Below are positions 1 to 64,000 of a stretch of DNA of 64,000 nucleotides, piece by piece. The first letter of the stretch is position 1. The number at the start of each line of letters is the position of its first letter. A program made the position numbers and the translations under genes. Origin of the DNA: Selaginella tamariscina (taxonomy: Eukaryota > Streptophyta > Lycopodiopsida > Selaginellales > Selaginellaceae); contig PUQB01000121.1 in the NCBI GenBank assembly GCA_003024785.1, positions 186,001 to 250,000 on the forward strand, written 5' to 3'. The notes beneath the pieces are model-generated. The model worked only from the letters and a program-made list of their open reading frames with translations, was not told the origin of the DNA and made no database searches.

Positions 1-2330
1 AAAGAAAACAAAATAAATAAAATGTATTATATGAATTTATACTTTATAAAATGTATATTTGGCTTCTTCAAACTTTAAAAATTAATAACTTATAATCCAA
101 CCGATGAAATTAAGAAAGAAAAACTACGGATTAGTTCAACTTGAGTTTTAGAAAATTATAAAATCAAACATAAATGTTTTTGCTTATTTTGTGTTTGACC
201 TGTATTCAACGGTTCAACTTCATTAACTTCATATTTCAATATATTACTTTCTAATAAACCAGTATTGCAACGCTACATATATATATCCTCGTCAAGAATG
301 TTAATTATAACATTAAAATTTAATTCTTTTAATTTTTAATTTTTAATTTAGAAAATTTTCATTTACATTTTCCTCATTAATATGTTATATTTATTATTTT
401 TTCTTGGCTAACCTGATTTTTTTCAGAGGAACCACATTCTAAAAAAATTAGCTTCCATATTCAAAACGACGCAACATTTCAAAACTCTAATTTTTTTATT
501 TATTTATTTAAATTTAATTTAATTTAGATTAAGCTTCGTTGACCTAATAATTCACTAGATTTAGTGACTATTTTCCTTATTATAACATATTAAAAAATTT
601 CTTGTAGATGATTTTGTGTGTTAATAATTCTTTTTTGAAAAATTCTAATTTAATTTTCAAGTTGAGATATTTTGTCAATATTAATTTTTATGTAAATCAA
701 ATGTTTTAAAATTATTTATTACAATTAATTTTTAAAATAAATTTTATAATTAACCTTTCTGTTTTATATGTAAATATAATGTTCATTAACTTTTATTTCA
801 CAAACTTTTTATGGTTAGTAATATATATTTTGATGATCTTAAAATATATATTATACTTATCATTGTAAGGGTATATAATAGGCATGTACTTAAGTACATA
901 ACTATGGAGTTATTTATATCAACCCTTATTTTTATTTTTCTTAATAAAATTATAATAAATATTAAGAGTGAATTGTGTTCACACTAGAGTTTATTTAACT
1001 ATTATTAATTATTAAAATGTTAAATATCTTAAGGGACTTCTAATAATTCAAAGTTCATCTTTATTAATTTTTAAAAGTCTTAATTTGATGTAAATGTTAA
1101 AAAAAATCTTTTAAATTTCTTATATAAATGAAAACTTATGTTGGTGTGAATGGCCCTTATGCACAGCATGTAAAATCTTTATAAAGTTAATAAAAACACA
1201 AAAATTATAAATTTATTATTATATAATTTTTATTAAATAATTTTGGTGAATTCTTCTTACACTTTCCATTTGATTTATAATGTGTCTTATTTATAATCAT
1301 TTACTTTTTTTTTCTTTTTTAATTAATTATAACAAGGCAACAACCACCAAAATTATTGTACTTTAATTAATTAATTAAACATTGTAATTATATATATGTG
1401 TGTATGTGTGATAATTACCAATCTATTGTAAACAAATTAGTAACAATGATCTTTTATTTTAAAAATAATATATTTTCTTTTAAATAGCATACAATAAAAT
1501 AATAAGAAATATCAATGTTCATTAATACTTGTTATGAGAGAGGAAAGTAAATGAATTTTATAAATGATGTTAATGTTATTGATTCATATTTTATGTTTTT
1601 TTCTTAATTTTCTCTATTTTTTTCTATAATATTTTTCATTCTCTTTTAGTTTGAAAATTGTTTTTTTACATTCATATCATTTTCATTGTACTTTGATAAA
1701 CTTTGTCGCATAACAAAATAATATTGAATATATAATTTATTAAAATAATAATTGAGATTACTTCATACGAGGTGTTATATGTTAAGAATATAATAAAATA
1801 TGTTTATATTATTATGAATCAAGAGCTCAAAATTTAATCTTGAAAGAATTAAAGTTAAAAAAATAACTAAAATGATATGTTTAAGAAAATCTTATAGAAT
1901 GCTAAAATTAATATAAACTTAAATTTTAATCATAACCATTGAGTTTGATTCTTTTCAAGTATATTAAAGAATTCTAATTTGATTAAGATTAATGAATTAG
2001 CACAAAGAAATGTGTGTGTGTGTGTATATATATAATGAATATTTATGTAAACATATACATATATATTATTTATGTCATTGATTTTCCTATGATTGTTTTT
2101 TATTTTAAAAGTTGATTTTTATTACTTATTAAAATATATCACACCCCCTAGGTGTTGAGGAAATGATCCACTTAGTACATTTGGGTATATAATGATGGTC
2201 GAATTAGGTGTCGTTAAGTATTTTCTTGAAATTGTAAGTGAAACTAGCACCTTTATTTAGAAAACTCTCCTCTTGTTTTAATATTCAATTAGTGACTTCA
2301 GCATGTCGAATATGATTAAAAACACCCCTA
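1..2330. other. AT-rich stretch with no recognisable gene
   Basis: Very AT-rich sequence with many A and T runs and a short GT/AT microsatellite near 2,010-2,035. No open frame of useful length and no protein similarity that I can recognise on either strand. It reads as intergenic DNA or long-decayed repeat. Confidence 0.7.
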
Positions 2331-2334
2331 ATGC

Positions 2335-2988
2335 TGCTCTACTTAATTTATATGACGAAGCCCCCTCCTTATTACCTTTCCCCTAGCAACAAGCCTCTCC
2401 CCATTTCTTATTTGCTTAAGTAGGCTGACACGAAAACCCAATCCTATAGTAATTGACTTAATGAGTTTAACTTAACCATCTGCCTACCCCTAAATCCTAA
2501 TTAGGGTGTAGGCTCCCTAGAGGTGTTTTTATCCATATTCAATAAGTCAAACTCACCGATTTGGATGTCAAAAACGAGGGGAAAGTTTTTTAAATGAAAG
2601 TGTTAGCTTTGCCTAAAGTTTCTTAAAAATACCTAACAACACCCACTAAGCAGGCCTATTCCTCAATAACTAAGTGACATCAAGTTACCTTTTAAAATAA
2701 AGAGCAATCATAATAAAAATGTGATACACTCTTCACATCTTAAAAATGTCAACATCCTCATTAATATTTAATTCTAAGACTAGATAATGTTAAAAAAAAA
2801 AATAATCAAAACTAACATATCACTTAATGCAAAGTCAGCAAACAGTTCATATAATTTTATTAACCCTATGCATTACGTGAAACTAAGTACTTCAAAATCG
2901 TAAACTCAACTGCCATAGGCACCACTTCCAACATAAAGTCACTTGTAAACATTTGCACACTTGTAAAGTCTGGGAAAAAGGCATTAGC
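2335..2988 (-). mobile_element. Old fragment of the LTR element family seen at 16-23 kb
   Basis: This stretch follows, in the same order, the sequence at about 17,340-18,030: the end of an LTR, the LTR/internal junction and the first few hundred bases inside. Shared landmarks include 'ctagataatgtta', 'actaacatatcact' and 'tgcattacg'. It is much more diverged than the two LTRs at 16-23 kb, so it is an older copy. By analogy with that element it lies in minus orientation. The match stops at about 2,988, directly beside hAT coding sequence. Fossil, broken. Confidence 0.7.
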
Positions 2989-4152
2989 ATTGTGGGTGCA
3001 GAGAACGTTGTCATGGTTGTAACAGATGGGGAAAATGCAAGCAGAGCAGCAGTAGCAATTCTAAAACAGAGGTACCCGAAGATTCAATGGGCAGCAATTT
3101 TGCCCATTGCTTGAACAATGCCTTGAAAGACTTTGGTGAACTTCCATGGATGGTAACGCTTCTGGAGCAAGGAAAGGCTTTGGTGAGCTTCATCAAAAAC
3201 CACTCTCATATGGTGGCATTGCTGGCGGAGTTTACTCACAAGCGAATGCTATGCTATTGTGATACGAGGTTTGGTTACAACTTCATTATGATGGAGAGGC
3301 TGGTGGAGCTCTGAGAAGCTCTATAATAGATGTTCGTATGCTCTACATACAAAGCGAGGCCTGAGTCGAAACAGAGCAAGCAGAGACAATTATGAAATTG
3401 TTTTTGATGACCATTTTTGGGAACAGGTTAAGGACATGTTAGAGGTGTCCAAGGATGTTATGTTGCTACTTCGTCTTGTGGATGGTGATATACCTATGAT
3501 TGGAAAAATATATGAGTGTATGAACATGTTGGATGCAAGTGGGATTATGGCAGGTACATGGAACTTCATCAGATCATGTCTAACCGGTGGCATGAGTATC
3601 ACTTGCTCATGCACTCGGTGGCATATATGCTGGACCCCGAGTTTCAAGAGCATGAAAAGCATGCCAACAGAGAAGTCATGAAGGTTTGGAATGCTTATTT
3701 ATCGGCCATGTTTACATCTAGTGAGAGGGACGTGATACGGGATGAGCTTTTAAGTTACAACATTTTCAAATTGATTGATGCTAAGGCTAATCGCACTAGG
3801 AAGGGAGCTGTACATTGGTGGGAGGACTATGGTTATAAAATTTCAGCTCTTCAGAAGTTGGTCATTCGAGTTCTAAGTCAGGCATGCTCGTCATCCTCGG
3901 TGGAGAGACTGTTCAGCACTTTCGAGCATGTGTCTTCAAAGAAGAAGAATAGACTTACTGTGGACAAGACAACAAATCTAGTTTTCGTGGCTTGCAATAG
4001 CAGGTTGTTAACCTGCAAAAATGATTGACTACGACAAGTTTGTGAGCTACAAAGTACTAGAGACAGTTCCTCATCTGGAAGACGAGCTTAAGTCAGGAGA
4101 GGAAGAGGAAGATGGAGACAATGTCGAAGATTGTGAGGTTGAGGATGTTTAA
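2985..4152 (+). pseudogene. hAT-family transposase remnant (DUF659 to C-terminal dimerisation domain)
   Basis: Pieces of one hAT transposase lie in order on the plus strand. First comes a DUF659-like part with VVTDGENASRAA and then HCLNNALKDFGELPWM, followed by ALVSFIKNHSHMVALL. A middle part is poorly preserved. At 3,516-4,028 a long open stretch holds the hAT C-terminal dimerisation motif SSSSVERLFSTFEHVSSKKK. A further frame change near 4,020 leads into an acidic tail (EEEEDGD) and a stop at 4,150-4,152. The N-terminal BED finger is missing, and at least three frame changes or stops separate the pieces, so this is a pseudogene of a plain DNA transposon. Family assignment is firm from the motifs; subfamily cannot be told. 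Confidence 0.82.
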
Positions 4153-4334
4153 GTAGTTTATATATAATAAAAATAGCATATTCCTAGAATTAAAATTAGA
4201 ATATTTTTAGAATATTCACTAGAATATTCGTGAGCCATCGTGAGCCATGATCTTGTTATGTGGTCAGGTTCTTGAAATCTAAGCCTCGTGTTCGTGTTCC
4301 GTGTTCATGTTCGTAACTATGGCTCGGATTTTGT

Positions 4335-5640
4335 GAAACAGGATGTCAAACAAAGTGCATAGGTCTAGAACAGCATCACAAGGATTCGGACATGAGTACA
4401 TGATGCTAACTAAAAAGACTCTACATGCTACTACAACTAGAACTTTACTTAGGCAAATGCAATGGAATTTGTGGTGCTCTAAGGAACGATGTGTTGCTCT
4501 TCAACATAAGAGTAGGTCACTTAGGGAAAGCTTGAAGGAGTCTATGATGCATTGAGACATATGCAAGTCAATTCTAGTAAATTCGATGGAAACCAACATT
4601 ATGGGACTTTCTTATAGATATTAGCTAGGAATCTAAATAAACTAGGTTGTGGAAAGCATTGGTTAGAGAATTCAAAGGCCTTGTTGAGACAATGAAGATT
4701 TGGGGATGCATGATTTTCTCTTAGCAATGTAGTAGGTCTTAGTAGAAGCACAACAACTAGAAACAAGAGGGCAACTTTTCAATACAAATCGGGGATTCAA
4801 GCAAGAACATTCAAGCATTTGTTTAGGAAAATAGACCATAAATGCGTGAAAGATTTTTCTATTAGAGTAAGTTCATGAGCAACTGGTTATGAGAAGGTTG
4901 TGCATGCATTTGACCAAGGTGTAATAGCTTGTTATGCTAGGGTATTCATGGTCAATCCTTTACACATAACTCTTCCAAGGTTAGTAGTTGCTGTTCAACT
5001 TACTTGCAACAAATTTGATGCTTCAAATGTGAAACAATAATGAGATGAACTAGAACAATTGTGGAGAACACACTTAAAGGTGAGAGTTAATTCTAATTAT
5101 AAATTTTTTTACTTACAAGTTTGTGTAGGATATACTTGGCCCTCTTGACTCAAGGCGTCATTAAAACTTTCTTGAGAGTTACACAAGGAACATGTCCCCA
5201 ATCTCTTGGCCAGGTTTGTGTTTGGAGCTGCATATGTAGAAGGTGAAGTGACACAACTTGGAGACAACAATTATATTCATAATGCAAATAAGTTGGTGAA
5301 TCCTCTTCATAATGCTACTAGGAGGTTGTACCTTTGAGATTATAGTCACATTGAATGGTATCAAAGCAGTTTTTGACAATTATCATGGTGAGCATGGCCT
5401 TAGAATCAAAGATATTAGCCATTGAGACTAAAAACTTTGCAAGATCACAAAACCTTGCTTCAAAGAAGGTATCTACACTCTTAGAGAAGTTGAGGCAAGG
5501 GATTGGGTCAAGTGGTTCTCAAATCATCCCTCAAAGGTGTATATAAACGTAGTGCAAAGTTATCTTAACATCTTTCTCTCTTTTCATATGAACTTGAGAG
5601 AATAATTTTTGCTGCTAGAAAAGTCATTTAAAGCTTTAAG
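4335..5640 (+). pseudogene. Decayed transposase-like gene, relative of the one at 60.6-64.0 kb
   Basis: Short reading-frame pieces match, in order, the protein at 62.2-63.2 kb. Here HAFDQGVIACYARVFMVNPL corresponds there to HAFETCQMASYARVLMINPL. QLTCNKFDASNV corresponds to LTCNQFTHREV. HNANKLVNPLHNATRRL corresponds to HNGKKLVNPLDFAAKRL. An upstream piece (GHEYMMLTKKTLHATTTRTLL, 4,343-4,555) may be its N-terminal part. Many stops and frame changes are present. I do not recognise a named family; the conserved NPLD...R.L..GD block resembles transposase-like proteins I know only as unnamed repeats in algae, mosses and corals. No function is claimed beyond probable transposon origin. Confidence 0.55.
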
Positions 5641-5830
5641 ACCCATCGAGCAATATGGCCAATCAAGTTCTTCTGCTCCATAATGAAGTGATCGCAGCAT
5701 GATCACCTTTATATGACTTCAAGGTTTTTCATAGTAGCATCAAAGATCTTGACCATTGCAATTCCTCCCATTCTGCACCATGCCTCCCACATTAGAAAAA
5801 AAGTTTCATCTTGCAAAGGAACTGGGTACA
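5640..5830 (-). pseudogene. Inverted tail piece of the same transposase-like family
   Basis: Read on the minus strand from about 5,805, the words GGMVQNGRNCNGQDL match GGMVQNEREYDGADL of the C-terminal part at about 63.71 kb. The preceding gene pieces (4.3-5.6 kb) run on the plus strand, so this end appears flipped relative to them. Confidence 0.4.
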
Positions 5831-5936
5831 TGGCTTTATCTGTAAAGTTCTAATGAGAATAATTGCAAAATGGCATGAAATCTAAATATCCATGAAGGTT
5901 TCTTTACTTAAGAAATTATGACCAAGAGTAAATTAT

Positions 5937-6251
5937 TTATTCTTTGTTTCCATATACGCCATAACCTAGATATAATAATGTTAATATTGGTTTTAAAAGA
6001 AAATACCTTAAGAAAAAATTCAATAGCATCCGAGAACCATGTAAGTAGGCATGGAGCTTTTCAAAACCCCAAACCATTGCTAAACATTCTTTTTCAATTG
6101 TGGAGTAGTTCACCTTTCTTGGTTGCAACGTACAATTGATGTACACAATGGGATGATGTTGACCATGCACACTCATACTCTCTTGCATCAACACGCCCCC
6201 AAAACCGATGTTAGAATCATACACGCAAAATGAAGAGATGAGTATAATCAA
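5937..6251 (-). mobile_element. Ty3/gypsy fossil piece: RNase H region
   Basis: The minus-strand frame contains the typical Ty3/gypsy RNase H wording: D-S-N-I-G-F-G-G-V-L-M-Q-E, then HPIVYINCTLQPRKVNYST, then EKECLAMVWGFEKLHAYLHG. It is a short isolated piece of an old retroelement. No LTR could be recognised beside it. Broken. Confidence 0.8.
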
Positions 6252-6254
6252 GGT

Positions 6255-6940
6255 ACAAACAAAATTGCAGGAGCTGTCAATAACTCAAAATCTACAAACA
6301 CATGTTCGCAATCCTTATTATGAACAAGAAATGATGTGACGAGACTTTAGTAATAGTTGTAAATTAAATGGTGTAGTAAGATCCAAAAGATAATCAACAA
6401 AATGGCCAACATATTGTACCTTGTTAAAAAGTGTTGCACATTGTTCGTATACTTTAGCATAGGGAACTTCAAAATTGTAATAAGTTTGTCAGGATTGACT
6501 TACAAACCTTCACAGAAAATAAGGTATTCAAAATAAGTGTGTCTTTGAATCCAAACACACACTTAGACTACTTCTTTGCAACTTCTTACATATGTCACAG
6601 CCGAAGCCATTAACAAAATATGAGCAAAATTGTTTTAACGAAGACAAAAAGAAGAAGACGAAAATATTAATTACTTAGTATTAAAAGAGATCGGTTAATA
6701 ATTGGTGTTCAACTGGAATGCTAAAACCCTAACCCTAGCCTCATTTATATACTAGGACATGGTGTTTCTAAACCACCAATATAAATTTGAATATGAATCT
6801 CTAATTTTAGATCTAAATCTAAATCATTAGTTCTTTATTCTAGATATTTTAAAGGAACATTTCAGTGTTGGCATATATCATTAATATTAATTAGAATGTT
6901 CTAAAGGAATATTTTAGTGTTGATTATACCAGCATCAGCA
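6255..6940. other. Gap between two gypsy fossil pieces, nothing recognised
   Basis: AT-rich DNA with no open frame of note. One 'aaaccctaaccctag' word lies near 6,725. It may be decayed retroelement, since it sits between two gypsy fragments, but I see no LTR termini, primer site or coding motif to support that. Confidence 0.4.
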
Positions 6941-7700
6941 TTAACTTGGTATATTTTGGTGATTCATGACACCATCCCCTTCTTTAATGACAAGTTCCAT
7001 TATAACAACCAACAACCAATCAATAAGGTAATAAAGCTTATTATGAAGGAGTTTGGAGTCTAAAATAGGATGAATTTCATATTCAGGTTCACTATCGAGT
7101 TCAATGAGTGGTGACAGTGGCACAATACGTCCGAGAATGGTACTAAGTGTATATGGCTCAAGAACAGAGACATGGAAAACTAGGTGAATCTTCATGGTAG
7201 AAGGAAGCTGAAGACAAAATGCAACTTCATTAACCTTACTAATGATTGGAAATGGTCCAAGGTGTTGATAGTTAAGCTTTTGAGATGATTGAGCGGTTCA
7301 TAAACTTTGTCGAAGGAGTCAAACTCAATCACCAATTTATAAACATGGACAGTTTGATGGTGTTGGTCGGCAGCTACCTTGTGGGGGTTTAGGCCCAGTG
7401 GAGGTGAATCACTTGAAGGTGGTTGAGGTGGTTTTCTGCTAATGGGTTAATTAGAACCTCAACAGAAGCATGTCAAGACCAATGAGGATGTTGACCATGG
7501 ACTATAAAGAATGGTGATTGACATGTAAAAACATGCACTGAGTTATTGTATGTAAATTTTGCAAGGGTAAGAGTTCAACCCAATTGTCATGTTGGTATGG
7601 TCCAAAATTAGCGCAAGAGATTTTGGAACTTTGAATATTTGGAACGATGCATAAGCATATTCACATCTATTTAATTACTTACTCTTTACATTTTTTAACT
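6941..7700 (-). mobile_element. Ty3/gypsy fossil piece: integrase end and chromodomain-like tail
   Basis: On the minus strand the order is integrase C-terminal wording (LGPFPIISKVNEVAF), the linker IHLVFHVSVLEP, then EYEIHPILDSKLLHNKLYYLIDW, the start of a chromodomain. This marks a chromovirus-type gypsy element. Relative to the RNase H piece at 5,937-6,251 the order on the minus strand is the reverse of a normal pol gene, so the two pieces come from a rearranged copy or from two copies. Old and broken. Confidence 0.72.
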
Positions 7701-7934
7701 TTTATAGGAATTTTGGAGTCTTGCCAAAAAGGAGGCATGGGCTTAGAATATCCCGCAATATTCTTCCAGTTGACAGATTATGCTGCCAAATAATCTTAGT
7801 TAGCAAGTTTGTCATAGTTCTAACCTAGTGGGTTGATTACCTGGTAAATTGTGGGATATGTGGGATATGTGAGCAAAAGACTCAAGCGTAACTGGGTCAT
7901 CATGACTAGGGCCCTCTCATAAACACTAATTGGT

Positions 7935-8040
7935 TTTTTGCCTAGTTGGCATAAGGGAAGAGGAAAAGGCTCTGACATTTGGTATTAAAGTGGTTTCAGG
8001 TTCGATTCCTATCAGAAGATGAATTTTGAGTAAATCTCAT
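7935..8040 (+). repeat. tRNA-like sequence with A and B boxes, SINE head candidate
   Basis: An A-box-like word (tgcctagttgg, 7,939-7,949) is followed about 50 bp later by a perfect B box (ggttcgattcc, 7,999-8,009), the normal spacing of an RNA polymerase III internal promoter. No clean cloverleaf or acceptor stem is visible, so it is not a functional tRNA gene. A tRNA-derived SINE head is the best reading. Its 3' end cannot be set because a tandem repeat follows. Confidence 0.4.
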
Positions 8041-8099
8041 GCCACTAAGTTTGGTGCACTTATCTTTGCCTAACTAAACCCCGATCACATGTGAGGCAA

Positions 8100-8470
8100 A
8101 GATAAACCCCTCGATCACATTGTATGCCAAGTGTCTCACCCCTCGATCACATGTGTATAGCCAAGCGTCTTGAGATCGCCTCGAGTTGGGTGCAAGCCAA
8201 GCCAAGCGTCTCTGAGATCGCCTCTAAGTTGGGTGCGAGCCAAGCCAAGCGTCTCTAGGATCGCCTCTGAGCTGGGTGCGTAACCTAGCATGTATGGCCT
8301 CTGAGCTAGGTGCGAGCCAAGCCAAGCGTCTCTGGGATCACCTCTGAGCTGGGTGTGAGCCAAGAGTAGCTAGCATGTATGGCCTCTGAGCTAGGTGCAA
8401 GCCAAGCCAAGCGTTTCTGGGATCGCCTCTGAGCTGGGTGCGAGCCAAGCATAGCCTAGCATGTATGGGA
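8100..8470. repeat. Tandem repeat built on 'gagctgggtgcgagccaagc' words
   Basis: About eight imperfect copies of a roughly 40-bp unit containing 'gagccaagccaagcgtctctgggatcg' style wording (cut here into 'gccaagccaagcg' and 'tctctgggatcgcctctgag'). Some copies are replaced by a variant with 'cctagcatgtatgg'. It is more GC-rich than its surroundings. The array ends exactly where similarity to the large transposon copy A begins, so it may mark the breakpoint that removed the left end of copy A. Confidence 0.8.
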
Positions 8471-8599
8471 CCGCTTCTGAGCTCCACCTTCTAGAGGAAG
8501 ACATAGTAGCAACCCTTGAGTCTGTGGATGAGGGTAAAGCATCATTTGAACACCTGTAAAATCGCTATAGAAAATTATTGAGCGTCTAAGCAGACCTAG

Positions 8600-9155
8600 T
8601 AATCTTGTTTGGCTCAACATCGACTGGATATGTTGACCATTTGGCCATTTTAGTTCAAATGTTCGCCACCTCACGAGAAATTCAAGATGCAATGTGTCAT
8701 TTGGTGAAATGTTCGTCACTACTACACTCACGAAGTAGGCCTCTAGTTTCTTTTCTGATGCAACTTCTATTGGATTGACAATTGAAATGATGCTCCTACC
8801 AACCTCAGTCTCATGAAGAAGAGAATCACATCATTCCTCACAACATGCAAGCCATCATATGTAAACTCATATTAATATTTGTTTATGACCTTGCATTCTC
8901 TGTGTCAGCCTTGACTTCTTCCACATTTCATAATACAGAAGAACCCTCTTTAAATTCCATTCTAGGAAACTCAATGTGCTTGTAAATGGTGTTCACCCAA
9001 ACGTACACACAAGACTCTTGGGCAATATTATGACATAACACATTATCATCTTGAACTTATATGATTCCAATGCCAACTATCTTGTTGTTTTAAAGAAAAT
9101 ATACTTTATCTCCAGTATTAAATATATTAACATGCACATAAATATTTGTGTCATT
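8600..9155 (-). pseudogene. Copy A: 5' remnant of the transposase-like gene
   Basis: The minus strand carries VVVTNISPNDTLH and FLVRWRTFEL, matching VVVTEVSPNGTLHPGSLVRWRTSEL at 52.53-52.62 kb in copy C. It also carries the start-proximal stretch that in copy C reads DKVCLLRNNEIVGTG. The part encoding the catalytic core in copy C is absent. This is dead sequence of a plain DNA transposon; stops and frame changes separate the pieces. Confidence 0.7.
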
Positions 9156-9269
9156 TTTTATATCTGTTTATGCAATACATAATAAAATCTGAATCGAGGG
9201 TGTTTAATTTATATGCATGTGTAATGACATATAATTATGTATAGGGATAGATTTCATGTTTGATGGAGA

Positions 9270-9470
9270 CAAGTGGTGGTGGAATTAATCTCACCACCCC
9301 TTCCCAGCCTCTTAGAATGGTGGGCGGGATTAAGCCCGCCCATAACTCTCCGAGATTAATCCCACCACCCTTGCCCCATCTTAGAGAGTTATGAACAAGA
9401 TTAATTTCTCCTATTATTCTAGGAGGTAGGAAAGGGGTTGCGAGATTAATCCCATCACCCTCTGAGATCT
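9270..9470. repeat. Copy A: worn palindrome array, transposase side
   Basis: About five worn copies of GGCGGGATTAATCCCGCC, for instance 'gggcgggattaagcccgccc' near 9,325 and 'gcgagattaatcccatcacc' near 9,445. It corresponds to the arrays at 28.7-29.5 kb (B) and 51.4-52.0 kb (C) but is shorter and more mutated. Confidence 0.8.
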
Positions 9471-9479
9471 TGACTAACC

Positions 9480-10260
9480 GAGAATTCTAAATAAAAAGGA
9501 TTTGTGAATGGATTAAAATCCTAATAAATTCTAGTGCAGGATTCCTAAACCTTAAAGTAGTATGCATTTAGAGAGAGAATGTAAATTTATTTATGTAAAT
9601 CCTAAATTTTGATTTTAAAAGAAGTGTAAGAAAGTGTAAGAAAGTGAGTCTTTACAAATAGTTTTTATAATACTTGTAAACAGTAGAGGGGCGTCGTGCT
9701 TTTTTATAAATAATAACACTTAATTTAGTGTTGTTCTTGATGCAAACATTATTTAAAAAAGAGGAGATTTGAAGAAAGAAAATGATATAAATAAAGAAAC
9801 CCTTGTGAGAATTATAGATTTGGATTTGAGTGAAAAATTAAAAGCATTTTTAAATTTACATGTCAAATTAACAATACTTATATCCGAATTTTAAATTTCT
9901 GACATTTTAATATAATAAAGAAATTTAAAATGCATTGACATAAGTGATTGACTCTTTGACAATATTGTATAGGATTTCAATGCTTTTTAAAGTTGCATTT
10001 AATGCATTTAATATTAGCAAGTGATTCAAGTTGTATAATTATATGAAATTCAAGTAATTATTCTACATTTGTTCATAATGGAATTTTCTTAATTATTTTC
10101 TTATTATTCTAAGAATATTCCAATATTAAACCTTATTATCAATATTAAATAATATTATTATTCTAATAATATAACTATATAGATAATATTAATTATTATA
10201 TATCATTTAAAATATGTTCATAATGTATATATTAACATTACTTTTACTTTATTTCAATGT
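9480..10260. other. Copy A: AT-rich spacer
   Basis: No gene. It corresponds to 29.5-30.8 kb in copy B: both hold 'gcatttttaaatttacatgtca', cut here to the shared core 'taaatttacatgtca', followed by AT-rich sequence with GAATATTC-type words. Nothing else is recognised. Confidence 0.6.
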
Positions 10261-12820
10261 TTCTTTTACACATGTATATAGACACAATGAAAATTTACAT
10301 ATACATACACACACATATGAACATAAGAGCATTTACACATAACACACAAAACATTCATACACATGCATATGCACACACATAATACAATAGATTGTCATAA
10401 ACAAACGTCCATAGACACACATAATATGCACACACATACATGCACATCATAAACACATATTAGACACTAAAAACAGTCGTAGACAAACTCACACATATAT
10501 AATATAATACTAGACTTCCACATGCACACAACACATGCATTAAAAGCACCCATAGAGACACATATGCACACACCTACACATGTTGATGAGTGAATCACAA
10601 TATAAATAATGTTTAATGTTTAGGGTTTAGCATCTAGCTTTGTGTTTAGGGTTTAGGATTTAAACTCCAAACCAAACATTTATCGTCTAAGTATATATAT
10701 ATATATACACACACTCTACAAGCTAGAATGTACTAGGGCTTACATATACACACATAAGACAATTATAGACTTCCACATGCACACAACACACATGTTAAAA
10801 ACATCCAATGGTGGGGCTTAGTGTTTAGGGTTTAAACCCTAAACCAAGCTAAGTATATATATATACACACTCTATGTTTAGGGCCTAGAGTATAATATGG
10901 CATTGGGTTTAAATTGTAAACCAAACATATATATATATACACACTAGGTGTAGGGTTTAAGAATTTATTGATGAGGCATATATATACATTGGCAGGTGCA
11001 GAGATTAGTGTATAGGGTTAAAGGGGCTAGGGTATAAGATTTAAATCATAAACTAAACAATTAATGATATGTGACGATCATCATATGTTCTAATGTTAAT
11101 AATGTTCACACAATGTTAATATTGGCTTACATATTGCCGCCATATTACACATGTGGCATATTGAAATAGATGATTGATTAGGGATATCATCGTTGGGCCA
11201 CCAGGCCCAGCTTGGGGGCTTTGTTGCTTCTTTTTTTGAAAGCATCGTGTTAAATCATGTATGATTCATATGCATTGTGTGTATGTGACACATTCACATA
11301 TGTATGTATGTATATATGTGTGTATGTAATGTGTGTCAAATTAATCTCTGAACACACTCTCTCTCTCATATACACACACATGTTAAACCTTGTTAAACCC
11401 ATGTATGATCCATATGTATTGTGTGTATGTGACACATTCACACATGTATGTATGTATGTTTGTGTGTATGTATATATGTGATGTGTGTCAAATTAATCTC
11501 TGAACACTCTTTTTCTCTCTAAAAAAAACACACACACATGTTAAACCCATGCATGATCCATATGTACTGTGTTATGTGATACATTCACATATGTATGTAT
11601 ATGTCTATGTGTATGTATGTATTATGTGTATGTGATAACTTAACACTCTCATAGACACACATGTTAAACCCATATTTTTTTGTGCATGTGATACACCCAC
11701 ACACCCACACACCCACACACCCATACACACACAAACACAATAAACTTATTAAATATTACGATAATATGACGATTAGGGTTTAATATATATGGTTGATTTT
11801 AGGGTTTAAGGTATATTCTTAGGGTTTCAAGGCAGCGGAGGAGAAAGGTGGTGGAAGATTTGAGAGTGGCGGCACCATCACACCACAGATCCACTTACAC
11901 AAGAAGGTGTGGTGGAACAAGAAGGCTTTGAGGGCGGCAATGCAGATAGGGTTTGAAGGTGGTAGTGTAGCAAGGGTTTGAAGGCAGCATCGCAATAAGA
12001 CTTCTGATTGTAAGGCTTCTAATCATATATGTATGTATATCTATATATTATAATTTATTTATTTATCTCTCGCACACACACACTTATATGTATTTACTTG
12101 TATATTTGTATATATTAATTTATTTATCTCTCTCTTTCTCTACACACACCTATATGTATACTTTTGTATGTATATATAAGTTCTTTATCTCTCTCTCTCT
12201 CACACACAGGTATATATATGTGTGTGTGTGTATGTGTGTATTTGTAAATTATAATTACTTCATCTTTCTTTATCAGACACACACTCTTGAATGTATATGT
12301 ATGTGTGCATTTATTATATGTAATTTTTTAATCTCTCTCTCTTTCACACACACATGTATTTATATGTACGTGTGTATTTGTATATTATAATTTCTATCTT
12401 TCTTTCTCTCTCTCTCACACATCTATATATATATGTATATATATGTGTGTATCTGTATATTATAATTAATTTATCTCTCTCTTTCTCACACACTCTTGAA
12501 TGTATATGTATGTGTGTATTTGTATATATGTAATTTCTTTATCTCTCTTACATATACACACACCTATATTTATATGTACGTGTGTATCTATAATTTATAA
12601 TTTCTCTCAGACACACACACACACACACTTGAGTGCTTTTGTAGCTGTGTTTATAATTTCTTTATCTCTTTCACACACACAAACAATGTATGTATATGTA
12701 CATGTGTATATGTATATAATATTATTTTATCTCTCTCTATCTCACACACACACACATATGTATATTTATGTGTGTATTTATATAATAATAATTCTTTATC
12801 TCTTTCTCACTCTCAAACTG
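10260..12820. repeat. Copy A: CA/TG microsatellite field with telomere-like words
   Basis: Long imperfect (CA)n, (TG)n, 'ctctctc' and 'tatgtatg' tracts. Between 10,600 and 11,050, and again near 11,775-11,830, are several 'gtttagggttt' and 'aaaccctaaacc' words like the plant telomere repeat TTTAGGG. Open frames across this region (for example 12,088-12,390) encode only Thr/His/Tyr/Cys-rich low-complexity strings and are not genes. A more GC-rich island at 11,830-11,995 (ggcggc-type words) has a counterpart near 31,910 in copy B. Confidence 0.85.
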
Positions 12821-13220
12821 GCGAAATTAATCTTGTCGAGACTATTCTTCTCCTCCAGGATTAATTTGGCTGAGACTATTCCTCTCCTTCTCGGGCCGGG
12901 CGGGATTAATCCTACTGAGACAATTCCTCCCCTCCTTGGGTTGGGCATCGAGACGATTCCTCCCTTCCTTGGGTTGGGTGGATTAATCCCGCCAAGATGT
13001 TTTCTACCTTCCTTGGGCCAAGCGGGATTAATACTGTCAAAGATGATTTATGCCCTCCTTGGGCTGATAGGAATTATCCTGCCGAGGCAATTCATGACCT
13101 CTTTAGATTGACATGATTAATCATGCGAGACGATTCCTCCCCTTCTCGGGTCAGGTGGGATTAATCTCGCCGAGACAATTCCTTCCCTCCTTGGGCCAAG
13201 CAGGATTAATCCTATCGACT
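12820..13220. repeat. Copy A: palindrome array, cargo side, block 1
   Basis: About eight diverged units of the GGCGGGATTAATCCCGCC palindrome separated by 'gagacgattcctcccctcc'-like spacers of about 30 bp. It corresponds to 32.84-34.23 kb in copy B, but the spacer wording differs. Confidence 0.75.
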
Positions 13221-13985
13221 AATTAGTTCATGCACTTCAAAAAAATATAAGGTGGATATGAGGCAAAAGGATGAAGGATCAAGCTACATGTGGAAGGCTC
13301 CTGTGATGGACTTGCTGCAAGTGGACAACAAAGAGTCAGAGGCAATGAGGTATGGTGCATGCTCAACTTAATAATAACCATGCTCATGTTGTCTCTAGAG
13401 TGGGACTCTAAGCAGCTCTCAATGAGATGTTTGCACATGTTAGATAACACTATCCTGGTGTTACCCTTCACATCTCCCTCTACTCACTCGCGTGCATTTG
13501 CCTCTCTCTCTCTCTCACACACACACCTATGTATCTGTATTTTATAATTTTTTTATCTCTCTCTCACACACACATGTATTTGTATGTACGTGTGTATCTG
13601 TATATTATAATTTCTATATATATTTCTCTCTCTGGCACACACATTTATATATATGTATATATATGTGTGTATTTGTATATTATACTTTTTTTTATCTCCT
13701 CTTAGACACACACACACCTGAGTGTATATGTATGTATGCAATTGTGTGTTATAATTTATTTATCTCTCTCAAAACACACACACACACATATACCTGAGTG
13801 TATATGTACGTGTGTAGCTGTGTGTTATAATTTCTTTATCTCTCTCTCACACACAAACAATGTATGTATATGTACGTGTGTATCTATATATTATGATTTG
13901 TTTATCTCTTTCTCTCACACACACACCCATATGTATATTTATGCGTGTGTCTATATAATAATAGTTCTTTATCTCTTTCTCACTC
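13220..13985. repeat. Copy A: unrecognised insert and a second microsatellite block
   Basis: 13,250-13,490 is unique-looking sequence with no gene I can recognise. 13,490-13,985 is again CA/TG and TCTC microsatellite. 'actaattagttcatgca' occurs both at about 13,220 and at about 14,238, so the microsatellite plus array segment appears duplicated in this copy. Confidence 0.55.
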
Positions 13986-14245
13986 TCAAGCCGATGAAAT
14001 TAATTCTGTCGAGACGATTCCTCCCCTCCTCGAGCCGGGCAAAATTAATTCCGTAGAGACAATTCCTCCCCTCCTCGGGCTGAGCAGGATTAATCCTGCC
14101 AAAGATGATTTCATGCCCTCCTTGGGGTTAGCAAGATTAATTATCCCGAGGTGATTTATGGCCTCTTCAAGCCGGCGGGATTAATCGTCTGAGATGTATC
14201 CTCCCCTCCTTGAGTCGGGTGGGATTAATCCCCCCAACTAATTAG
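13985..14245. repeat. Copy A: palindrome array, cargo side, block 2
   Basis: Six or so diverged palindrome units with spacers like those of 12,820-13,220 ('gagacgattcctcccctcc'). It lies directly upstream of the cargo gene remnant, as the equivalent array does in copies B and C. Confidence 0.75.
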
Positions 14246-14369
14246 TTCATGCATTTTAGAGAAAATATTAGACCCTGTGAAATTTTAATTGCATATTTGT
14301 ATATTCAAGTTTGTATGAGTGTGGGTGCATTTTTATAAAATTGTATTCATAGTGTAATATTGTGCAGAA

Positions 14370-15995
14370 AGGTAATTTGATCAAACAAAATGATTTAACC
14401 ATTAGTATGGAGTTGTTTTCAGATTCTGAATAAGAATTAAAATAAAATTTATTATACTTAGACATGTGCTTGAAGAACTTATGATTTTTGTATTCAAATG
14501 TGGCACTGATGTGGTATTAAAGACAAGAGAGAAGATGAGATGGGTAGGGGGATTCTAGAATTAACTTGGCCATATTTCAAAATAAACAAGAAGCGCATTG
14601 GATCGACCATGGTTGTTATCAAATTAATCTATGTCACATCATGTGGACAAGCAAAAATGGAAAGTAAATTCAATAGTCAAGTACCCGAGGGCAGACTGCG
14701 ATCCGAGATTGGATGATGCTCAAAATATATACCTCATTCCATCCAATGTAATGTTCTCGAATCCGGAGGAGGCTAGATATGACTCAAACATCAAGTGGTT
14801 TTGTCGAGTTGTGAATTACAACGTTTACATATTCATCAATGATGTTGACCGTGGAATTATTCTTCAATTAAACGAAAGGCCATCTATGGAGGGGATCTAG
14901 CTATATGTCTTCTTTGAGAATCTCAATACCCATTGAGTAGGTGTATTCACAGCAAACATTGCTTCACAATACAAAAGATCATAAGTGAAGTAGTTGTCCA
15001 ATTGTCATTGAAGAAGAACACATCACATTATTAGGGAGATTGAGAGGTTAGCTTGGTTCCAAGTTCTTCATAAATCACATTCAATTTGCTTGGGAATCTT
15101 CAGAAGCTAGAAGAGTGTGCAGGAAAACTAGAAAACTACAGTTAGAGCTCACACATGCCTAATTCTAATTGTAAGAGAAAGTCTTATGTCGTTATATTAG
15201 CTACACCGATGGCATCCCATGTTACGATAAGCCAATAGAAGTGATGTTGGATAACAAGATTTATAAGTGTAGGGTTAAATATTGCAGCGTCAACCCACTA
15301 AATGAAGAATGATGAAGGACAACAATTCGTACACTATCCCACATAATGTCATATTGTGCCCATACTATAAAAGAAAGAAAGGCACTATGATAGTGTGGGT
15401 AACAACACTAGAGCAAATCATAAAGATTCAAACAGAAGATTAAAAATTAATAAGGTACTACATTATTAGCGACCAACACACGATAACGGCAGCCCAACGA
15501 CTCCTTGATGAACATAATAAAAAAATGATGGCAACAAAACTTTTCAAGCATACTTGTGTGAAGCTGACAACAATATCAACTTTTTTAGTTAAGCCGAATT
15601 TCACAACCAAGCAATACCATAAGTTATATGTGAAGTGGGATGCTGCCGAAAGCAACCACTACAATAGTAAAATACGGGAGAAGTTCAAACACACATGATC
15701 CATGTGGGTCACTCTTGGGCGACTGCAAAGAACTATTACAGGGAGAGAATGAAGCATGGATTACTAGGTAAGAAAAATTCTTGACGGGATTTATCCTGCC
15801 CCCATATTAATCTTTTAATTAATCCATCTGTAAAGAGCCGAAAGAAACATCCTTCCTTATGATGTTGATTTCTTGGCCAGATAACAATGTCTTCAACAAA
15901 TGGGTGGGGATCATGGAATTGTTTGCAAAAGGAACACTTAAGAAAAAATAAACGAGTGAAGGGGAGTCTTCAAAAAAGTCTACAAAGAATGTCTA
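14370..15995 (+). pseudogene. Copy A: first part of the ParB-like/methyltransferase-like gene
   Basis: It runs parallel to 34.55-36.19 kb of copy B. It includes the start-proximal sequence, the unknown N-terminal part (for example RADCDPRLDDAQNIYLIPSNV against KACCEPRLNDARHICLVPSNV), the ParB-like stretch (15.3-15.7 kb) and the small intron region with a worn palindrome ('gacgggatttatcctgcccc', about 15,783). Many point changes and stops; no long frame remains. The LTR element at 15,996 cuts it; the gene resumes at 23,401. Confidence 0.72.
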
Positions 15996-17775
15996 TGTCA
16001 CTGTTTTAACCCAAAGGGCCAACACGTGGCAACACGTGGCTGCCAAGTGGCTATTTAGTGTCATCACCTTGTGTGAGCAACGCTAAGTCTTCCAAGATAA
16101 CCCTAAGAGTCTGACTCTAGGGCCCAATTAGGCAAAAGACTTAAAGTCCTATCCTAAGTCCCCTAGAATGACCATCCCCTAAACCCTAGAGGCCCAATTA
16201 GGCAGAAGACTTAGAGTCTTACCCTAAGTCCCCTAGAATGATCATCCCTTGAACCCTAGAGGGTAACCCGAGTAGACTTTAGAATCCTGTCCCATTAGAC
16301 CTAGACAGGCTCATGCCCTAACCCCACAAAGGAGATGTGTCTCACACATACCTCCATGACAGTGTCAAGGCATCGTCACTTACCCCTTGAGGAATCACCC
16401 TCATCCGGGAGTACAACCCCTTTAGGGCGACAAGGGGTACCCTAAACCACGACTAACCCCTAAGGGTTTGAGTGGCCAAGTCATACCTTAGACCTAGGGC
16501 TAGTTCTTAGTGAGGACACGAGTGTGCGCCGTAGGCAGACACGAGTGTTTTGCTAAGCAAACTCCCTAAGGCTAAGTTTGGATAACCCTAAGTACATGAC
16601 CTTGCGAGTGCCTTACGAAAGGGCTTCTGCTAATGAGCTTAGGTTGTTCAACCCCTGAATTCCAAGGAGAACACTCCCCTAGCCAAGTGTGCCAAAGCAC
16701 ACCTAGTTACGAGACCTAACCTCCCTTGAGCGGATGCCCAAGGCTTAGCACCCTAGTGCAAGCACAAGCATGCCTGTTGGCTAAAGTATCCAACCCCTTA
16801 GCGACAAACCATGACACAACCCCAAAGGGCATGCCTTGGGCTTTGTATCGCGTGACGTCTAGCCCAGTGTCACATCTCCATGTGACACTGCCTTCCATGA
16901 TGTGGGCTATCATGCCATAGCCCTTAATTCAAGAGTTGCACCAAGTACCACAAACGTGGCTCCTAAATGCCAACTCTAGAACCCCTCAATGAACCCTCAG
17001 GAACAGGTAACGTGAACCTGTCAAACAAGATCCCACGCCCACAGTTGGACAAGGACACGGATGTGCCTTGCTTGGCCGTGAGTGCTACACCTAGCTTGAC
17101 GTGGAGGAGGAGGCTGGAGACAAGCCTCAACCTCTGCCTCTTGGAACGTGCATTCCGACAAGACCTCCCAGGCATGGATTCGCCAACGTTAAGGGTAAGC
17201 TACCCGAAGGTGGGACGTACCCCTGGCATCTGGAAGTTAGGGCGGCACAACAGAGGGTTGTACCTTAACGACACAAGCTGAGCTTGCACCGGCAGAAGAG
17301 CAAGAACTCAGTCATGAACCCAGGAGCTCTCCTATATACTCTACCTTATTTATGTGACGGAGCCCCCCCCCCTCTTTTCCTGTATGTGTAAGTGGGCTGG
17401 CACTGAATGCTAGCCCTTAGATAAATTAGATGAGTTTGCACTAACTCCTACCCCTAAACCCTACCCAAGGGGTGGGGGTTTTAGGGCGTGGGTTAGGGCA
17501 ACCCTAGGGTTAGGTCAACCCTAGGGGTGTTCCTAACCCTATTTAACACCAAACTCATCTAATTAGGACGTCAAAATTGGGGGTGGGTTTTCTAGAAGGT
17601 AAGTGCTAGCTTCGCTTAGAGTTTCTCGCGCAAATACTAAGCCGCCGGACTACCCCTAAACACCAAGTGCACTAAGGGGCTGTTTCTCACTACATCTAGG
17701 GTCCATCAACATAGTACAGTAGGTAACAACAGTCAACGTCCAAAGTAAAGGGTCGAGTCAATAAAAACTATGACA
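15996..17775 (-). repeat. LTR of the LARD-like element (3' LTR in its own orientation)
   Basis: About 1.78 kb, clearly richer in G and C than the internal region and the flanks. It contains many 'ccctaggg' and 'aaccctag' words. Its partner lies at 21,603-23,400. Because the element reads on the minus strand, this copy is the downstream LTR. Confidence 0.85.
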
Positions 17776-20700
17776 CACTCCCCGCCTTTGAAAATGTCAA
17801 CGTCCTCGTTGACGTCCAACTCCAAGACTAGATAATGTTAGAAAAAACTAACCAAAACTAACATATCACTCTATGGAGTCAGCCAAAAGTTCACATAAGT
17901 TTTATTACCCCCCTTGCATTACGCGAAAGCCAAGTACTTCAGAACCGTCGTTCACTGAGTCGTAAACCCAGCTGCCGGAGGCACCACCTGCGACATGAAG
18001 TCACTTGGAGACCTTTTGCACGTCTGCAAAGTCTGTCACCCGACGCACACAACACTGGTTAATTTCTTTACTTAACTAGAATTTATATTGGAGGCCTCTA
18101 GTTAGTGTTGTTGCCGGCCCCTTGGTTAACAAGAAATAAAGACTTGCTTTATTCCTTAATATTACTATTACGTTTGACGACCCTGTCATCTAGCGCACAA
18201 CAAGCACTTCTCAAATGCTTGACCAAAACATTTCTTTGATTTTCCAATGGTCCCACATGTCCACATGTTATATTATAGCTTACATCTTGCATCCCTCGGT
18301 GTTTCTCATTACCCCTTTTCATAAGGGTCTGCTACTATACCTATCTCTTGTTAGTATATAGCTATACAAGTTATTCTGATATACTGTCCTATGTTGAATA
18401 TACTAAATAATGAATATATCTTTCACGCTTTGTCAGAACAAGGTTTTAAGAATTGTACTCTTGTATCGGAAAAGAGCTTGATTCCGATAAAAGTCTCATG
18501 CTTTGTAAACATGTCAATCTGGCTAGAGGCGATCACAAAGGCGCATGGCTGTACACATGTATACAACAAGGTCTTGCCAACCTGCCAACTACCATCCACT
18601 TGGTGTGTTATTAACATAAATTTATTCTGGATATGAATCAAATTCAGTCAAATATGTGACCAAGTGTGATAGCACTACCATTTATCTTTCGCAATCAACT
18701 TTGTACTCTTTCATAACACCGACCATTTCAGGGATCAGATAAGTTAACATATCTTTCTTACAAACCAATGTGAAAACCAGGAAATTCAACCCATCTTTAA
18801 TGCTTTCAAACAGCAATCTTTAGATAGCACGTGTCTTAACTAACACTCTCATTGTACTCATTCCCCAAAGAGCACATTATACTAGATGCCGTTCAATAAT
18901 TCCTAACTCTTTATCTTAATAAGTTCAAAAATACCAAATTTTAAAACTTAATTTTTGCGATAAGAGTCTCTCTGAACTAGAATACTGCATGCCTTTATAA
19001 CATTATACTCATGTCCATCTCTCAAACTGATTATGTAAATGTTTCTCAACACTATACTGAAGTATAGCATTTTCACTAATTGAAGCAATTAGTGTTTTGA
19101 TAAACATCTTTTAAACTAATTCTTATTCTATAAACAGTTGCAATTTTGATATTGATACTCTCGAATGGATAATGATCATTTTAACGCTCAAATCCTAAGC
19201 TTACCAACTAGTTATTATACTAGTGGATATAAACTTATAATCATATTAATATATTAAAATGTTACAACTATAATATAGACATAATCTTAGTTTACATGAA
19301 CTGAACTTCAGTTTTAAAACGGAAATATAATGTTACAACAGTATTCCGAAGAACTGTTCAGAGACTAAGAGGAATCATGAACTAGTGTCTGGTTCATCTA
19401 ACTGATTTAGTAAGATATCAACTTCCACATAAATATTATCATAACACTAAAGTGTCATATTAACTTCATGTTTTCAGTTATATCATAATTCAATAGATCT
19501 CCCCAAACATGAATAAAATATTTAATTCAACACGTTGAACTAAGATATTATCCATTAAACACCTAGTAATCATAAAGTACCATTGCCCCTCAAGCAATGT
19601 ATTGAGAAACGCCTTATTTCTCAACTAACTTGAAAACATGTTTCAAGTTATAACACTAAGGTAGTGCCTTACCAAAGTGTTAAACTCAAGTCTACTTGAG
19701 TCTTTTATTATATGATTATGGCCACCTCATGTGATCATAACCAAGTTTCAATATTGAGCTCTCCAAACTCAATATTAAAGAATACCATACTTTACTTTGA
19801 CAAGTCATTTATAATCAATCTTAAAAGACTGTCATAAATACTTTCAAAGTCTAAGATGTGAATATCTCAATGAATGAGTGATAGAAACTCATATTTTTGA
19901 ACTGGATATTGAACCATACGTTAGGAACCTTGAATTACTATCATCAAGAAGGGACACCATCTTCTTGAGCTAATCTCGCTACTTAATATTATACTTACAA
20001 GAATAATGAACCAACTCAAGGAACATCATTTAAACCTTGAGATAGAACCAATAACTAACCCAAGGAATACAATGAAACCTTGAGTCAAGAATAATTCTAT
20101 TTTTCAATATTCCAAAGAACTGAAGATACTTACTTTATAAGTTCTTTGAGTGCCCACATTTGCGATCATGATGCAAAGTCAAGAAACCGTCTTTTGAATA
20201 ATCGTATTCGACTAAAAAAAAATGATATTGATATTGAAAACCAATATCAACTTTTAATTCTCATTGAATACCGACTCTTTGAGGAGGTACATGCACTTAA
20301 ACCTCCAAAATGTATACCCGACTAACTTTCGACTCATTTGACACCACCACACATAACTTATTAAACTTAACAAGTTTCCTTACTTAGTTAATAAGCAGAA
20401 TGGAGAATCTCAAATCATGCTCTTCCTAACTAAGGAATCACCCTTGTTCAAGAGCTTATTCCACATTGCAAACAATGTTGATTTCAAGATTAAAGAGTTA
20501 ACAATGAAAATGCACAAAAGTGTGCACCGAACGCCTTCACTATGCAAGTCCTTATTACTCAGTAAACTGAAAATGTAAATGTATGTTTCCAACATTTCTC
20601 TTTCTGATAGATCATGCCATCTATCCCAAAACTGTATCGATAAGAAACCGAAATCCTCAAGCTATTATCCAAGTCTCTCGCATGATCCCATATGAGACAA

Positions 20701-21602
20701 CTTCATACTCAAGTTAGTCGAGTTAGCTAACTTGAATACAGAGTGCGCGCTTACAACTAACTAAGGTTTCATGTTATACTTTGTTCAAATCAAGGGACTT
20801 GAATTTAGTAAACTATTCCACCTAATGTTACTTGCAGTAGCGTCATCAAAATATTGTGAACATCAAATAATACTTTGACTACATTGGATCTTTAAACCCA
20901 TTGCTTAACATATTTATCATATGTTAATATTTTACTTTCTATCGTATTATAAGTTCATCACCATAGTCTGCTTTGGAGTTACACTCTGGAAACACGCACT
21001 ATAATGAGAGCTTATTTTACAACTTCTGTCAGAATGTAGTGTTCACTCTTATGTTTGAATATGCCCCTTCTCCGAAGTCAAAGACGCACTTCTGAACATA
21101 AGTCTTTCCCCATTTGACACTATTGCTGAACCATATTGAATCTTGACCTAAGCCAAAACTCAATGGACACTGTCTGTTTCCAAATCATGTGTTATCCCAA
21201 ATTCAAACACTTAAAGAAAAAGAAAAATTTTCAATAATGTGCAGACTTAGGATATCACAAGACCCACCTCACAAGACTTAGTTTGTAAGCCAGAACAAAC
21301 TAACATGCCATGTCTTGTGAAGTATATGGTAAAGTAACCTAGACACCATAAGGTAAAGTAACCTGGCATACAACTTGGAAGTTGCCTTTCAAGTGCTACC
21401 TTTGACATTCGAGTCCTTAACCCACACCCACTTAAGAAGTAGGTGTACTCTAAGAGTTATAGATCTCAGGACTAACTCTCTACGCAAAATTCAGACATTA
21501 GCCAAAGTGATAGAGTACTTCAAGAATTTAGAACTAACTAAACCCTAAAACACATACACTTTAGGCAATCCTGCTGACCGTAGAGATGGCTCTGATACCA
21601 AT
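17776..21602 (-). other. Internal region of the LARD-like element, no gene recognised
   Basis: 3.8 kb without a long frame. The part nearest 17.8-18.05 kb resembles the old fragment at 2.7-2.99 kb. The longest frames (18,391-18,636; 20,410-20,595) carry no retroelement motif. The primer-binding site is at 21,583-21,600 (plus strand gagatggctctgatacca). Confidence 0.65.
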
Positions 21603-23400
21603 TGTCAGAGTTTTAACCCAAAGGGCCAACACGTGGCAACACGTGGCTGCCAAGTGGCCATTCAGCGTCATCACCCTGTTTGAGCAACACTAAGTCTTCT
21701 AAAATACCCCAAGAGTCTGACTCTGGGCCCAATTAGGCAAAAGAATTAAAGTCCTACCCTAAGTCCCCTAGAATGACCATCCCCTAAACCTAGAGGCCCA
21801 ATTAGGCAGAAGACTTAGAGTCCTACCCTAAGTCCCCTAAAATGACCATCCCTTGAACCCTAGAGGGTAACCCGGGTAGACTTTAGGATCCTGTCCCAGT
21901 AGACCTAGACAGGCTCATGCCCTAACCCCACAAAGGAGATGTGTCTCACACATACCCTCATGACAGAGTCAAGGCATCGTCACTTACCCCTTAAGGAATC
22001 ACCCTCATTCGGGAATACAACCCCTTTAGGGTGACAAGGGGTACCCTAAACGCGACTAACCCCTAAGGGTTTGAGTGGCCAAGTCATACCCTAGACCTAG
22101 GGCTAGTACTTAGTGAGGACACGAGTGTGCACCGTAGGTGGACACGAGTGTTTTGCTAAGCAAACTCCCTAAGGCTAGGTTTGGATAACCCTAAGTACAT
22201 GACCTTGCGAGTGCCTTACAAAAGGGCTTCTGCTAATGAGCTTAGGTTGTTCAACCCCTGGATTCCAAGGAGAACACTCCCCTAGCCAAGTGTGCCAAAG
22301 CACACCTAGTTACGAGACTTAACCTCCCTTGAGCGGATGCCCAAGGCTTAGTACCCTAGTGCAAGCACAAGCATGCATGTTGGCTAGAGTATCCAACCCC
22401 TTAGCGACAAACCCATGACACAACCCAAAGGGCATGCCTTGGGCTTTGTATCGCGTGACGTCTAGCCCAGTGTCACATCTCCATGTGACACTGCCTTCCA
22501 TGATGTGGGCTATCATGCCATAGCCCTTAGATTCAAGAGTTGCACCAAGTACCACAAACGTGGCTCCTAAATGCCAACTCTAGAACCCTCAATGAACCCT
22601 CAAGAACTAGGTAATGTAAACCTGTCAAACAAGATCCCACGCCCACAGTTGAACAAGGACACGGATGTGCCTTGCTTGGCCGTGAGTGCTATACCTAGCT
22701 TGACGTGGAGGAGGAGGCTGGAGACAAGCCTCAACCTTTATCTCTTGGAACGTGCATTCCGATAAGACCTCCCAGGCATGGATTCGCCAACGTTAAGAGT
22801 AAGCTACCTCGAAGGTGGGACGTACCCCTGGCATCTGGAAGTTAGGGCGGCACAACAGAGGGTTGTGCCTTGACGACACAAGTTAGAGCTTGCACCAGGA
22901 GAAGAGTAACGAGCTCAGTCATGAACCCAGGAACCCTCACTCCTATATACTCTACCTTATTTATGTGACGGAGTCCCCCCCCCCTCTTTTCCTGTATGTG
23001 TAAGTGGGTTGGCACGAAATGCTAGCCTCTTAGATAATTAGATGAGTTTGCACACTAACTCCTACCCCTAAACCCTACACCAAGGGGGTGGGGTTTAGGG
23101 CGTGGGTTAGGGCAACCCTAGGGTTAGGTCAACCCTAGGGGTGTTCCTAACCGTATTTAACATGCCAAACTCATCTTAATTAGGACGTCAAAATTGGGGG
23201 TGAATTTTCTAGAAGGTAAGTGCTACCTTTGCATAGAGTTTCTCACGACATTTAAAGATAGCCAGCCGGACTACCCCTAAACACCTAAGTGCACTAAGCG
23301 GGGCTGTTTCTCACTACATCTAGGGTTTGTCAACATAGTATAGTAGGTAACAATAGTCAACGTCCAAAGTAAAGGGTCGAGTCATAGTAAAACTATGACA
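21603..23400 (-). repeat. LTR of the LARD-like element (5' LTR in its own orientation)
   Basis: About 1.8 kb, the partner of 15,996-17,775. It is the upstream LTR, as the tRNA-Met primer site adjoins it at 21,583-21,600. The plus-strand start is 'tgtcagagttttaaccc' and the end 'aaaactatgaca'. Confidence 0.85.
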
Positions 23401-25020
23401 GTCTAGCTTGCAAAGGATGTGGACAACGATTTTAAGCTCACATGGTTGAAGCCTCTGAACGGAACAACAGTGGAGGAGATGGATGCGTTAGCTAATTTGG
23501 TGATTGATGACAAAGCAAATTAACAACAATAGTCTCACCTTTCCTTTTCATTTCAAGGTAATGGAGTTGAAGACAATTAGACATTTCAAATAGGGGTTGG
23601 GAATACACTGCCATAAATTGGGTTGGACTTCGGCTTTAACATGCAAAGAGGTCAGCAAATATTTGCAGGTGACAGACGATGATATGTTTGTCTAATGGGT
23701 AAATCAATCAGAAGATCTGGACAAGAATTTATTGCACGCCAATGTCAAAAAGGAGAACATCGTGATGATGCCTTCTCTTATGGCAATCCTTCAGTAATGG
23801 AGAACCAAGTTGAACCTAATAAAGGATAGTATGAATCATGACAAGTCTTATAAATGTTTATTGTCAAAGTTGAAAACGTTATAAAGCAACATCACTGCTT
23901 GTAGGAAATCTTTTTAAATGTTTGTGATGGATCGGCATGTATTAAAAAATTCATTTTCAAATAGGGTGCTAAAAGATTTGGTAGAAAAGCTTAGCCGTGT
24001 AAGCATATACAAAGAAGGTATTTATTATTTAATTTTTGCACACTTACCTAATACCTACATCTTCATGTATTTATTTTTAATTTTTGCTCATGTCACCGAT
24101 ACCTTTGCCTTAATTTTTACCAAGAAGAATAGACATTGTTGAACTGGATTTTACATGAACGATGTTGATCCCAAGTGTATTAATATAGTTGTTCACTTGG
24201 TTGTCAACAATGCACCAGACAATTTTAAACTTTCAAACAACTAGCCAGACATCTACCTTCACTCCAACGGGCCTGAACCTCCATCTAATACCAAGATGAA
24301 TGTATTTGGTAATGTACGTTATCCAAACATTACAAGTCAAGATGCACGCAACATCCTCAACTTAATCAGGGGTCCTCCCAATGACGCATGGGTTTTTTTA
24401 TTACTGCACTAAGGGTTTCGTCTTGAAGGAGTGTTACCTCTGAGATACATGTGTGTTTGCCATTGAAAAGGATAAGACCATGGTTAAAGACTTAAATAAG
24501 TGGATAGAGAGGTTCTCAACTGACTACCTCAACAAACCCATACAAGAGTAGTTCCCTCATGAAAGGAGGAATCCAATTCAATGTCGAAGTCTGAGGATGA
24601 TCTTGAATCAAATATCACAGTAGATGACGTGGCTGCTGACGTGGGTGATGACAGCTGAGGTGTATATAGTGTTTTGATGTAGTTAGAGAGGTAGCTAGGC
24701 GGTGTAGAATGTAGAGAAGAAAATCGAGGAATTGTTCGTTGTATTTTGCCCCATGAATAAACTTTTAACATTCCTTCATATATCACAGTAGAAGTTATCT
24801 CAAGGAGCATAAAATTTTTAATTACTTTGTTGAACATGAAAACATTAGCAGAAGAAACCAAAAATGTCGAACAATTTCCCAAGCAGTTAAAACCTTCTTC
24901 GCCCCGCTCAGATGATAACAATGAAAATGAATTATTAGAGTGACAAATAGTTGTAAATGAGTGTAACATAAGGCATTTTTGTATATTTTGTGTATATTTG
25001 TACAAAAAATAAATTCCCAA
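23401..25020 (+). pseudogene. Copy A: second part of the ParB-like/methyltransferase-like gene
   Basis: It resumes exactly where the LTR element ends and follows 36.23-37.75 kb of copy B. Examples are 'acatggttgaagcctctgaa' (23,440) and 'gtcaccgatacctttgcctt' (24,094), followed by a worn version of the RGPHSDAWVFDYCTRGSVLK region at 24.37-24.43 kb and the VEKDK word at 24.46 kb. Numerous stops and small deletions. The minus-strand frame 24,529-25,020 is only a shadow. Confidence 0.72.
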
Positions 25021-25139
25021 GCACTAAAGAAGCTTTTAGTTCAAACATGGTCACACATTAACAAGGTAAATAAGATATCTTGGTAATTATAATGCCAGCT
25101 AACAATTATTTTACAAATATAATAAAATAGTTGAGAATA

Positions 25140-26233
25140 AGGATTTTTAACAGTGACATGAGGTAAGAGAAGGGTATGGTGAAAATTACTTGTGCCACAT
25201 GTCAGAATGACAGAGTTCATGCAGGAAATGTACACCAATATAGTTCAAAAATCGTCACTATGGGGACCACTTGTCTTGGCAAGTTGCATAAGGAGTTTAT
25301 TGTTGAGGTTTTTGAATCACTATCTTTAACTCCTTCAGTTTCTGCATCACCATTTCTATCACCTTCATAACCACTTTCTCCAACACTTACAATATCTAAA
25401 TCTTGCAAAGATGATGTATAAGTAAATGCTAAAGAGATCGGCAACAATATAGTGTTAAAAGATGAATGTGAAAGGGACCAAACAAGTGAGCTACATACCA
25501 TTTAAGAGGCAACGTTGCGCCTTGTTACCCATGGTCATATTGTATTACTAGATGTCAATGGCGTTCTGCTTCATTGACAAAGGCACGAGGAACAAGGAGT
25601 TTTCATTCATTATTATGGTAAATTTTGACATGATATTATTTTGTGTCCAGGGTTGAACTGTCTCTTTTAAAAGTTTAAGGAGATGGGTGTGTTTGTGAAG
25701 ATTTAGTCATGTATGCAATTTCACAACCTGACATTGCTGTTGAATTTGCTCAACAAGCATTGTAGTCTTACAAAAGAGGTGATTCATAAAGATTGAATTT
25801 TTGACCAGTGATTTTGTTATAAACCTCTCAAATACTACAATGTGAGAAAGAAAATTAAGCCATACTTATTTAAGAATGAAAGAATAATTAGGCTTTATTA
25901 GGAAATCAATCAATTAAGAATAATGAAAAAAGCAAATATCTCAATGGTAGATGACTTTCCTTAAAAGGCTATTTTTAATTAAAACATTGTTTATATCCAT
26001 CTAATCACTTTTGATCCATATTTTTATATTAATACCATGGATGATTTAATGAATTACTTGGACACGTGCCTTAGAAAGAAGAATTTTAAAAACTTTTGCA
26101 AGCAACATCCATCATATAAAACATACCCTAACTTTAAGTTTTATTTTTAAGTTTTATAAATTAAAGGAGAGTAGTCAGTTGCTCTACAATGTTATTATCA
26201 AAGAACTTCATTTTTCAAATAAACCTATATATG
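25140..26233 (+). pseudogene. Copy A: FCP1/NIF phosphatase-like gene remnant, 5' part
   Basis: It parallels 37.85-38.88 kb of copy B. It still shows VTHGHIVLLDVNGVLLH (25,523 on) and a better-kept piece reading YKPLKYYNVRKKIKPYLFKNERII at 25.81-25.88 kb (given here as the two halves YKPLKYYNVRKK and IKPYLFKNERII). VDDF, equivalent to the HAD motif VDDS, follows near 25.95 kb. Copy B interrupts it after 26,233; the 3' remainder is at 39,356 onward. Confidence 0.7.
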
Positions 26234-26256
26234 CAAGTTGTAATTAAAATGGGCAT
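26234..26256 (+). repeat. Copy B left terminal inverted repeat
   Basis: Reads CAAGTTGTAATTAAAATGGG and onward to GGCAT. It pairs with the inverted 39,333-39,355. One internal base differs from copy C's equivalent end at 55,729-55,751. Identity to C continues well beyond the terminal repeat ('ggctatagtcccatttccta'). Confidence 0.88.
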
Positions 26257-26739
26257 GGCTATAGTCCCATTTCCTAATAATTAGCAATTTTAGCTATTTA
26301 ATTAGCATTTTTTAATATTAAAGAAATATTCTTTAGAATATATATTTGAAAACAGAATATTCTTTAGAATAATCTATTTTGTATTTGACCCTTTAATAAA
26401 TTATAATTCATTGAACAAAAATTAATAACATTATAAAAATAAAAGTATTAAATTATATAATATATTGCCTAATATAACAATTAAGGAAGAGCATAAGAGG
26501 TACATTATATAAATATTGATGTTGTTATTAAAATATTAATATTTAAATATAACATTATTAATTAAAAATTTGTAGTAGTAATAATATATATATAATATAC
26601 AAAATCCTATAATAATATAGTCAATCTTCCATATCGTTTTTTAAATTTATATAGTTAAGTAAACAATTTGGTACTTTATTAAAGAGTTATAATAATTATG
26701 AATATTAAATATATGATATTTTATAATTTTGTAATTGCT
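26257..26739. other. Copy B: left subterminal AT-rich region
   Basis: No gene. It contains several AGAATATTCT-type palindromes (26,325-26,380) and AT tracts, and matches 55.26-55.73 kb in copy C in inverse orientation. A possible place for transposase-binding subterminal motifs; that is an inference. Confidence 0.6.
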
Positions 26740-28610
26740 TTAAGTTCAGAAAACATACATTCCCTTGCAGTTTTGTTAATCGTGACTTTATCAACGCTTC
26801 TTTACATTCACCCATATCGAATGGATTTAACATTTATAAAACATGCTGGGTCTTTTTGATTGGGAGACCATGTTTTCTCTAGGCATCCATTATATCTTTC
26901 GCTCTCCTTCTCGTGTCGCCTTTTTTGTGGTTTGAACCATGCAACCTTAACCATGCAACCTTAACCATACTATTTTTGTGATTACTTCAGGTGTGTCGAT
27001 AATTTAACCCATCCAAATAGGCTGATTATATGACGCATCTGGAGTAATGAGAACCATCATTAGTTTTTGAAGATCCTGGTAGCAATCAAAGTATGCTTTA
27101 GGTTTTTGGTTCCTTTGTCCAACAAAGTGTGGGGTTTGCACTTCCACATCACTACTGGCTTCTATGTCGTCTATGCTCAGTGATGTCATTTCAATCTCCT
27201 CTCGCCACCTTGTTTTAGGCCAAAAAGGGTGTTGCAATTCTGTACTTGTGACAGTAGGCCCTTCCAATTCTCGAACAATAGTCTCCCAATAGTCGACCAC
27301 ATGCTTATATAGTTTTGAGTAACCAGTTGCCTTATCAGAATTCTTTGGCATCGATTTTGAACCCATGCCACATATTTTTTAATGCCATCAATAATAACCT
27401 CTTGTTCCTTGAGCTGGGCACTCAATGGAATAGGGTCTGGTTGTCCTTCTGGGAGAAGTGGCTTTCCATTCTCTCCACTTTTGAAGAGCATTAACCCCTC
27501 TTTTGGTAACCTCCTGCTCTGATGGCCGTAACTTGTACTGCATAATAGGTATACCATCTCGTATTGAGAAAAGAATTGTAGCGGCACAAGGTGACCAACT
27601 AAAGAATCACTCCCCTCTTTTATATACTCGAGAAATTTTTTGAAGTCTGGCACCTCAATCACAAGCAAAGCACAACTTTTTTTGGAGATGCATTTTTCAA
27701 AAAAATTCATCATATGTGGTAAGGTAAGTGCACTTGTCTTTTTTGTAGAGTTGGAGACCTTGCTAAAGAACGCATCAATATCTTCATGAGTGTGACCAAC
27801 CATAAGAAAACTGAGCGCGATTGTCTCAAACACACCTTTGGCAACAAGCATTGACAAGTATGCTAGCACATATCTAGAAAATAAAAGTAAGTATGAGCTT
27901 GAGAAACCCTTAAGTAAAATGATTTACCTATTTTTGTTCTCGCTTGCACAATTATCCATCTGTAAAAGCAATGACGAGGAAGCTTCATCTGCAACCCATG
28001 AATCGCCTTTTTCTTACAATAGGACCAATGCAAGGAACCTCTTCAAATTATGAGTTGTTCTTCTGGGTTGTTATTATTGAAATCCAACCCAGAATATGTT
28101 GAACCATCTTGCCGTCTTAATTCAGATGTTCGCCACCTCATGAGGGATCCATGCCATTAGGTGAAACCTTTGTCACAATTACACCCACGAAGTCGGACCC
28201 TAGTTTCTCTTCTGACACTGCTTCCATTGGATTTATAGCTGTGATGATTCCTCTCCCAACCTCAATGTCATGAAGAAAGAAAATCACCTCATCCATCACA
28301 GCAAGCAAGCCATCATCTGGAAAACTCGTGCTACTGTTTGTTTGTGACTCTGTATTTTTGTGTCAGCCTTGACTTCATCCAAATTCCACAATACATGAGA
28401 ACCCTCCTCAAATTCCATTTTCCGGAACCTCAACATGCTTGAAATGGTGTTCACCCATATGTACACACAAGATCCTTGGGCAATATTGTGACATGATGCA
28501 TTATCATCTCAAACTTCCACAGTTCCAGTGCCAACTATCTCGTTGTTTCGAAGAAGACATACTTTATTTCCAGTATTATACATATTGTCCTGCACATAAA
28601 TAATTGTGTT
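26740..28610 (-). pseudogene. Copy B: transposase-like gene with internal deletion
   Basis: The minus strand encodes VLAYLSMLVAKGVFETIA (27.8 kb) and FLMVGHTHEDIDAFFSKVS, then the long C-terminal part (KSMPKNSDKATGYSKLYKHV; PHFVGQRNQKPKAYFD), all close to copy C. Upstream, QMDNC-like sequence (27.95 kb) runs straight into sequence equivalent to 52.74 kb of copy C, so about 1.27 kb, including the first catalytic motif, is missing. The intron before YVLAYL (GT-AG, about 54 bp) is kept. A stop falls at 27,001-27,003 after QPIWMG; in copy C this frame continues to the end near 55,249. The 5' part (28.08-28.6 kb) matches 52.13-52.69 kb of copy C. Confidence 0.8.
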
Positions 28611-28737
28611 ATTTATGATATCTGTTTATGCAATATTTCTAAAAAATCAGAACTGCGGTTGCTTAATAAGATGCATGTGCAATAATACATAATTATGTAT
28701 AGAGATAATATCTCATGCTTTATTAATACAACTAATG

Positions 28738-29465
28738 GGCAGGATTAATCCTGCCCGCGACTCCCTCAGGAATGCGGCGTCTTGGGAGGACTGGCGGGAT
28801 TAATCCCGCCGCCGATTCCCTCCCGCGAGGAAGAATCGGCGAGATTAATTCCGCTGCCGGATCTTCCTCGTCGGAGAGAGGCGGCGGGATTAATCCCGCC
28901 GCTGACTCCCTTCGACGAGGAAGAAGCGGCGGGATTAATCCGCCCCGGATCTTCTTCGTCGGAGATGCGGCAGGATTAATCCCGCCGTGGACTCCCTCCG
29001 ACGAGGAAGTACCGGCGGGATTAATCCCGCCGTCGGATCTTCCTCGTCAGAGAGAGGCAGCGGGATTAATCCCACCGCAAATCCCTCCGACGAGGAAGAG
29101 GGGGCGGGATTAATCCCGCCCACAACTCTGACGATGGGGAATAGGCGGCGGGATTAATCCGCCCACAACTCTCTCCGAGCTATGATTTCAAAGAGATCTC
29201 GGGATGAATCCTGCCCATAAATATTTAAAACAGGGAAGTGGTGGCGAGATTAATCCCGCCACCCCTTCTCTGCCTCCTAAAATGGTTGGCGAGATTAATC
29301 CCGTAAATAACTCTTTCTAATAAATTCAAATAACTCTTTATCAGTTGAGAGATTTATTGGCGGGATTAATCCTGCCGCTCTTTTTAAGAGGCGGAGAAGT
29401 ATTGCCCTGACTAATTCTGCCATATCTATCAAAGAGATGGTGACCGGATTAATCCCGTCGCCCCA
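28738..29465. repeat. Copy B: palindrome array 1, upstream of the transposase gene
   Basis: Some fifteen units of the perfect 18-bp palindrome GGCGGGATTAATCCCGCC or close variants, spaced about 30-60 bp. Spacers are themselves similar ('ctccctccgacgaggaag', 'gatcttcctcgtcggagag'). GC content is far above the surroundings. The array starts about 130 bp upstream of the transposase 5' sequence. Open frames read across it on both strands give only repeated GGINPA or AGLIPP words and are not genes. Confidence 0.92.
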
Positions 29466-30850
29466 GCTAACCGATAATATTAAGTTAGAAGTATATTTAA
29501 ACGGATAAATCCCTAATAAAATATATTGTAATCCTAATGCATTCTTAAATCCCTAAATTTTAAAATTTAAGAAGAGAATGTAAGAAAGTGAATCTTTATA
29601 AATATATTTAAATTTGTTTATAATACTTACTTGTAAACAGCACTGAAGGCGCTGTGCTTTCCTATAAACAATAGCGCACCCAATTTAGTGTCGTTCCTGA
29701 GCTGATTACTAAAAAGAAAAAAGAAAATCTGAAGAGTGAAAAATAAGAGAATGAAGAAACCCTTGTCGGAGAAAGAACCAGATCTGAATTTGAGTGGGAA
29801 ATTAAATGCATTTTTAAATTTACATGTCAGACCGACAATACTTATGTCAGAAATTCAAAATTTTTGAAAATAACATAAAAGAAAATTTAAAATGAGTTGA
29901 AACAAATAACCGACAGTCTAACATATATACTCTCCAATTCCAATAAGTGTTTTAAAATTGCATTTAATGTCATTCAAGTGATTCAAGCTATTTAATATTA
30001 CAAAATTTTTGTAATTATTCTACATTCTTAATATTCAAGTATATATTATTAAGTTTATACTATATATAATATACACTAATACAATAAATAAATGGATAAT
30101 TATTATGTATCATTTAAAATATATTCATAGTTGTTTATTATTATTATTTTCTTAATTACCGAGTAATTAATTTACATTTCCTACTATTAATGGGATATCT
30201 TTATTATTTTCTTAATATTATTCCAATATTAAACCTGATTATCATAATTAATTAGTCTTATTCTTAATTATCTCAGTAATTATTCTACATTGTATATATT
30301 AATGGGATTTTCTCATTAATTTGTTATTATTTCAAGAATATTCCTATGTTAAACCTTATTATCAATATTAAATTAATATATATTATTAAACTATATATTG
30401 ACTATATATTAGATAAAATGATGTATTATTATGTATAATTTTAAAATATGTTCATAGTGTGTATATTAATATCATTTTCTTAATTACTTGAGTAATTAAT
30501 CTTCTTTATATTAATGCGATATTCTTTATTATTTTCTTATTATTCCAAGAATATTTCAATATTAAACATGATTATTATAATTAATTTAGTTAATTATTTT
30601 CAGTATTCTTGATCTACATTTGTATATATTAATGGGTTTTCTCAATTAATTTCTTATTATTCAAGAATATTCTAGTGTTAAACCTATTATCAATATTAAA
30701 TTAATATGGCTATATATTAGATAAAATCATATATTATTAGTATAATTTAAAATATGTTCATAGTGTGTTTATTAATATTATTTTCTTAATTATTCGATGT
30801 TTGTTTTGCACACATATATAAACACAATCATAAATTTATATATACACATG
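29466..30850. repeat. Copy B: AT-rich spacer with a roughly 320-bp tandem repeat
   Basis: No gene. 'taaaatatgttcatagtgtg' or close variants recur near 30,116, 30,442 and 30,742, giving a tandem period of about 315-325 bp. Within each unit 'attaatggg' and 'caagaatattc' words repeat. Copy C shows the same structure at 50.08-50.76 kb. Confidence 0.7.
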
Positions 30851-32279
30851 CACACGCATTAGAAAGCACTTACAGAGACACATATGCACACACATGCACA
30901 TTGCCCTAAACCAAACTTGAGAAATTATATGACATCATATTATCATCTTCAACGCATGTATGATCTATATGTACTCAGTCTGTGTGTATGTAACACATTA
31001 AATTTACACAATGTAATATATATGTATATCTGTGTGTTTACACATGTGTATGTATATATGTGTACTAATATATGCAATGTGTACAATTTTCATTTGTTAA
31101 CACTCTCTCTCTTCTCTCATACATACACAGTGTCACCATACATAATCCCTTTTCTCATACATACACACCATGCATGATCATGATCCATAATATGTAGCCT
31201 GTCTCTTCTCTTATACATACACACCATGCATGATCCATAATATGTACTGATGTTACATATTATGTAATATGTATAATGTATATTTGTGTATAATATGTGT
31301 ATGTATATGTGTATTAATATATGCAATGTGTACAAAATTAATTTTTAACACTCACTCCTCTCATACATACACACCATGCATGATCCATCCTAACCTTAAA
31401 CCCTATGTAACACATTGAATTTACACATGTAATATGTATGTATGTCTGTGTGTATACACGTGTGTATGTATATGTGTGTATTAATATATGCAATGTGTAT
31501 GAATTTAATTTACTAACACTCTCTCTCTTCTCTCAAACATACACACCATGCATGATCCATAATATGTATTGTCTCTCTTCTCTCATACATACACACCATG
31601 CATGATCCATAATATGTACTCTGTCTCTCTAATTAATATGTACTATGTATGTCTATGTGTATATATGTATCGCTGCATGTGAAACTTTAACACTCTCATG
31701 GACACACACATGTTAAACCCCTGCATGATTTTTATTCTTGAGGTGTATGTGAAACACCCATAAGCTGATAATAATGAAAGAATATTCGTTTAGGGCGAAT
31801 CTATAGTTTATTCTTTTTAGGGTTTAGGTATATTCTTAAAAGGAATATTCGATTAGGGTTAATATATATTCTATTCCTTTTAGGGTTTAGGTATATTCCT
31901 AGGTTTCAAGAAGTAAGGCGGCGGAGGCGGCGGCTGTGAGATCATATCTCTTTCTCACACACAGGTGAGATCTCTCTCTCTCTCTCTCACGCACTCCTTT
32001 ATTTATTTATTTTTATTCACATATATATTTATATGTGTGTGTATTTTAATAATAATTTAGATCTTTATCTCTCGCACACACACGCACACTCGTATACATA
32101 TACACACACAGATATATATTATATATAATATATATATATATATATTTATCTGTGTGTGTTTGTGTTGTATATCTGTATAATTTTATTAATTTATTAATTT
32201 TATCTCTTGCACACGCACGCACACTCCTGTTTATCTGTATGATTTTATTTGTTTCGCTCACACACACATACTCACGATA

Positions 32280-32343
<64 letters not shown>

Positions 32344-32654
32344 CATGTAATATACATACATATATTATGTGTACCAGTATTTATATAATTCTATTTATTT
32401 ATCTATCTCTCGCACACACACGCACACTCCTGTATATATATGTGTGTGTGTGTGTGTTTGTTTATCTGTATGATTTTATTTGTTTCACACACGCATACAC
32501 ACGATATACATATACATATATACATACTATGTACATATATACATACATATATTATGTGTACCAGTATCTGTATAATTTTATTTATTTATCTATCTCTCGC
32601 ACACACACGCACACTCCTGTATATACATATACATATACATAAATATACATATAC

Positions 32655-32686
<32 letters not shown>

Positions 32687-32835
32687 ATCTGTATAATTTA
32701 ATTTATTTAGCACACACATACGATATACATATACATATGCATATGTGTGTGTGTATCAGTATAATTTTATCTGATTTGTCTATCTCTGTGCCACACACGC
32801 ACTCTCACATATACATATAAATATATATATGTTGT
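30850..32835. repeat. Copy B: minisatellite and CA/TG microsatellite field
   Basis: 31,100-31,640 holds several copies of a roughly 50-60-bp minisatellite with 'catacatacacaccatgcat' and 'gatccataatatgta'. 31,790-31,910 has three 'tagggttta' words. 31,960-32,835 is CA/TG-rich and includes a pure (AC) run of about 19 units at 32,288-32,327. A 'ctctcgcacacacacgcaca' motif recurs about five times. All frames here are low-complexity. Confidence 0.88.
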
Positions 32836-34235
32836 AGCGGCGGGATTAATCCCGCCCCTATATGGTGAGACGTGTGTAGCGGTGGGATTAATCCCACCGC
32901 TATATGGTTAGACCCTCGGCGGCGGATTAATCTTGCCGCCCTTTAGGCAGGCTATTTGGTTAGCCTCATGAGCGGTGGGATTAATCCCGCTGCCCATGAG
33001 GCTAACCGAAGAGCGACGGGATTAATCTCACCGGCCATGGGCTGCATGCTAGGCCTAAGCGGCAGGATTAATCCCGCCGCCTACGCATGCCCTGCGCAAA
33101 ATCCGGCGGGATTTATCCCGCCGCTAATGGCTTGTCTGAAGGGTCTAGGCGGCGAGATTAATCCCACTGGATTTCGCATAGGGCATGGGCGTCCGGCGGG
33201 ATTAATCCCGCCGGCCATGGGCGTCTGGCGGGATTAATCCTGCCGGCCATGGGCTGCGTGCTGGGCCTAGGTGGCGGGATTAATCCGCCGCCTACGCATG
33301 CCCTGCGCGAAATCCGGCGGGATTTATCCCGCCGCTAATGGCCTGTCCGAAGGGTCTAGGCGGCGGGATTAATCCCGCCAGATTCCGCACAGGGCATGGG
33401 CATCTGGCGGGATTAATCCCGCCGCCCATGGCTACGTGCTGGGCCTAGGCAACGGGATTAATCCCGCCGCATACGCATGCCCTGCCTGGAATCGGGCGGG
33501 ATTTATCTCGCCGCCAAAGGCCTGGCTGAAGGGCCTAGGTGCGGGATTAATCCCGCCGGATTCCGCACAGGGCATTGGCGTCCGGCGGGATTATCCGCCG
33601 CCATGGCGCGTGCTGAGCCTAGGCGGGGATTAATCCCGCATACGCATGCCCTGCCCAATCGGGTGGGATTATCCCGCCGCCAAAGGCCTGAAGGGCCTAG
33701 GGCGGGATTAATCCGCTGGATTCTGCATAGGGCATTGGCGTCCGGCGGGATTAATCCGCCCCATGCTGCGTGCTGGGCCTAGGCGGCGGGATTAATCCCG
33801 CGATTCAGGGCATTGGTCGGCGGATTAATCCGCGCCTAGGGCCGAGTGAAGGCCTGGGGGCGGGATTAATCCCGCCAGCCTTCAATGCCTGTTGGAGGAA
33901 TGAATCCCCACCCTTTTTTTTCTCCATTGGTGAGTCGGACCAATCCCAAACGTTTCTGTCTGAGACGTAGAAGGTTTACAACATACCAATGGAGGACTGG
34001 GAAGGGTGGCGAGATTCATTTAACCATCCCTTACATGGTGGGCGAGATTAATCCCGCCCCTTTCTGGAGTCACTGAAGGGGTGTGCCAAATAAATCCTGC
34101 CAGTTCTCTCTGAGACCGAGAAGGGTGGCAAGATTAATTCCGCACTCCCGTTCAAGGCCTCCAGAAAGGTGGCGAGATTAATCCCGCCCACTCTTTCAGG
34201 AGGCATTGAAGGGGTGGCGAGATTAATCCCGCCGC
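32836..34235. repeat. Copy B: palindrome array 2, upstream of the cargo genes
   Basis: The largest array: roughly 30 or more GGCGGGATTAATCCCGCC units. In 33.05-33.85 kb they form a higher-order repeat of about 170-210 bp that contains four palindromes and the landmarks 'cgcatgccctgc', 'ggcctgtccgaagggtctag', 'ccgcacagggcat' and 'ggccatgggctgcgtgctgg'. Many half-worn units ('cgggatttatcccg') are present. It ends about 110 bp before the 87-bp hairpin. The frames inside it (33,436-33,970 and others) are repeat artefacts. Confidence 0.92.
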
Positions 34236-34347
34236 ACCTTCCATGTGAATATATATGTGTATTAGTATATATAAGTTGCATATCTCATTTTATTTACTTT
34301 TATCATCTTATCATAATATTTCGAGTAAAAGCTAGGAATCTATGTAA

Positions 34348-34434
34348 AACTGTCCAGAGCTCACATTTGTGGTGGTTCTAAAACGAAATGTTATCTTTCT
34401 TTTGCACTAGCACAAATGTGAGCTTTGGACAGTT
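34348..34434. repeat. Copy B: 87-bp hairpin upstream of the cargo gene
   Basis: Two 24-bp arms (34,348-34,371 and 34,411-34,434; aactgtccagagctcacatt against its complement, two mismatches) flank a loop of about 39 bp. Copy C has the same structure at 46,916-47,002, with changes mostly in one arm. It sits about 140 bp before the start codon at 34,574. It could be a 5' leader stem-loop or a tiny fold-back insert fixed in the family. Confidence 0.82.
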
Positions 34435-34573
34435 AATTCTTACTTCTCTCTGTGTATTATTTTTGTATATTCGGGTTTATACAAGTGTGTGTGCGTTTTT
34501 ATATGATTTGTATTCATAGTGTATTATTTTGCAGAAGGACGATTTAATTAAACAAGGAGATCGAGTCATTAGT

Positions 34574-37500
34574 ATGGAGTCGTCGTCAAATTCTGGGTAA
34601 GAATTAAAAAAAATCTGTTATACTCGGATATGTGCTTGAACTAATCATTTTTGTATTCAGATGTGGAATTGAGGTGACATTAAGACGAGAGCAGGAGAAA
34701 GATGGGCAGGGGGATTCTGGAATCAACTTGGCCATATTTCAAACTAAACGGGAAGCGCATTGGAACAACCATGGTTGCTGTCAAACTAACCTCTGTCACA
34801 TCGCATGGACAAGCAAAACAATGGAAAGTGGGTGTGCTAGTCAAGCATCCGAAAGCATGCTGTGAACCCAGATTGAACGATGCTCGACACATATGCCTTG
34901 TTCCATCCAATGTCACGTTCTCGGATCCAGAGGTCGCCAGTTACAACATTAATTTCGGGTGGTTTTGTCGACTTGTGGATAATGACGTTCACGTGTTCAC
35001 TAATGATGTTGACCTGGAGTTCTTCTTCAACTCAACGAAAGCCCATCTATGGAGGGGATCCATCTGGATGTCTACTTCGAAGATCTTCAGACTCATCGAG
35101 TAGGTGTATTTCAGGAGATATTGCTTCACAATACAGAAAATCACAAGTCCTCTTCACATTGAAGAAGAACACAGCGACATCATAAGGAGATTGAGAGGGT
35201 GGCTTGGTCTCAGGTTCTTTACAGATCACGTTCAATTTGCTTAGAAATTTCGGGAGCTGGAAGAGTGTGCCGAGAACATTAGAACAGCAAATCGGGGATC
35301 ACACATGTTGATTCGGATCGTAGAAGAAAATCATCATCGTTTTGTCAGCTGCACCTGTGGCATCCCATGCTGCAATAAGCCACAAGGAAATGATGTTGGA
35401 TGATAGGATTTAGTGTAGGGTTAAGTATTGCAGCGTCAACCCAAACTTCAATTACAGGCCACTCAACAGGAACGTGTAGCTGAGCTCATGGAGAAGATGA
35501 AGGACGACAATTCTTACACCGTTCCACATAATGCTGTTTTGTGCGCATACTACGAGAGAAACAAAGGCGCTGACAAAGTGTGGATCACAACACCGGAACA
35601 AATGAGGAAGGTTCAGACGGAGAATAGAAAATCAGTCAAGTACTACATCATTAGTGGCCAACACAATAACGGCAGCCCAACGACTTCTCGACGAACACAA
35701 CAAAGGAACGATGGCAACAAAACTTTCCGAGCATACCCGTGAGAAGCTGACGAAAAGATCGGCGTTTTTAGCAAGCCGAATCTCACAATCGAGCAGTACC
35801 ATAAGTTATCGGCGGAATGGGACGCTGCAGACACCAACCACTACAACAGCAAAATATGGGAGAAGTTCAAACACACGCGAGCCGTGTGGGAATCTCTTCA
35901 GCGACCACAAAGAGCTACCGCAGGGAATACACAATCTGCGGACTACCGGGTAAGCAAATTGTTTGGGCGGGATTTATCTCGCCGGTATATTAATCTGTCT
36001 TTTTTCAGAGAGTTGAAGAAATTGTAGCAGTTGATTTTGCCCAGGTGGGCGGGAAGGAAACATCCTTTTTGATGATGTTGATTTCTTGTCCCGAGGATAG
36101 GATCTTTGCCAAATGGTTGGGGATTATGGAATCCTTTGCAAAAGGAACACTGAAGAAGAAGCAGACAAGTGAAGGGAGCCCTCAGAAAGTCTGCAAAGAA
36201 ACCCAGTAAGACGCCGAAGGCTAAGTCTGTTCAATCTATAAAGGATGTAGACAACGATTTCAAGCTCACATGGTTGAAGCCTTTAAATGGAACAACGATG
36301 GAGGAGATGGAAGTCTTGGCTGATTTGGTGATTGATGGCAAATTACAATTAACAACAGCAGCCCACCTCTCCTTTTCATCTCAAGGCAATGGAGTTGAAG
36401 ACGGTCAGGCACTTCAAGGAGTGGTTGGGAATACACTGCCACAAACTGGGTTGGACCTTGGCTTCAACATACGAAGAGGTCAGCAAATATTTGCATGTGA
36501 CAAACGATGATATGCTTGTCGAATGGGTGAATCAATCGGAAGATCTGGGCAAGAATCTATTGCACGCCAACGCCAAAAGGAGAACATTGCGATGACGCCT
36601 TCTCTTATGGCAGTCCTTCAGCAGCGGAGAACCGAGTTGAACCTTATAAAGGAGGATGCTACGAATCACGACAAGCCCTACAGATGTTTGTTGTTGATTC
36701 GGAGACTTTATGGGGTACCATCACTGCTTGTAGGAAACCGTTTCAATTGTTCGTGATGGATCGGCGGGTGTCAAAAAATCCTTCGACAGACAGGACTAGA
36801 GGATTTGGTGGAGAAACTTAGCCGTGCAAGCATGTACAAAGAAGGTATTTATTATTGAATTCATACTTGCACTCTTGACTGATATCTACGTTTTCAGGTA
36901 TTTATTTCTTGATTCTTGCTCATGTCACCGATACCTTTGCCTTCTCCTTTGCCAAGAGGAATAAACATCGTTGGACAGGATTTTATATGAATGATGCTGA
37001 TCCGAAGTGCATTGATTCGGTTGTTCACTTGGTTGTTAGGAATGCGCCAAACAATTTCAAACTTCCAAATGACTGGCCAGGCATCTGTTTGCACTCCAAC
37101 GGCCCTGAACCTCCATCCGATACACCGATAGCTGAGAGTGACGTATTCGGCAATGTACGTTATCCAAACATTACAAGTCAAGCGGCACGGAGCATCGTCA
37201 ACTTGATCAGGGGTCCTCACAGTGATGCGTGGGTTTTTGACTACTGCACTAGGGGGTCCGTCTTGAAGGAGTGTTACCTTCGGCATACATGTGTGTTTGC
37301 CGTTGAAAAGGATAAGACCATGGTTGAGGACCTGAACAAGTGGATAGATAGGTTCTCAACTGACTACCCCAACGAATCCATAAAGGAGTATTTGAGAAAG
37401 TTCCCTCCAGATAAGTGCGATAGCTCTGAAGACGAATCTGGTTCAATGTCGGAGTCTGAGACGAACTTCAATCAGATATTAGACCGGAAGTTATCTCGAG

Positions 37501-37643
37501 GAGTACAGAACATTCACACTCCATTACCCATGGAAACATCAATAGAAGATACAGAAGATCTTGAACCATCTCACAAGCGGCTTAGACCTTCTTCGCCTCA
37601 CTCAGAAGGTAATAGCGAAGAAGAATTGTTAATGAGTTCTTAG
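34574..37643 (+). pseudogene. Copy B: spliced gene with ParB-like and methyltransferase-like parts
   Basis: I propose the start ATG at 34,574 (MESSSNSG). GT-AG introns at 34,597-34,660, 35,950-36,008 and 36,845-36,897 each rejoin the frame. N-terminal part: unknown, with KHPKACCEPRLNDARHICLV and FGWFCRLVDNDVHVFTNDVD. Middle (35.4-35.75 kb): NP-x-FNYRPLNQERVAELMEKM, then SVKYYIISGQH and, after a frame change, TAAQRLLDEHNKG, the layout of a ParB/sulfiredoxin-like N-terminal domain (box II G-x-H). C-terminal part (36.9-37.64 kb): WVFDYCTRGSVLKECYL followed by VFAVEKDK, like motifs I and II of a class I DNA methyltransferase, then an acidic Ser-rich tail to the stop at 37,641. At least three frame changes are present, so this copy is dead. 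The methyltransferase call is tentative: no clear DPPY-type motif was found. Confidence 0.6.
35966..35983. repeat. Single palindrome unit inside an intron of the cargo gene
   Basis: A near-perfect unit (ggcgggatttatctcgcc) lies alone within the 59-bp intron 35,950-36,008, far from the arrays. Copy C keeps it at 45,349-45,366 and copy A has a worn version near 15,783. Confidence 0.8.
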
Positions 37644-37910
37644 AGTGAGAATAGTTGTAAATGAGTGTAACATAAGGCATTTTTGTATATTTCGTTTATA
37701 TTTGTACAGAAAATAAATTCTCAAGGATTAATGAAGCTTTTAGTTCAAACATGGGTCACACATTAACAAGGTAAATAATATACCTTGATAATTTTAAGGT
37801 CAGCTAATTATCATTTTGCAGATGTAATGAAACAATTGAGAACATGGATTTTCAGCATTGCATGAGGTAAGAGAGGGGTTTGGCGACAATTTCTTGTGCC
37901 ACATGTCAGA

Positions 37911-39072
37911 ATGACAGAGTTCATGCAGGAAATGGATAATAATGCAGCTCAAAACATCGTTACCATGGGGGCCACTTCAGTTTTTTCATCATCATTTTTA
38001 TTGGCTTCAGTTCCGAAATCAATTTCTTCAGCGCATGCAATATCTGAATCTTGTAAGGATGATGTACAATTAAATGATGAAGGGATAGGCAACGAGATAG
38101 TGGCAACGGATAAATGTGAAAGGGAGCAAACAAGTGATTTGCAAAGTATTCAAGAGGCAACGCTATCCATGTTACTCATGGCCATATTGTGTTGTTGGAT
38201 GTCAATGGTGTTCTGCTTCATCGACAAAGGCCCGAGGATAGAAAAAAGAAATCAAACAAGGAGATTTCATTCCTTGTCATGGTAAATTTCGATATGATAT
38301 TATTTTTTCCAGGGTTGGATCGTCTCTTTCAAAAGCTTAAGGAGATGGGTGCGCTTGTGGGGATTTGGTCATGCATGCAGATTCATAACTTAACACCGCT
38401 GTTGAATTTGCTTAAGAAACATTGTAGTGTTGCAGAAGAGGTGATTCGTAAAGATTGGATTTTTGACCAGAATATGTTATAAACCTCTCGAATTTCACAA
38501 TATAAAAAGGAAAGCAAGCCATACTTCTTCAAGAATGAAAGAATAATTGGGACTCATGGGGAGATCAGTCGCTTAAGGATAATGAAGAATGCACATATGT
38601 TAGTGTAGACGACTCTCCTCAGAAGGCTATGCTCAACCAAAACATTGCTTGTATTCATCCAATCACTTTCGATCCATATTCTGATACGATATCATGGATG
38701 AGCTAGTGAACTACTTGGATACGTGCCTCAGAAAGAAGAATCTCGAAAATTTTTGTGAGCAGTATCCACCGTATCATACATTTCCTGAAGCTTTTCTTTC
38801 TCGTGATTTGAATTTTATAAAATGAAGGATAGCAACCGGGTTTATAATATTATTCTTAAGGAACGTCAGTTTTTAGATGAGCCTTTATGCAGACCTTCTC
38901 TTATCACATCTTATGTATTAACAAGGATGGCAACTCCCAATTGCATTCGTGAGAGTGTTAGTGGTGGCAACAACATCAAGATATTGACCAAAATGATTTG
39001 ATTAATCCGGAGAGTGATGATTTAGACAAAATGAGAAGATTTCTCTGTATGATAGGAAGAAAGTATTTATAA
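37911..39072 (+). pseudogene. Copy B: FCP1/NIF-type HAD phosphatase-like cargo gene
   Basis: The start ATG at 37,911 (MTEFMQEMDNN) directly follows a possible 3' splice site. The N-terminal 85 residues are Ser/Glu-rich and low in structure. Next comes VTHGHIVLLDVNGVLLHRQ, the HAD motif I with DxN in place of DxD, as also seen in plant FCP1-like proteins. LDRLFQKLKEMGALVGIWSC is motif II of the FCP1 homology domain. VDDSPQKAMLNQN is the DDS motif, and the end is LENFCEQYPPYHTFPEAF and DDLDKMRRFLCMIGRKYL. FCP1 relatives remove phosphate from the RNA polymerase II C-terminal domain. Several frame changes (near 38.17, 38.47 and 38.69 kb among others) break this copy. No stop-to-stop frame spans the domain. 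Known family, unexpected place: inside a transposon. Confidence 0.7.
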
Positions 39073-39332
39073 AAAATTAACATGTTGATAAGAAAATGAT
39101 TTCATTTGTAATTATGTTTGATAGTATTTCTTATTATTGTAAACTATTTTTAGAATAATATGAATATTCTAAGATATTTTAGGAATATTCCTTACTAAGT
39201 AAGGTTATTGAAGGATTAATTAATTAATTAATTAATATTTAAGGCTTAATTACATATTAATTAAATGATTAATTAATAATTAAAACTTAAGTATTAATTA
39301 GTAATTTATTTTATATTCCCATTTTCACGTAT
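39073..39332. other. Copy B: right subterminal AT-rich region
   Basis: No gene. GAATATTC-type words (39,165-39,200) are followed by 'taattaattaatt' tracts. It matches 42.17-42.42 kb of copy C inverted and 39.58-40.00 kb of copy A. Confidence 0.6.
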
Positions 39333-39355
39333 CATGCCACTTTAGTTACAAAGTG
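39333..39355 (-). repeat. Copy B right terminal inverted repeat
   Basis: On the minus strand it reads CACTTTGTAACTAAAGTGGC, the partner of 26,234-26,256. The shared core is TTGTAACTAAA. Confidence 0.85.
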
Positions 39356-40025
39356 CATATATGCACTCATGGTCTTATTAAAGATTACGTATTAACAAGG
39401 ATAACAACTCCTAACTGCATTCTTAAGAGTGTTAAGTAATGGTAACAGTATAAAGATATTGACCAGAATAATTTCATCAATATAGAGGGTAATGACTTAG
39501 ACAAAATGAAAAGATTTCTCTATATGGTTAAGGAGAAACTAATTACAAATAAATTTACAAGTTGATAAGGAAATAATTTCATTTGTAATTATGTTTGATT
39601 ATGTCTGATAATAGTTTTTAATTATTGTAAAATATTTCCACATTGAAGAATAACATGAATATTCTAAGATATTTTAAGAATATAATATAAAATATAATAA
39701 TTGTTTTATCATATAAATATTCTTTATATGTATTTCAGGTTGTAATTTTTATTAAGTATATATTGACATAAAGATTATATTTTTATTCATTTCTTTGTTG
39801 CATATTAATTTAAAAAGAATAAAGATATATTTTCTAGTGATGATAAAATTAATTTTATTAACACTAGGTAAGGTTAATTAAGAATTAATTTATTAATTAA
39901 TTAATAATTAGGACTTAAATATATATTTATTAATAATTAATTAATAATAAGAACTTAAGTATTAATTAGTAATTTATTTTATATTCTCATTTTCATGTAT
40001 CATACCCATTTTTAGTTACAACGTA
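39356..40025 (+). pseudogene. Copy A: 3' end of the phosphatase-like gene and right terminus
   Basis: Copy A resumes after copy B. 'cgtattaacaaggataacaa' and 'agacaaaatgaaaagatttc' match 38.92 and 39.03 kb of copy B, that is, the phosphatase-like C-terminus (DLDKMKRFLYMV). AT-rich sequence follows, then the terminal repeat at 40,003-40,025 (minus strand TACGTTGTAACTAAAAATGG). Confidence 0.75.
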
Positions 40026-40379
40026 CATGTATACAAAAATGTTGAGTACGTCCAACAGATGATGTGGTTCTGTCCAAGAGGAATAGATTGTTTAAAGCGA
40101 CCATATGATCATAATCTACAAGATCGAATTCCACATGTCCTAGATATATGGCTAGTACAAATAGGTACAAACTTGACTTCTTGTGACGTGTAGACACCAT
40201 GGGGAGTGCACTTAGTGTAAACTATTTTTCTAGGGTACATGCACTCAAGGGGTTAAAAAACCTTGGTGAGATACTTGTACATATATGCTATTGGGTAGGA
40301 TTTGTGTGTAAGATATTAAGTTACTGTGGATCTTAGAGCAGGGGATCTACTGTTAGGGTGGGGCTAGACCGCATGGCTA
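40026..40379 (+). other. Flank right of copy A, no gene recognised
   Basis: One short plus-strand frame fragment reads YVQQMMWFCPRGIDCLKRPY, then DHNLQDRIPHVLDIWLVQ (40,044-40,170). I do not recognise it. It could belong to the transposase-like gene that follows or be unrelated decayed coding sequence. Confidence 0.35.
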
Positions 40380-40762
40380 CAAAAGATATTGTGGTTTTCC
40401 TATAGGAGAATGGGAGCCAAAAGAAGATTCAAATGCTCAAGGTATTACCCACATTAACATTTAAGGAGTTATAGAAGGAAATAGAAGATGATTTGGAGGA
40501 CATTCTTCCAAAGAAATGGGTGTTTATAAATGTAGCTAAATGCATAGAAATTGAAACAAACAAGAGGTAAAATGGGAATTTACAGGGAAAGATGTTTGTA
40601 TCAAAGCTATTTTGAGAAACTTGAGAAGCCAAGTGATGATGTAAACCCAATAGAATGAAAATGAACATCACAATGAAATTGAGCCCATTGTTGAGGTATT
40701 TTTACATAAAATAATTTGAATTTTTAATAATTTATTTTTTCTTTTCTTAGGTTGAGCATATT
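40380..40762 (+). pseudogene. 5' part of a transposase-like gene, interrupted by the gypsy insertion
   Basis: A coding-like piece reads EIEDDLEDILPKKWVFINVA (40,468 on), then NEHHNEIEPIVE, followed by an intron of about 55 bp (GT at 40,696, AG ending 40,750). The next exon opens VEHI, where the gypsy element sits; its ATATT target duplication lies in this exon. After the element the same frame goes on as ENSWPRMWSKNVGVLG (60.62 kb). Some stops are present upstream, so it was probably already decayed or has decayed since. Family not named. Confidence 0.5.
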
Positions 40763-41427
40763 TGTCACGACCCGATACAGGATACAGGATTTCGAATACA
40801 AGATACGGGTTACAGGATATTCCTACATGATATTCCTACAGGATATGCCTACAGGATATGCTTAGAGGATAAGGGACATGTGGACTCAGCTTAGCCTCTG
40901 CATGCATACAGCCACTTTTAGATGCATACAACCACTTTTAGCACTCATGCCTAGATTAGCTCTTGGAGTTGTGAACATAAAAGCTCCGACCTAATTGTTG
41001 TACAATCAGTTAATATCAACACCAGTCTTACTACAATCAATCTTGTCTTGTCTTGTTCTTGTCTTGCTCCTTGCTTCTTGTTCTCTCCTTGTCTCGCTCC
41101 TGGATCCTGTCCTGCTCCTGTCTCGCTCCTGGATCCTGTCCTGCTCCTGTTTTATTCCTAGATCCTGTCCTGCTCCTGTCTTGCTCCCAGATCCTGTCCT
41201 GCTCATGTCTTGCTCTCAGATCCTGTCCTGTTCCTGTCTTGTTTCTGGATCCTATCCTACGCCTTCCTGTCTTGCTCCTGGATCCTATCCTATTCCTGTC
41301 TTGCTCCTGCACCTGGTTTTGCTCCTGAGTTCCTAGTTCCTATCCTGCTCTTTGTCCTGCTCCTGAGTCAAGCCTTCTTGTTCTTGGAATCCTGCTCTCT
41401 TCCTAGTTCCTAAATCGTGGCTTGACA
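40763..41427 (+). repeat. 5' LTR of the gypsy fossil
   Basis: Begins tgtcacgacccgatacagg and ends cttgaca. The second half (41,040-41,350) is a tandem repeat of about 29 bp built from 'cctgtcttgctcctggatcc' words, which explains the low-complexity frames there. It is about 58 bp longer than the 3' LTR, mostly through repeat number. Confidence 0.9.
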
Positions 41428-41516
41428 GTTTGATAGTAACTCCTTTCATAGCTCTCCTAGCTACTTTTTTTTCTTGATTCTTTTCCTTCGTTTTCCTCCT
41501 TTTACATTCATAGATC

Positions 41517-42148
41517 ATGGCTGATTTTGAGCACTTTCAACGCGAGCACCAAATGTTGCTCATGAGCTGGCCACTTTGCGCCAAGTGGTCACCGATTTGC
41601 AAGGTTCCACCAACGCGGCGCATGCAGCTGCTAATGCATCCTCCAAGGCTGCTGCACAGGCTCTCTCTCAGGCATCGGTGGTTCACTCTTCATTGAACTT
41701 TTCTTCGGAGCCAAAGATCAGCATGCCAGAAAAGTTCAGTGACAATCGTGCCAATTTCCAAGGTTTCTTGAATCAGATCCGGCTCTTGATCCACATGTAA
41801 CCACGCCGCTACTCGACTGATGCACAAAAGGTTGGTCTTTTGGCATCCTTACTAAGTGGATCTCCATGGGCTTGGGTTGCCCCCTTGCTGGAGCATGATG
41901 ACCCATTAATGGAAGACTTTGAAGGTTTCATGGCTGCCTTTGGAGATCTTGATAAGTACCGTTTCGCATGCACGAAGTTACGAAAGCTCACTCAAGGATC
42001 CCGACCAGCTTCTGTGTATGCATCCGAATTTCAGCAACTTTGCACGAACATTCCATGGGACGAGACTGCATTGATCGAACTTCCGTTTTGGGTTGAGGAA
42101 TGACGTGAGGACCTTCTTCTTACATTATCGAATGCCCAAACATTAATG
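41517..42148 (+). mobile_element. Gypsy fossil: gag, N-terminal part
   Basis: It starts about 90 bp after the LTR. Wording such as PEKFSDNRANFQGFLNQIRL and LLEHDDPLMEDFEGFMAAFG is typical of chromovirus gag. Copy C is inserted at its downstream edge; gag wording resumes at 55.75 kb. Confidence 0.8.
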
Positions 42149-42171
42149 CACGTTGTAACTAAAGTGGGCAT
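42149..42171 (+). repeat. Copy C left terminal inverted repeat
   Basis: CACGTTGTAACTAAAGTGGG continuing to GCAT. It corresponds to the cargo-side end of copy B (39,333-39,355 inverted). Confidence 0.87.
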
Positions 42172-42434
42172 GATATGTAAAAATGGGAATATAAAATAAA
42201 TTACTAATTAATACTTAAGTTTAATTATTAATTAATTATTTAATTAATATGTAATTAAGCCTTAAATGTTAATTAATTAATAAATTAATCCTTCAATAAC
42301 CTTACTTAGTAAGGAATATTCCTAAAATATTTTAGAATATTATCATATTATTCTAAACATAGTTTACAATAATTAAAAATACTATCAAACATAATTACAA
42401 ATGAAATCATTTTCTTATCAACAAGTTAATTTTT

Positions 42435-43591
42435 TTATACATACTTTCTTCCTATCATACAGAGAAATCTTCTCATTTTGTCTAAATCATCACTCTTCGG
42501 ATTAATCGAATCATTTTGGTCAATATCTTGATGTTATTGCCACCACCTAACACTCTCATGAATGTAATTGGGAGTTGCCATCCTTGTTAATACATAAATA
42601 TGATAAGAGAAGGTCTGCATAAAGACTCATCTAAAAACTAACGTTCCTTAAGAATAATATTATAAAGCGCCTGGTTGTTATCCTTCATTTTATAAAATTC
42701 AAAATCACGAGAAAGAAAAAGCTTTAGGAAATGTTTGATACGGTGGATACTGCTCACAAAATTTTCGAGGCACGTATCCAAATAGTTCACTAGCTCATTC
42801 ATGATATCAGTATCAGAATATGGGTCGAAAGTGATTGAATGAATACAAGCAATGTTTTGGTTGAGCATAGCCTTCTAAGGAGAGTCGTGTACCACTAACA
42901 TCTATGCGTTCTTCATTATCCTTAAGCGACTGATCTCCCCATGAGTCCCAATTATTCTTTCATTCTTGAAGAAGTATGGCTTGCTTTCTTTATTTATATT
43001 GTAAAATTTGAGAGGTTTATAACATATTCGTTGATCAAAAATCCAATCTTATGAATCACCTCTTTTGCAACACTACAATGTTTTCTTAAGCAAATTCAAC
43101 AACAGTGTTAAGTTGTGAATATGCATGCATGACCAAATCCTCATAAGCGCACCCATCTCCTTAAGCTTTTGAAAGAGACGATCCACCTGGACAAAAAATA
43201 ATATCATATCGAAATTTACTATGACAAGGAATGAAATCTCCTTATTTGATTTCTTTTTTCCTATCCTCAGGCCTTTGTCGATGAAGCAGAACACCATTGA
43301 CATCCAACAACACAATATGGCCATGAGTAACATGGGATAGCGTTGCCTCTTGAATACTTTGCAACTCACTTGTTTGCTCCCTTTCACATTTATCTGTTGA
43401 CACTATCTTGTTGCCTATCCCTTTATCATTTAATTGTACATCATCCTTACAAGATTCAGATATTGCACGCGCTGAAGAAATTGATTTCGGAACTGAAGCC
43501 AATAGAAAATGATGAAAAAAACTGAAGTGGTTCCCATGGTAACGATGTTTTGAGCTGCATTATTATCCATTTCCTACATGAACTCTGTCAT
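42435..43591 (-). pseudogene. Copy C: FCP1/NIF-type HAD phosphatase-like cargo gene
   Basis: Minus-strand start at 43,591-43,589 (MTEF). A long clean stretch reads SVPKSISSARAISESCKDDV and onward to EATLSHVTHGHIVLLDVNG and VLLHRQRPEDRKK, so in this copy the HAD motif I follows the N-terminal tail in one frame. Then come DRLFQKLKEMG and IWSCMHIHNLT, a worn version of the DDSP region, and near the end DIMNELVNYLDTCLENFVSS, where a small part present in copy B (RKKN) is lost. Stop at 42,435-42,437. Frame changes occur in the C-terminal half. Function as inferred for copy B: possible CTD-type phosphatase. Confidence 0.7.
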
Positions 43592-43849
43592 TCTGACATG
43601 TGGCACAAGAAATTTTAGCCAAACCCCTCTCTTACCTCATGGCAATGCTGAAAATCCATGTTCTCAATCGTTTCATTACATCTGCAAAATGATAGTTAGC
43701 TAACCTTAAAATTATCAAGATATATTATTTACCTTGTTAATGTGTGAATAAAAGCTTCATTAATTCTTGAGAATTTATTTTCTATACAAATATAAACGAA
43801 ATATACAAAAATGCCTTATATATACACTCATTTACAACTATTCACCATT

Positions 43850-46774
43850 CTAAGAACTCATTAACAATTCTTCTTTGCTATTACCTTCTGAGTGAGGTGA
43901 AGAAGGTCAAGGCTGCTTGTGAGATGGTTCAAGATCTTCCGTATCTTCTGTTATGTTTCCATGGGTAATGGAGTGTGTGAATGTTCTGTACTCCTCAAGA
44001 TAACTTTCCGGTCTAATATCTGATTGAAGTTCGTCCTCAGACTCCGACATTGAACCAGATTCGTCTTCAGAACTATCGCACTTATCGGGAGAACTTTCTC
44101 AAATACTCCTGTATGGGTTTGTTGGGGTAGTCAGTTGAGAACCTCTCTATCCACTTGTTTCAGGTCCTCAACCATGGTCTTATCCGTTTCAACGACAAAC
44201 ACACATGTATCCCGAAGGTAACACTCCTTCAAGACGGACCCCCTAGTGCAGTAGTCAAAAACCACGCATCACTGTGAGGACCCCTGATCAAGTTGACGAT
44301 GCTTCGTGCCGCTTGACTTGTAATGTTTGGATAACGTACATTGCCGAATACGTCACTCTCGCTATCGGTGTATCGGATGGAGGTTCAGGGCCGTTGGAGT
44401 GCAAACAGATGCCTATCCAGTCATTTGGAAGTTTGAAATTGTTTGGTGCATTCCTAACAACCAAGTGAACAACCGAATCAATGCACTTCGGATCAACATC
44501 ATTCATATAAAATCCTGTCCAACGAAGTTTATTCCTCTTGGCAAAGGCGAAGGCAAAGGTATCGGTGACATGAGCATGAAACAGTTTCCTACAAGCAGTG
44601 ATGGTACCCCATAAAGTCTCCGAATCCAACAACAAACATATGTAGGGCTTGTCGTGATTTGTAGCATCTTCCTTATAAGGTTCAACTCGGTTCTCCGCTG
44701 TTGAAGGACTGCCATAAGAGAAGGCGTCATCACAATGTTTCTCCTTCTTGGGGTGGCGTGCAATAGATTCTGGCCCAGATCTTCTTATTGATTCACCCAT
44801 TTGATAAGCATATCATCGTTTGTCACATGCAAATATTTCTTGACCTCTTCGTATGTTGAAGCCAAGGTCCAACCCAGTTTGTGGTAGTGTATTCCCAACC
44901 ACTCCTTGAAGTGCCTGACCGTCTTCAACTCCATTGCCTTGAGATGAAAAGGAGAGGTGGGGCTGCTGTTGTTAATTTTAATTTGCCATCAATCACCAAA
45001 TCAGTCAAGACTTTCCATCTCCTCCATCGTTGTTCCATTTAAAAGGCTTCAACCATGTGAGCTTGAAATTGTTGTTTACATCCTTTATAGATTGAACAGA
45101 CTTAGCCTTCGGCGTTTACTGGGTTTCTTTGTAGACTTCTCTAAGGGCTCCTCCTCACTTGTCTGCTTCTTCTTTAGTGTTCCTTTTGCAAAGGATTCCA
45201 TAATCCCCAACCATTTGGGAAAGATTCTATCCTCGGGACAAGAAATCAACATCATCAAAAAGGATGTTTCCTTCCCGCCCACCTGGGCAAAATCAACTGC
45301 TACAATTTCTTCAACTCTCTGGAAAGAAAAAGACAAATTAATATACTGGCGAGATAAATCCCGCCCAAAATAATTTGCTTACTCGGTAGTCCGCAGATTG
45401 TGTATTCCCTGCGGTAACTCTTTGTGGTCGCTGAAGAGATTCCCACACGGCTCGCATGTGTTTGAACTTCTCCTATATTTTGCTGTTGTAGTGGTTGGTG
45501 TCTGCAGCGTCCCATTCCGTCGATAACTTATGGTACTGTTCGATTGTGAGATTTAGCTTCGCTAAAAACGTTGATCATTTCGTCAGCTTCTCACGGGTAT
45601 GCTCGAAAAGTTTTGTTGTCGTTCCTTTGTTGTGTTCATTGAGAAGTCGTTAGGCTACCATTATTGTGTGCTGGCCACTAATGATGTAGTACTTGATTGA
45701 TTTTCTATTCTCCGTCTGAATCTTCCTCATTTGTTCCGGTGTTGAGATCCACACTTTGTCAGCGCCTTTGTTTCTCTCGTAGTATGGACACAAAACAGCA
45801 TTATGTGGAACGGTATAAGAATTGTCGTCCTTCATCTTCTCCATGAGCTCAGCTACACGTTCTTGATTGAGTGGCCTGTAATTGAAGTTTGGGTTCACGT
45901 TGCAATACTTAACCCTACACTCATAATCCTATCATCCAACATCATTTTCTTGTGGCTTATTGCAGCATGGGATGCCATAGGTGCAGCTGACAAAATGACC
46001 GAGGATTTTCTTTTACGATCCGAATCAACATGTGTGATCCCCGATTAATGCTATTCTAATGTTCTCGGCACACTCTTCCAGCTCCCGAAATTTTCTAAGC
46101 AAATTGAACGTGATCTGTAAAAAACCTGAGATTGAGCCACCCTCTCAATCTCCCTTATGATGTCGCTGTGTTCTTCTTCAATGTGAAGAGGACTTGTGGA
46201 TTTTCTGTATTGTGAAGCAATCTCTGTTGAGAAGACACCTACTCGATGAGTCTAAAGATCTTCGAAGTAGACATCCAGTTGGATCTCCTCCATAGATGGG
46301 CTTTGTTGAGTTGAATAAGAACTCCACGGTCAACATTATTAGTGAACACGTGAACGTCATTATCCACAAGTCGACAAGACCACCCGAAATTAATGTTGTA
46401 ACTGGCGACCTCTGGATCCGAGAACATGACATTAGATGGAACAAGGCATATGTGTCGAGCATCGTTCAATCTGGGTTCACAGCATGCTTTCGGATGCTTG
46501 ACTAGCACACCCACTTTCCATTGTTTTGCTTGTCCATGCAATGTGACAGAGGTTAGTTTGACAGCAACCATGGTTGTTCCAATGCGCTTCCTGTTTAGTT
46601 TGAAATATGGCCAAGTTAATTCCAGAATCCCCCTGCCCATTTCTTCTCCTACTCTCATCTTCAATGTAACCTCAATTCCACATCTGAATACAAAAATGAT
46701 TAGTTTTTCAAGCACATATCCGAGTATAATAGATTTTGTTTTAATTCTTACCCAGAATTTGACGACGACTCCAT
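43850..46774 (-). pseudogene. Copy C: ParB-like/methyltransferase-like spliced gene
   Basis: Minus-strand ATG at 46,774-46,772 (MESSSNSG), first intron as in copy B. The unknown N-terminal part is open over 158 codons (46,239-46,715) and reads GRGILELTWPYFKLNRKRIG and PSNVMFSDPEVASYNINFGW. The ParB-like part (45.60-45.90 kb) reads NPNFNYRPLNQERVAELMEK, then YYIISGQHTIM. After the intron holding one palindrome unit comes VEEIVAVDFAQVGGKETSFL. Then HVTDTFAFAFAKRNKLRWTG leads to the methyltransferase-like region (44.2-44.3 kb). About 170 bp spanning the third intron of copy B are missing. Stop at 43,850-43,852. A handful of other frame changes. Confidence 0.6.
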
Positions 46775-46915
46775 ACTAATGACTCAATCTCCTTGTTTAA
46801 TTAAATCATCCTTCTGCAAAATAATACACTATGAATATAAATCATATAAAAACGCACACACACTTGTATAAACCCGAATATACAAAATAATATACAGAGA
46901 GAAGTGAATTGAATT

Positions 46916-47002
46916 AACTGTCCAAAACTCACATTTGTGCTAGTGCAAAAGAAAGATAACATTTCATTTTAGAACCACCACAAATGTGAGCTCTGGACAG
47001 TT
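46916..47002. repeat. Copy C: 87-bp hairpin
   Basis: Same length and arms as 34,348-34,434 in copy B, inverted with the element. Arm differences (tccaaaactcac against gtgagctctgga) weaken pairing by a few positions. Located between array 2 and the cargo gene start. Confidence 0.8.
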
Positions 47003-47104
47003 TTACATAGATTCCTAGCTTTTACTCGAAATATTATGATAAGATGATAAAAATAAATAAAATGAGATATGCAACTTATATATAATATACACATATATAT
47101 TCAC

Positions 47105-48262
47105 ATGGAAGGTGCGGCAGGATTAATCTCGCCATCCCTTCAATGGCTTCTGAAAGAGTGGGCGGGATTAATCTCGCCACCTTTCTGGAGGCCCTGAAAG
47201 GGTGTGCGGGATTAATCCCGCCACCCTTCTCGGTCTCAGAGAGAACTTGGCAAGATTTATTTGGCACACCCCTTCAGGGGCTCCAGAAAGGCGGCGGGAT
47301 TAATCTCCCCCACCATGTAAGGGATGGTGAAATGAATCTCGCCACCCTTCTCAGTCCCCTCCATTGGTATGTTGTAAACCTTCTTCGTCTCAGACAGAAA
47401 CGTTTGGGATTGGTCCGACTCACCAATGGAGGAAAAAAGAAGGGTGGCAGGATTCATCCCTCCACCAAGCATTGAAGGCTCGGCGGGATTAATCCCGCCG
47501 CCTAGGCCCTTCCCGCAGGCCATGTGCGACGGGATTAATCCCGCCGAATTTTGCACAGGGATTGGGCGTGCGGTGGGATTAATCCCGCCGCCCATGGCCT
47601 CCGTGCTGGGCCTAGACAGCGGGATTAATCCTGCTGCCCACGCATGCCTTGGGCAGAATCTGGCGGGATTAATCCCGCCACACGCCCATGCCCTGTGCAA
47701 AATTTGGTGGGATTAATTCCGCCGCCTAGGCCCTTCAAACAAGCCTTTGGCGACGGGATAAATCCCGCTGGATTTCGCGCAGGGCATGCGTACACGGCGG
47801 GATTAATCATGCTGTCTAGGCCCAGCACGCAGGCCATGGGCGGCAAAATTAATCCCGCCGGACGCCCATGCCCTGTGCAGAATCCAGCCCGATTAATCCC
47901 GCCACCTAGACCCGCCATTGGCGGCGGGATAAATCCCGCCGGATTCCGCGCAGGGCATGCGTAGGCGGTGGGATTAATCCTGCCGTCTAGGCCCAACACG
48001 CAGGCCATGGCTGGCGGGATTAATCCAGCCGCTCTTCGGTTATCCTCTTGGGTGGCGGGATTAATCCCGCTGCTCATGAAGCTAACTGAATAACCTGCCT
48101 GAAATGGCGGCGAGATTAATCCCGCCGCTCATGAGGCTAACCAAATAGCCTACCTGAAGGGCAGCGGAATTAATCTCGCCGCCGAGGGTCTAACCATATA
48201 GCGGCGAGATTAATCCCGTCATTACACACGTCTCACCATATAGCAGCAGGATTAATCCCACT
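47105..48262. repeat. Copy C: palindrome array 2, cargo side
   Basis: About 25-30 units of GGCGGGATTAATCCCGCC and variants, with the same spacer words as copy B (cgcagggcatgcg, ggcccagcacgcaggccatg). Shorter than copy B's array by about 240 bp, so unit number varies between copies. Low-complexity frames such as 47,625-48,077 (minus) are repeat artefacts. Confidence 0.92.
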
Positions 48263-48966
48263 GCTACACACATATATATATCTATATGTATATGTGTGTG
48301 TAGGAGAGTGCGTGTGTGTGCCAGAGATAGACAAATCAGATAAAATTATACTGATACACACACACATATGTATATGTATATGTATATCGTATGTGTGTGC
48401 TAAATAAATTAAATTATACAGATACACACACACACACACATCTATATGTATATATATGTATAGTATATGTATATTTATGTATATGTATATGTATATACAG
48501 AAGTGTGTGTGTGTGCAAGAGATAGATAAATAAATAAAATTATACAGATACTGGTACACATAATATATGTATGTATATATGTACATAGGTATATATATAT
48601 ATGTGTGTGTATATGTATATCGTGTGTATGCGTGTGTGAAACAAATAAAATCATATAGATAAACAAACACACACACACACACATATATATATATACAGGA
48701 GTGTGCGTGTGTGTGCGAGAGATAGATAAATAAATAGAATTATACAAATACTGGTACACATAATATATGTATGTATATATGTATATAGGTATATATTATA
48801 TGTGTGTGTGTGTGTGTATGTATATCGTGAGTATGCGTGTGTAAGCGAAACAAATAAAATCATATAGATAAACAGGAGTGTGCGTGCGTGTGCAAGAGAT
48901 AAAATTAATAAATTAATAAAATTATACATATACACAAACACAAACACACACAGATATATATATATC

Positions 48967-49014
<48 letters not shown>

Positions 49015-50040
49015 CGAGTGTGCGTGTGTGTGTGTGTGTGTATGTATACGAGTGTGCGTGTGTGTGCGAGAGATAGATAAATAAATAATATTATTAAGAT
49101 ACACACACATAAATATATATGTGAATAAAAATAAATAAATAAACTCAGGAGTGTGCGTGTGAGAGAGAGAGAGAGAGAGATATCTCACCTGTGTGTGTGA
49201 GCCTGTGTGTGAGAGAGAGAAATCTCACAGCCACCGCCTCCGCCGCCTTGCTTCTTGAAACCCTAAGAATATACCTAAACCCTAAAAGAAATAGAATATA
49301 TATTAACCCTAATCGAATATTCTTTCTAAGAATATACTTAAACCTTAAAAAGAATAAACTATAGATTCGCCCTAAATGAATATTCTTTCATTATATTATT
49401 AGCGTGTGCGTGTGTGTGGGTGTATCACATACACCTCAAGAATAAAAATCATGCAGGGGTTTAACATGTGTGTGTCCATGAGTGTTAAAGTTTCACGTGC
49501 ATCGATACATATATACACACATAGTATTATACACATAGACATACATACATATTAGTACATATTAATATTAGAGAGACAGAGTACATGATCATGTATGGTG
49601 TGTATGTATGAGAAAAGAGAGACAATACATATTATGGATCATGCATGGTGTGTATGTTTGAGAGAAGAGAGACAGTACATATTAATATGGATCATACATG
49701 GTGTGTATGTATGAGAGAAGAGAGAGAGTGTTAACAAATGAAAATCGTACACATTGCATATATTAGTACACATATATACATACACACGTGTATACACACA
49801 GACATACATATATATTACATGTGTAAATTCAATGTGTTACATACACACAGACTGAATACATATAAATCATACATGCGTTGAACATGATATTTTTTCAATA
49901 AAGAAGCAACATATAATTTCTCAAGTTTGGTTTAGGGCAATGTGCATGTGTGTGCATATGTGTCTCTGTAAGTGCTTCTAATGCATGTGCACATGTATAT
50001 ATAAATTTATGATTGTGTTTATATATGTGTGCAAAACAAA
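48263..50040. repeat. Copy C: microsatellite and minisatellite field
   Basis: Mirror of 30.85-32.84 kb in copy B. TG/CA tracts with a pure (TG) run of about 20 units at 48,970-49,012, repeated 'gtgtgcgtgtgtgtgcgaga' motifs, telomere-like 'taaaccctaaa' words near 49,260-49,360, then 'ggatcatgcatggtgtgtat' minisatellite copies (49,580-49,720). Confidence 0.88.
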
Positions 50041-51365
50041 CATCGAATAATTAAGAAAATAATATTAATAAACACACTATGAACATATTTTAGATTATAC
50101 ATAATAATATATGATTTTATCTAATATATAGCCATATATAGTTTTAATAATATATATTAATTTAATATTGATAATAAGGTTTAACATTGGAATATTCTTG
50201 AAATAATAAGAAATTAATTGAGAAAATCCCATTAATATATACAAATGTAGATCAAGTACTGAAATAATTAACTAAATTAATTATGATAATCATGTTTAAT
50301 ATTAGAATATTCTTGGAATAATAAAAAATAATAAAGAATATCCCATTAATATAAAGAAGATTAATTACTCAAGTAATTAAGAAAATGATATTAATATACA
50401 CACTATGAACATATTTTAAATTATACATAATACATCATTTTATCTAATATATAGTCATATATAGTTTTAATAATATATATTAATTTAATATTGATAATAA
50501 GGTTTAACATAGGAATATTCTTGAAATAATAACAAATTAATTGAGAAAATCCCATTAATATATACAAATGTAGAATAATTACTGAGATAATTAAGAATAA
50601 GACTAATTTAATTATGATAATCAGTTTAATATTGGAATATTCTTCAAATATTAAGAAAATAATAAAGAATATCCCATTAATAGTAGGAAATGTAAATTAA
50701 TTACTCAGTAATTAAGAAAATAATAATAATAAACAACTATGAATATATTTTAAATGATACATAATAATATATCAATTTATTTATTGTATTAGTGTATATT
50801 ATATATATATAAACTTAATAATATATACTTGAATATTAAGAATGTAGAATAATTACAAAAATTTTGTAATATTAAACAACTTGAATCACTTGAATGACAT
50901 TAAATGCAATTTTAAAACACTCATTGAATTGGAGAGTATATATGTCAGACTGTTGGTTATTTGTTTCAACTCATTTTAAATTTTCTTTTATGTTATTTTC
51001 AAAAATTTCGAATTTCTGACATAAGTATTGTCGGTCTGACATGTAAATTTGAAAATGCATTTAATTTCCCACTCAAATTCAGATCTGGTTCTTTCTCCGG
51101 CAAGGGTTTCTTCATTTCTTTATTTTTCACTCTTCAATTTTCTTTTTTTTCTTAGTGATCAGCTCAGGAGCGACATTAAATTGGGTGTGTATTGTTTATA
51201 GGAAAGCACGGCGCCTTCAGTGTGTTTACAAGTAAGTATTATAAACAAATTTAGATATATTTTAAAGATTCACTCTCTTACATTCTCTCTTAAATTTTAA
51301 AATTTAGGATTTTATTCTGTTAGGATTTATCCCGTTTAAATATACTTTAACTTAATATTTCTGTT
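50041..51365. repeat. Copy C: AT-rich spacer with tandem repeat
   Basis: No gene. 'actatgaacatattttaaat' type words recur near 50,085, 50,404 and 50,735, the same roughly 320-bp period as in copy B. The frame at 50,961-51,155 is AT-driven and not supported as a gene. Confidence 0.7.
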
Positions 51366-51995
51366 AGCCGGGGCGGCGGATTAATCCGGCCATTTTTTTT
51401 CGCCTCTTCAAAGAGGTGGGGATTAATCCCGCCACCATCTCTTGATAACTATGGCAATTAGTCGGGCAATGCTTCTCCGCCTCTTAAAAAGAGCCGGGAT
51501 TAATCCGCCGATAACTCTCAATGATAAAGAGTTACTTAAATTTATTAAAAAGTTGTCTACGGGATTAATCTCAACCATTTTAGGAGGCAGAGAAGGGGTG
51601 GCGGGATTAATTCCCACCACACTTCCCTGTTTTAAATATTTGTGGGCAGATTCATCCCGAGATCTCTTTGAAATCATAGTTCGGAGAGAGTTGTGGGCGG
51701 GATTAATCCCGCCGCTATTCCCCTCGTCAGAGTTGTGGGCGGATTAATCCCGCCGCTCTTCTCGTCGGAGGGATTTGCGGCGGGATTAATCCCGCCGCCT
51801 CTCTCCGACGAGGAAGTCGGCGGCGGGATTAATCCCGCCTCTCTCCGAGGGAGAGTCGCGGGGGATTAATCCCGCCACTCTCTCGAGGAGTCGGGCGGGA
51901 TTAATCCCCGCTCCTCCAAGGGGTAGTCGGCGGCGGGATTAATCCCGCCGACTTCCTCGTGGAGGGAGTCGTGGGCGGGATTAATCCCGCCCATC
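51366..51995. repeat. Copy C: palindrome array 1, transposase side
   Basis: About fourteen palindrome units, perfect in the half nearest the transposase gene (51,690-51,992) and worn farther away. Spacers such as 'ctctctccgacgaggaag' match copy B. Confidence 0.92.
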
Positions 51996-52133
51996 AGTTG
52001 TATTAATAAAGCATGAGATATTATCTCTATACATAATTATGTATTATTGCACATGCATATTATTAAGCAACCAAGTTCTGATTTCTTAGAAATATTGCAT
52101 AAACAGATATCATAAAATAACACAATTATTTAT

Positions 52134-55100
52134 GTGCAGGACAATATGTATAATACTGGAGATAAAGTATGTCTTCTTCGGAACAACGAGATAGTTGGCA
52201 CTGGAACTGTGGAAGTTCGAGATGATAATGCATCATGTCACAATATTGCCCAAGGATCTTGTGTGTACGTATGGGTGAACACCATTTTCAAGCATGTTGA
52301 GGTTCTGGAATGGAATTTGAGGAGGGTTCTCCTGTATTGTGGAATTTGGATGAAGTCAAGGCTGACACAGAATATGCAGAGTCACAAACAAATAGTAGCA
52401 CGAGTTTTCCAGATGATGGCTTGCCTGCTGTGATGGATGAGGTGATTCTCTTTCTTCATGAGATTGAGGTTGGGAGAGGCATCATCACAGCCCAATGGAA
52501 GCAGTGTCAGAAGAGAAACTAGGGTCCGACTTCGTGGGTGTAGTTGTGACAGAGGTTTCACCTAATGGCACATTGCATCCTGGATCCCTCGTGAGGTGGC
52601 GAACATCTGAATTAAGACGGCAAGATGGTTCAACATATTCTGGGTTGGATTTCAATAATAACAACCCGGAAGAACAACTCATATTTGAAGAGGTTCCTTG
52701 CATTGGTCCTATTGTAAGAAAAAGGCGATTCATGGGTTGCAGATCTTCCCCTGCAAGTTTCAGCAAGAGGGTAAGATGGATCCTACATCTTCCGAAAGTG
52801 TTACGAGCATTTCCACGATTGACTGCTGCAAGAAGAAGTGTTGTCAGATGGCAGACCGGAATGAAATTACCCAATGTAGACATGTCTTTCGTACTCACCC
52901 AAAAGCAAAGGCATGAGTTTGTATATGCTGCACTAACTGGGTGTATTGATGGAATGGCTCGGACACAGGTTATCAGAGTACATCCATGGTATTTAATAAG
53001 GTGGCCATCTGCTTCAAAGCTTGGTACAGTATATACGGGATCCCAAAGACCACGTTCTACCGTCGGAGGGATGAGTGGCTAGATGGAGCGCGAACCTCAG
53101 TACATGGGAACACTCGCTTGGTCAAAACCCGCTCTCACATTATGGCAGCCATAGAGATACTCAAGGCTTTTGTGGAAGCAAATGCAGACAGGATGCCTCA
53201 CAAATGCCGAACCACAAATGCAGGGGTCAGGGAAAATCTCAAGGTTTTGCCTTCAATCTACACTCAATTGAAGCTGTGTGAACATGTGAACAAGTGCCTC
53301 AGTTTGATGGGGCTCAAGCAATCTGCACTGGTACCTTCAACAACATATGGAATACTCATTTTAAGGATGTGGAGATTGCAAAACACTCTAGCTTTTCCAA
53401 GTGTGACACTTGTACATCATTGAAGGCTGCAGAGGCTTGTGCAAAAACCTTGGTGGAGATCACTGCCATTCAAAAGAAGATGGAGGCCCACATGATTGCA
53501 CAACAAACTTGCCGGTCTCAGTACTATGCACACCGCATGCTTTCTGTGTCACGCCCATCAGAGTACCTGTGCTTGATCCATGACAAGATGGATCATTCAA
53601 AGACCAGCATTCCAAAGCTCGTTGCAACACCAAAGTGCCTTGGAAATGTCATGAAACTTCCGATTTCATTGACAGTGTGCTAACACATGGACACGGTTGT
53701 GAGTCATATGGACACTTTTCACTTCCACATTGGTCTAGCGACTCCAATTTCACTATTGGGTCGTTGGCCATGTGTTTCAGAAACCTTGAAGCCCACTCAC
53801 AGACAAGTCCTATCAGTGATCTCAAAGTGAAGAAACAACACCTTCAACCTTTACATAATGCTCTCATGAACACGTCTGCACTTGAGGCTACTTGGGAATA
53901 TGAGAGGCATTGTCAGCAACCTGCACAAAAAACAGATGGCCCTGTTGAGAGTTCAGGTTCAGTGGAGGGATCTAGCTCAAATAGTGTACATGTGTCCTCA
54001 ACATCAAATAAGCTTCCTCGTCATTTGCTTTTACAGATGGATAATTGTGCAGGCGAGAACAAAAATAGGTAAATCATTTTACTTAAGGGTTTCTCAAGCT
54101 CATACTTACTTTTATTTTCTAGATATGTGCTAGCATACTTGTCAATGCTTGTTGCCAAAGGTGTGTTTGAAACAATCACGCTCAGTTTTCTTATGGTTGG
54201 TCACACTCATGAAGATATTGATGCGTTCTTCAGCAAGGTCTCCAACTCTACAAAAAGGACAAGTGCACTTACCTTACCGCATATGATGAATCTTTTTGAA
54301 AATTGCATCTCCAAAAAAAGTTGTGCTTTGCTTGTGACTGAGGTGCCAGACTTCAAAAAATTTCTCAAGGAGTATATAAAAGAGGGAGTGATTCTTTAGT
54401 TGGTCACCTTGTGCCGCTACAATTCTTTTTCTCCATACGAGATGGTATACCTATTATGCAGTACAAGTTACGGCCATCAGAGCAGGAGTGGTTACCGAAA
54501 GAGGGCTTAATGCTCTTCAAAAGTGGAGAGATGGAAAGCCACTTCTCCCAGAAGGACAACCAGACCCTATTCCATTGAGTGCCCAGCTCAAGGAACAAGA
54601 GGTTATTATTGATGGCATCAAAAAATATGTGGCATGGGTTCAAAAATCGATGCCAAAGAATTCTGATAAGGCAACTGGTTACTCAGAACTATATAAGCAT
54701 GTGGTCGACTATTGGGAGACTGTTGTTCGAGAGTTGGAAGGGCCTACTGTCACAAGTACAGAATTGCAACACCCTTTTTGGCCTAAAACAAGGTGGCGAG
54801 AGGAGATTGAAATGACATCACTGAGCACAGACGACATAGAAGCCAGTAGTGATGTGGAAGTGCAAACCCCACACTTTGTTGGACAAAGGAACCAAAAACC
54901 TAAAGCATACTTTGATTGCTGCCAGGATCTTCAAAAACTAATGATGGTTCTCATTACTCCAGATGCGTCATATAATCAGCCTATTTGGATGGGTCAAATT
55001 ATCGACACACCTGAAGTAATCACAAAAAATAGTATTGTTAAGGTTGCATGGTTCAAACCACAAAAAAGGCGACACGAGAAGGAGAGCGAAAGATATAATG

Positions 55101-55249
55101 GATGCCTAGAGAAAACATGGTCTCCCAATCAAAAAGACCCAGCATGTTTTATAAATGTTAAATCCATTCGATATGGGTGGATGTCAAGAAGCGTTGATAA
55201 AGTCACGATTAACAAAACTGCAAGGGAATGTATGTTTTCTGAAGCTTAA
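52134..55249 (+). pseudogene. Copy C: transposase-like gene, most complete copy
   Basis: The first ATG in frame is 52,146 (MYNTGDKVCLL); 'tatgtgcag' just before could instead be a 3' splice site. Order: VCLLRNNEIVGTGTVEVRDD; VVVTEVSPNGTLHPGSLVRW; a Cys-rich patch (DCCKKKCCQMADRN); helix-rich AICFKAWYSIYGIPKTTFYR; NIWNTHFKDVEIAKHSSFSK with CDTC; then the likely catalytic acids in LIHDKMDHSKTSIPKL (53.58 kb), LLQMDNCAGENKNR (54.04 kb) and VGHTHEDIDAFFSKVS (54.2 kb). An intron at 54,069-54,122 rejoins R|YVLAYL. A long C-terminal region ends in MFSEA, stop 55,247-55,249. The layout matches proteins I know as carrying the DUF7869 domain (D..D..HTHEDID), plausibly an RNase H-fold transposase. Several frame changes in 52.3-53.4 kb and near 54.4 kb break it. 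Confidence 0.75.
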
Positions 55250-55728
55250 AGCAATTACAAAATTATAAAATATCATATATTTAATATTCATAATTATTAT
55301 AAACTCTTTAATAATAGTACCAAATTGTTTACTTAACTATATAAATTTAAAAAAATATGGAAGATTGACTATATTATTATAGGATTTTATATATATATAT
55401 TATTACTACTACAAATTTTTAATTAATAATGTTATATTTAAATATTAATATTTTAATAACAACATCAATATTTATATAATGTACCTCTTATGCTCTTCCT
55501 TAATTGTTATATTAGGCAATATATTATATAATTTAATACTTCTACTTTTATAATGTTATTAATTTTTGTTCAATGAATGCTATAATTTATTAAAGGGTCG
55601 AATACAAAATAGAATATTCTAAAGAATATTCTTTTTCAAACATATATTCTAAAGAATATTCCTTTAATATTAGAAAATGCTAATTAAATAGCTAAAATTG
55701 CTAATTATTAGGAAATGGGACTATAGCC
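55250..55728. other. Copy C: right subterminal AT-rich region
   Basis: No gene. Mirror of 26.26-26.74 kb, with AGAATATTC words at 55,610-55,660. Confidence 0.6.
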
Positions 55729-55751
55729 ATGCCCATTTTAGTTACAACTTG
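55729..55751 (-). repeat. Copy C right terminal inverted repeat
   Basis: On the minus strand CAAGTTGTAACTAAAATGGG continuing to GCAT, then ggctatagtcccatttccta as at the left end of copy B. Confidence 0.87.
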
Positions 55752-56090
55752 CATATTAGCGGAGATCATGCAACAAACCATTCGCTGTGACAACCGTTTG
55801 TTTGAGCGTCGTCAGGAAAGATCCCGTTAGTAGTTCCTGCAAACCAATCCTGCACCTGTGGTACATGTTCCTGCACCACCTTCTAGAGTAGTTCCTATGG
55901 AAGTCGAGAAATCCAAGCGTGGCTCTCTTTCTGCTGCTGAGAAGCAACGTCGCCGTAGTGAGAACCTATGCTTGTATTATGGTGAAGCAGGACACAAGGT
56001 GGCAGATTGTCCTATTAAAGCCAGGAAGTTCAAGATGCGTGAAGTTGAAGCCAAACTTCAGTCGGAAAACTTCAATGTCCACTTCGTCTA
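55752..56090 (+). mobile_element. Gypsy fossil: gag, C-terminal part with zinc-knuckle region
   Basis: It resumes gag after copy C, with RCDNRLFERRQE typical of chromovirus gag. It is followed by a basic stretch and a zinc-knuckle-like region (GEAGHKVADCPIK) at about 55.96-56.02 kb. Confidence 0.8.
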
Positions 56091-56102
56091 AGAGCCGCGA
56101 AG

Positions 56103-56543
56103 TTGGACATAGGCGCAGGCTCCATTGGTGCTGCTCATACGATTCCATCACTCAAGTTTCCTGTACACATTCGTCTCAATAATCGAGAGCTCAAGGAGTT
56201 TGCCCTTTTAGACACTGGTGCAAATGCATGTTTCATGGATGACACTTTTGCAACTCAACATGGCATTTCGGTGGTGAAGTTGAAGCATGCAGTTCCTGTA
56301 GAGGTGGCCGATGGTCGTCTGATTGCTTCTGCCGCAGTTACCCATGCTACCAAACCTCTCTCTTGCAGTCATGGAGCATTCAACTGTTCAATTTCCTTCA
56401 ACTTGATCAAGACGCGGTTGATTCCCATCATTTTGGGCATGCCATGGTTCGTTGTTACAAATTCGCAGATCAACTGGAGATCTAGGATGCTCACGTTTTC
56501 CTCTCCGGCAGCCAGGATCAATTCTGTACCTTCCTGTGTGTAA
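56103..56543 (+). mobile_element. Gypsy fossil: protease region
   Basis: An open stretch of 146 codons with ALLDTGANACFMD, the retroviral-type aspartic protease active site, and IPIILGMPWF near the end, the second conserved protease block. In chromoviruses this lies between gag and reverse transcriptase, as here. Confidence 0.82.
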
Positions 56544-56559
56544 GATACATCCTTAATAT

Positions 56560-57120
56560 TTGAAGCAGTACAAGCTACAGGATTGACCGTGCCTGTTCCT
56601 GTATCAGTGTTGAAAACTCCTCCTCGACAGGATTCACCTCATGTCAGTTCCACAGCACATCCGCAGGCTCTCTCCACTCCTGTAAGTTTGTGGATTCTTG
56701 TATAGGGTTCTTCCAATCTTGTCTCAGTGTCGAAGGTTCCTCCTCAACAGGATCCACCTCCTGTTAGTTCGTCAGCACACTCGCAGGCTTTCCTCATTCC
56801 TATGCAACCACGGACTTCTGTACAGGATTCTTCCAATCCTGTACACTCGTCAACATCCACACAGGTTTTTCCCAATCCTACCTTCTTTTGTTACTCTGCT
56901 TCTGTTCCACCCCCAAGATCCTTCCTCTTTTTCAGTCATAGCTCCCTCCTTCTCCTCTCCGAGTTCTTACCACTACCATGCATGAACTTGCCACTAATCC
57001 TCCTCCTTTCTATTTTTTGCCTTTCAAGTAACTCCTACGTCCTCTTCTACCTTTCTTGTATCTGACTCTCCTGTTTTTCAATCTCCTTCTCCTTCTCCTC
57101 CTTCTTCCCTACCATTCAAG
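56560..57120 (+). mobile_element. Gypsy fossil: Pro/Ser-rich linker before reverse transcriptase
   Basis: Low-complexity region rich in Pro, Ser and Phe codons, with repeated 'acaggattc' and 'cctcctcaacaggatccacc' words. It contains no recognised domain. Many chromovirus pol proteins have a variable linker here. Confidence 0.6.
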
Positions 57121-57189
57121 TATCACTCCTTTCAGGACGTTTTTGACAAGCACAAGGCTGTAGTTCTTCCTGTTCATAGGTCCTACGAC

Positions 57190-57960
57190 TGTTTTATTGA
57201 TCTTGCGAAAGGAAAGAACTCCACCGTTTGGACCGATTTATGCACTGTCACCCACAGAGTTGGAGGTTCTTCGTCAGTACATCGAGGACAACCTGGCATC
57301 CGGCTTCATTCATCACTCAAAGTCCCCTGCAAGAGCACCTATCTTCTTTGTCAAGAAGAAGGATGGGAGTTTACATTTGGTTGTGGACTACAGGGGTTTG
57401 AATCAAGTCACCATTCAAAACCGGTACCTGTTGCCATTGATTCCGGAACTTCTCGATCGGCTGCGAAGAGCAAAAGTGTTCCAGAAGATCAACTTATGAG
57501 GGGCCTACAATCTTGTATGGATTCGTCCAGGCGATGAGTGGAAGACTGCCTTTCGTACAAGGTATGAACACTTCGAGTACACGATGATGCCCTTCGGCCT
57601 TATCAATGCCCCAGCCATGTTCCAACACATGGTGAACGACATTTTCGTGACTTCTTGGACCAATTTGTGGTGATCTACCTCGACGACATTTTGATTTTCT
57701 CCAAGGACCAGGCGGCACATGACAAGCATGTACAATTAGTTTTACAGTGGCTTCACGAGCATGGCCTGTATGCGAAGTTGGAGAAGTGTTTTCTCGACAG
57801 GGATTCTGTGGAGTTCTTGGGCACATCATCTCTCCTGCTGGCGTTTCCATGGACATGCACAAGGTGAAGACCATCGTGGAGTGAGAGAGGCCCAAGTCTG
57901 TACGAGACGTACAATGTTTTTCTTGGCTTTGCAAACTTTTACAGGCGGTTCATACAGGAC
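57190..57960 (+). mobile_element. Gypsy fossil: reverse transcriptase region
   Basis: Conserved words include PTELEVLRQYIEDNLASGFI, FVKKKDGSLHLVVDYRGLNQ and the catalytic-site block [14 protein letters not shown] at about 57.67 kb. Gene order and wording identify Ty3/gypsy. Broken. Confidence 0.88.
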
Positions 57961-57989
57961 TTCTCCAAGCGTGTATTTCCACACTCACG

Positions 57990-58560
57990 AAACTCACCAA
58001 GCGCACAGGGTTTTCTCTTGGTCCAACAAGGCGAAACATGCATTCACAACACTCAAGGACGCCTTCACGATAGCTCCGATTTTAGCACATCCTGATCCTT
58101 CTCATCCCTTCTTCGTTGAAGCAGATGCCTTGGATTTGCAGTAGGATCCGTCCTATCAGAAGTTGGAAAAGACAAGTTGCTTCATCCTGTAACTTTCACT
58201 CTCGTAAGTTCCTTTCGACGGAGATCAATTACAAGATTTATGATAAGGAACTCAAGGCCATTGTGGATTCGTTCGAGGAGTGGCGGCATTTCCTAGAAGG
58301 TGCTGCGCATCCTGTACAAGTTCTTATGGATCATAAGAACCTAGAGTATTTTCAAACAGCTCGAGTTCTCAGTCGGCGACAGGCTAGGTGGGCGGAGTTC
58401 CTATCACGTTTTGATTTCGTCATCGTCTACATGCCGGGTTTTTGGAATGGCAAGGCGGACGCATTGTCTAAGCGCTCTTACCTTGCACCGACCTCGGGCG
58501 ATCTGCATATGACTGTCAAAGGCAAGTGTTGTTGGGTCCTGATCGATTTCAGCTTGCGAC
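57990..58560 (+). mobile_element. Gypsy fossil: RNase H region
   Basis: [20 protein letters not shown] and [14 protein letters not shown] mark the RT/RNase H connection. [20 protein letters not shown] and [20 protein letters not shown] are RNase H blocks. Broken. Confidence 0.85.
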
Positions 58561-58609
58561 ACTACAGGTTCATCAGGCTCCAGTAAATCAACACTCCTAC
58601 AGGACATCC

Positions 58610-59700
58610 GTTCGCAGTTGGCTACAGATGACTTGGCAAAGAATGTGTTCTCACACATTCGTCCTAACATCGCAAGTTCCTCTTCCTCCAGTTTTTGTTC
58701 AGACTACAAGTTGTTAGCCACACAGGATGGACTCATGTACCGGGAAGGTCTCTTATACGTTCCTATTGGTATTTTCAAGACTCATGTGATACATGATTGT
58801 CATGATACCCCGGCTACAGGACAATTTGGTGTGGCCAAGACAGTGGAGTTAGTGACTGACAACTATTGGTGGCCTGGGTTGTGAGGTTTTGTGGAAAGGT
58901 TTGTACGGAGTTGTGACACCTGTAACATGTCGAAGATGCCTTGTCATGCATCCTCTGGTCTTCTTCGTCCTCTTCCTGTTCCTTCTACTCCTTGGAGATC
59001 TATTCTATAGATTTCCTCACAAATCTTCCTCCTTCTCGTTGATTCAATGCAGTTCTTGTGGTGGTTGACCATTTCACCAAGCAGGCTCATTTCCTACCCT
59101 GCAACAAGACAGCTATAGGTCAGACAACTGCTGAGTTGGTGATCCGTGAAGTGTTCCGACATCATGGTCTTCCTGAGAGCATTGTTTCCGATCTAGGTCC
59201 ACAATTCATGTCCAAGTTTTGGCGAGAGCTTCTTTGGAGTCTACAGGTTAAAGCGGATCTTTCTTCAGAATATCATCCACAAACTAATGGGCAGTCAGAA
59301 CGCACAATTCAGACCTTGGAATAGTATCTTCGTTGCTTCATCAGTTACCAACAGGACAACTGGTTGGACCTTCTTTTAATGGCGGAGTTTGCCTACAACA
59401 ACTCCATTCACGCATCTACAGGCCAGACACTTTTCTTTGCTCTTACAGGCCACCATCCACGTTTTGACTTTGCTCCTCCCACTTCTCCTTTTTCCGCTCC
59501 TGCAGTACAGGATCGTCTCTAGCATCTTCGTTAGGTACAAGATGATCTCCGAGTTCATCTTCAGCAGGCACAGGAATGATACAAGCATCATGCTAATGCT
59601 CACCATCAGCCGGCACCTGCATACAAGATTGGTGATCTCGTGTGGCTTCTTTGTCGACATATTCGCACCAACAGGCCTTCTTCTAAGTTGGATTTTCAAC
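58610..59700 (+). mobile_element. Gypsy fossil: integrase region
   Basis: The HHCC-type zinc-binding block (HDCHDTPATGQFGVAKT; then CDTCNMSK) lies at about 58.79-58.94 kb. The integrase core has VVDHFTKQAHFLPC (59.06 kb) and SSEYHPQTNGQSERTIQTLE (59.27 kb). It ends in a degraded C-terminal part. Broken. Confidence 0.85.
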
Positions 59701-59990
59701 GATTAGGCCCTTACAGAATTGTGGCGGAGGTCAATCCTGTAGCTTCTCTTCTTAGTCATGCTTCTTCTCCTCCCTCTTCTGTGGTCATTGATAATGAATC
59801 TGAATACGAAGTTGCAGCCATCCTTGATTCTCGTCTTCATCGCCGCCAACTTTAATACTTAGTAGATTGGAAAGGTTATTTGCCTATTGATTGCACTTGG
59901 GAACCTGCATCCAACTTACTCCATGCTTCTTCCAAGGTTGTTGCCTTCCATCGACATTATCCTGTTAAACCAAGTCCCAAGACTCATGGA
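59700..59990 (+). mobile_element. Gypsy fossil: GPY/F and chromodomain tail
   Basis: LGPYRIVAEVNPVA is followed by YEVAAILDSRLHRRQL and a chromodomain ending (YLVDWKGYLP; DCTWEP). Chromodomains of this type bind modified histones and can steer integration; known of the family, not shown here. Confidence 0.8.
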
Positions 59991-59998
59991 ACTCGTCT

Positions 59999-60013
59999 TT
60001 AGGGAGGAGGTGC
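59999..60013 (+). other. Gypsy fossil: polypurine tract
   Basis: A purine-rich 'agggaggagg' immediately precedes the 3' LTR start at 60,014, the position expected for plus-strand priming. Confidence 0.7.
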
Positions 60014-60620
60014 TGTCACTACCCGAAACAGGATATGGGATACAGGTTACAGGATATTCCTACAAGATGTGCCTACAGGATATGCCTAGAGGATAAGGGA
60101 CATGTGGACTCATCTTAGCCTCTGCATGCATGTAGCCACTTTTAGATGCATGCAACCACTTTTAGCACTCATGCCTAGATTAGCTCTTGGAGTTGTGAGC
60201 ATAAAAGCTTCGACCTAATTGTTGTACAATTAGTTACTATCAACACCAGTCTTACTACAATCAATCATGTCTTGTCTTGTTCTTGTCTTGCTCCTTGCTT
60301 CTTGTTCTCTCCTTGTCTTGCTCCTGGATCCTGTCCTGCTCCTGTCTTGCTCCTGGATCCTGTCATGCTCTTGTCTCGCTCCTGAATCTTGTCCTGCTCC
60401 TGTCTTGCTCCTGTTCCTATCCTGTTCATGTCTTGTTCTTGGATCCTGTCCTGCGCCTTCCTGTTTTGCTCTTGAATCCTATCATGTTCTTGTCTTGCTC
60501 CTGGATCCTGTCTTGCGCCTAGTCTTGCTCCTGAGTTCTTAATTTCTGTCCTGCTCTCTGTCAAGCCTTCTTGTTCTTGGAATCCTGCTCTCTTCCTGGT
60601 TCCTGGATCGTGGCTTGACA
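60014..60620 (+). repeat. 3' LTR of the gypsy fossil
   Basis: Begins tgtcactacccgaaacagg and ends cttgaca. Carries the same 'ctgtcctgctcctgtcttgc' tandem repeat as the 5' LTR, with fewer units. Confidence 0.9.
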
Positions 60621-63600
60621 ATATTGAGAATTCTTGGCCTAGAATGTGGAGCAAGAATGTTGGTGTTTTAGGAAAACACTAGATTAGAGATGTTTTAGCA
60701 GCAAAAAGCAAGCTAGCATTGCAGCAGCGCATGGATAGGTTTGAGCTTGCAAGTAAGGATGTTAACAATAAATGCAAGTTTTTCATATGGTGTGTAGAGT
60801 GCCAAAAGTTATTGGGATCTACTGAGGCAAAATCCACTCGAGATACATTGAAGAATTTCATGTCCTCACATCTCAAGTCAAAACAGCATATGAAATGCTT
60901 AGCAAAGAGCTCAAGAACCAATCTTCCTATGTCTAATTGCATGGACTCTATTGAGGCATCTTCGACTGAAATAAACAGGAAGTTGGTTGAAGACTCAATG
61001 AAAGAAGTGACAGATCTTTGTGAGCAATTACATTGTGAATTCGTTCTTTGGGAGAGCAGTGATTTTTGAATGACTTGAGAAAGTGAAGATTTGGTGCACA
61101 TTTGATAATAGCCTCATTTCATTATATCCATATAAAGGTAAATTTTATTTTGTTTTATTATAAACTTTATTTTTGATTTATTAAAAATGTGTAATATGTT
61201 TGTAATTTGCAAGTTCGTGTGCAAACAATATCAAAGAACACATTGTTAGTCATATGCATGTCAATACTGTTGTAAGAAAAGAGAATGAAAATAGTGGTCG
61301 GAGGGGAAAACGTAAAGCAGATCTTGCTTTAGCTGGTCAGCCTTCAAAACTCGCTTGTACTAATGGAAACTTGCAAGGCCTTAACCATTATTTTCCTATA
61401 ATAAGTAAGTTTCTTTTAAAGTTTATATATGGCTACTACTTTAACCTTAACTTGTTTATAAATTTATATGTAACTGCTATAACATTTTAATATTACAGGT
61501 GGTGTGCCCAATGTTGAGGGTGATTCAAGCAGTAAGTGATATGCTTCACTCACATTTACTTTCTGTACATTATATCACTTGCTAGCTTGCTCAAATCATT
61601 GTACTGAATGATGAGACCTTTAATTCTGCTTAAATTTTAAAACAGCAATTTGCATGATGGCATGTAAATATCTACGTATGTATATATACATATGATTCTT
61701 ATTTCTATATTTCAGGATGTGCCTTCATGATAGCAAGAGCGGCTTGAATTGGTTTCCCGAGCCATATGTTGTAGACATAGTCACATATAGAGATCAAGAG
61801 GTGAAGAAAGAAGGCACATTTTGGCACAAAAAATGCATTCGGATCTCAACAGGAGTGTTTGAAAACCTTCAATGTGGTTACTATGCAAATATACCAAAAG
61901 AAAATGACTTTAGAATGCAAGTTTATAGGCAGTAACTTCAGGAAGACTTGGCCGAGGTAGCAGGACATCTTGAGAAGGAAACTAGGCTTAGTTGGCTTTC
62001 AAGTCAAGAGTTATTGAACCAATGCAAGTTTGGTGCTGGTGAGCTTCAACGATACAAAAAGCTGGTGCTTTATCAAAGGATGCAGATTACTACTCTTTCG
62101 ATGACATCAAGAAATATTATAGATGCTTTGGGAGAAAACTTGTGTAGAGGTGATGTTCGCAAGTTTTGTAGGGATATAATAGAGGCACATGATCATGGAA
62201 AATTTGAAGGTCTTCTAGCTCTATAAGATTTCTTGACAGATATTGCTCAGAATATTAGGCGTCCAAACAATGGTAAACGTTGGAGTGTAGAGACTAAGGA
62301 TATGTTTGAGGCTGTGAGGATTTTTGGAGGTGCTCGGATGCACAACTTTTTAGCTTTGAACTTTGGCAGTCTATCCATGGATACAACAAAGAGATCCATG
62401 CGTAAGACATTGCGATATGTTGTTGGTTTTAGTGAGGAGCTTTTTAGCCAGCTTGACGATATTTATAGGGTCTACACAAAAAAGATTCATCTTATGGGAG
62501 GAGTTCCTATTCAAATATCTGAAGATGAAACTCAAATTAAAGATGTGTCCACTGGATTTCACATCAAGATGCATTGCTCAGTTTTTGTGGCAAGCTTGAG
62601 AATCATGTTTGCCAACCAGATTTTAAAGTGGTGGTAGGCAATGGTGAAGAAGGCTTCAACACTATTACACATGTAAGTTGTTATTTTTGGTTTAATATAG
62701 TTTATTGTAATAAATTTACATATTTGTGTGTAGGCTTTTGAGACATGTCAGATGGCAAGCTATGCAAGAGTTCTCATGATTAATCCATTGGTGGAAAATG
62801 TGCCTCTCTTAACTTTGATGATTTAGTTGACATGCAACCAGTTTACACATAGAGAGGTTCAACAACAATGGCAAATGCTAGAAAACATGTGGAAAATAAG
62901 TTTAGAAGGTGCTCTTGGACCAATGGTTGGACATGCCTCTAACGAAGATGGTCGACATAGAAAAATCATGTTGGAGGACTATAGTAAGGTGAAAGCTGAT
63001 CCATTCAAGGTTGATTGGAGTGGCTGGGTTTTTATAGCAACGCGGAGAGTAGATGGTTGGGTAGAAGGCTTGCATGACCAAGATTTTCCACATAATGGAA
63101 AGAAATTAGTCAACCCTTTGGATTTTGCTGCTAAGAGATTGGTCATCGGAGATTTCTTAATGACATTGAACCACATATGACTGGTGCATGAAGTTTTCCC
63201 TCAACAAGAACATGAACTGCAAAAGGGTGATGTAGAGAGAAAGGATAGACAAAATTGGGCTGCATCACAACATTTATGCTCACATAAAGTTTAGTGTTGT
63301 TTGCGAGCAGCTCGAGAATGTGAAGATTGTAAGTGAGAAGCCACACAAGGCACAAAAGTGTATCTCTTTGCAGCATCTTTTTACTTTAACATTTTTCTTT
63401 CTCTAACAAAAAGTTTAGCAGAACGAGTAAAAGTTGCAAGCACAGTCAGTTTCTTTTTCAGGTACTTTTAAAGTTCATAATTTTTCTTTATAATTTTAAC
63501 TCTTTTAATTAGACTTTGGCGCCTTTGGATTGTTCACTCTACCAACCTTTAGTTGAAGGAAAACTTCATAAGTAATGAGGCCTTTTTGGAAATTGAGATC

Positions 63601-64000
63601 TCTTGTCATTACATTGTTCTTTTGATCAAGCTTTTCATGGAAAAACTTCCAGAAGTTCCAGTACCTCTTTGGCTATCAAGATCAGATTGCTATGAAATTT
63701 CTTCGACAAAGTAGGAGGTATGGTGCAAAATGAGCGTGAGTATGATGGTGCTGATTTACTTGACACAGCTAGAGGTATGAACCTGTTGAGTGAGATCAAA
63801 AGTTTTGGTACGTTAAACTTTCCTGTTGCACATAAGAAACAGAAAGCTATTTAGAGACAAAAGATAGTAATGTTGTTGTGGATTTAGCAAATTTCCAAGG
63901 TCTGGAAACAGATGATCAGCTAGTAGCAGTTCTTAAAGATGGATTGGCAGAGACACAACAGATGTTTGCAATAGTTGGAGTGTCAACTGATAAAGACTGG
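60621..64000 (+). pseudogene. Transposase-like gene of unknown family, 3' part (runs off the window)
   Basis: Continues the exon cut by the gypsy element. A BED-like zinc finger (C-V-E-C ... H-L-K-S-K-Q-H) lies at 60.80-60.89 kb. Introns are likely near 61.14-61.21, 61.41-61.50, 61.53-61.71 and 62.67-62.73 kb, each with GT-AG ends. Core: CLHDSKSGLNWFPEPYVVDI; GKRWSVETKDMFEAVRIFGG; GGVPIQISEDETQIKDVSTG; ASYARVLMINPLVENVPLL; HNGKKLVNPLDFAAKRLVIG; then, near 63.64-63.76 kb, LFMEKLPEVPVPLWLSRSDC and VGGMVQNEREYDGADLLDTA. A few in-frame stops (about 61.94, 62.22, 62.63, 62.82 and 63.18 kb) make it a probable pseudogene, though well preserved. I know similar proteins only as unnamed transposon-like repeats; the acidic residues in EDETQIKDV could be catalytic. 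Domestication cannot be excluded. Confidence 0.55.

Follow-up and report, generated by a model that had tools for sequence, protein, structure and literature searches.

The window analysed here, a 64-kb stretch of Selaginella tamariscina DNA, contains copies of a mobile DNA element of roughly 14.6 kb, which is present in very many copies in this one plant genome. We consider it probable that the element is a high-copy, Sola-like cut-and-paste DNA transposon, which may carry its own regulatory or anti-silencing module. In the 300.7-Mb genome from which the window comes, the exact end motif occurs 2,507 times and the reversed motif, used as control, not once; the family size is extrapolated to about 1,250 copies. 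The window itself holds five end-motif matches with at most three mismatches, while shuffled sequences yield a mean of 0.04 and none of 100 shuffles reached five. The terminal inverted repeat (ATGCAMGTTGTAACTAAARTGGGCATG) is 27 bp long and not about 23 bp, as an earlier sequence-only reading of the window had it, with three extra bases at each end of the copies. A search of the genome for both ends revealed, among 100 ends listed, 19 convergent neighbour pairs at 10–19 kb (spans of 10.2–18.1 kb), all of which combine one transposase-type (a) and one cargo-type (c) end; divergent neighbours at this distance number four. Motifs of both cargo genes are present in all 13 copies examined, the old copy A included, and the gene order is stable. 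The proposal that the transposase and cargo blocks belong to a single element is thus borne out by genome-wide ends that match the boundaries seen here, by the composition of the listed pairs and by the constant presence of the cargo motifs. The length of 13 kb given for it is probably too short: ten copies fetched whole, picked from the 14.4–15.0 kb class of end pairs, point to about 14.6 kb for the complete element.

Three copies of the same plan had been described in the window. Copies B and C indeed share a common plan and sequence, including in each the two palindrome arrays and the repeat-rich core between them; A is not a separate copy, and instead hosts the nested B and has lost its left end. 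B was inserted inside the older A, whose cargo arm continues past B and ends at 40028. The description of B and C as whole from end to end is correct for their ends, which are complete, but their genes carry frameshifts and deletions: a transposase segment equal to 52744–54010 of C is deleted in B. A retains only transposase residues 1–164 and contains an LTR retroelement (15996–23400, duplication GTCTA, LTRs 93.5% identical). The gene model for cargo 1 of B was taken from the fetched copy C91, and its splice sites are predicted from sequence, as are those of the transposase gene of C. The features of the window are as follows.

8636–26230: left segment of copy A, older, left end lost
26227–26230, plus strand: left copy of the B target duplication (ATAT), from flanks and empty-site alignment
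26231–39358: copy B with revised limits, lying nested in A, its transposase end to the left and its cargo end to the right (end search, alignment, empty site)
26231–26257, plus strand: B terminal inverted repeat, transposase end, 27 bp
26745–28583, minus strand: B transposase remnant (DUF7869), residues about 203–631 of about 1,020 missing (tblastn; PF25273 with E 2.3e-24 on 27186–27923)
28738–29459: B left palindrome array, 5' of the transposase gene
32839–34233: B right palindrome array, ending 341 bp before the cargo-1 ATG
34574–37643, plus strand: B cargo gene 1, frameshifted (exons 34574–34596, 34661–35949, 36009–36844, 36898–37643)
35966–35983: lone palindrome variant in intron 2 of B cargo gene 1
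37911–39072, plus strand: B cargo gene 2, FCP1/NIF-type phosphatase-like (Pfam PF03031), DVNG for DxD, frameshifted, limits approximate
39333–39358, minus strand: B terminal inverted repeat, cargo end, one base shorter
39359–39362, plus strand: right copy of the B target duplication (ATAT), from flanks and empty-site alignment
39359–40028: right segment and right end of copy A, beyond nested B
42146–55754: copy C with revised limits, in the opposite orientation to B; duplication ATTA at 42142–42145 and 55755–55758
42447–43391, minus strand: C cargo gene 2 (FCP/NIF-like), part matched by tblastn
43978–46775, minus strand: C cargo gene 1, internal deletion and frameshifts, limits approximate
47116–48220: C cargo-side palindrome array
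51416–51991: C transposase-side palindrome array
52146–55249, plus strand: C transposase gene, two exons (first ends at 54068, second starts at 54123), frameshifted

When target duplications were tabulated across 21 copies, namely all 19 listed end pairs together with B and C, an exact 4-bp repeat was found outside ATG...CAT in 11 copies, compared with 8 of 420 mismatched flank pairs; the other ten copies are without it, and not one of them misses it by a single base. The duplications are ATAT for B and ATTA (TAAT on the other strand) for C. For B a duplication of about 8 bp had been proposed, and its flanks are similar over eight bases, a likeness owed in part to the palindromic nature of the site. 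The empty site of B in A is nevertheless fitted best by a 4-bp model, with a score of 250 compared to 237–246 for other models, although the margin is small (246 for 3 bp). Flanks and empty site together replace the value of 8 bp by 4 bp, the length described for Sola.

The transposase is a protein of about 1,020 residues encoded in two exons. Its pieces from both B and C match PF25273 (DUF7869) in Pfam, and this domain was found in all 120 listed among the 172 database relatives; DUF7869 proteins occur in several named bryophytes. D192, D195, D353, D393 and D395 (P0001 numbering) are each conserved in at least 99% of the alignment rows having the column, and a D...D...D catalytic triad is presumed. 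Insertions of hAT elements create 8-bp and those of CACTA elements 3-bp duplications. Comparison of the transposase with domain profiles gave a match to DUF7869 and to none of the KDZ, hAT, MULE and CACTA models, and the element is assigned to none of these four: its duplication is 4 bp, the hAT dimerisation domain and any model of KDZ (Kyakuja-Dileera-Zisupton) are absent from the Pfam matches, and neither the MULE nor the CACTA transposase domain was matched, MULE duplications being of 7–12 bp according to an excerpt of a review (PMC10741241). The DUF7869 transposase with its conserved D...D...D pattern and the 4-bp duplication point to Sola, a superfamily which excerpts of reviews describe as having 4-bp duplications, a DDD transposase, a size sometimes exceeding 15 kb and an occurrence in Physcomitrella (PMC10741241, PMC9033089). 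The view that no described plant superfamily fits the element is therefore unsupported, as duplication, DDD pattern, size and moss occurrence all agree with Sola. The short inverted repeats are a further likeness to the described Sola elements such as Physcomitrella Sola1, whereas the excerpted descriptions mention neither accessory genes nor palindrome arrays (PMC10741241, PMC9033089). The whole word Sola is absent from a further article from the literature on Sola and bryophytes (PMC9247546). We judge membership in the Sola superfamily, going by its published description, probable. That the DUF7869 transposase instead defines a new DNA transposon superfamily unrelated to Sola is possible but clearly less likely: Pfam classes DUF7869 as a domain of unknown function, the limited literature collection searched names it nowhere, and Pfam searches with the transposase pieces and three relatives returned, besides PF25273, only weak unrelated matches below the cut-off and no other transposase model; against this, the superfamily Sola as published likewise has a 4-bp duplication, a DDD pattern, large elements and an occurrence in mosses. 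A search of viral contigs for DUF7869 gave 192 pattern matches and no relative. Within the genome, all ten DUF7869 loci listed align to the present family, although diverged families may be missed since 150 of 4,250 first-look candidates were scored. The element gives the uncharacterised DUF7869 a concrete role, that of a transposase whose ends and target duplication are both defined.

Cargo gene 2 encodes a relative of the FCP1/NIF (NLI interacting factor-like) phosphatases. PF03031 is matched by copy C91 with an E-value of 5.8e-12 (46 bits, cut-off 21.8, most of the model covered) and by a composite of B with 4.7e-9. FCP1/NIF phosphatases carry the catalytic motif DxD. The cargo protein shares with them the domain match and a DDSP motif (12 of 13 copies, loose pattern), but differs in that all 13 copies read DVNG at the position of DxD, by which the second catalytic Asp becomes Asn, and in having no close database relative among 1,018 candidates. 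The FCP domain family has many other matches in the host genome; a simple pattern run over four other NIF loci matched one alone (L059), with DLDETL. In the limited literature collection searched, nothing relevant ties transposons or transposases to FCP1/NIF.

The product of cargo gene 1, about 1,000 residues long, is an orphan that matches no known family. A composite query retrieved no relative among 6,124 database candidates; Pfam and NCBIfam gave nothing over cut-off, the Pfam matches being weak ones below it, PHROGs gave one weak match to a family of unknown function, and comparisons with phages yielded matches at chance level or none. Two designed repeat proteins were the only PDB matches (best E 0.00096) and are judged an artefact, as this E-value adds up repeats that contribute no more than 4.2 bits apiece. 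An attractive reading by eye is that the protein combines a ParB-like domain with a dead beta-class DNA methyltransferase and that the palindromes are parS-like sites, since YYIISGQHTITAAQRLL resembles ParB box II and DAWVFDYCTRGSVLKECYLRHTCVFAVEKD the motif I region of methyltransferases. The top hhalign match to ParB falls on the YYIISGQHTITAAQRLL box; however, the hhalign scores were reached by shuffles (7 of 40 for ParB, 2 of 40 for methyltransferase) and swapped pairs score about equally, so that the resemblance is not significant. As the best methyltransferase alignment also lies elsewhere than DAWVFDYCTRGSVLKECYLRHTCVFAVEKD and the family and phage searches speak against both domains, we regard this reading as very improbable.

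Both cargo genes are shown to be under purifying selection. Compared with the old copy A, at a dS of about 0.5, dN/dS is 0.29 (0.23–0.36, 803 codons) for cargo 1 and 0.35 (0.23–0.52, 294 codons) for cargo 2, while the wrong frames give 0.62–0.96. For the transposase, of which A retains 160 codons, the ratio is 0.70, with lower values of 0.40 and 0.56 in the wrong frames, so that A is uninformative on its selection. It has to be considered whether the cargo genes are passive passengers, that is, host gene fragments without a role. The many other FCP matches in the genome would fit such an origin, as would the weak signal of constraint on FCP among young copies (dN/dS 0.74), but purifying selection on both genes, together with the stable gene order and the motifs retained in all 13 copies examined, A included, makes this unlikely.

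The third conspicuous component is an 18-bp perfect palindrome, GGCGGGATTAATCCCGCC. With at most two mismatches it occurs 60 times in the window, where 0.00 are expected, and all occurrences lie inside the copies (A 4, B 31, C 25); genome-wide it is counted 27,128 times, and its control 0 times. Both gene blocks have an array upstream of them at a fixed distance: the first palindrome lies 150–155 bp from the transposase start in all 11 measurable copies, and the last one upstream precedes the cargo ATG by 341–386 bp in all 12 copies measured. The units follow each other mostly every 44–46 bp, with 33–46 units per copy in 12 copies. This periodicity and the differing unit number are like those of ordinary tandem repeats, and the arrays may conceivably be inert, having grown by slippage or gene conversion. 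This explanation, which we hold as no better than a minority view, is opposed by the fixed distances to both gene starts and by the palindrome varying less from copy to copy than the spacers do, a difference reached by as few as 1/1000 circular shifts on the left and 8/1000 on the right in a test that is not fully independent because its columns were chosen by match to the motif.

Two selected extra genes together with palindrome arrays suggest that the element may bring its own control system. In the mechanism that we propose, the two-exon DUF7869 transposase would act on the 27-bp inverted ends and insert the element with a 4-bp duplication, its catalytic activity being presumed, and both accessory genes would serve the life cycle of the element instead of being chance captures. 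The palindromes would be putative binding sites of a dimeric protein, encoded by the element or by the host, that controls transcription of the element. Cargo 1, perhaps together with cargo 2, might bind them and protect expression of the element from silencing, in the manner of VANC in VANDAL elements. A regulatory role of arrays and cargo is put forward tentatively from their arrangement. Somewhat more speculative still is the specific version in which cargo 1 binds the 27,128 perfect palindromes that mark the copies across the genome and cargo 2, which lacks the customary second Asp, modulates RNA polymerase II at these sites, so that the element's own copies would be switched on in trans and host genes left untouched.

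VANDALs are MULEs, unlike the present element. According to an excerpt of the work on VANDAL/Hiun with its VANC protein (PMC5735166), that element likewise encodes an extra gene and has a short motif that evolves as tandem repeats and lies densely outside the coding regions, in introns and ahead of the transposase gene; the VANC21 motif, however, is of nine bases (YAGTATTAY) in contrast to the 18-bp perfect palindrome described here. No VANC-like protein was identified in the element, and the likeness to VANC is one of arrangement. An added gene with a presumed role against silencing is also present in fungal DNA transposons, of the KDZ and other groups, whose cargo is TET/JBP, as described in an excerpt of PMC12730594, but they have other transposases and their cargo is a dioxygenase and not FCP-like. 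If control of the element by cargo 1 through the palindromes proved true, it would represent a second, independently built anti-silencing system beside VANC, in a different transposon superfamily. More generally, if the arrays address proteins encoded by the element, sequence-specific control would have evolved within this family of plant DNA transposons itself, which would provide a second case for comparison with VANC and an approach to the question of how a parasite remains active in a genome that silences it.

Self-comparison of the window confirmed the three related copies of one large DNA transposon family that the sequence-only reading had claimed, and two of them, B and C, are complete between their ends:

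26231-39358: copy B, complete end to end (self-comparison)
42146-55754: copy C, inverted relative to B, complete end to end (self-comparison)
from near 8636 to 26230, then past B to 40028: copy A, older and broken
15996-23400: LTR retroelement within copy A, flanked by the 5-bp duplication GTCTA; its LTRs share 93.5% identity

Copy A, in which only residues 1-164 of the transposase are left, is interrupted by B at 26230, picks up again beyond B and stops at 40028. Since A continues on either side, B is nested within A, which provides an empty site. Other repeats in the window are a remnant of another transposon with a hAT dimerisation domain (PF05699, E 5e-10) at 3516-4028, retroelement pieces with aspartyl protease and RNase H domains at 56049-58586, and a block with 29-bp tandem repeats (TGTCCTGCTCCTGTCTTGCTCCTGGATCC) shared by 40793-41427 and 60024-60620, which are 84% identical to each other.

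The transposon is real and present in high copy number. In the window's own genome (300.7 Mb, 1,391 contigs), the end motif has 2,507 exact matches, while the reversed control has none. Pairing was judged on 100 listed of these 2,507 ends, which form 26 convergent neighbour pairs; 19 of these are 10-19 kb apart, with spans of 10.2-18.1 kb, and every one of the 19 combines a CAAGTTG-type end on the transposase side with a CACGTTG-type end on the cargo side, which bears out the proposal, to be judged by ends genome-wide, that both arms belong to a single element. Among the same listed ends, seven convergent pairs are wider, three of them with equal end types, and four divergent neighbour pairs lie at 10-19 kb. 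On the assumption of two ends per full element, the extrapolated total is about 1,250 elements, which would occupy 6% of the assembly (about 18 Mb); as 38 of the 100 listed ends are in convergent pairs at 10-19 kb, complete copies would be fewer. Complete sequences were fetched for ten of the 19 pairs, all chosen for a span of 14.4-15.0 kb, and these copies measure 14,410 to 15,001 bp. Compared in aligned blocks with C91, a fetched copy used as reference, nine fetched copies are 95.0-97.9% identical, B and C about 91% and A 80%; judged by this 95-98% identity between copies, the transposon has probably been active recently.

The palindrome arrays track the transposon family as well. The palindrome GGCGGGATTAATCCCGCC occurs 27,128 times genome-wide (control 0), and with 255 exact units in 12 copies this total would correspond to about 1,280 elements, which matches the count based on ends. 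The 100 listed places of these 27,128, all on contig C1, make 11 clusters, and nine clusters are within about 8 kb of a listed end or DUF7869 match, both lists being partial. Allowing up to 3 mismatches, each of the 12 copies holds 33-46 units, mostly spaced by 44-46 bp. In 11/11 measurable copies the first unit stands 150-155 bp away from the start of the transposase (the start mark was not found in B), in 12/12 copies the last upstream unit is separated from the cargo ATG by 341-386 bp, and intron 2 of cargo 1 in B and C holds one palindrome variant. Despite containing CpG sites, palindromes vary less between copies than the sequence outside them, both in the left array (0.021 versus 0.058; circular shifts as low in 1/1000) and in the right array (0.038 versus 0.075; 8/1000).

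Flanks were compared in 21 copies, i.e., the 19 listed pairs, B and C. CAT opens the right flank in all 21 and ATG closes the left flank in 18, and these recurrent bases are therefore part of the inverted repeat. Outside ATG/CAT, an exact 4-bp repeat is found in 11/21 copies compared with 8/420 mismatched flank pairs, and a check of the first 12 copies gave no comparable signal for any other duplication length or offset, except for 2-bp matches contained within the ATG/CAT ends or the 4-bp repeat. When the joined flanks of B were aligned with C91, the 4-bp model scored highest (250), ahead of 3 bp (246), 8 bp (245) and others (237-244), so that the duplication of about 8 bp originally read for B gives way to one of 4 bp. 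The duplication is either exact (11 copies) or absent (10), without one-base-off cases; where it is absent, near-identical repeats may have been assembled into chimeras, or copies may have recombined with one another.

The transposase has about 1,020 amino acids encoded by two exons. Comparison with family profiles, as had been suggested, returned DUF7869 (PF25273) as the sole Pfam match above cut-off, for the B piece (E 2.3e-24) and for three relatives also scanned. It has 172 database relatives, and among the 120 listed those named by organism are from bryophytes (Physcomitrium, Ceratodon, Riccia). In a 73-row alignment, D192, D195, D353, D393 and D395 (P0001 numbering) show at least 99% conservation among the rows having the column, and the order and spacing of these aspartates would suit a DDD transposase. 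Sola transposons are described in one review as having a DDD transposase, 4-bp duplications and sizes mostly of 2-9 kb with some over 15 kb, and as present in Physcomitrella (PMC10741241); a second review lists Sola1 of Physcomitrella (PMC9033089). Judged against these published descriptions, the fit is good and the element is likely Sola-like.

The accessory module, consisting of cargo 1 and cargo 2, is conserved. Cargo 1, as read from the sequence, encodes about 1,000 amino acids in four predicted exons, and family-profile and database searches found no recognisable family. Its two PDB matches are designed repeat proteins with negligible per-repeat scores, and stretches resembling ParB box II and methyltransferase motif I did not reach significance in profile comparisons controlled by shuffles and swapped pairs. 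Cargo 2, the FCP1/NIF-like (FCP) gene, has stop-to-stop frames of 329-375 amino acids in 5/10 fetched copies and matches PF03031 NIF with 46 bits; many NIF matches in the genome, several on contigs C549 and C711, outscore this transposon type (about 46 bits). At the position of DxD, a motif of FCP1-type enzymes, 13/13 copies carry DVNG, while L059, a different NIF locus of the same genome, carries DLDETL; losing the second Asp would be expected to impair phosphatase activity. Among 1,018 database candidates, no relatives of cargo 2 were found. Compared with copy A (dS about 0.5), dN/dS is 0.29 for cargo 1 (95% 0.23-0.36, 803 codons) and 0.35 for FCP (0.23-0.52, 294 codons), versus 0.62-0.96 in two wrong frames. 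The transposase remnant of A (160 codons) gives 0.70 (0.45-1.20) with lower values in wrong frames and is thus uninformative on selection. Ratios pooled over 11 young copies, whose comparisons are mutually non-independent, range from 0.18 to 0.44 in the exons of cargo 1 and the transposase, and the ratio for FCP is 0.74. Reading frames of fetched copies are often broken at single places, and assembly errors may therefore underlie some differences between copies.

In the mechanism we propose, cargo 1 would bind the palindromes and the accessory module would maintain expression of the element. The same anatomy would also be compatible with a host factor, or the transposase itself, as the palindrome binder, and with repression in place of sustained expression. 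The proposal of cargo 1 as palindrome binder, in a module keeping the element expressed, is made because the arrangement is like that of VANDAL21, in which non-coding arrays of a 9-base motif are the binding sites of VANC21, a protein that causes methylation loss (PMC5735166). The likeness comprises a motif array 5' of the transposase gene, a second one 5' of the accessory gene, and one unit within that gene's intron.
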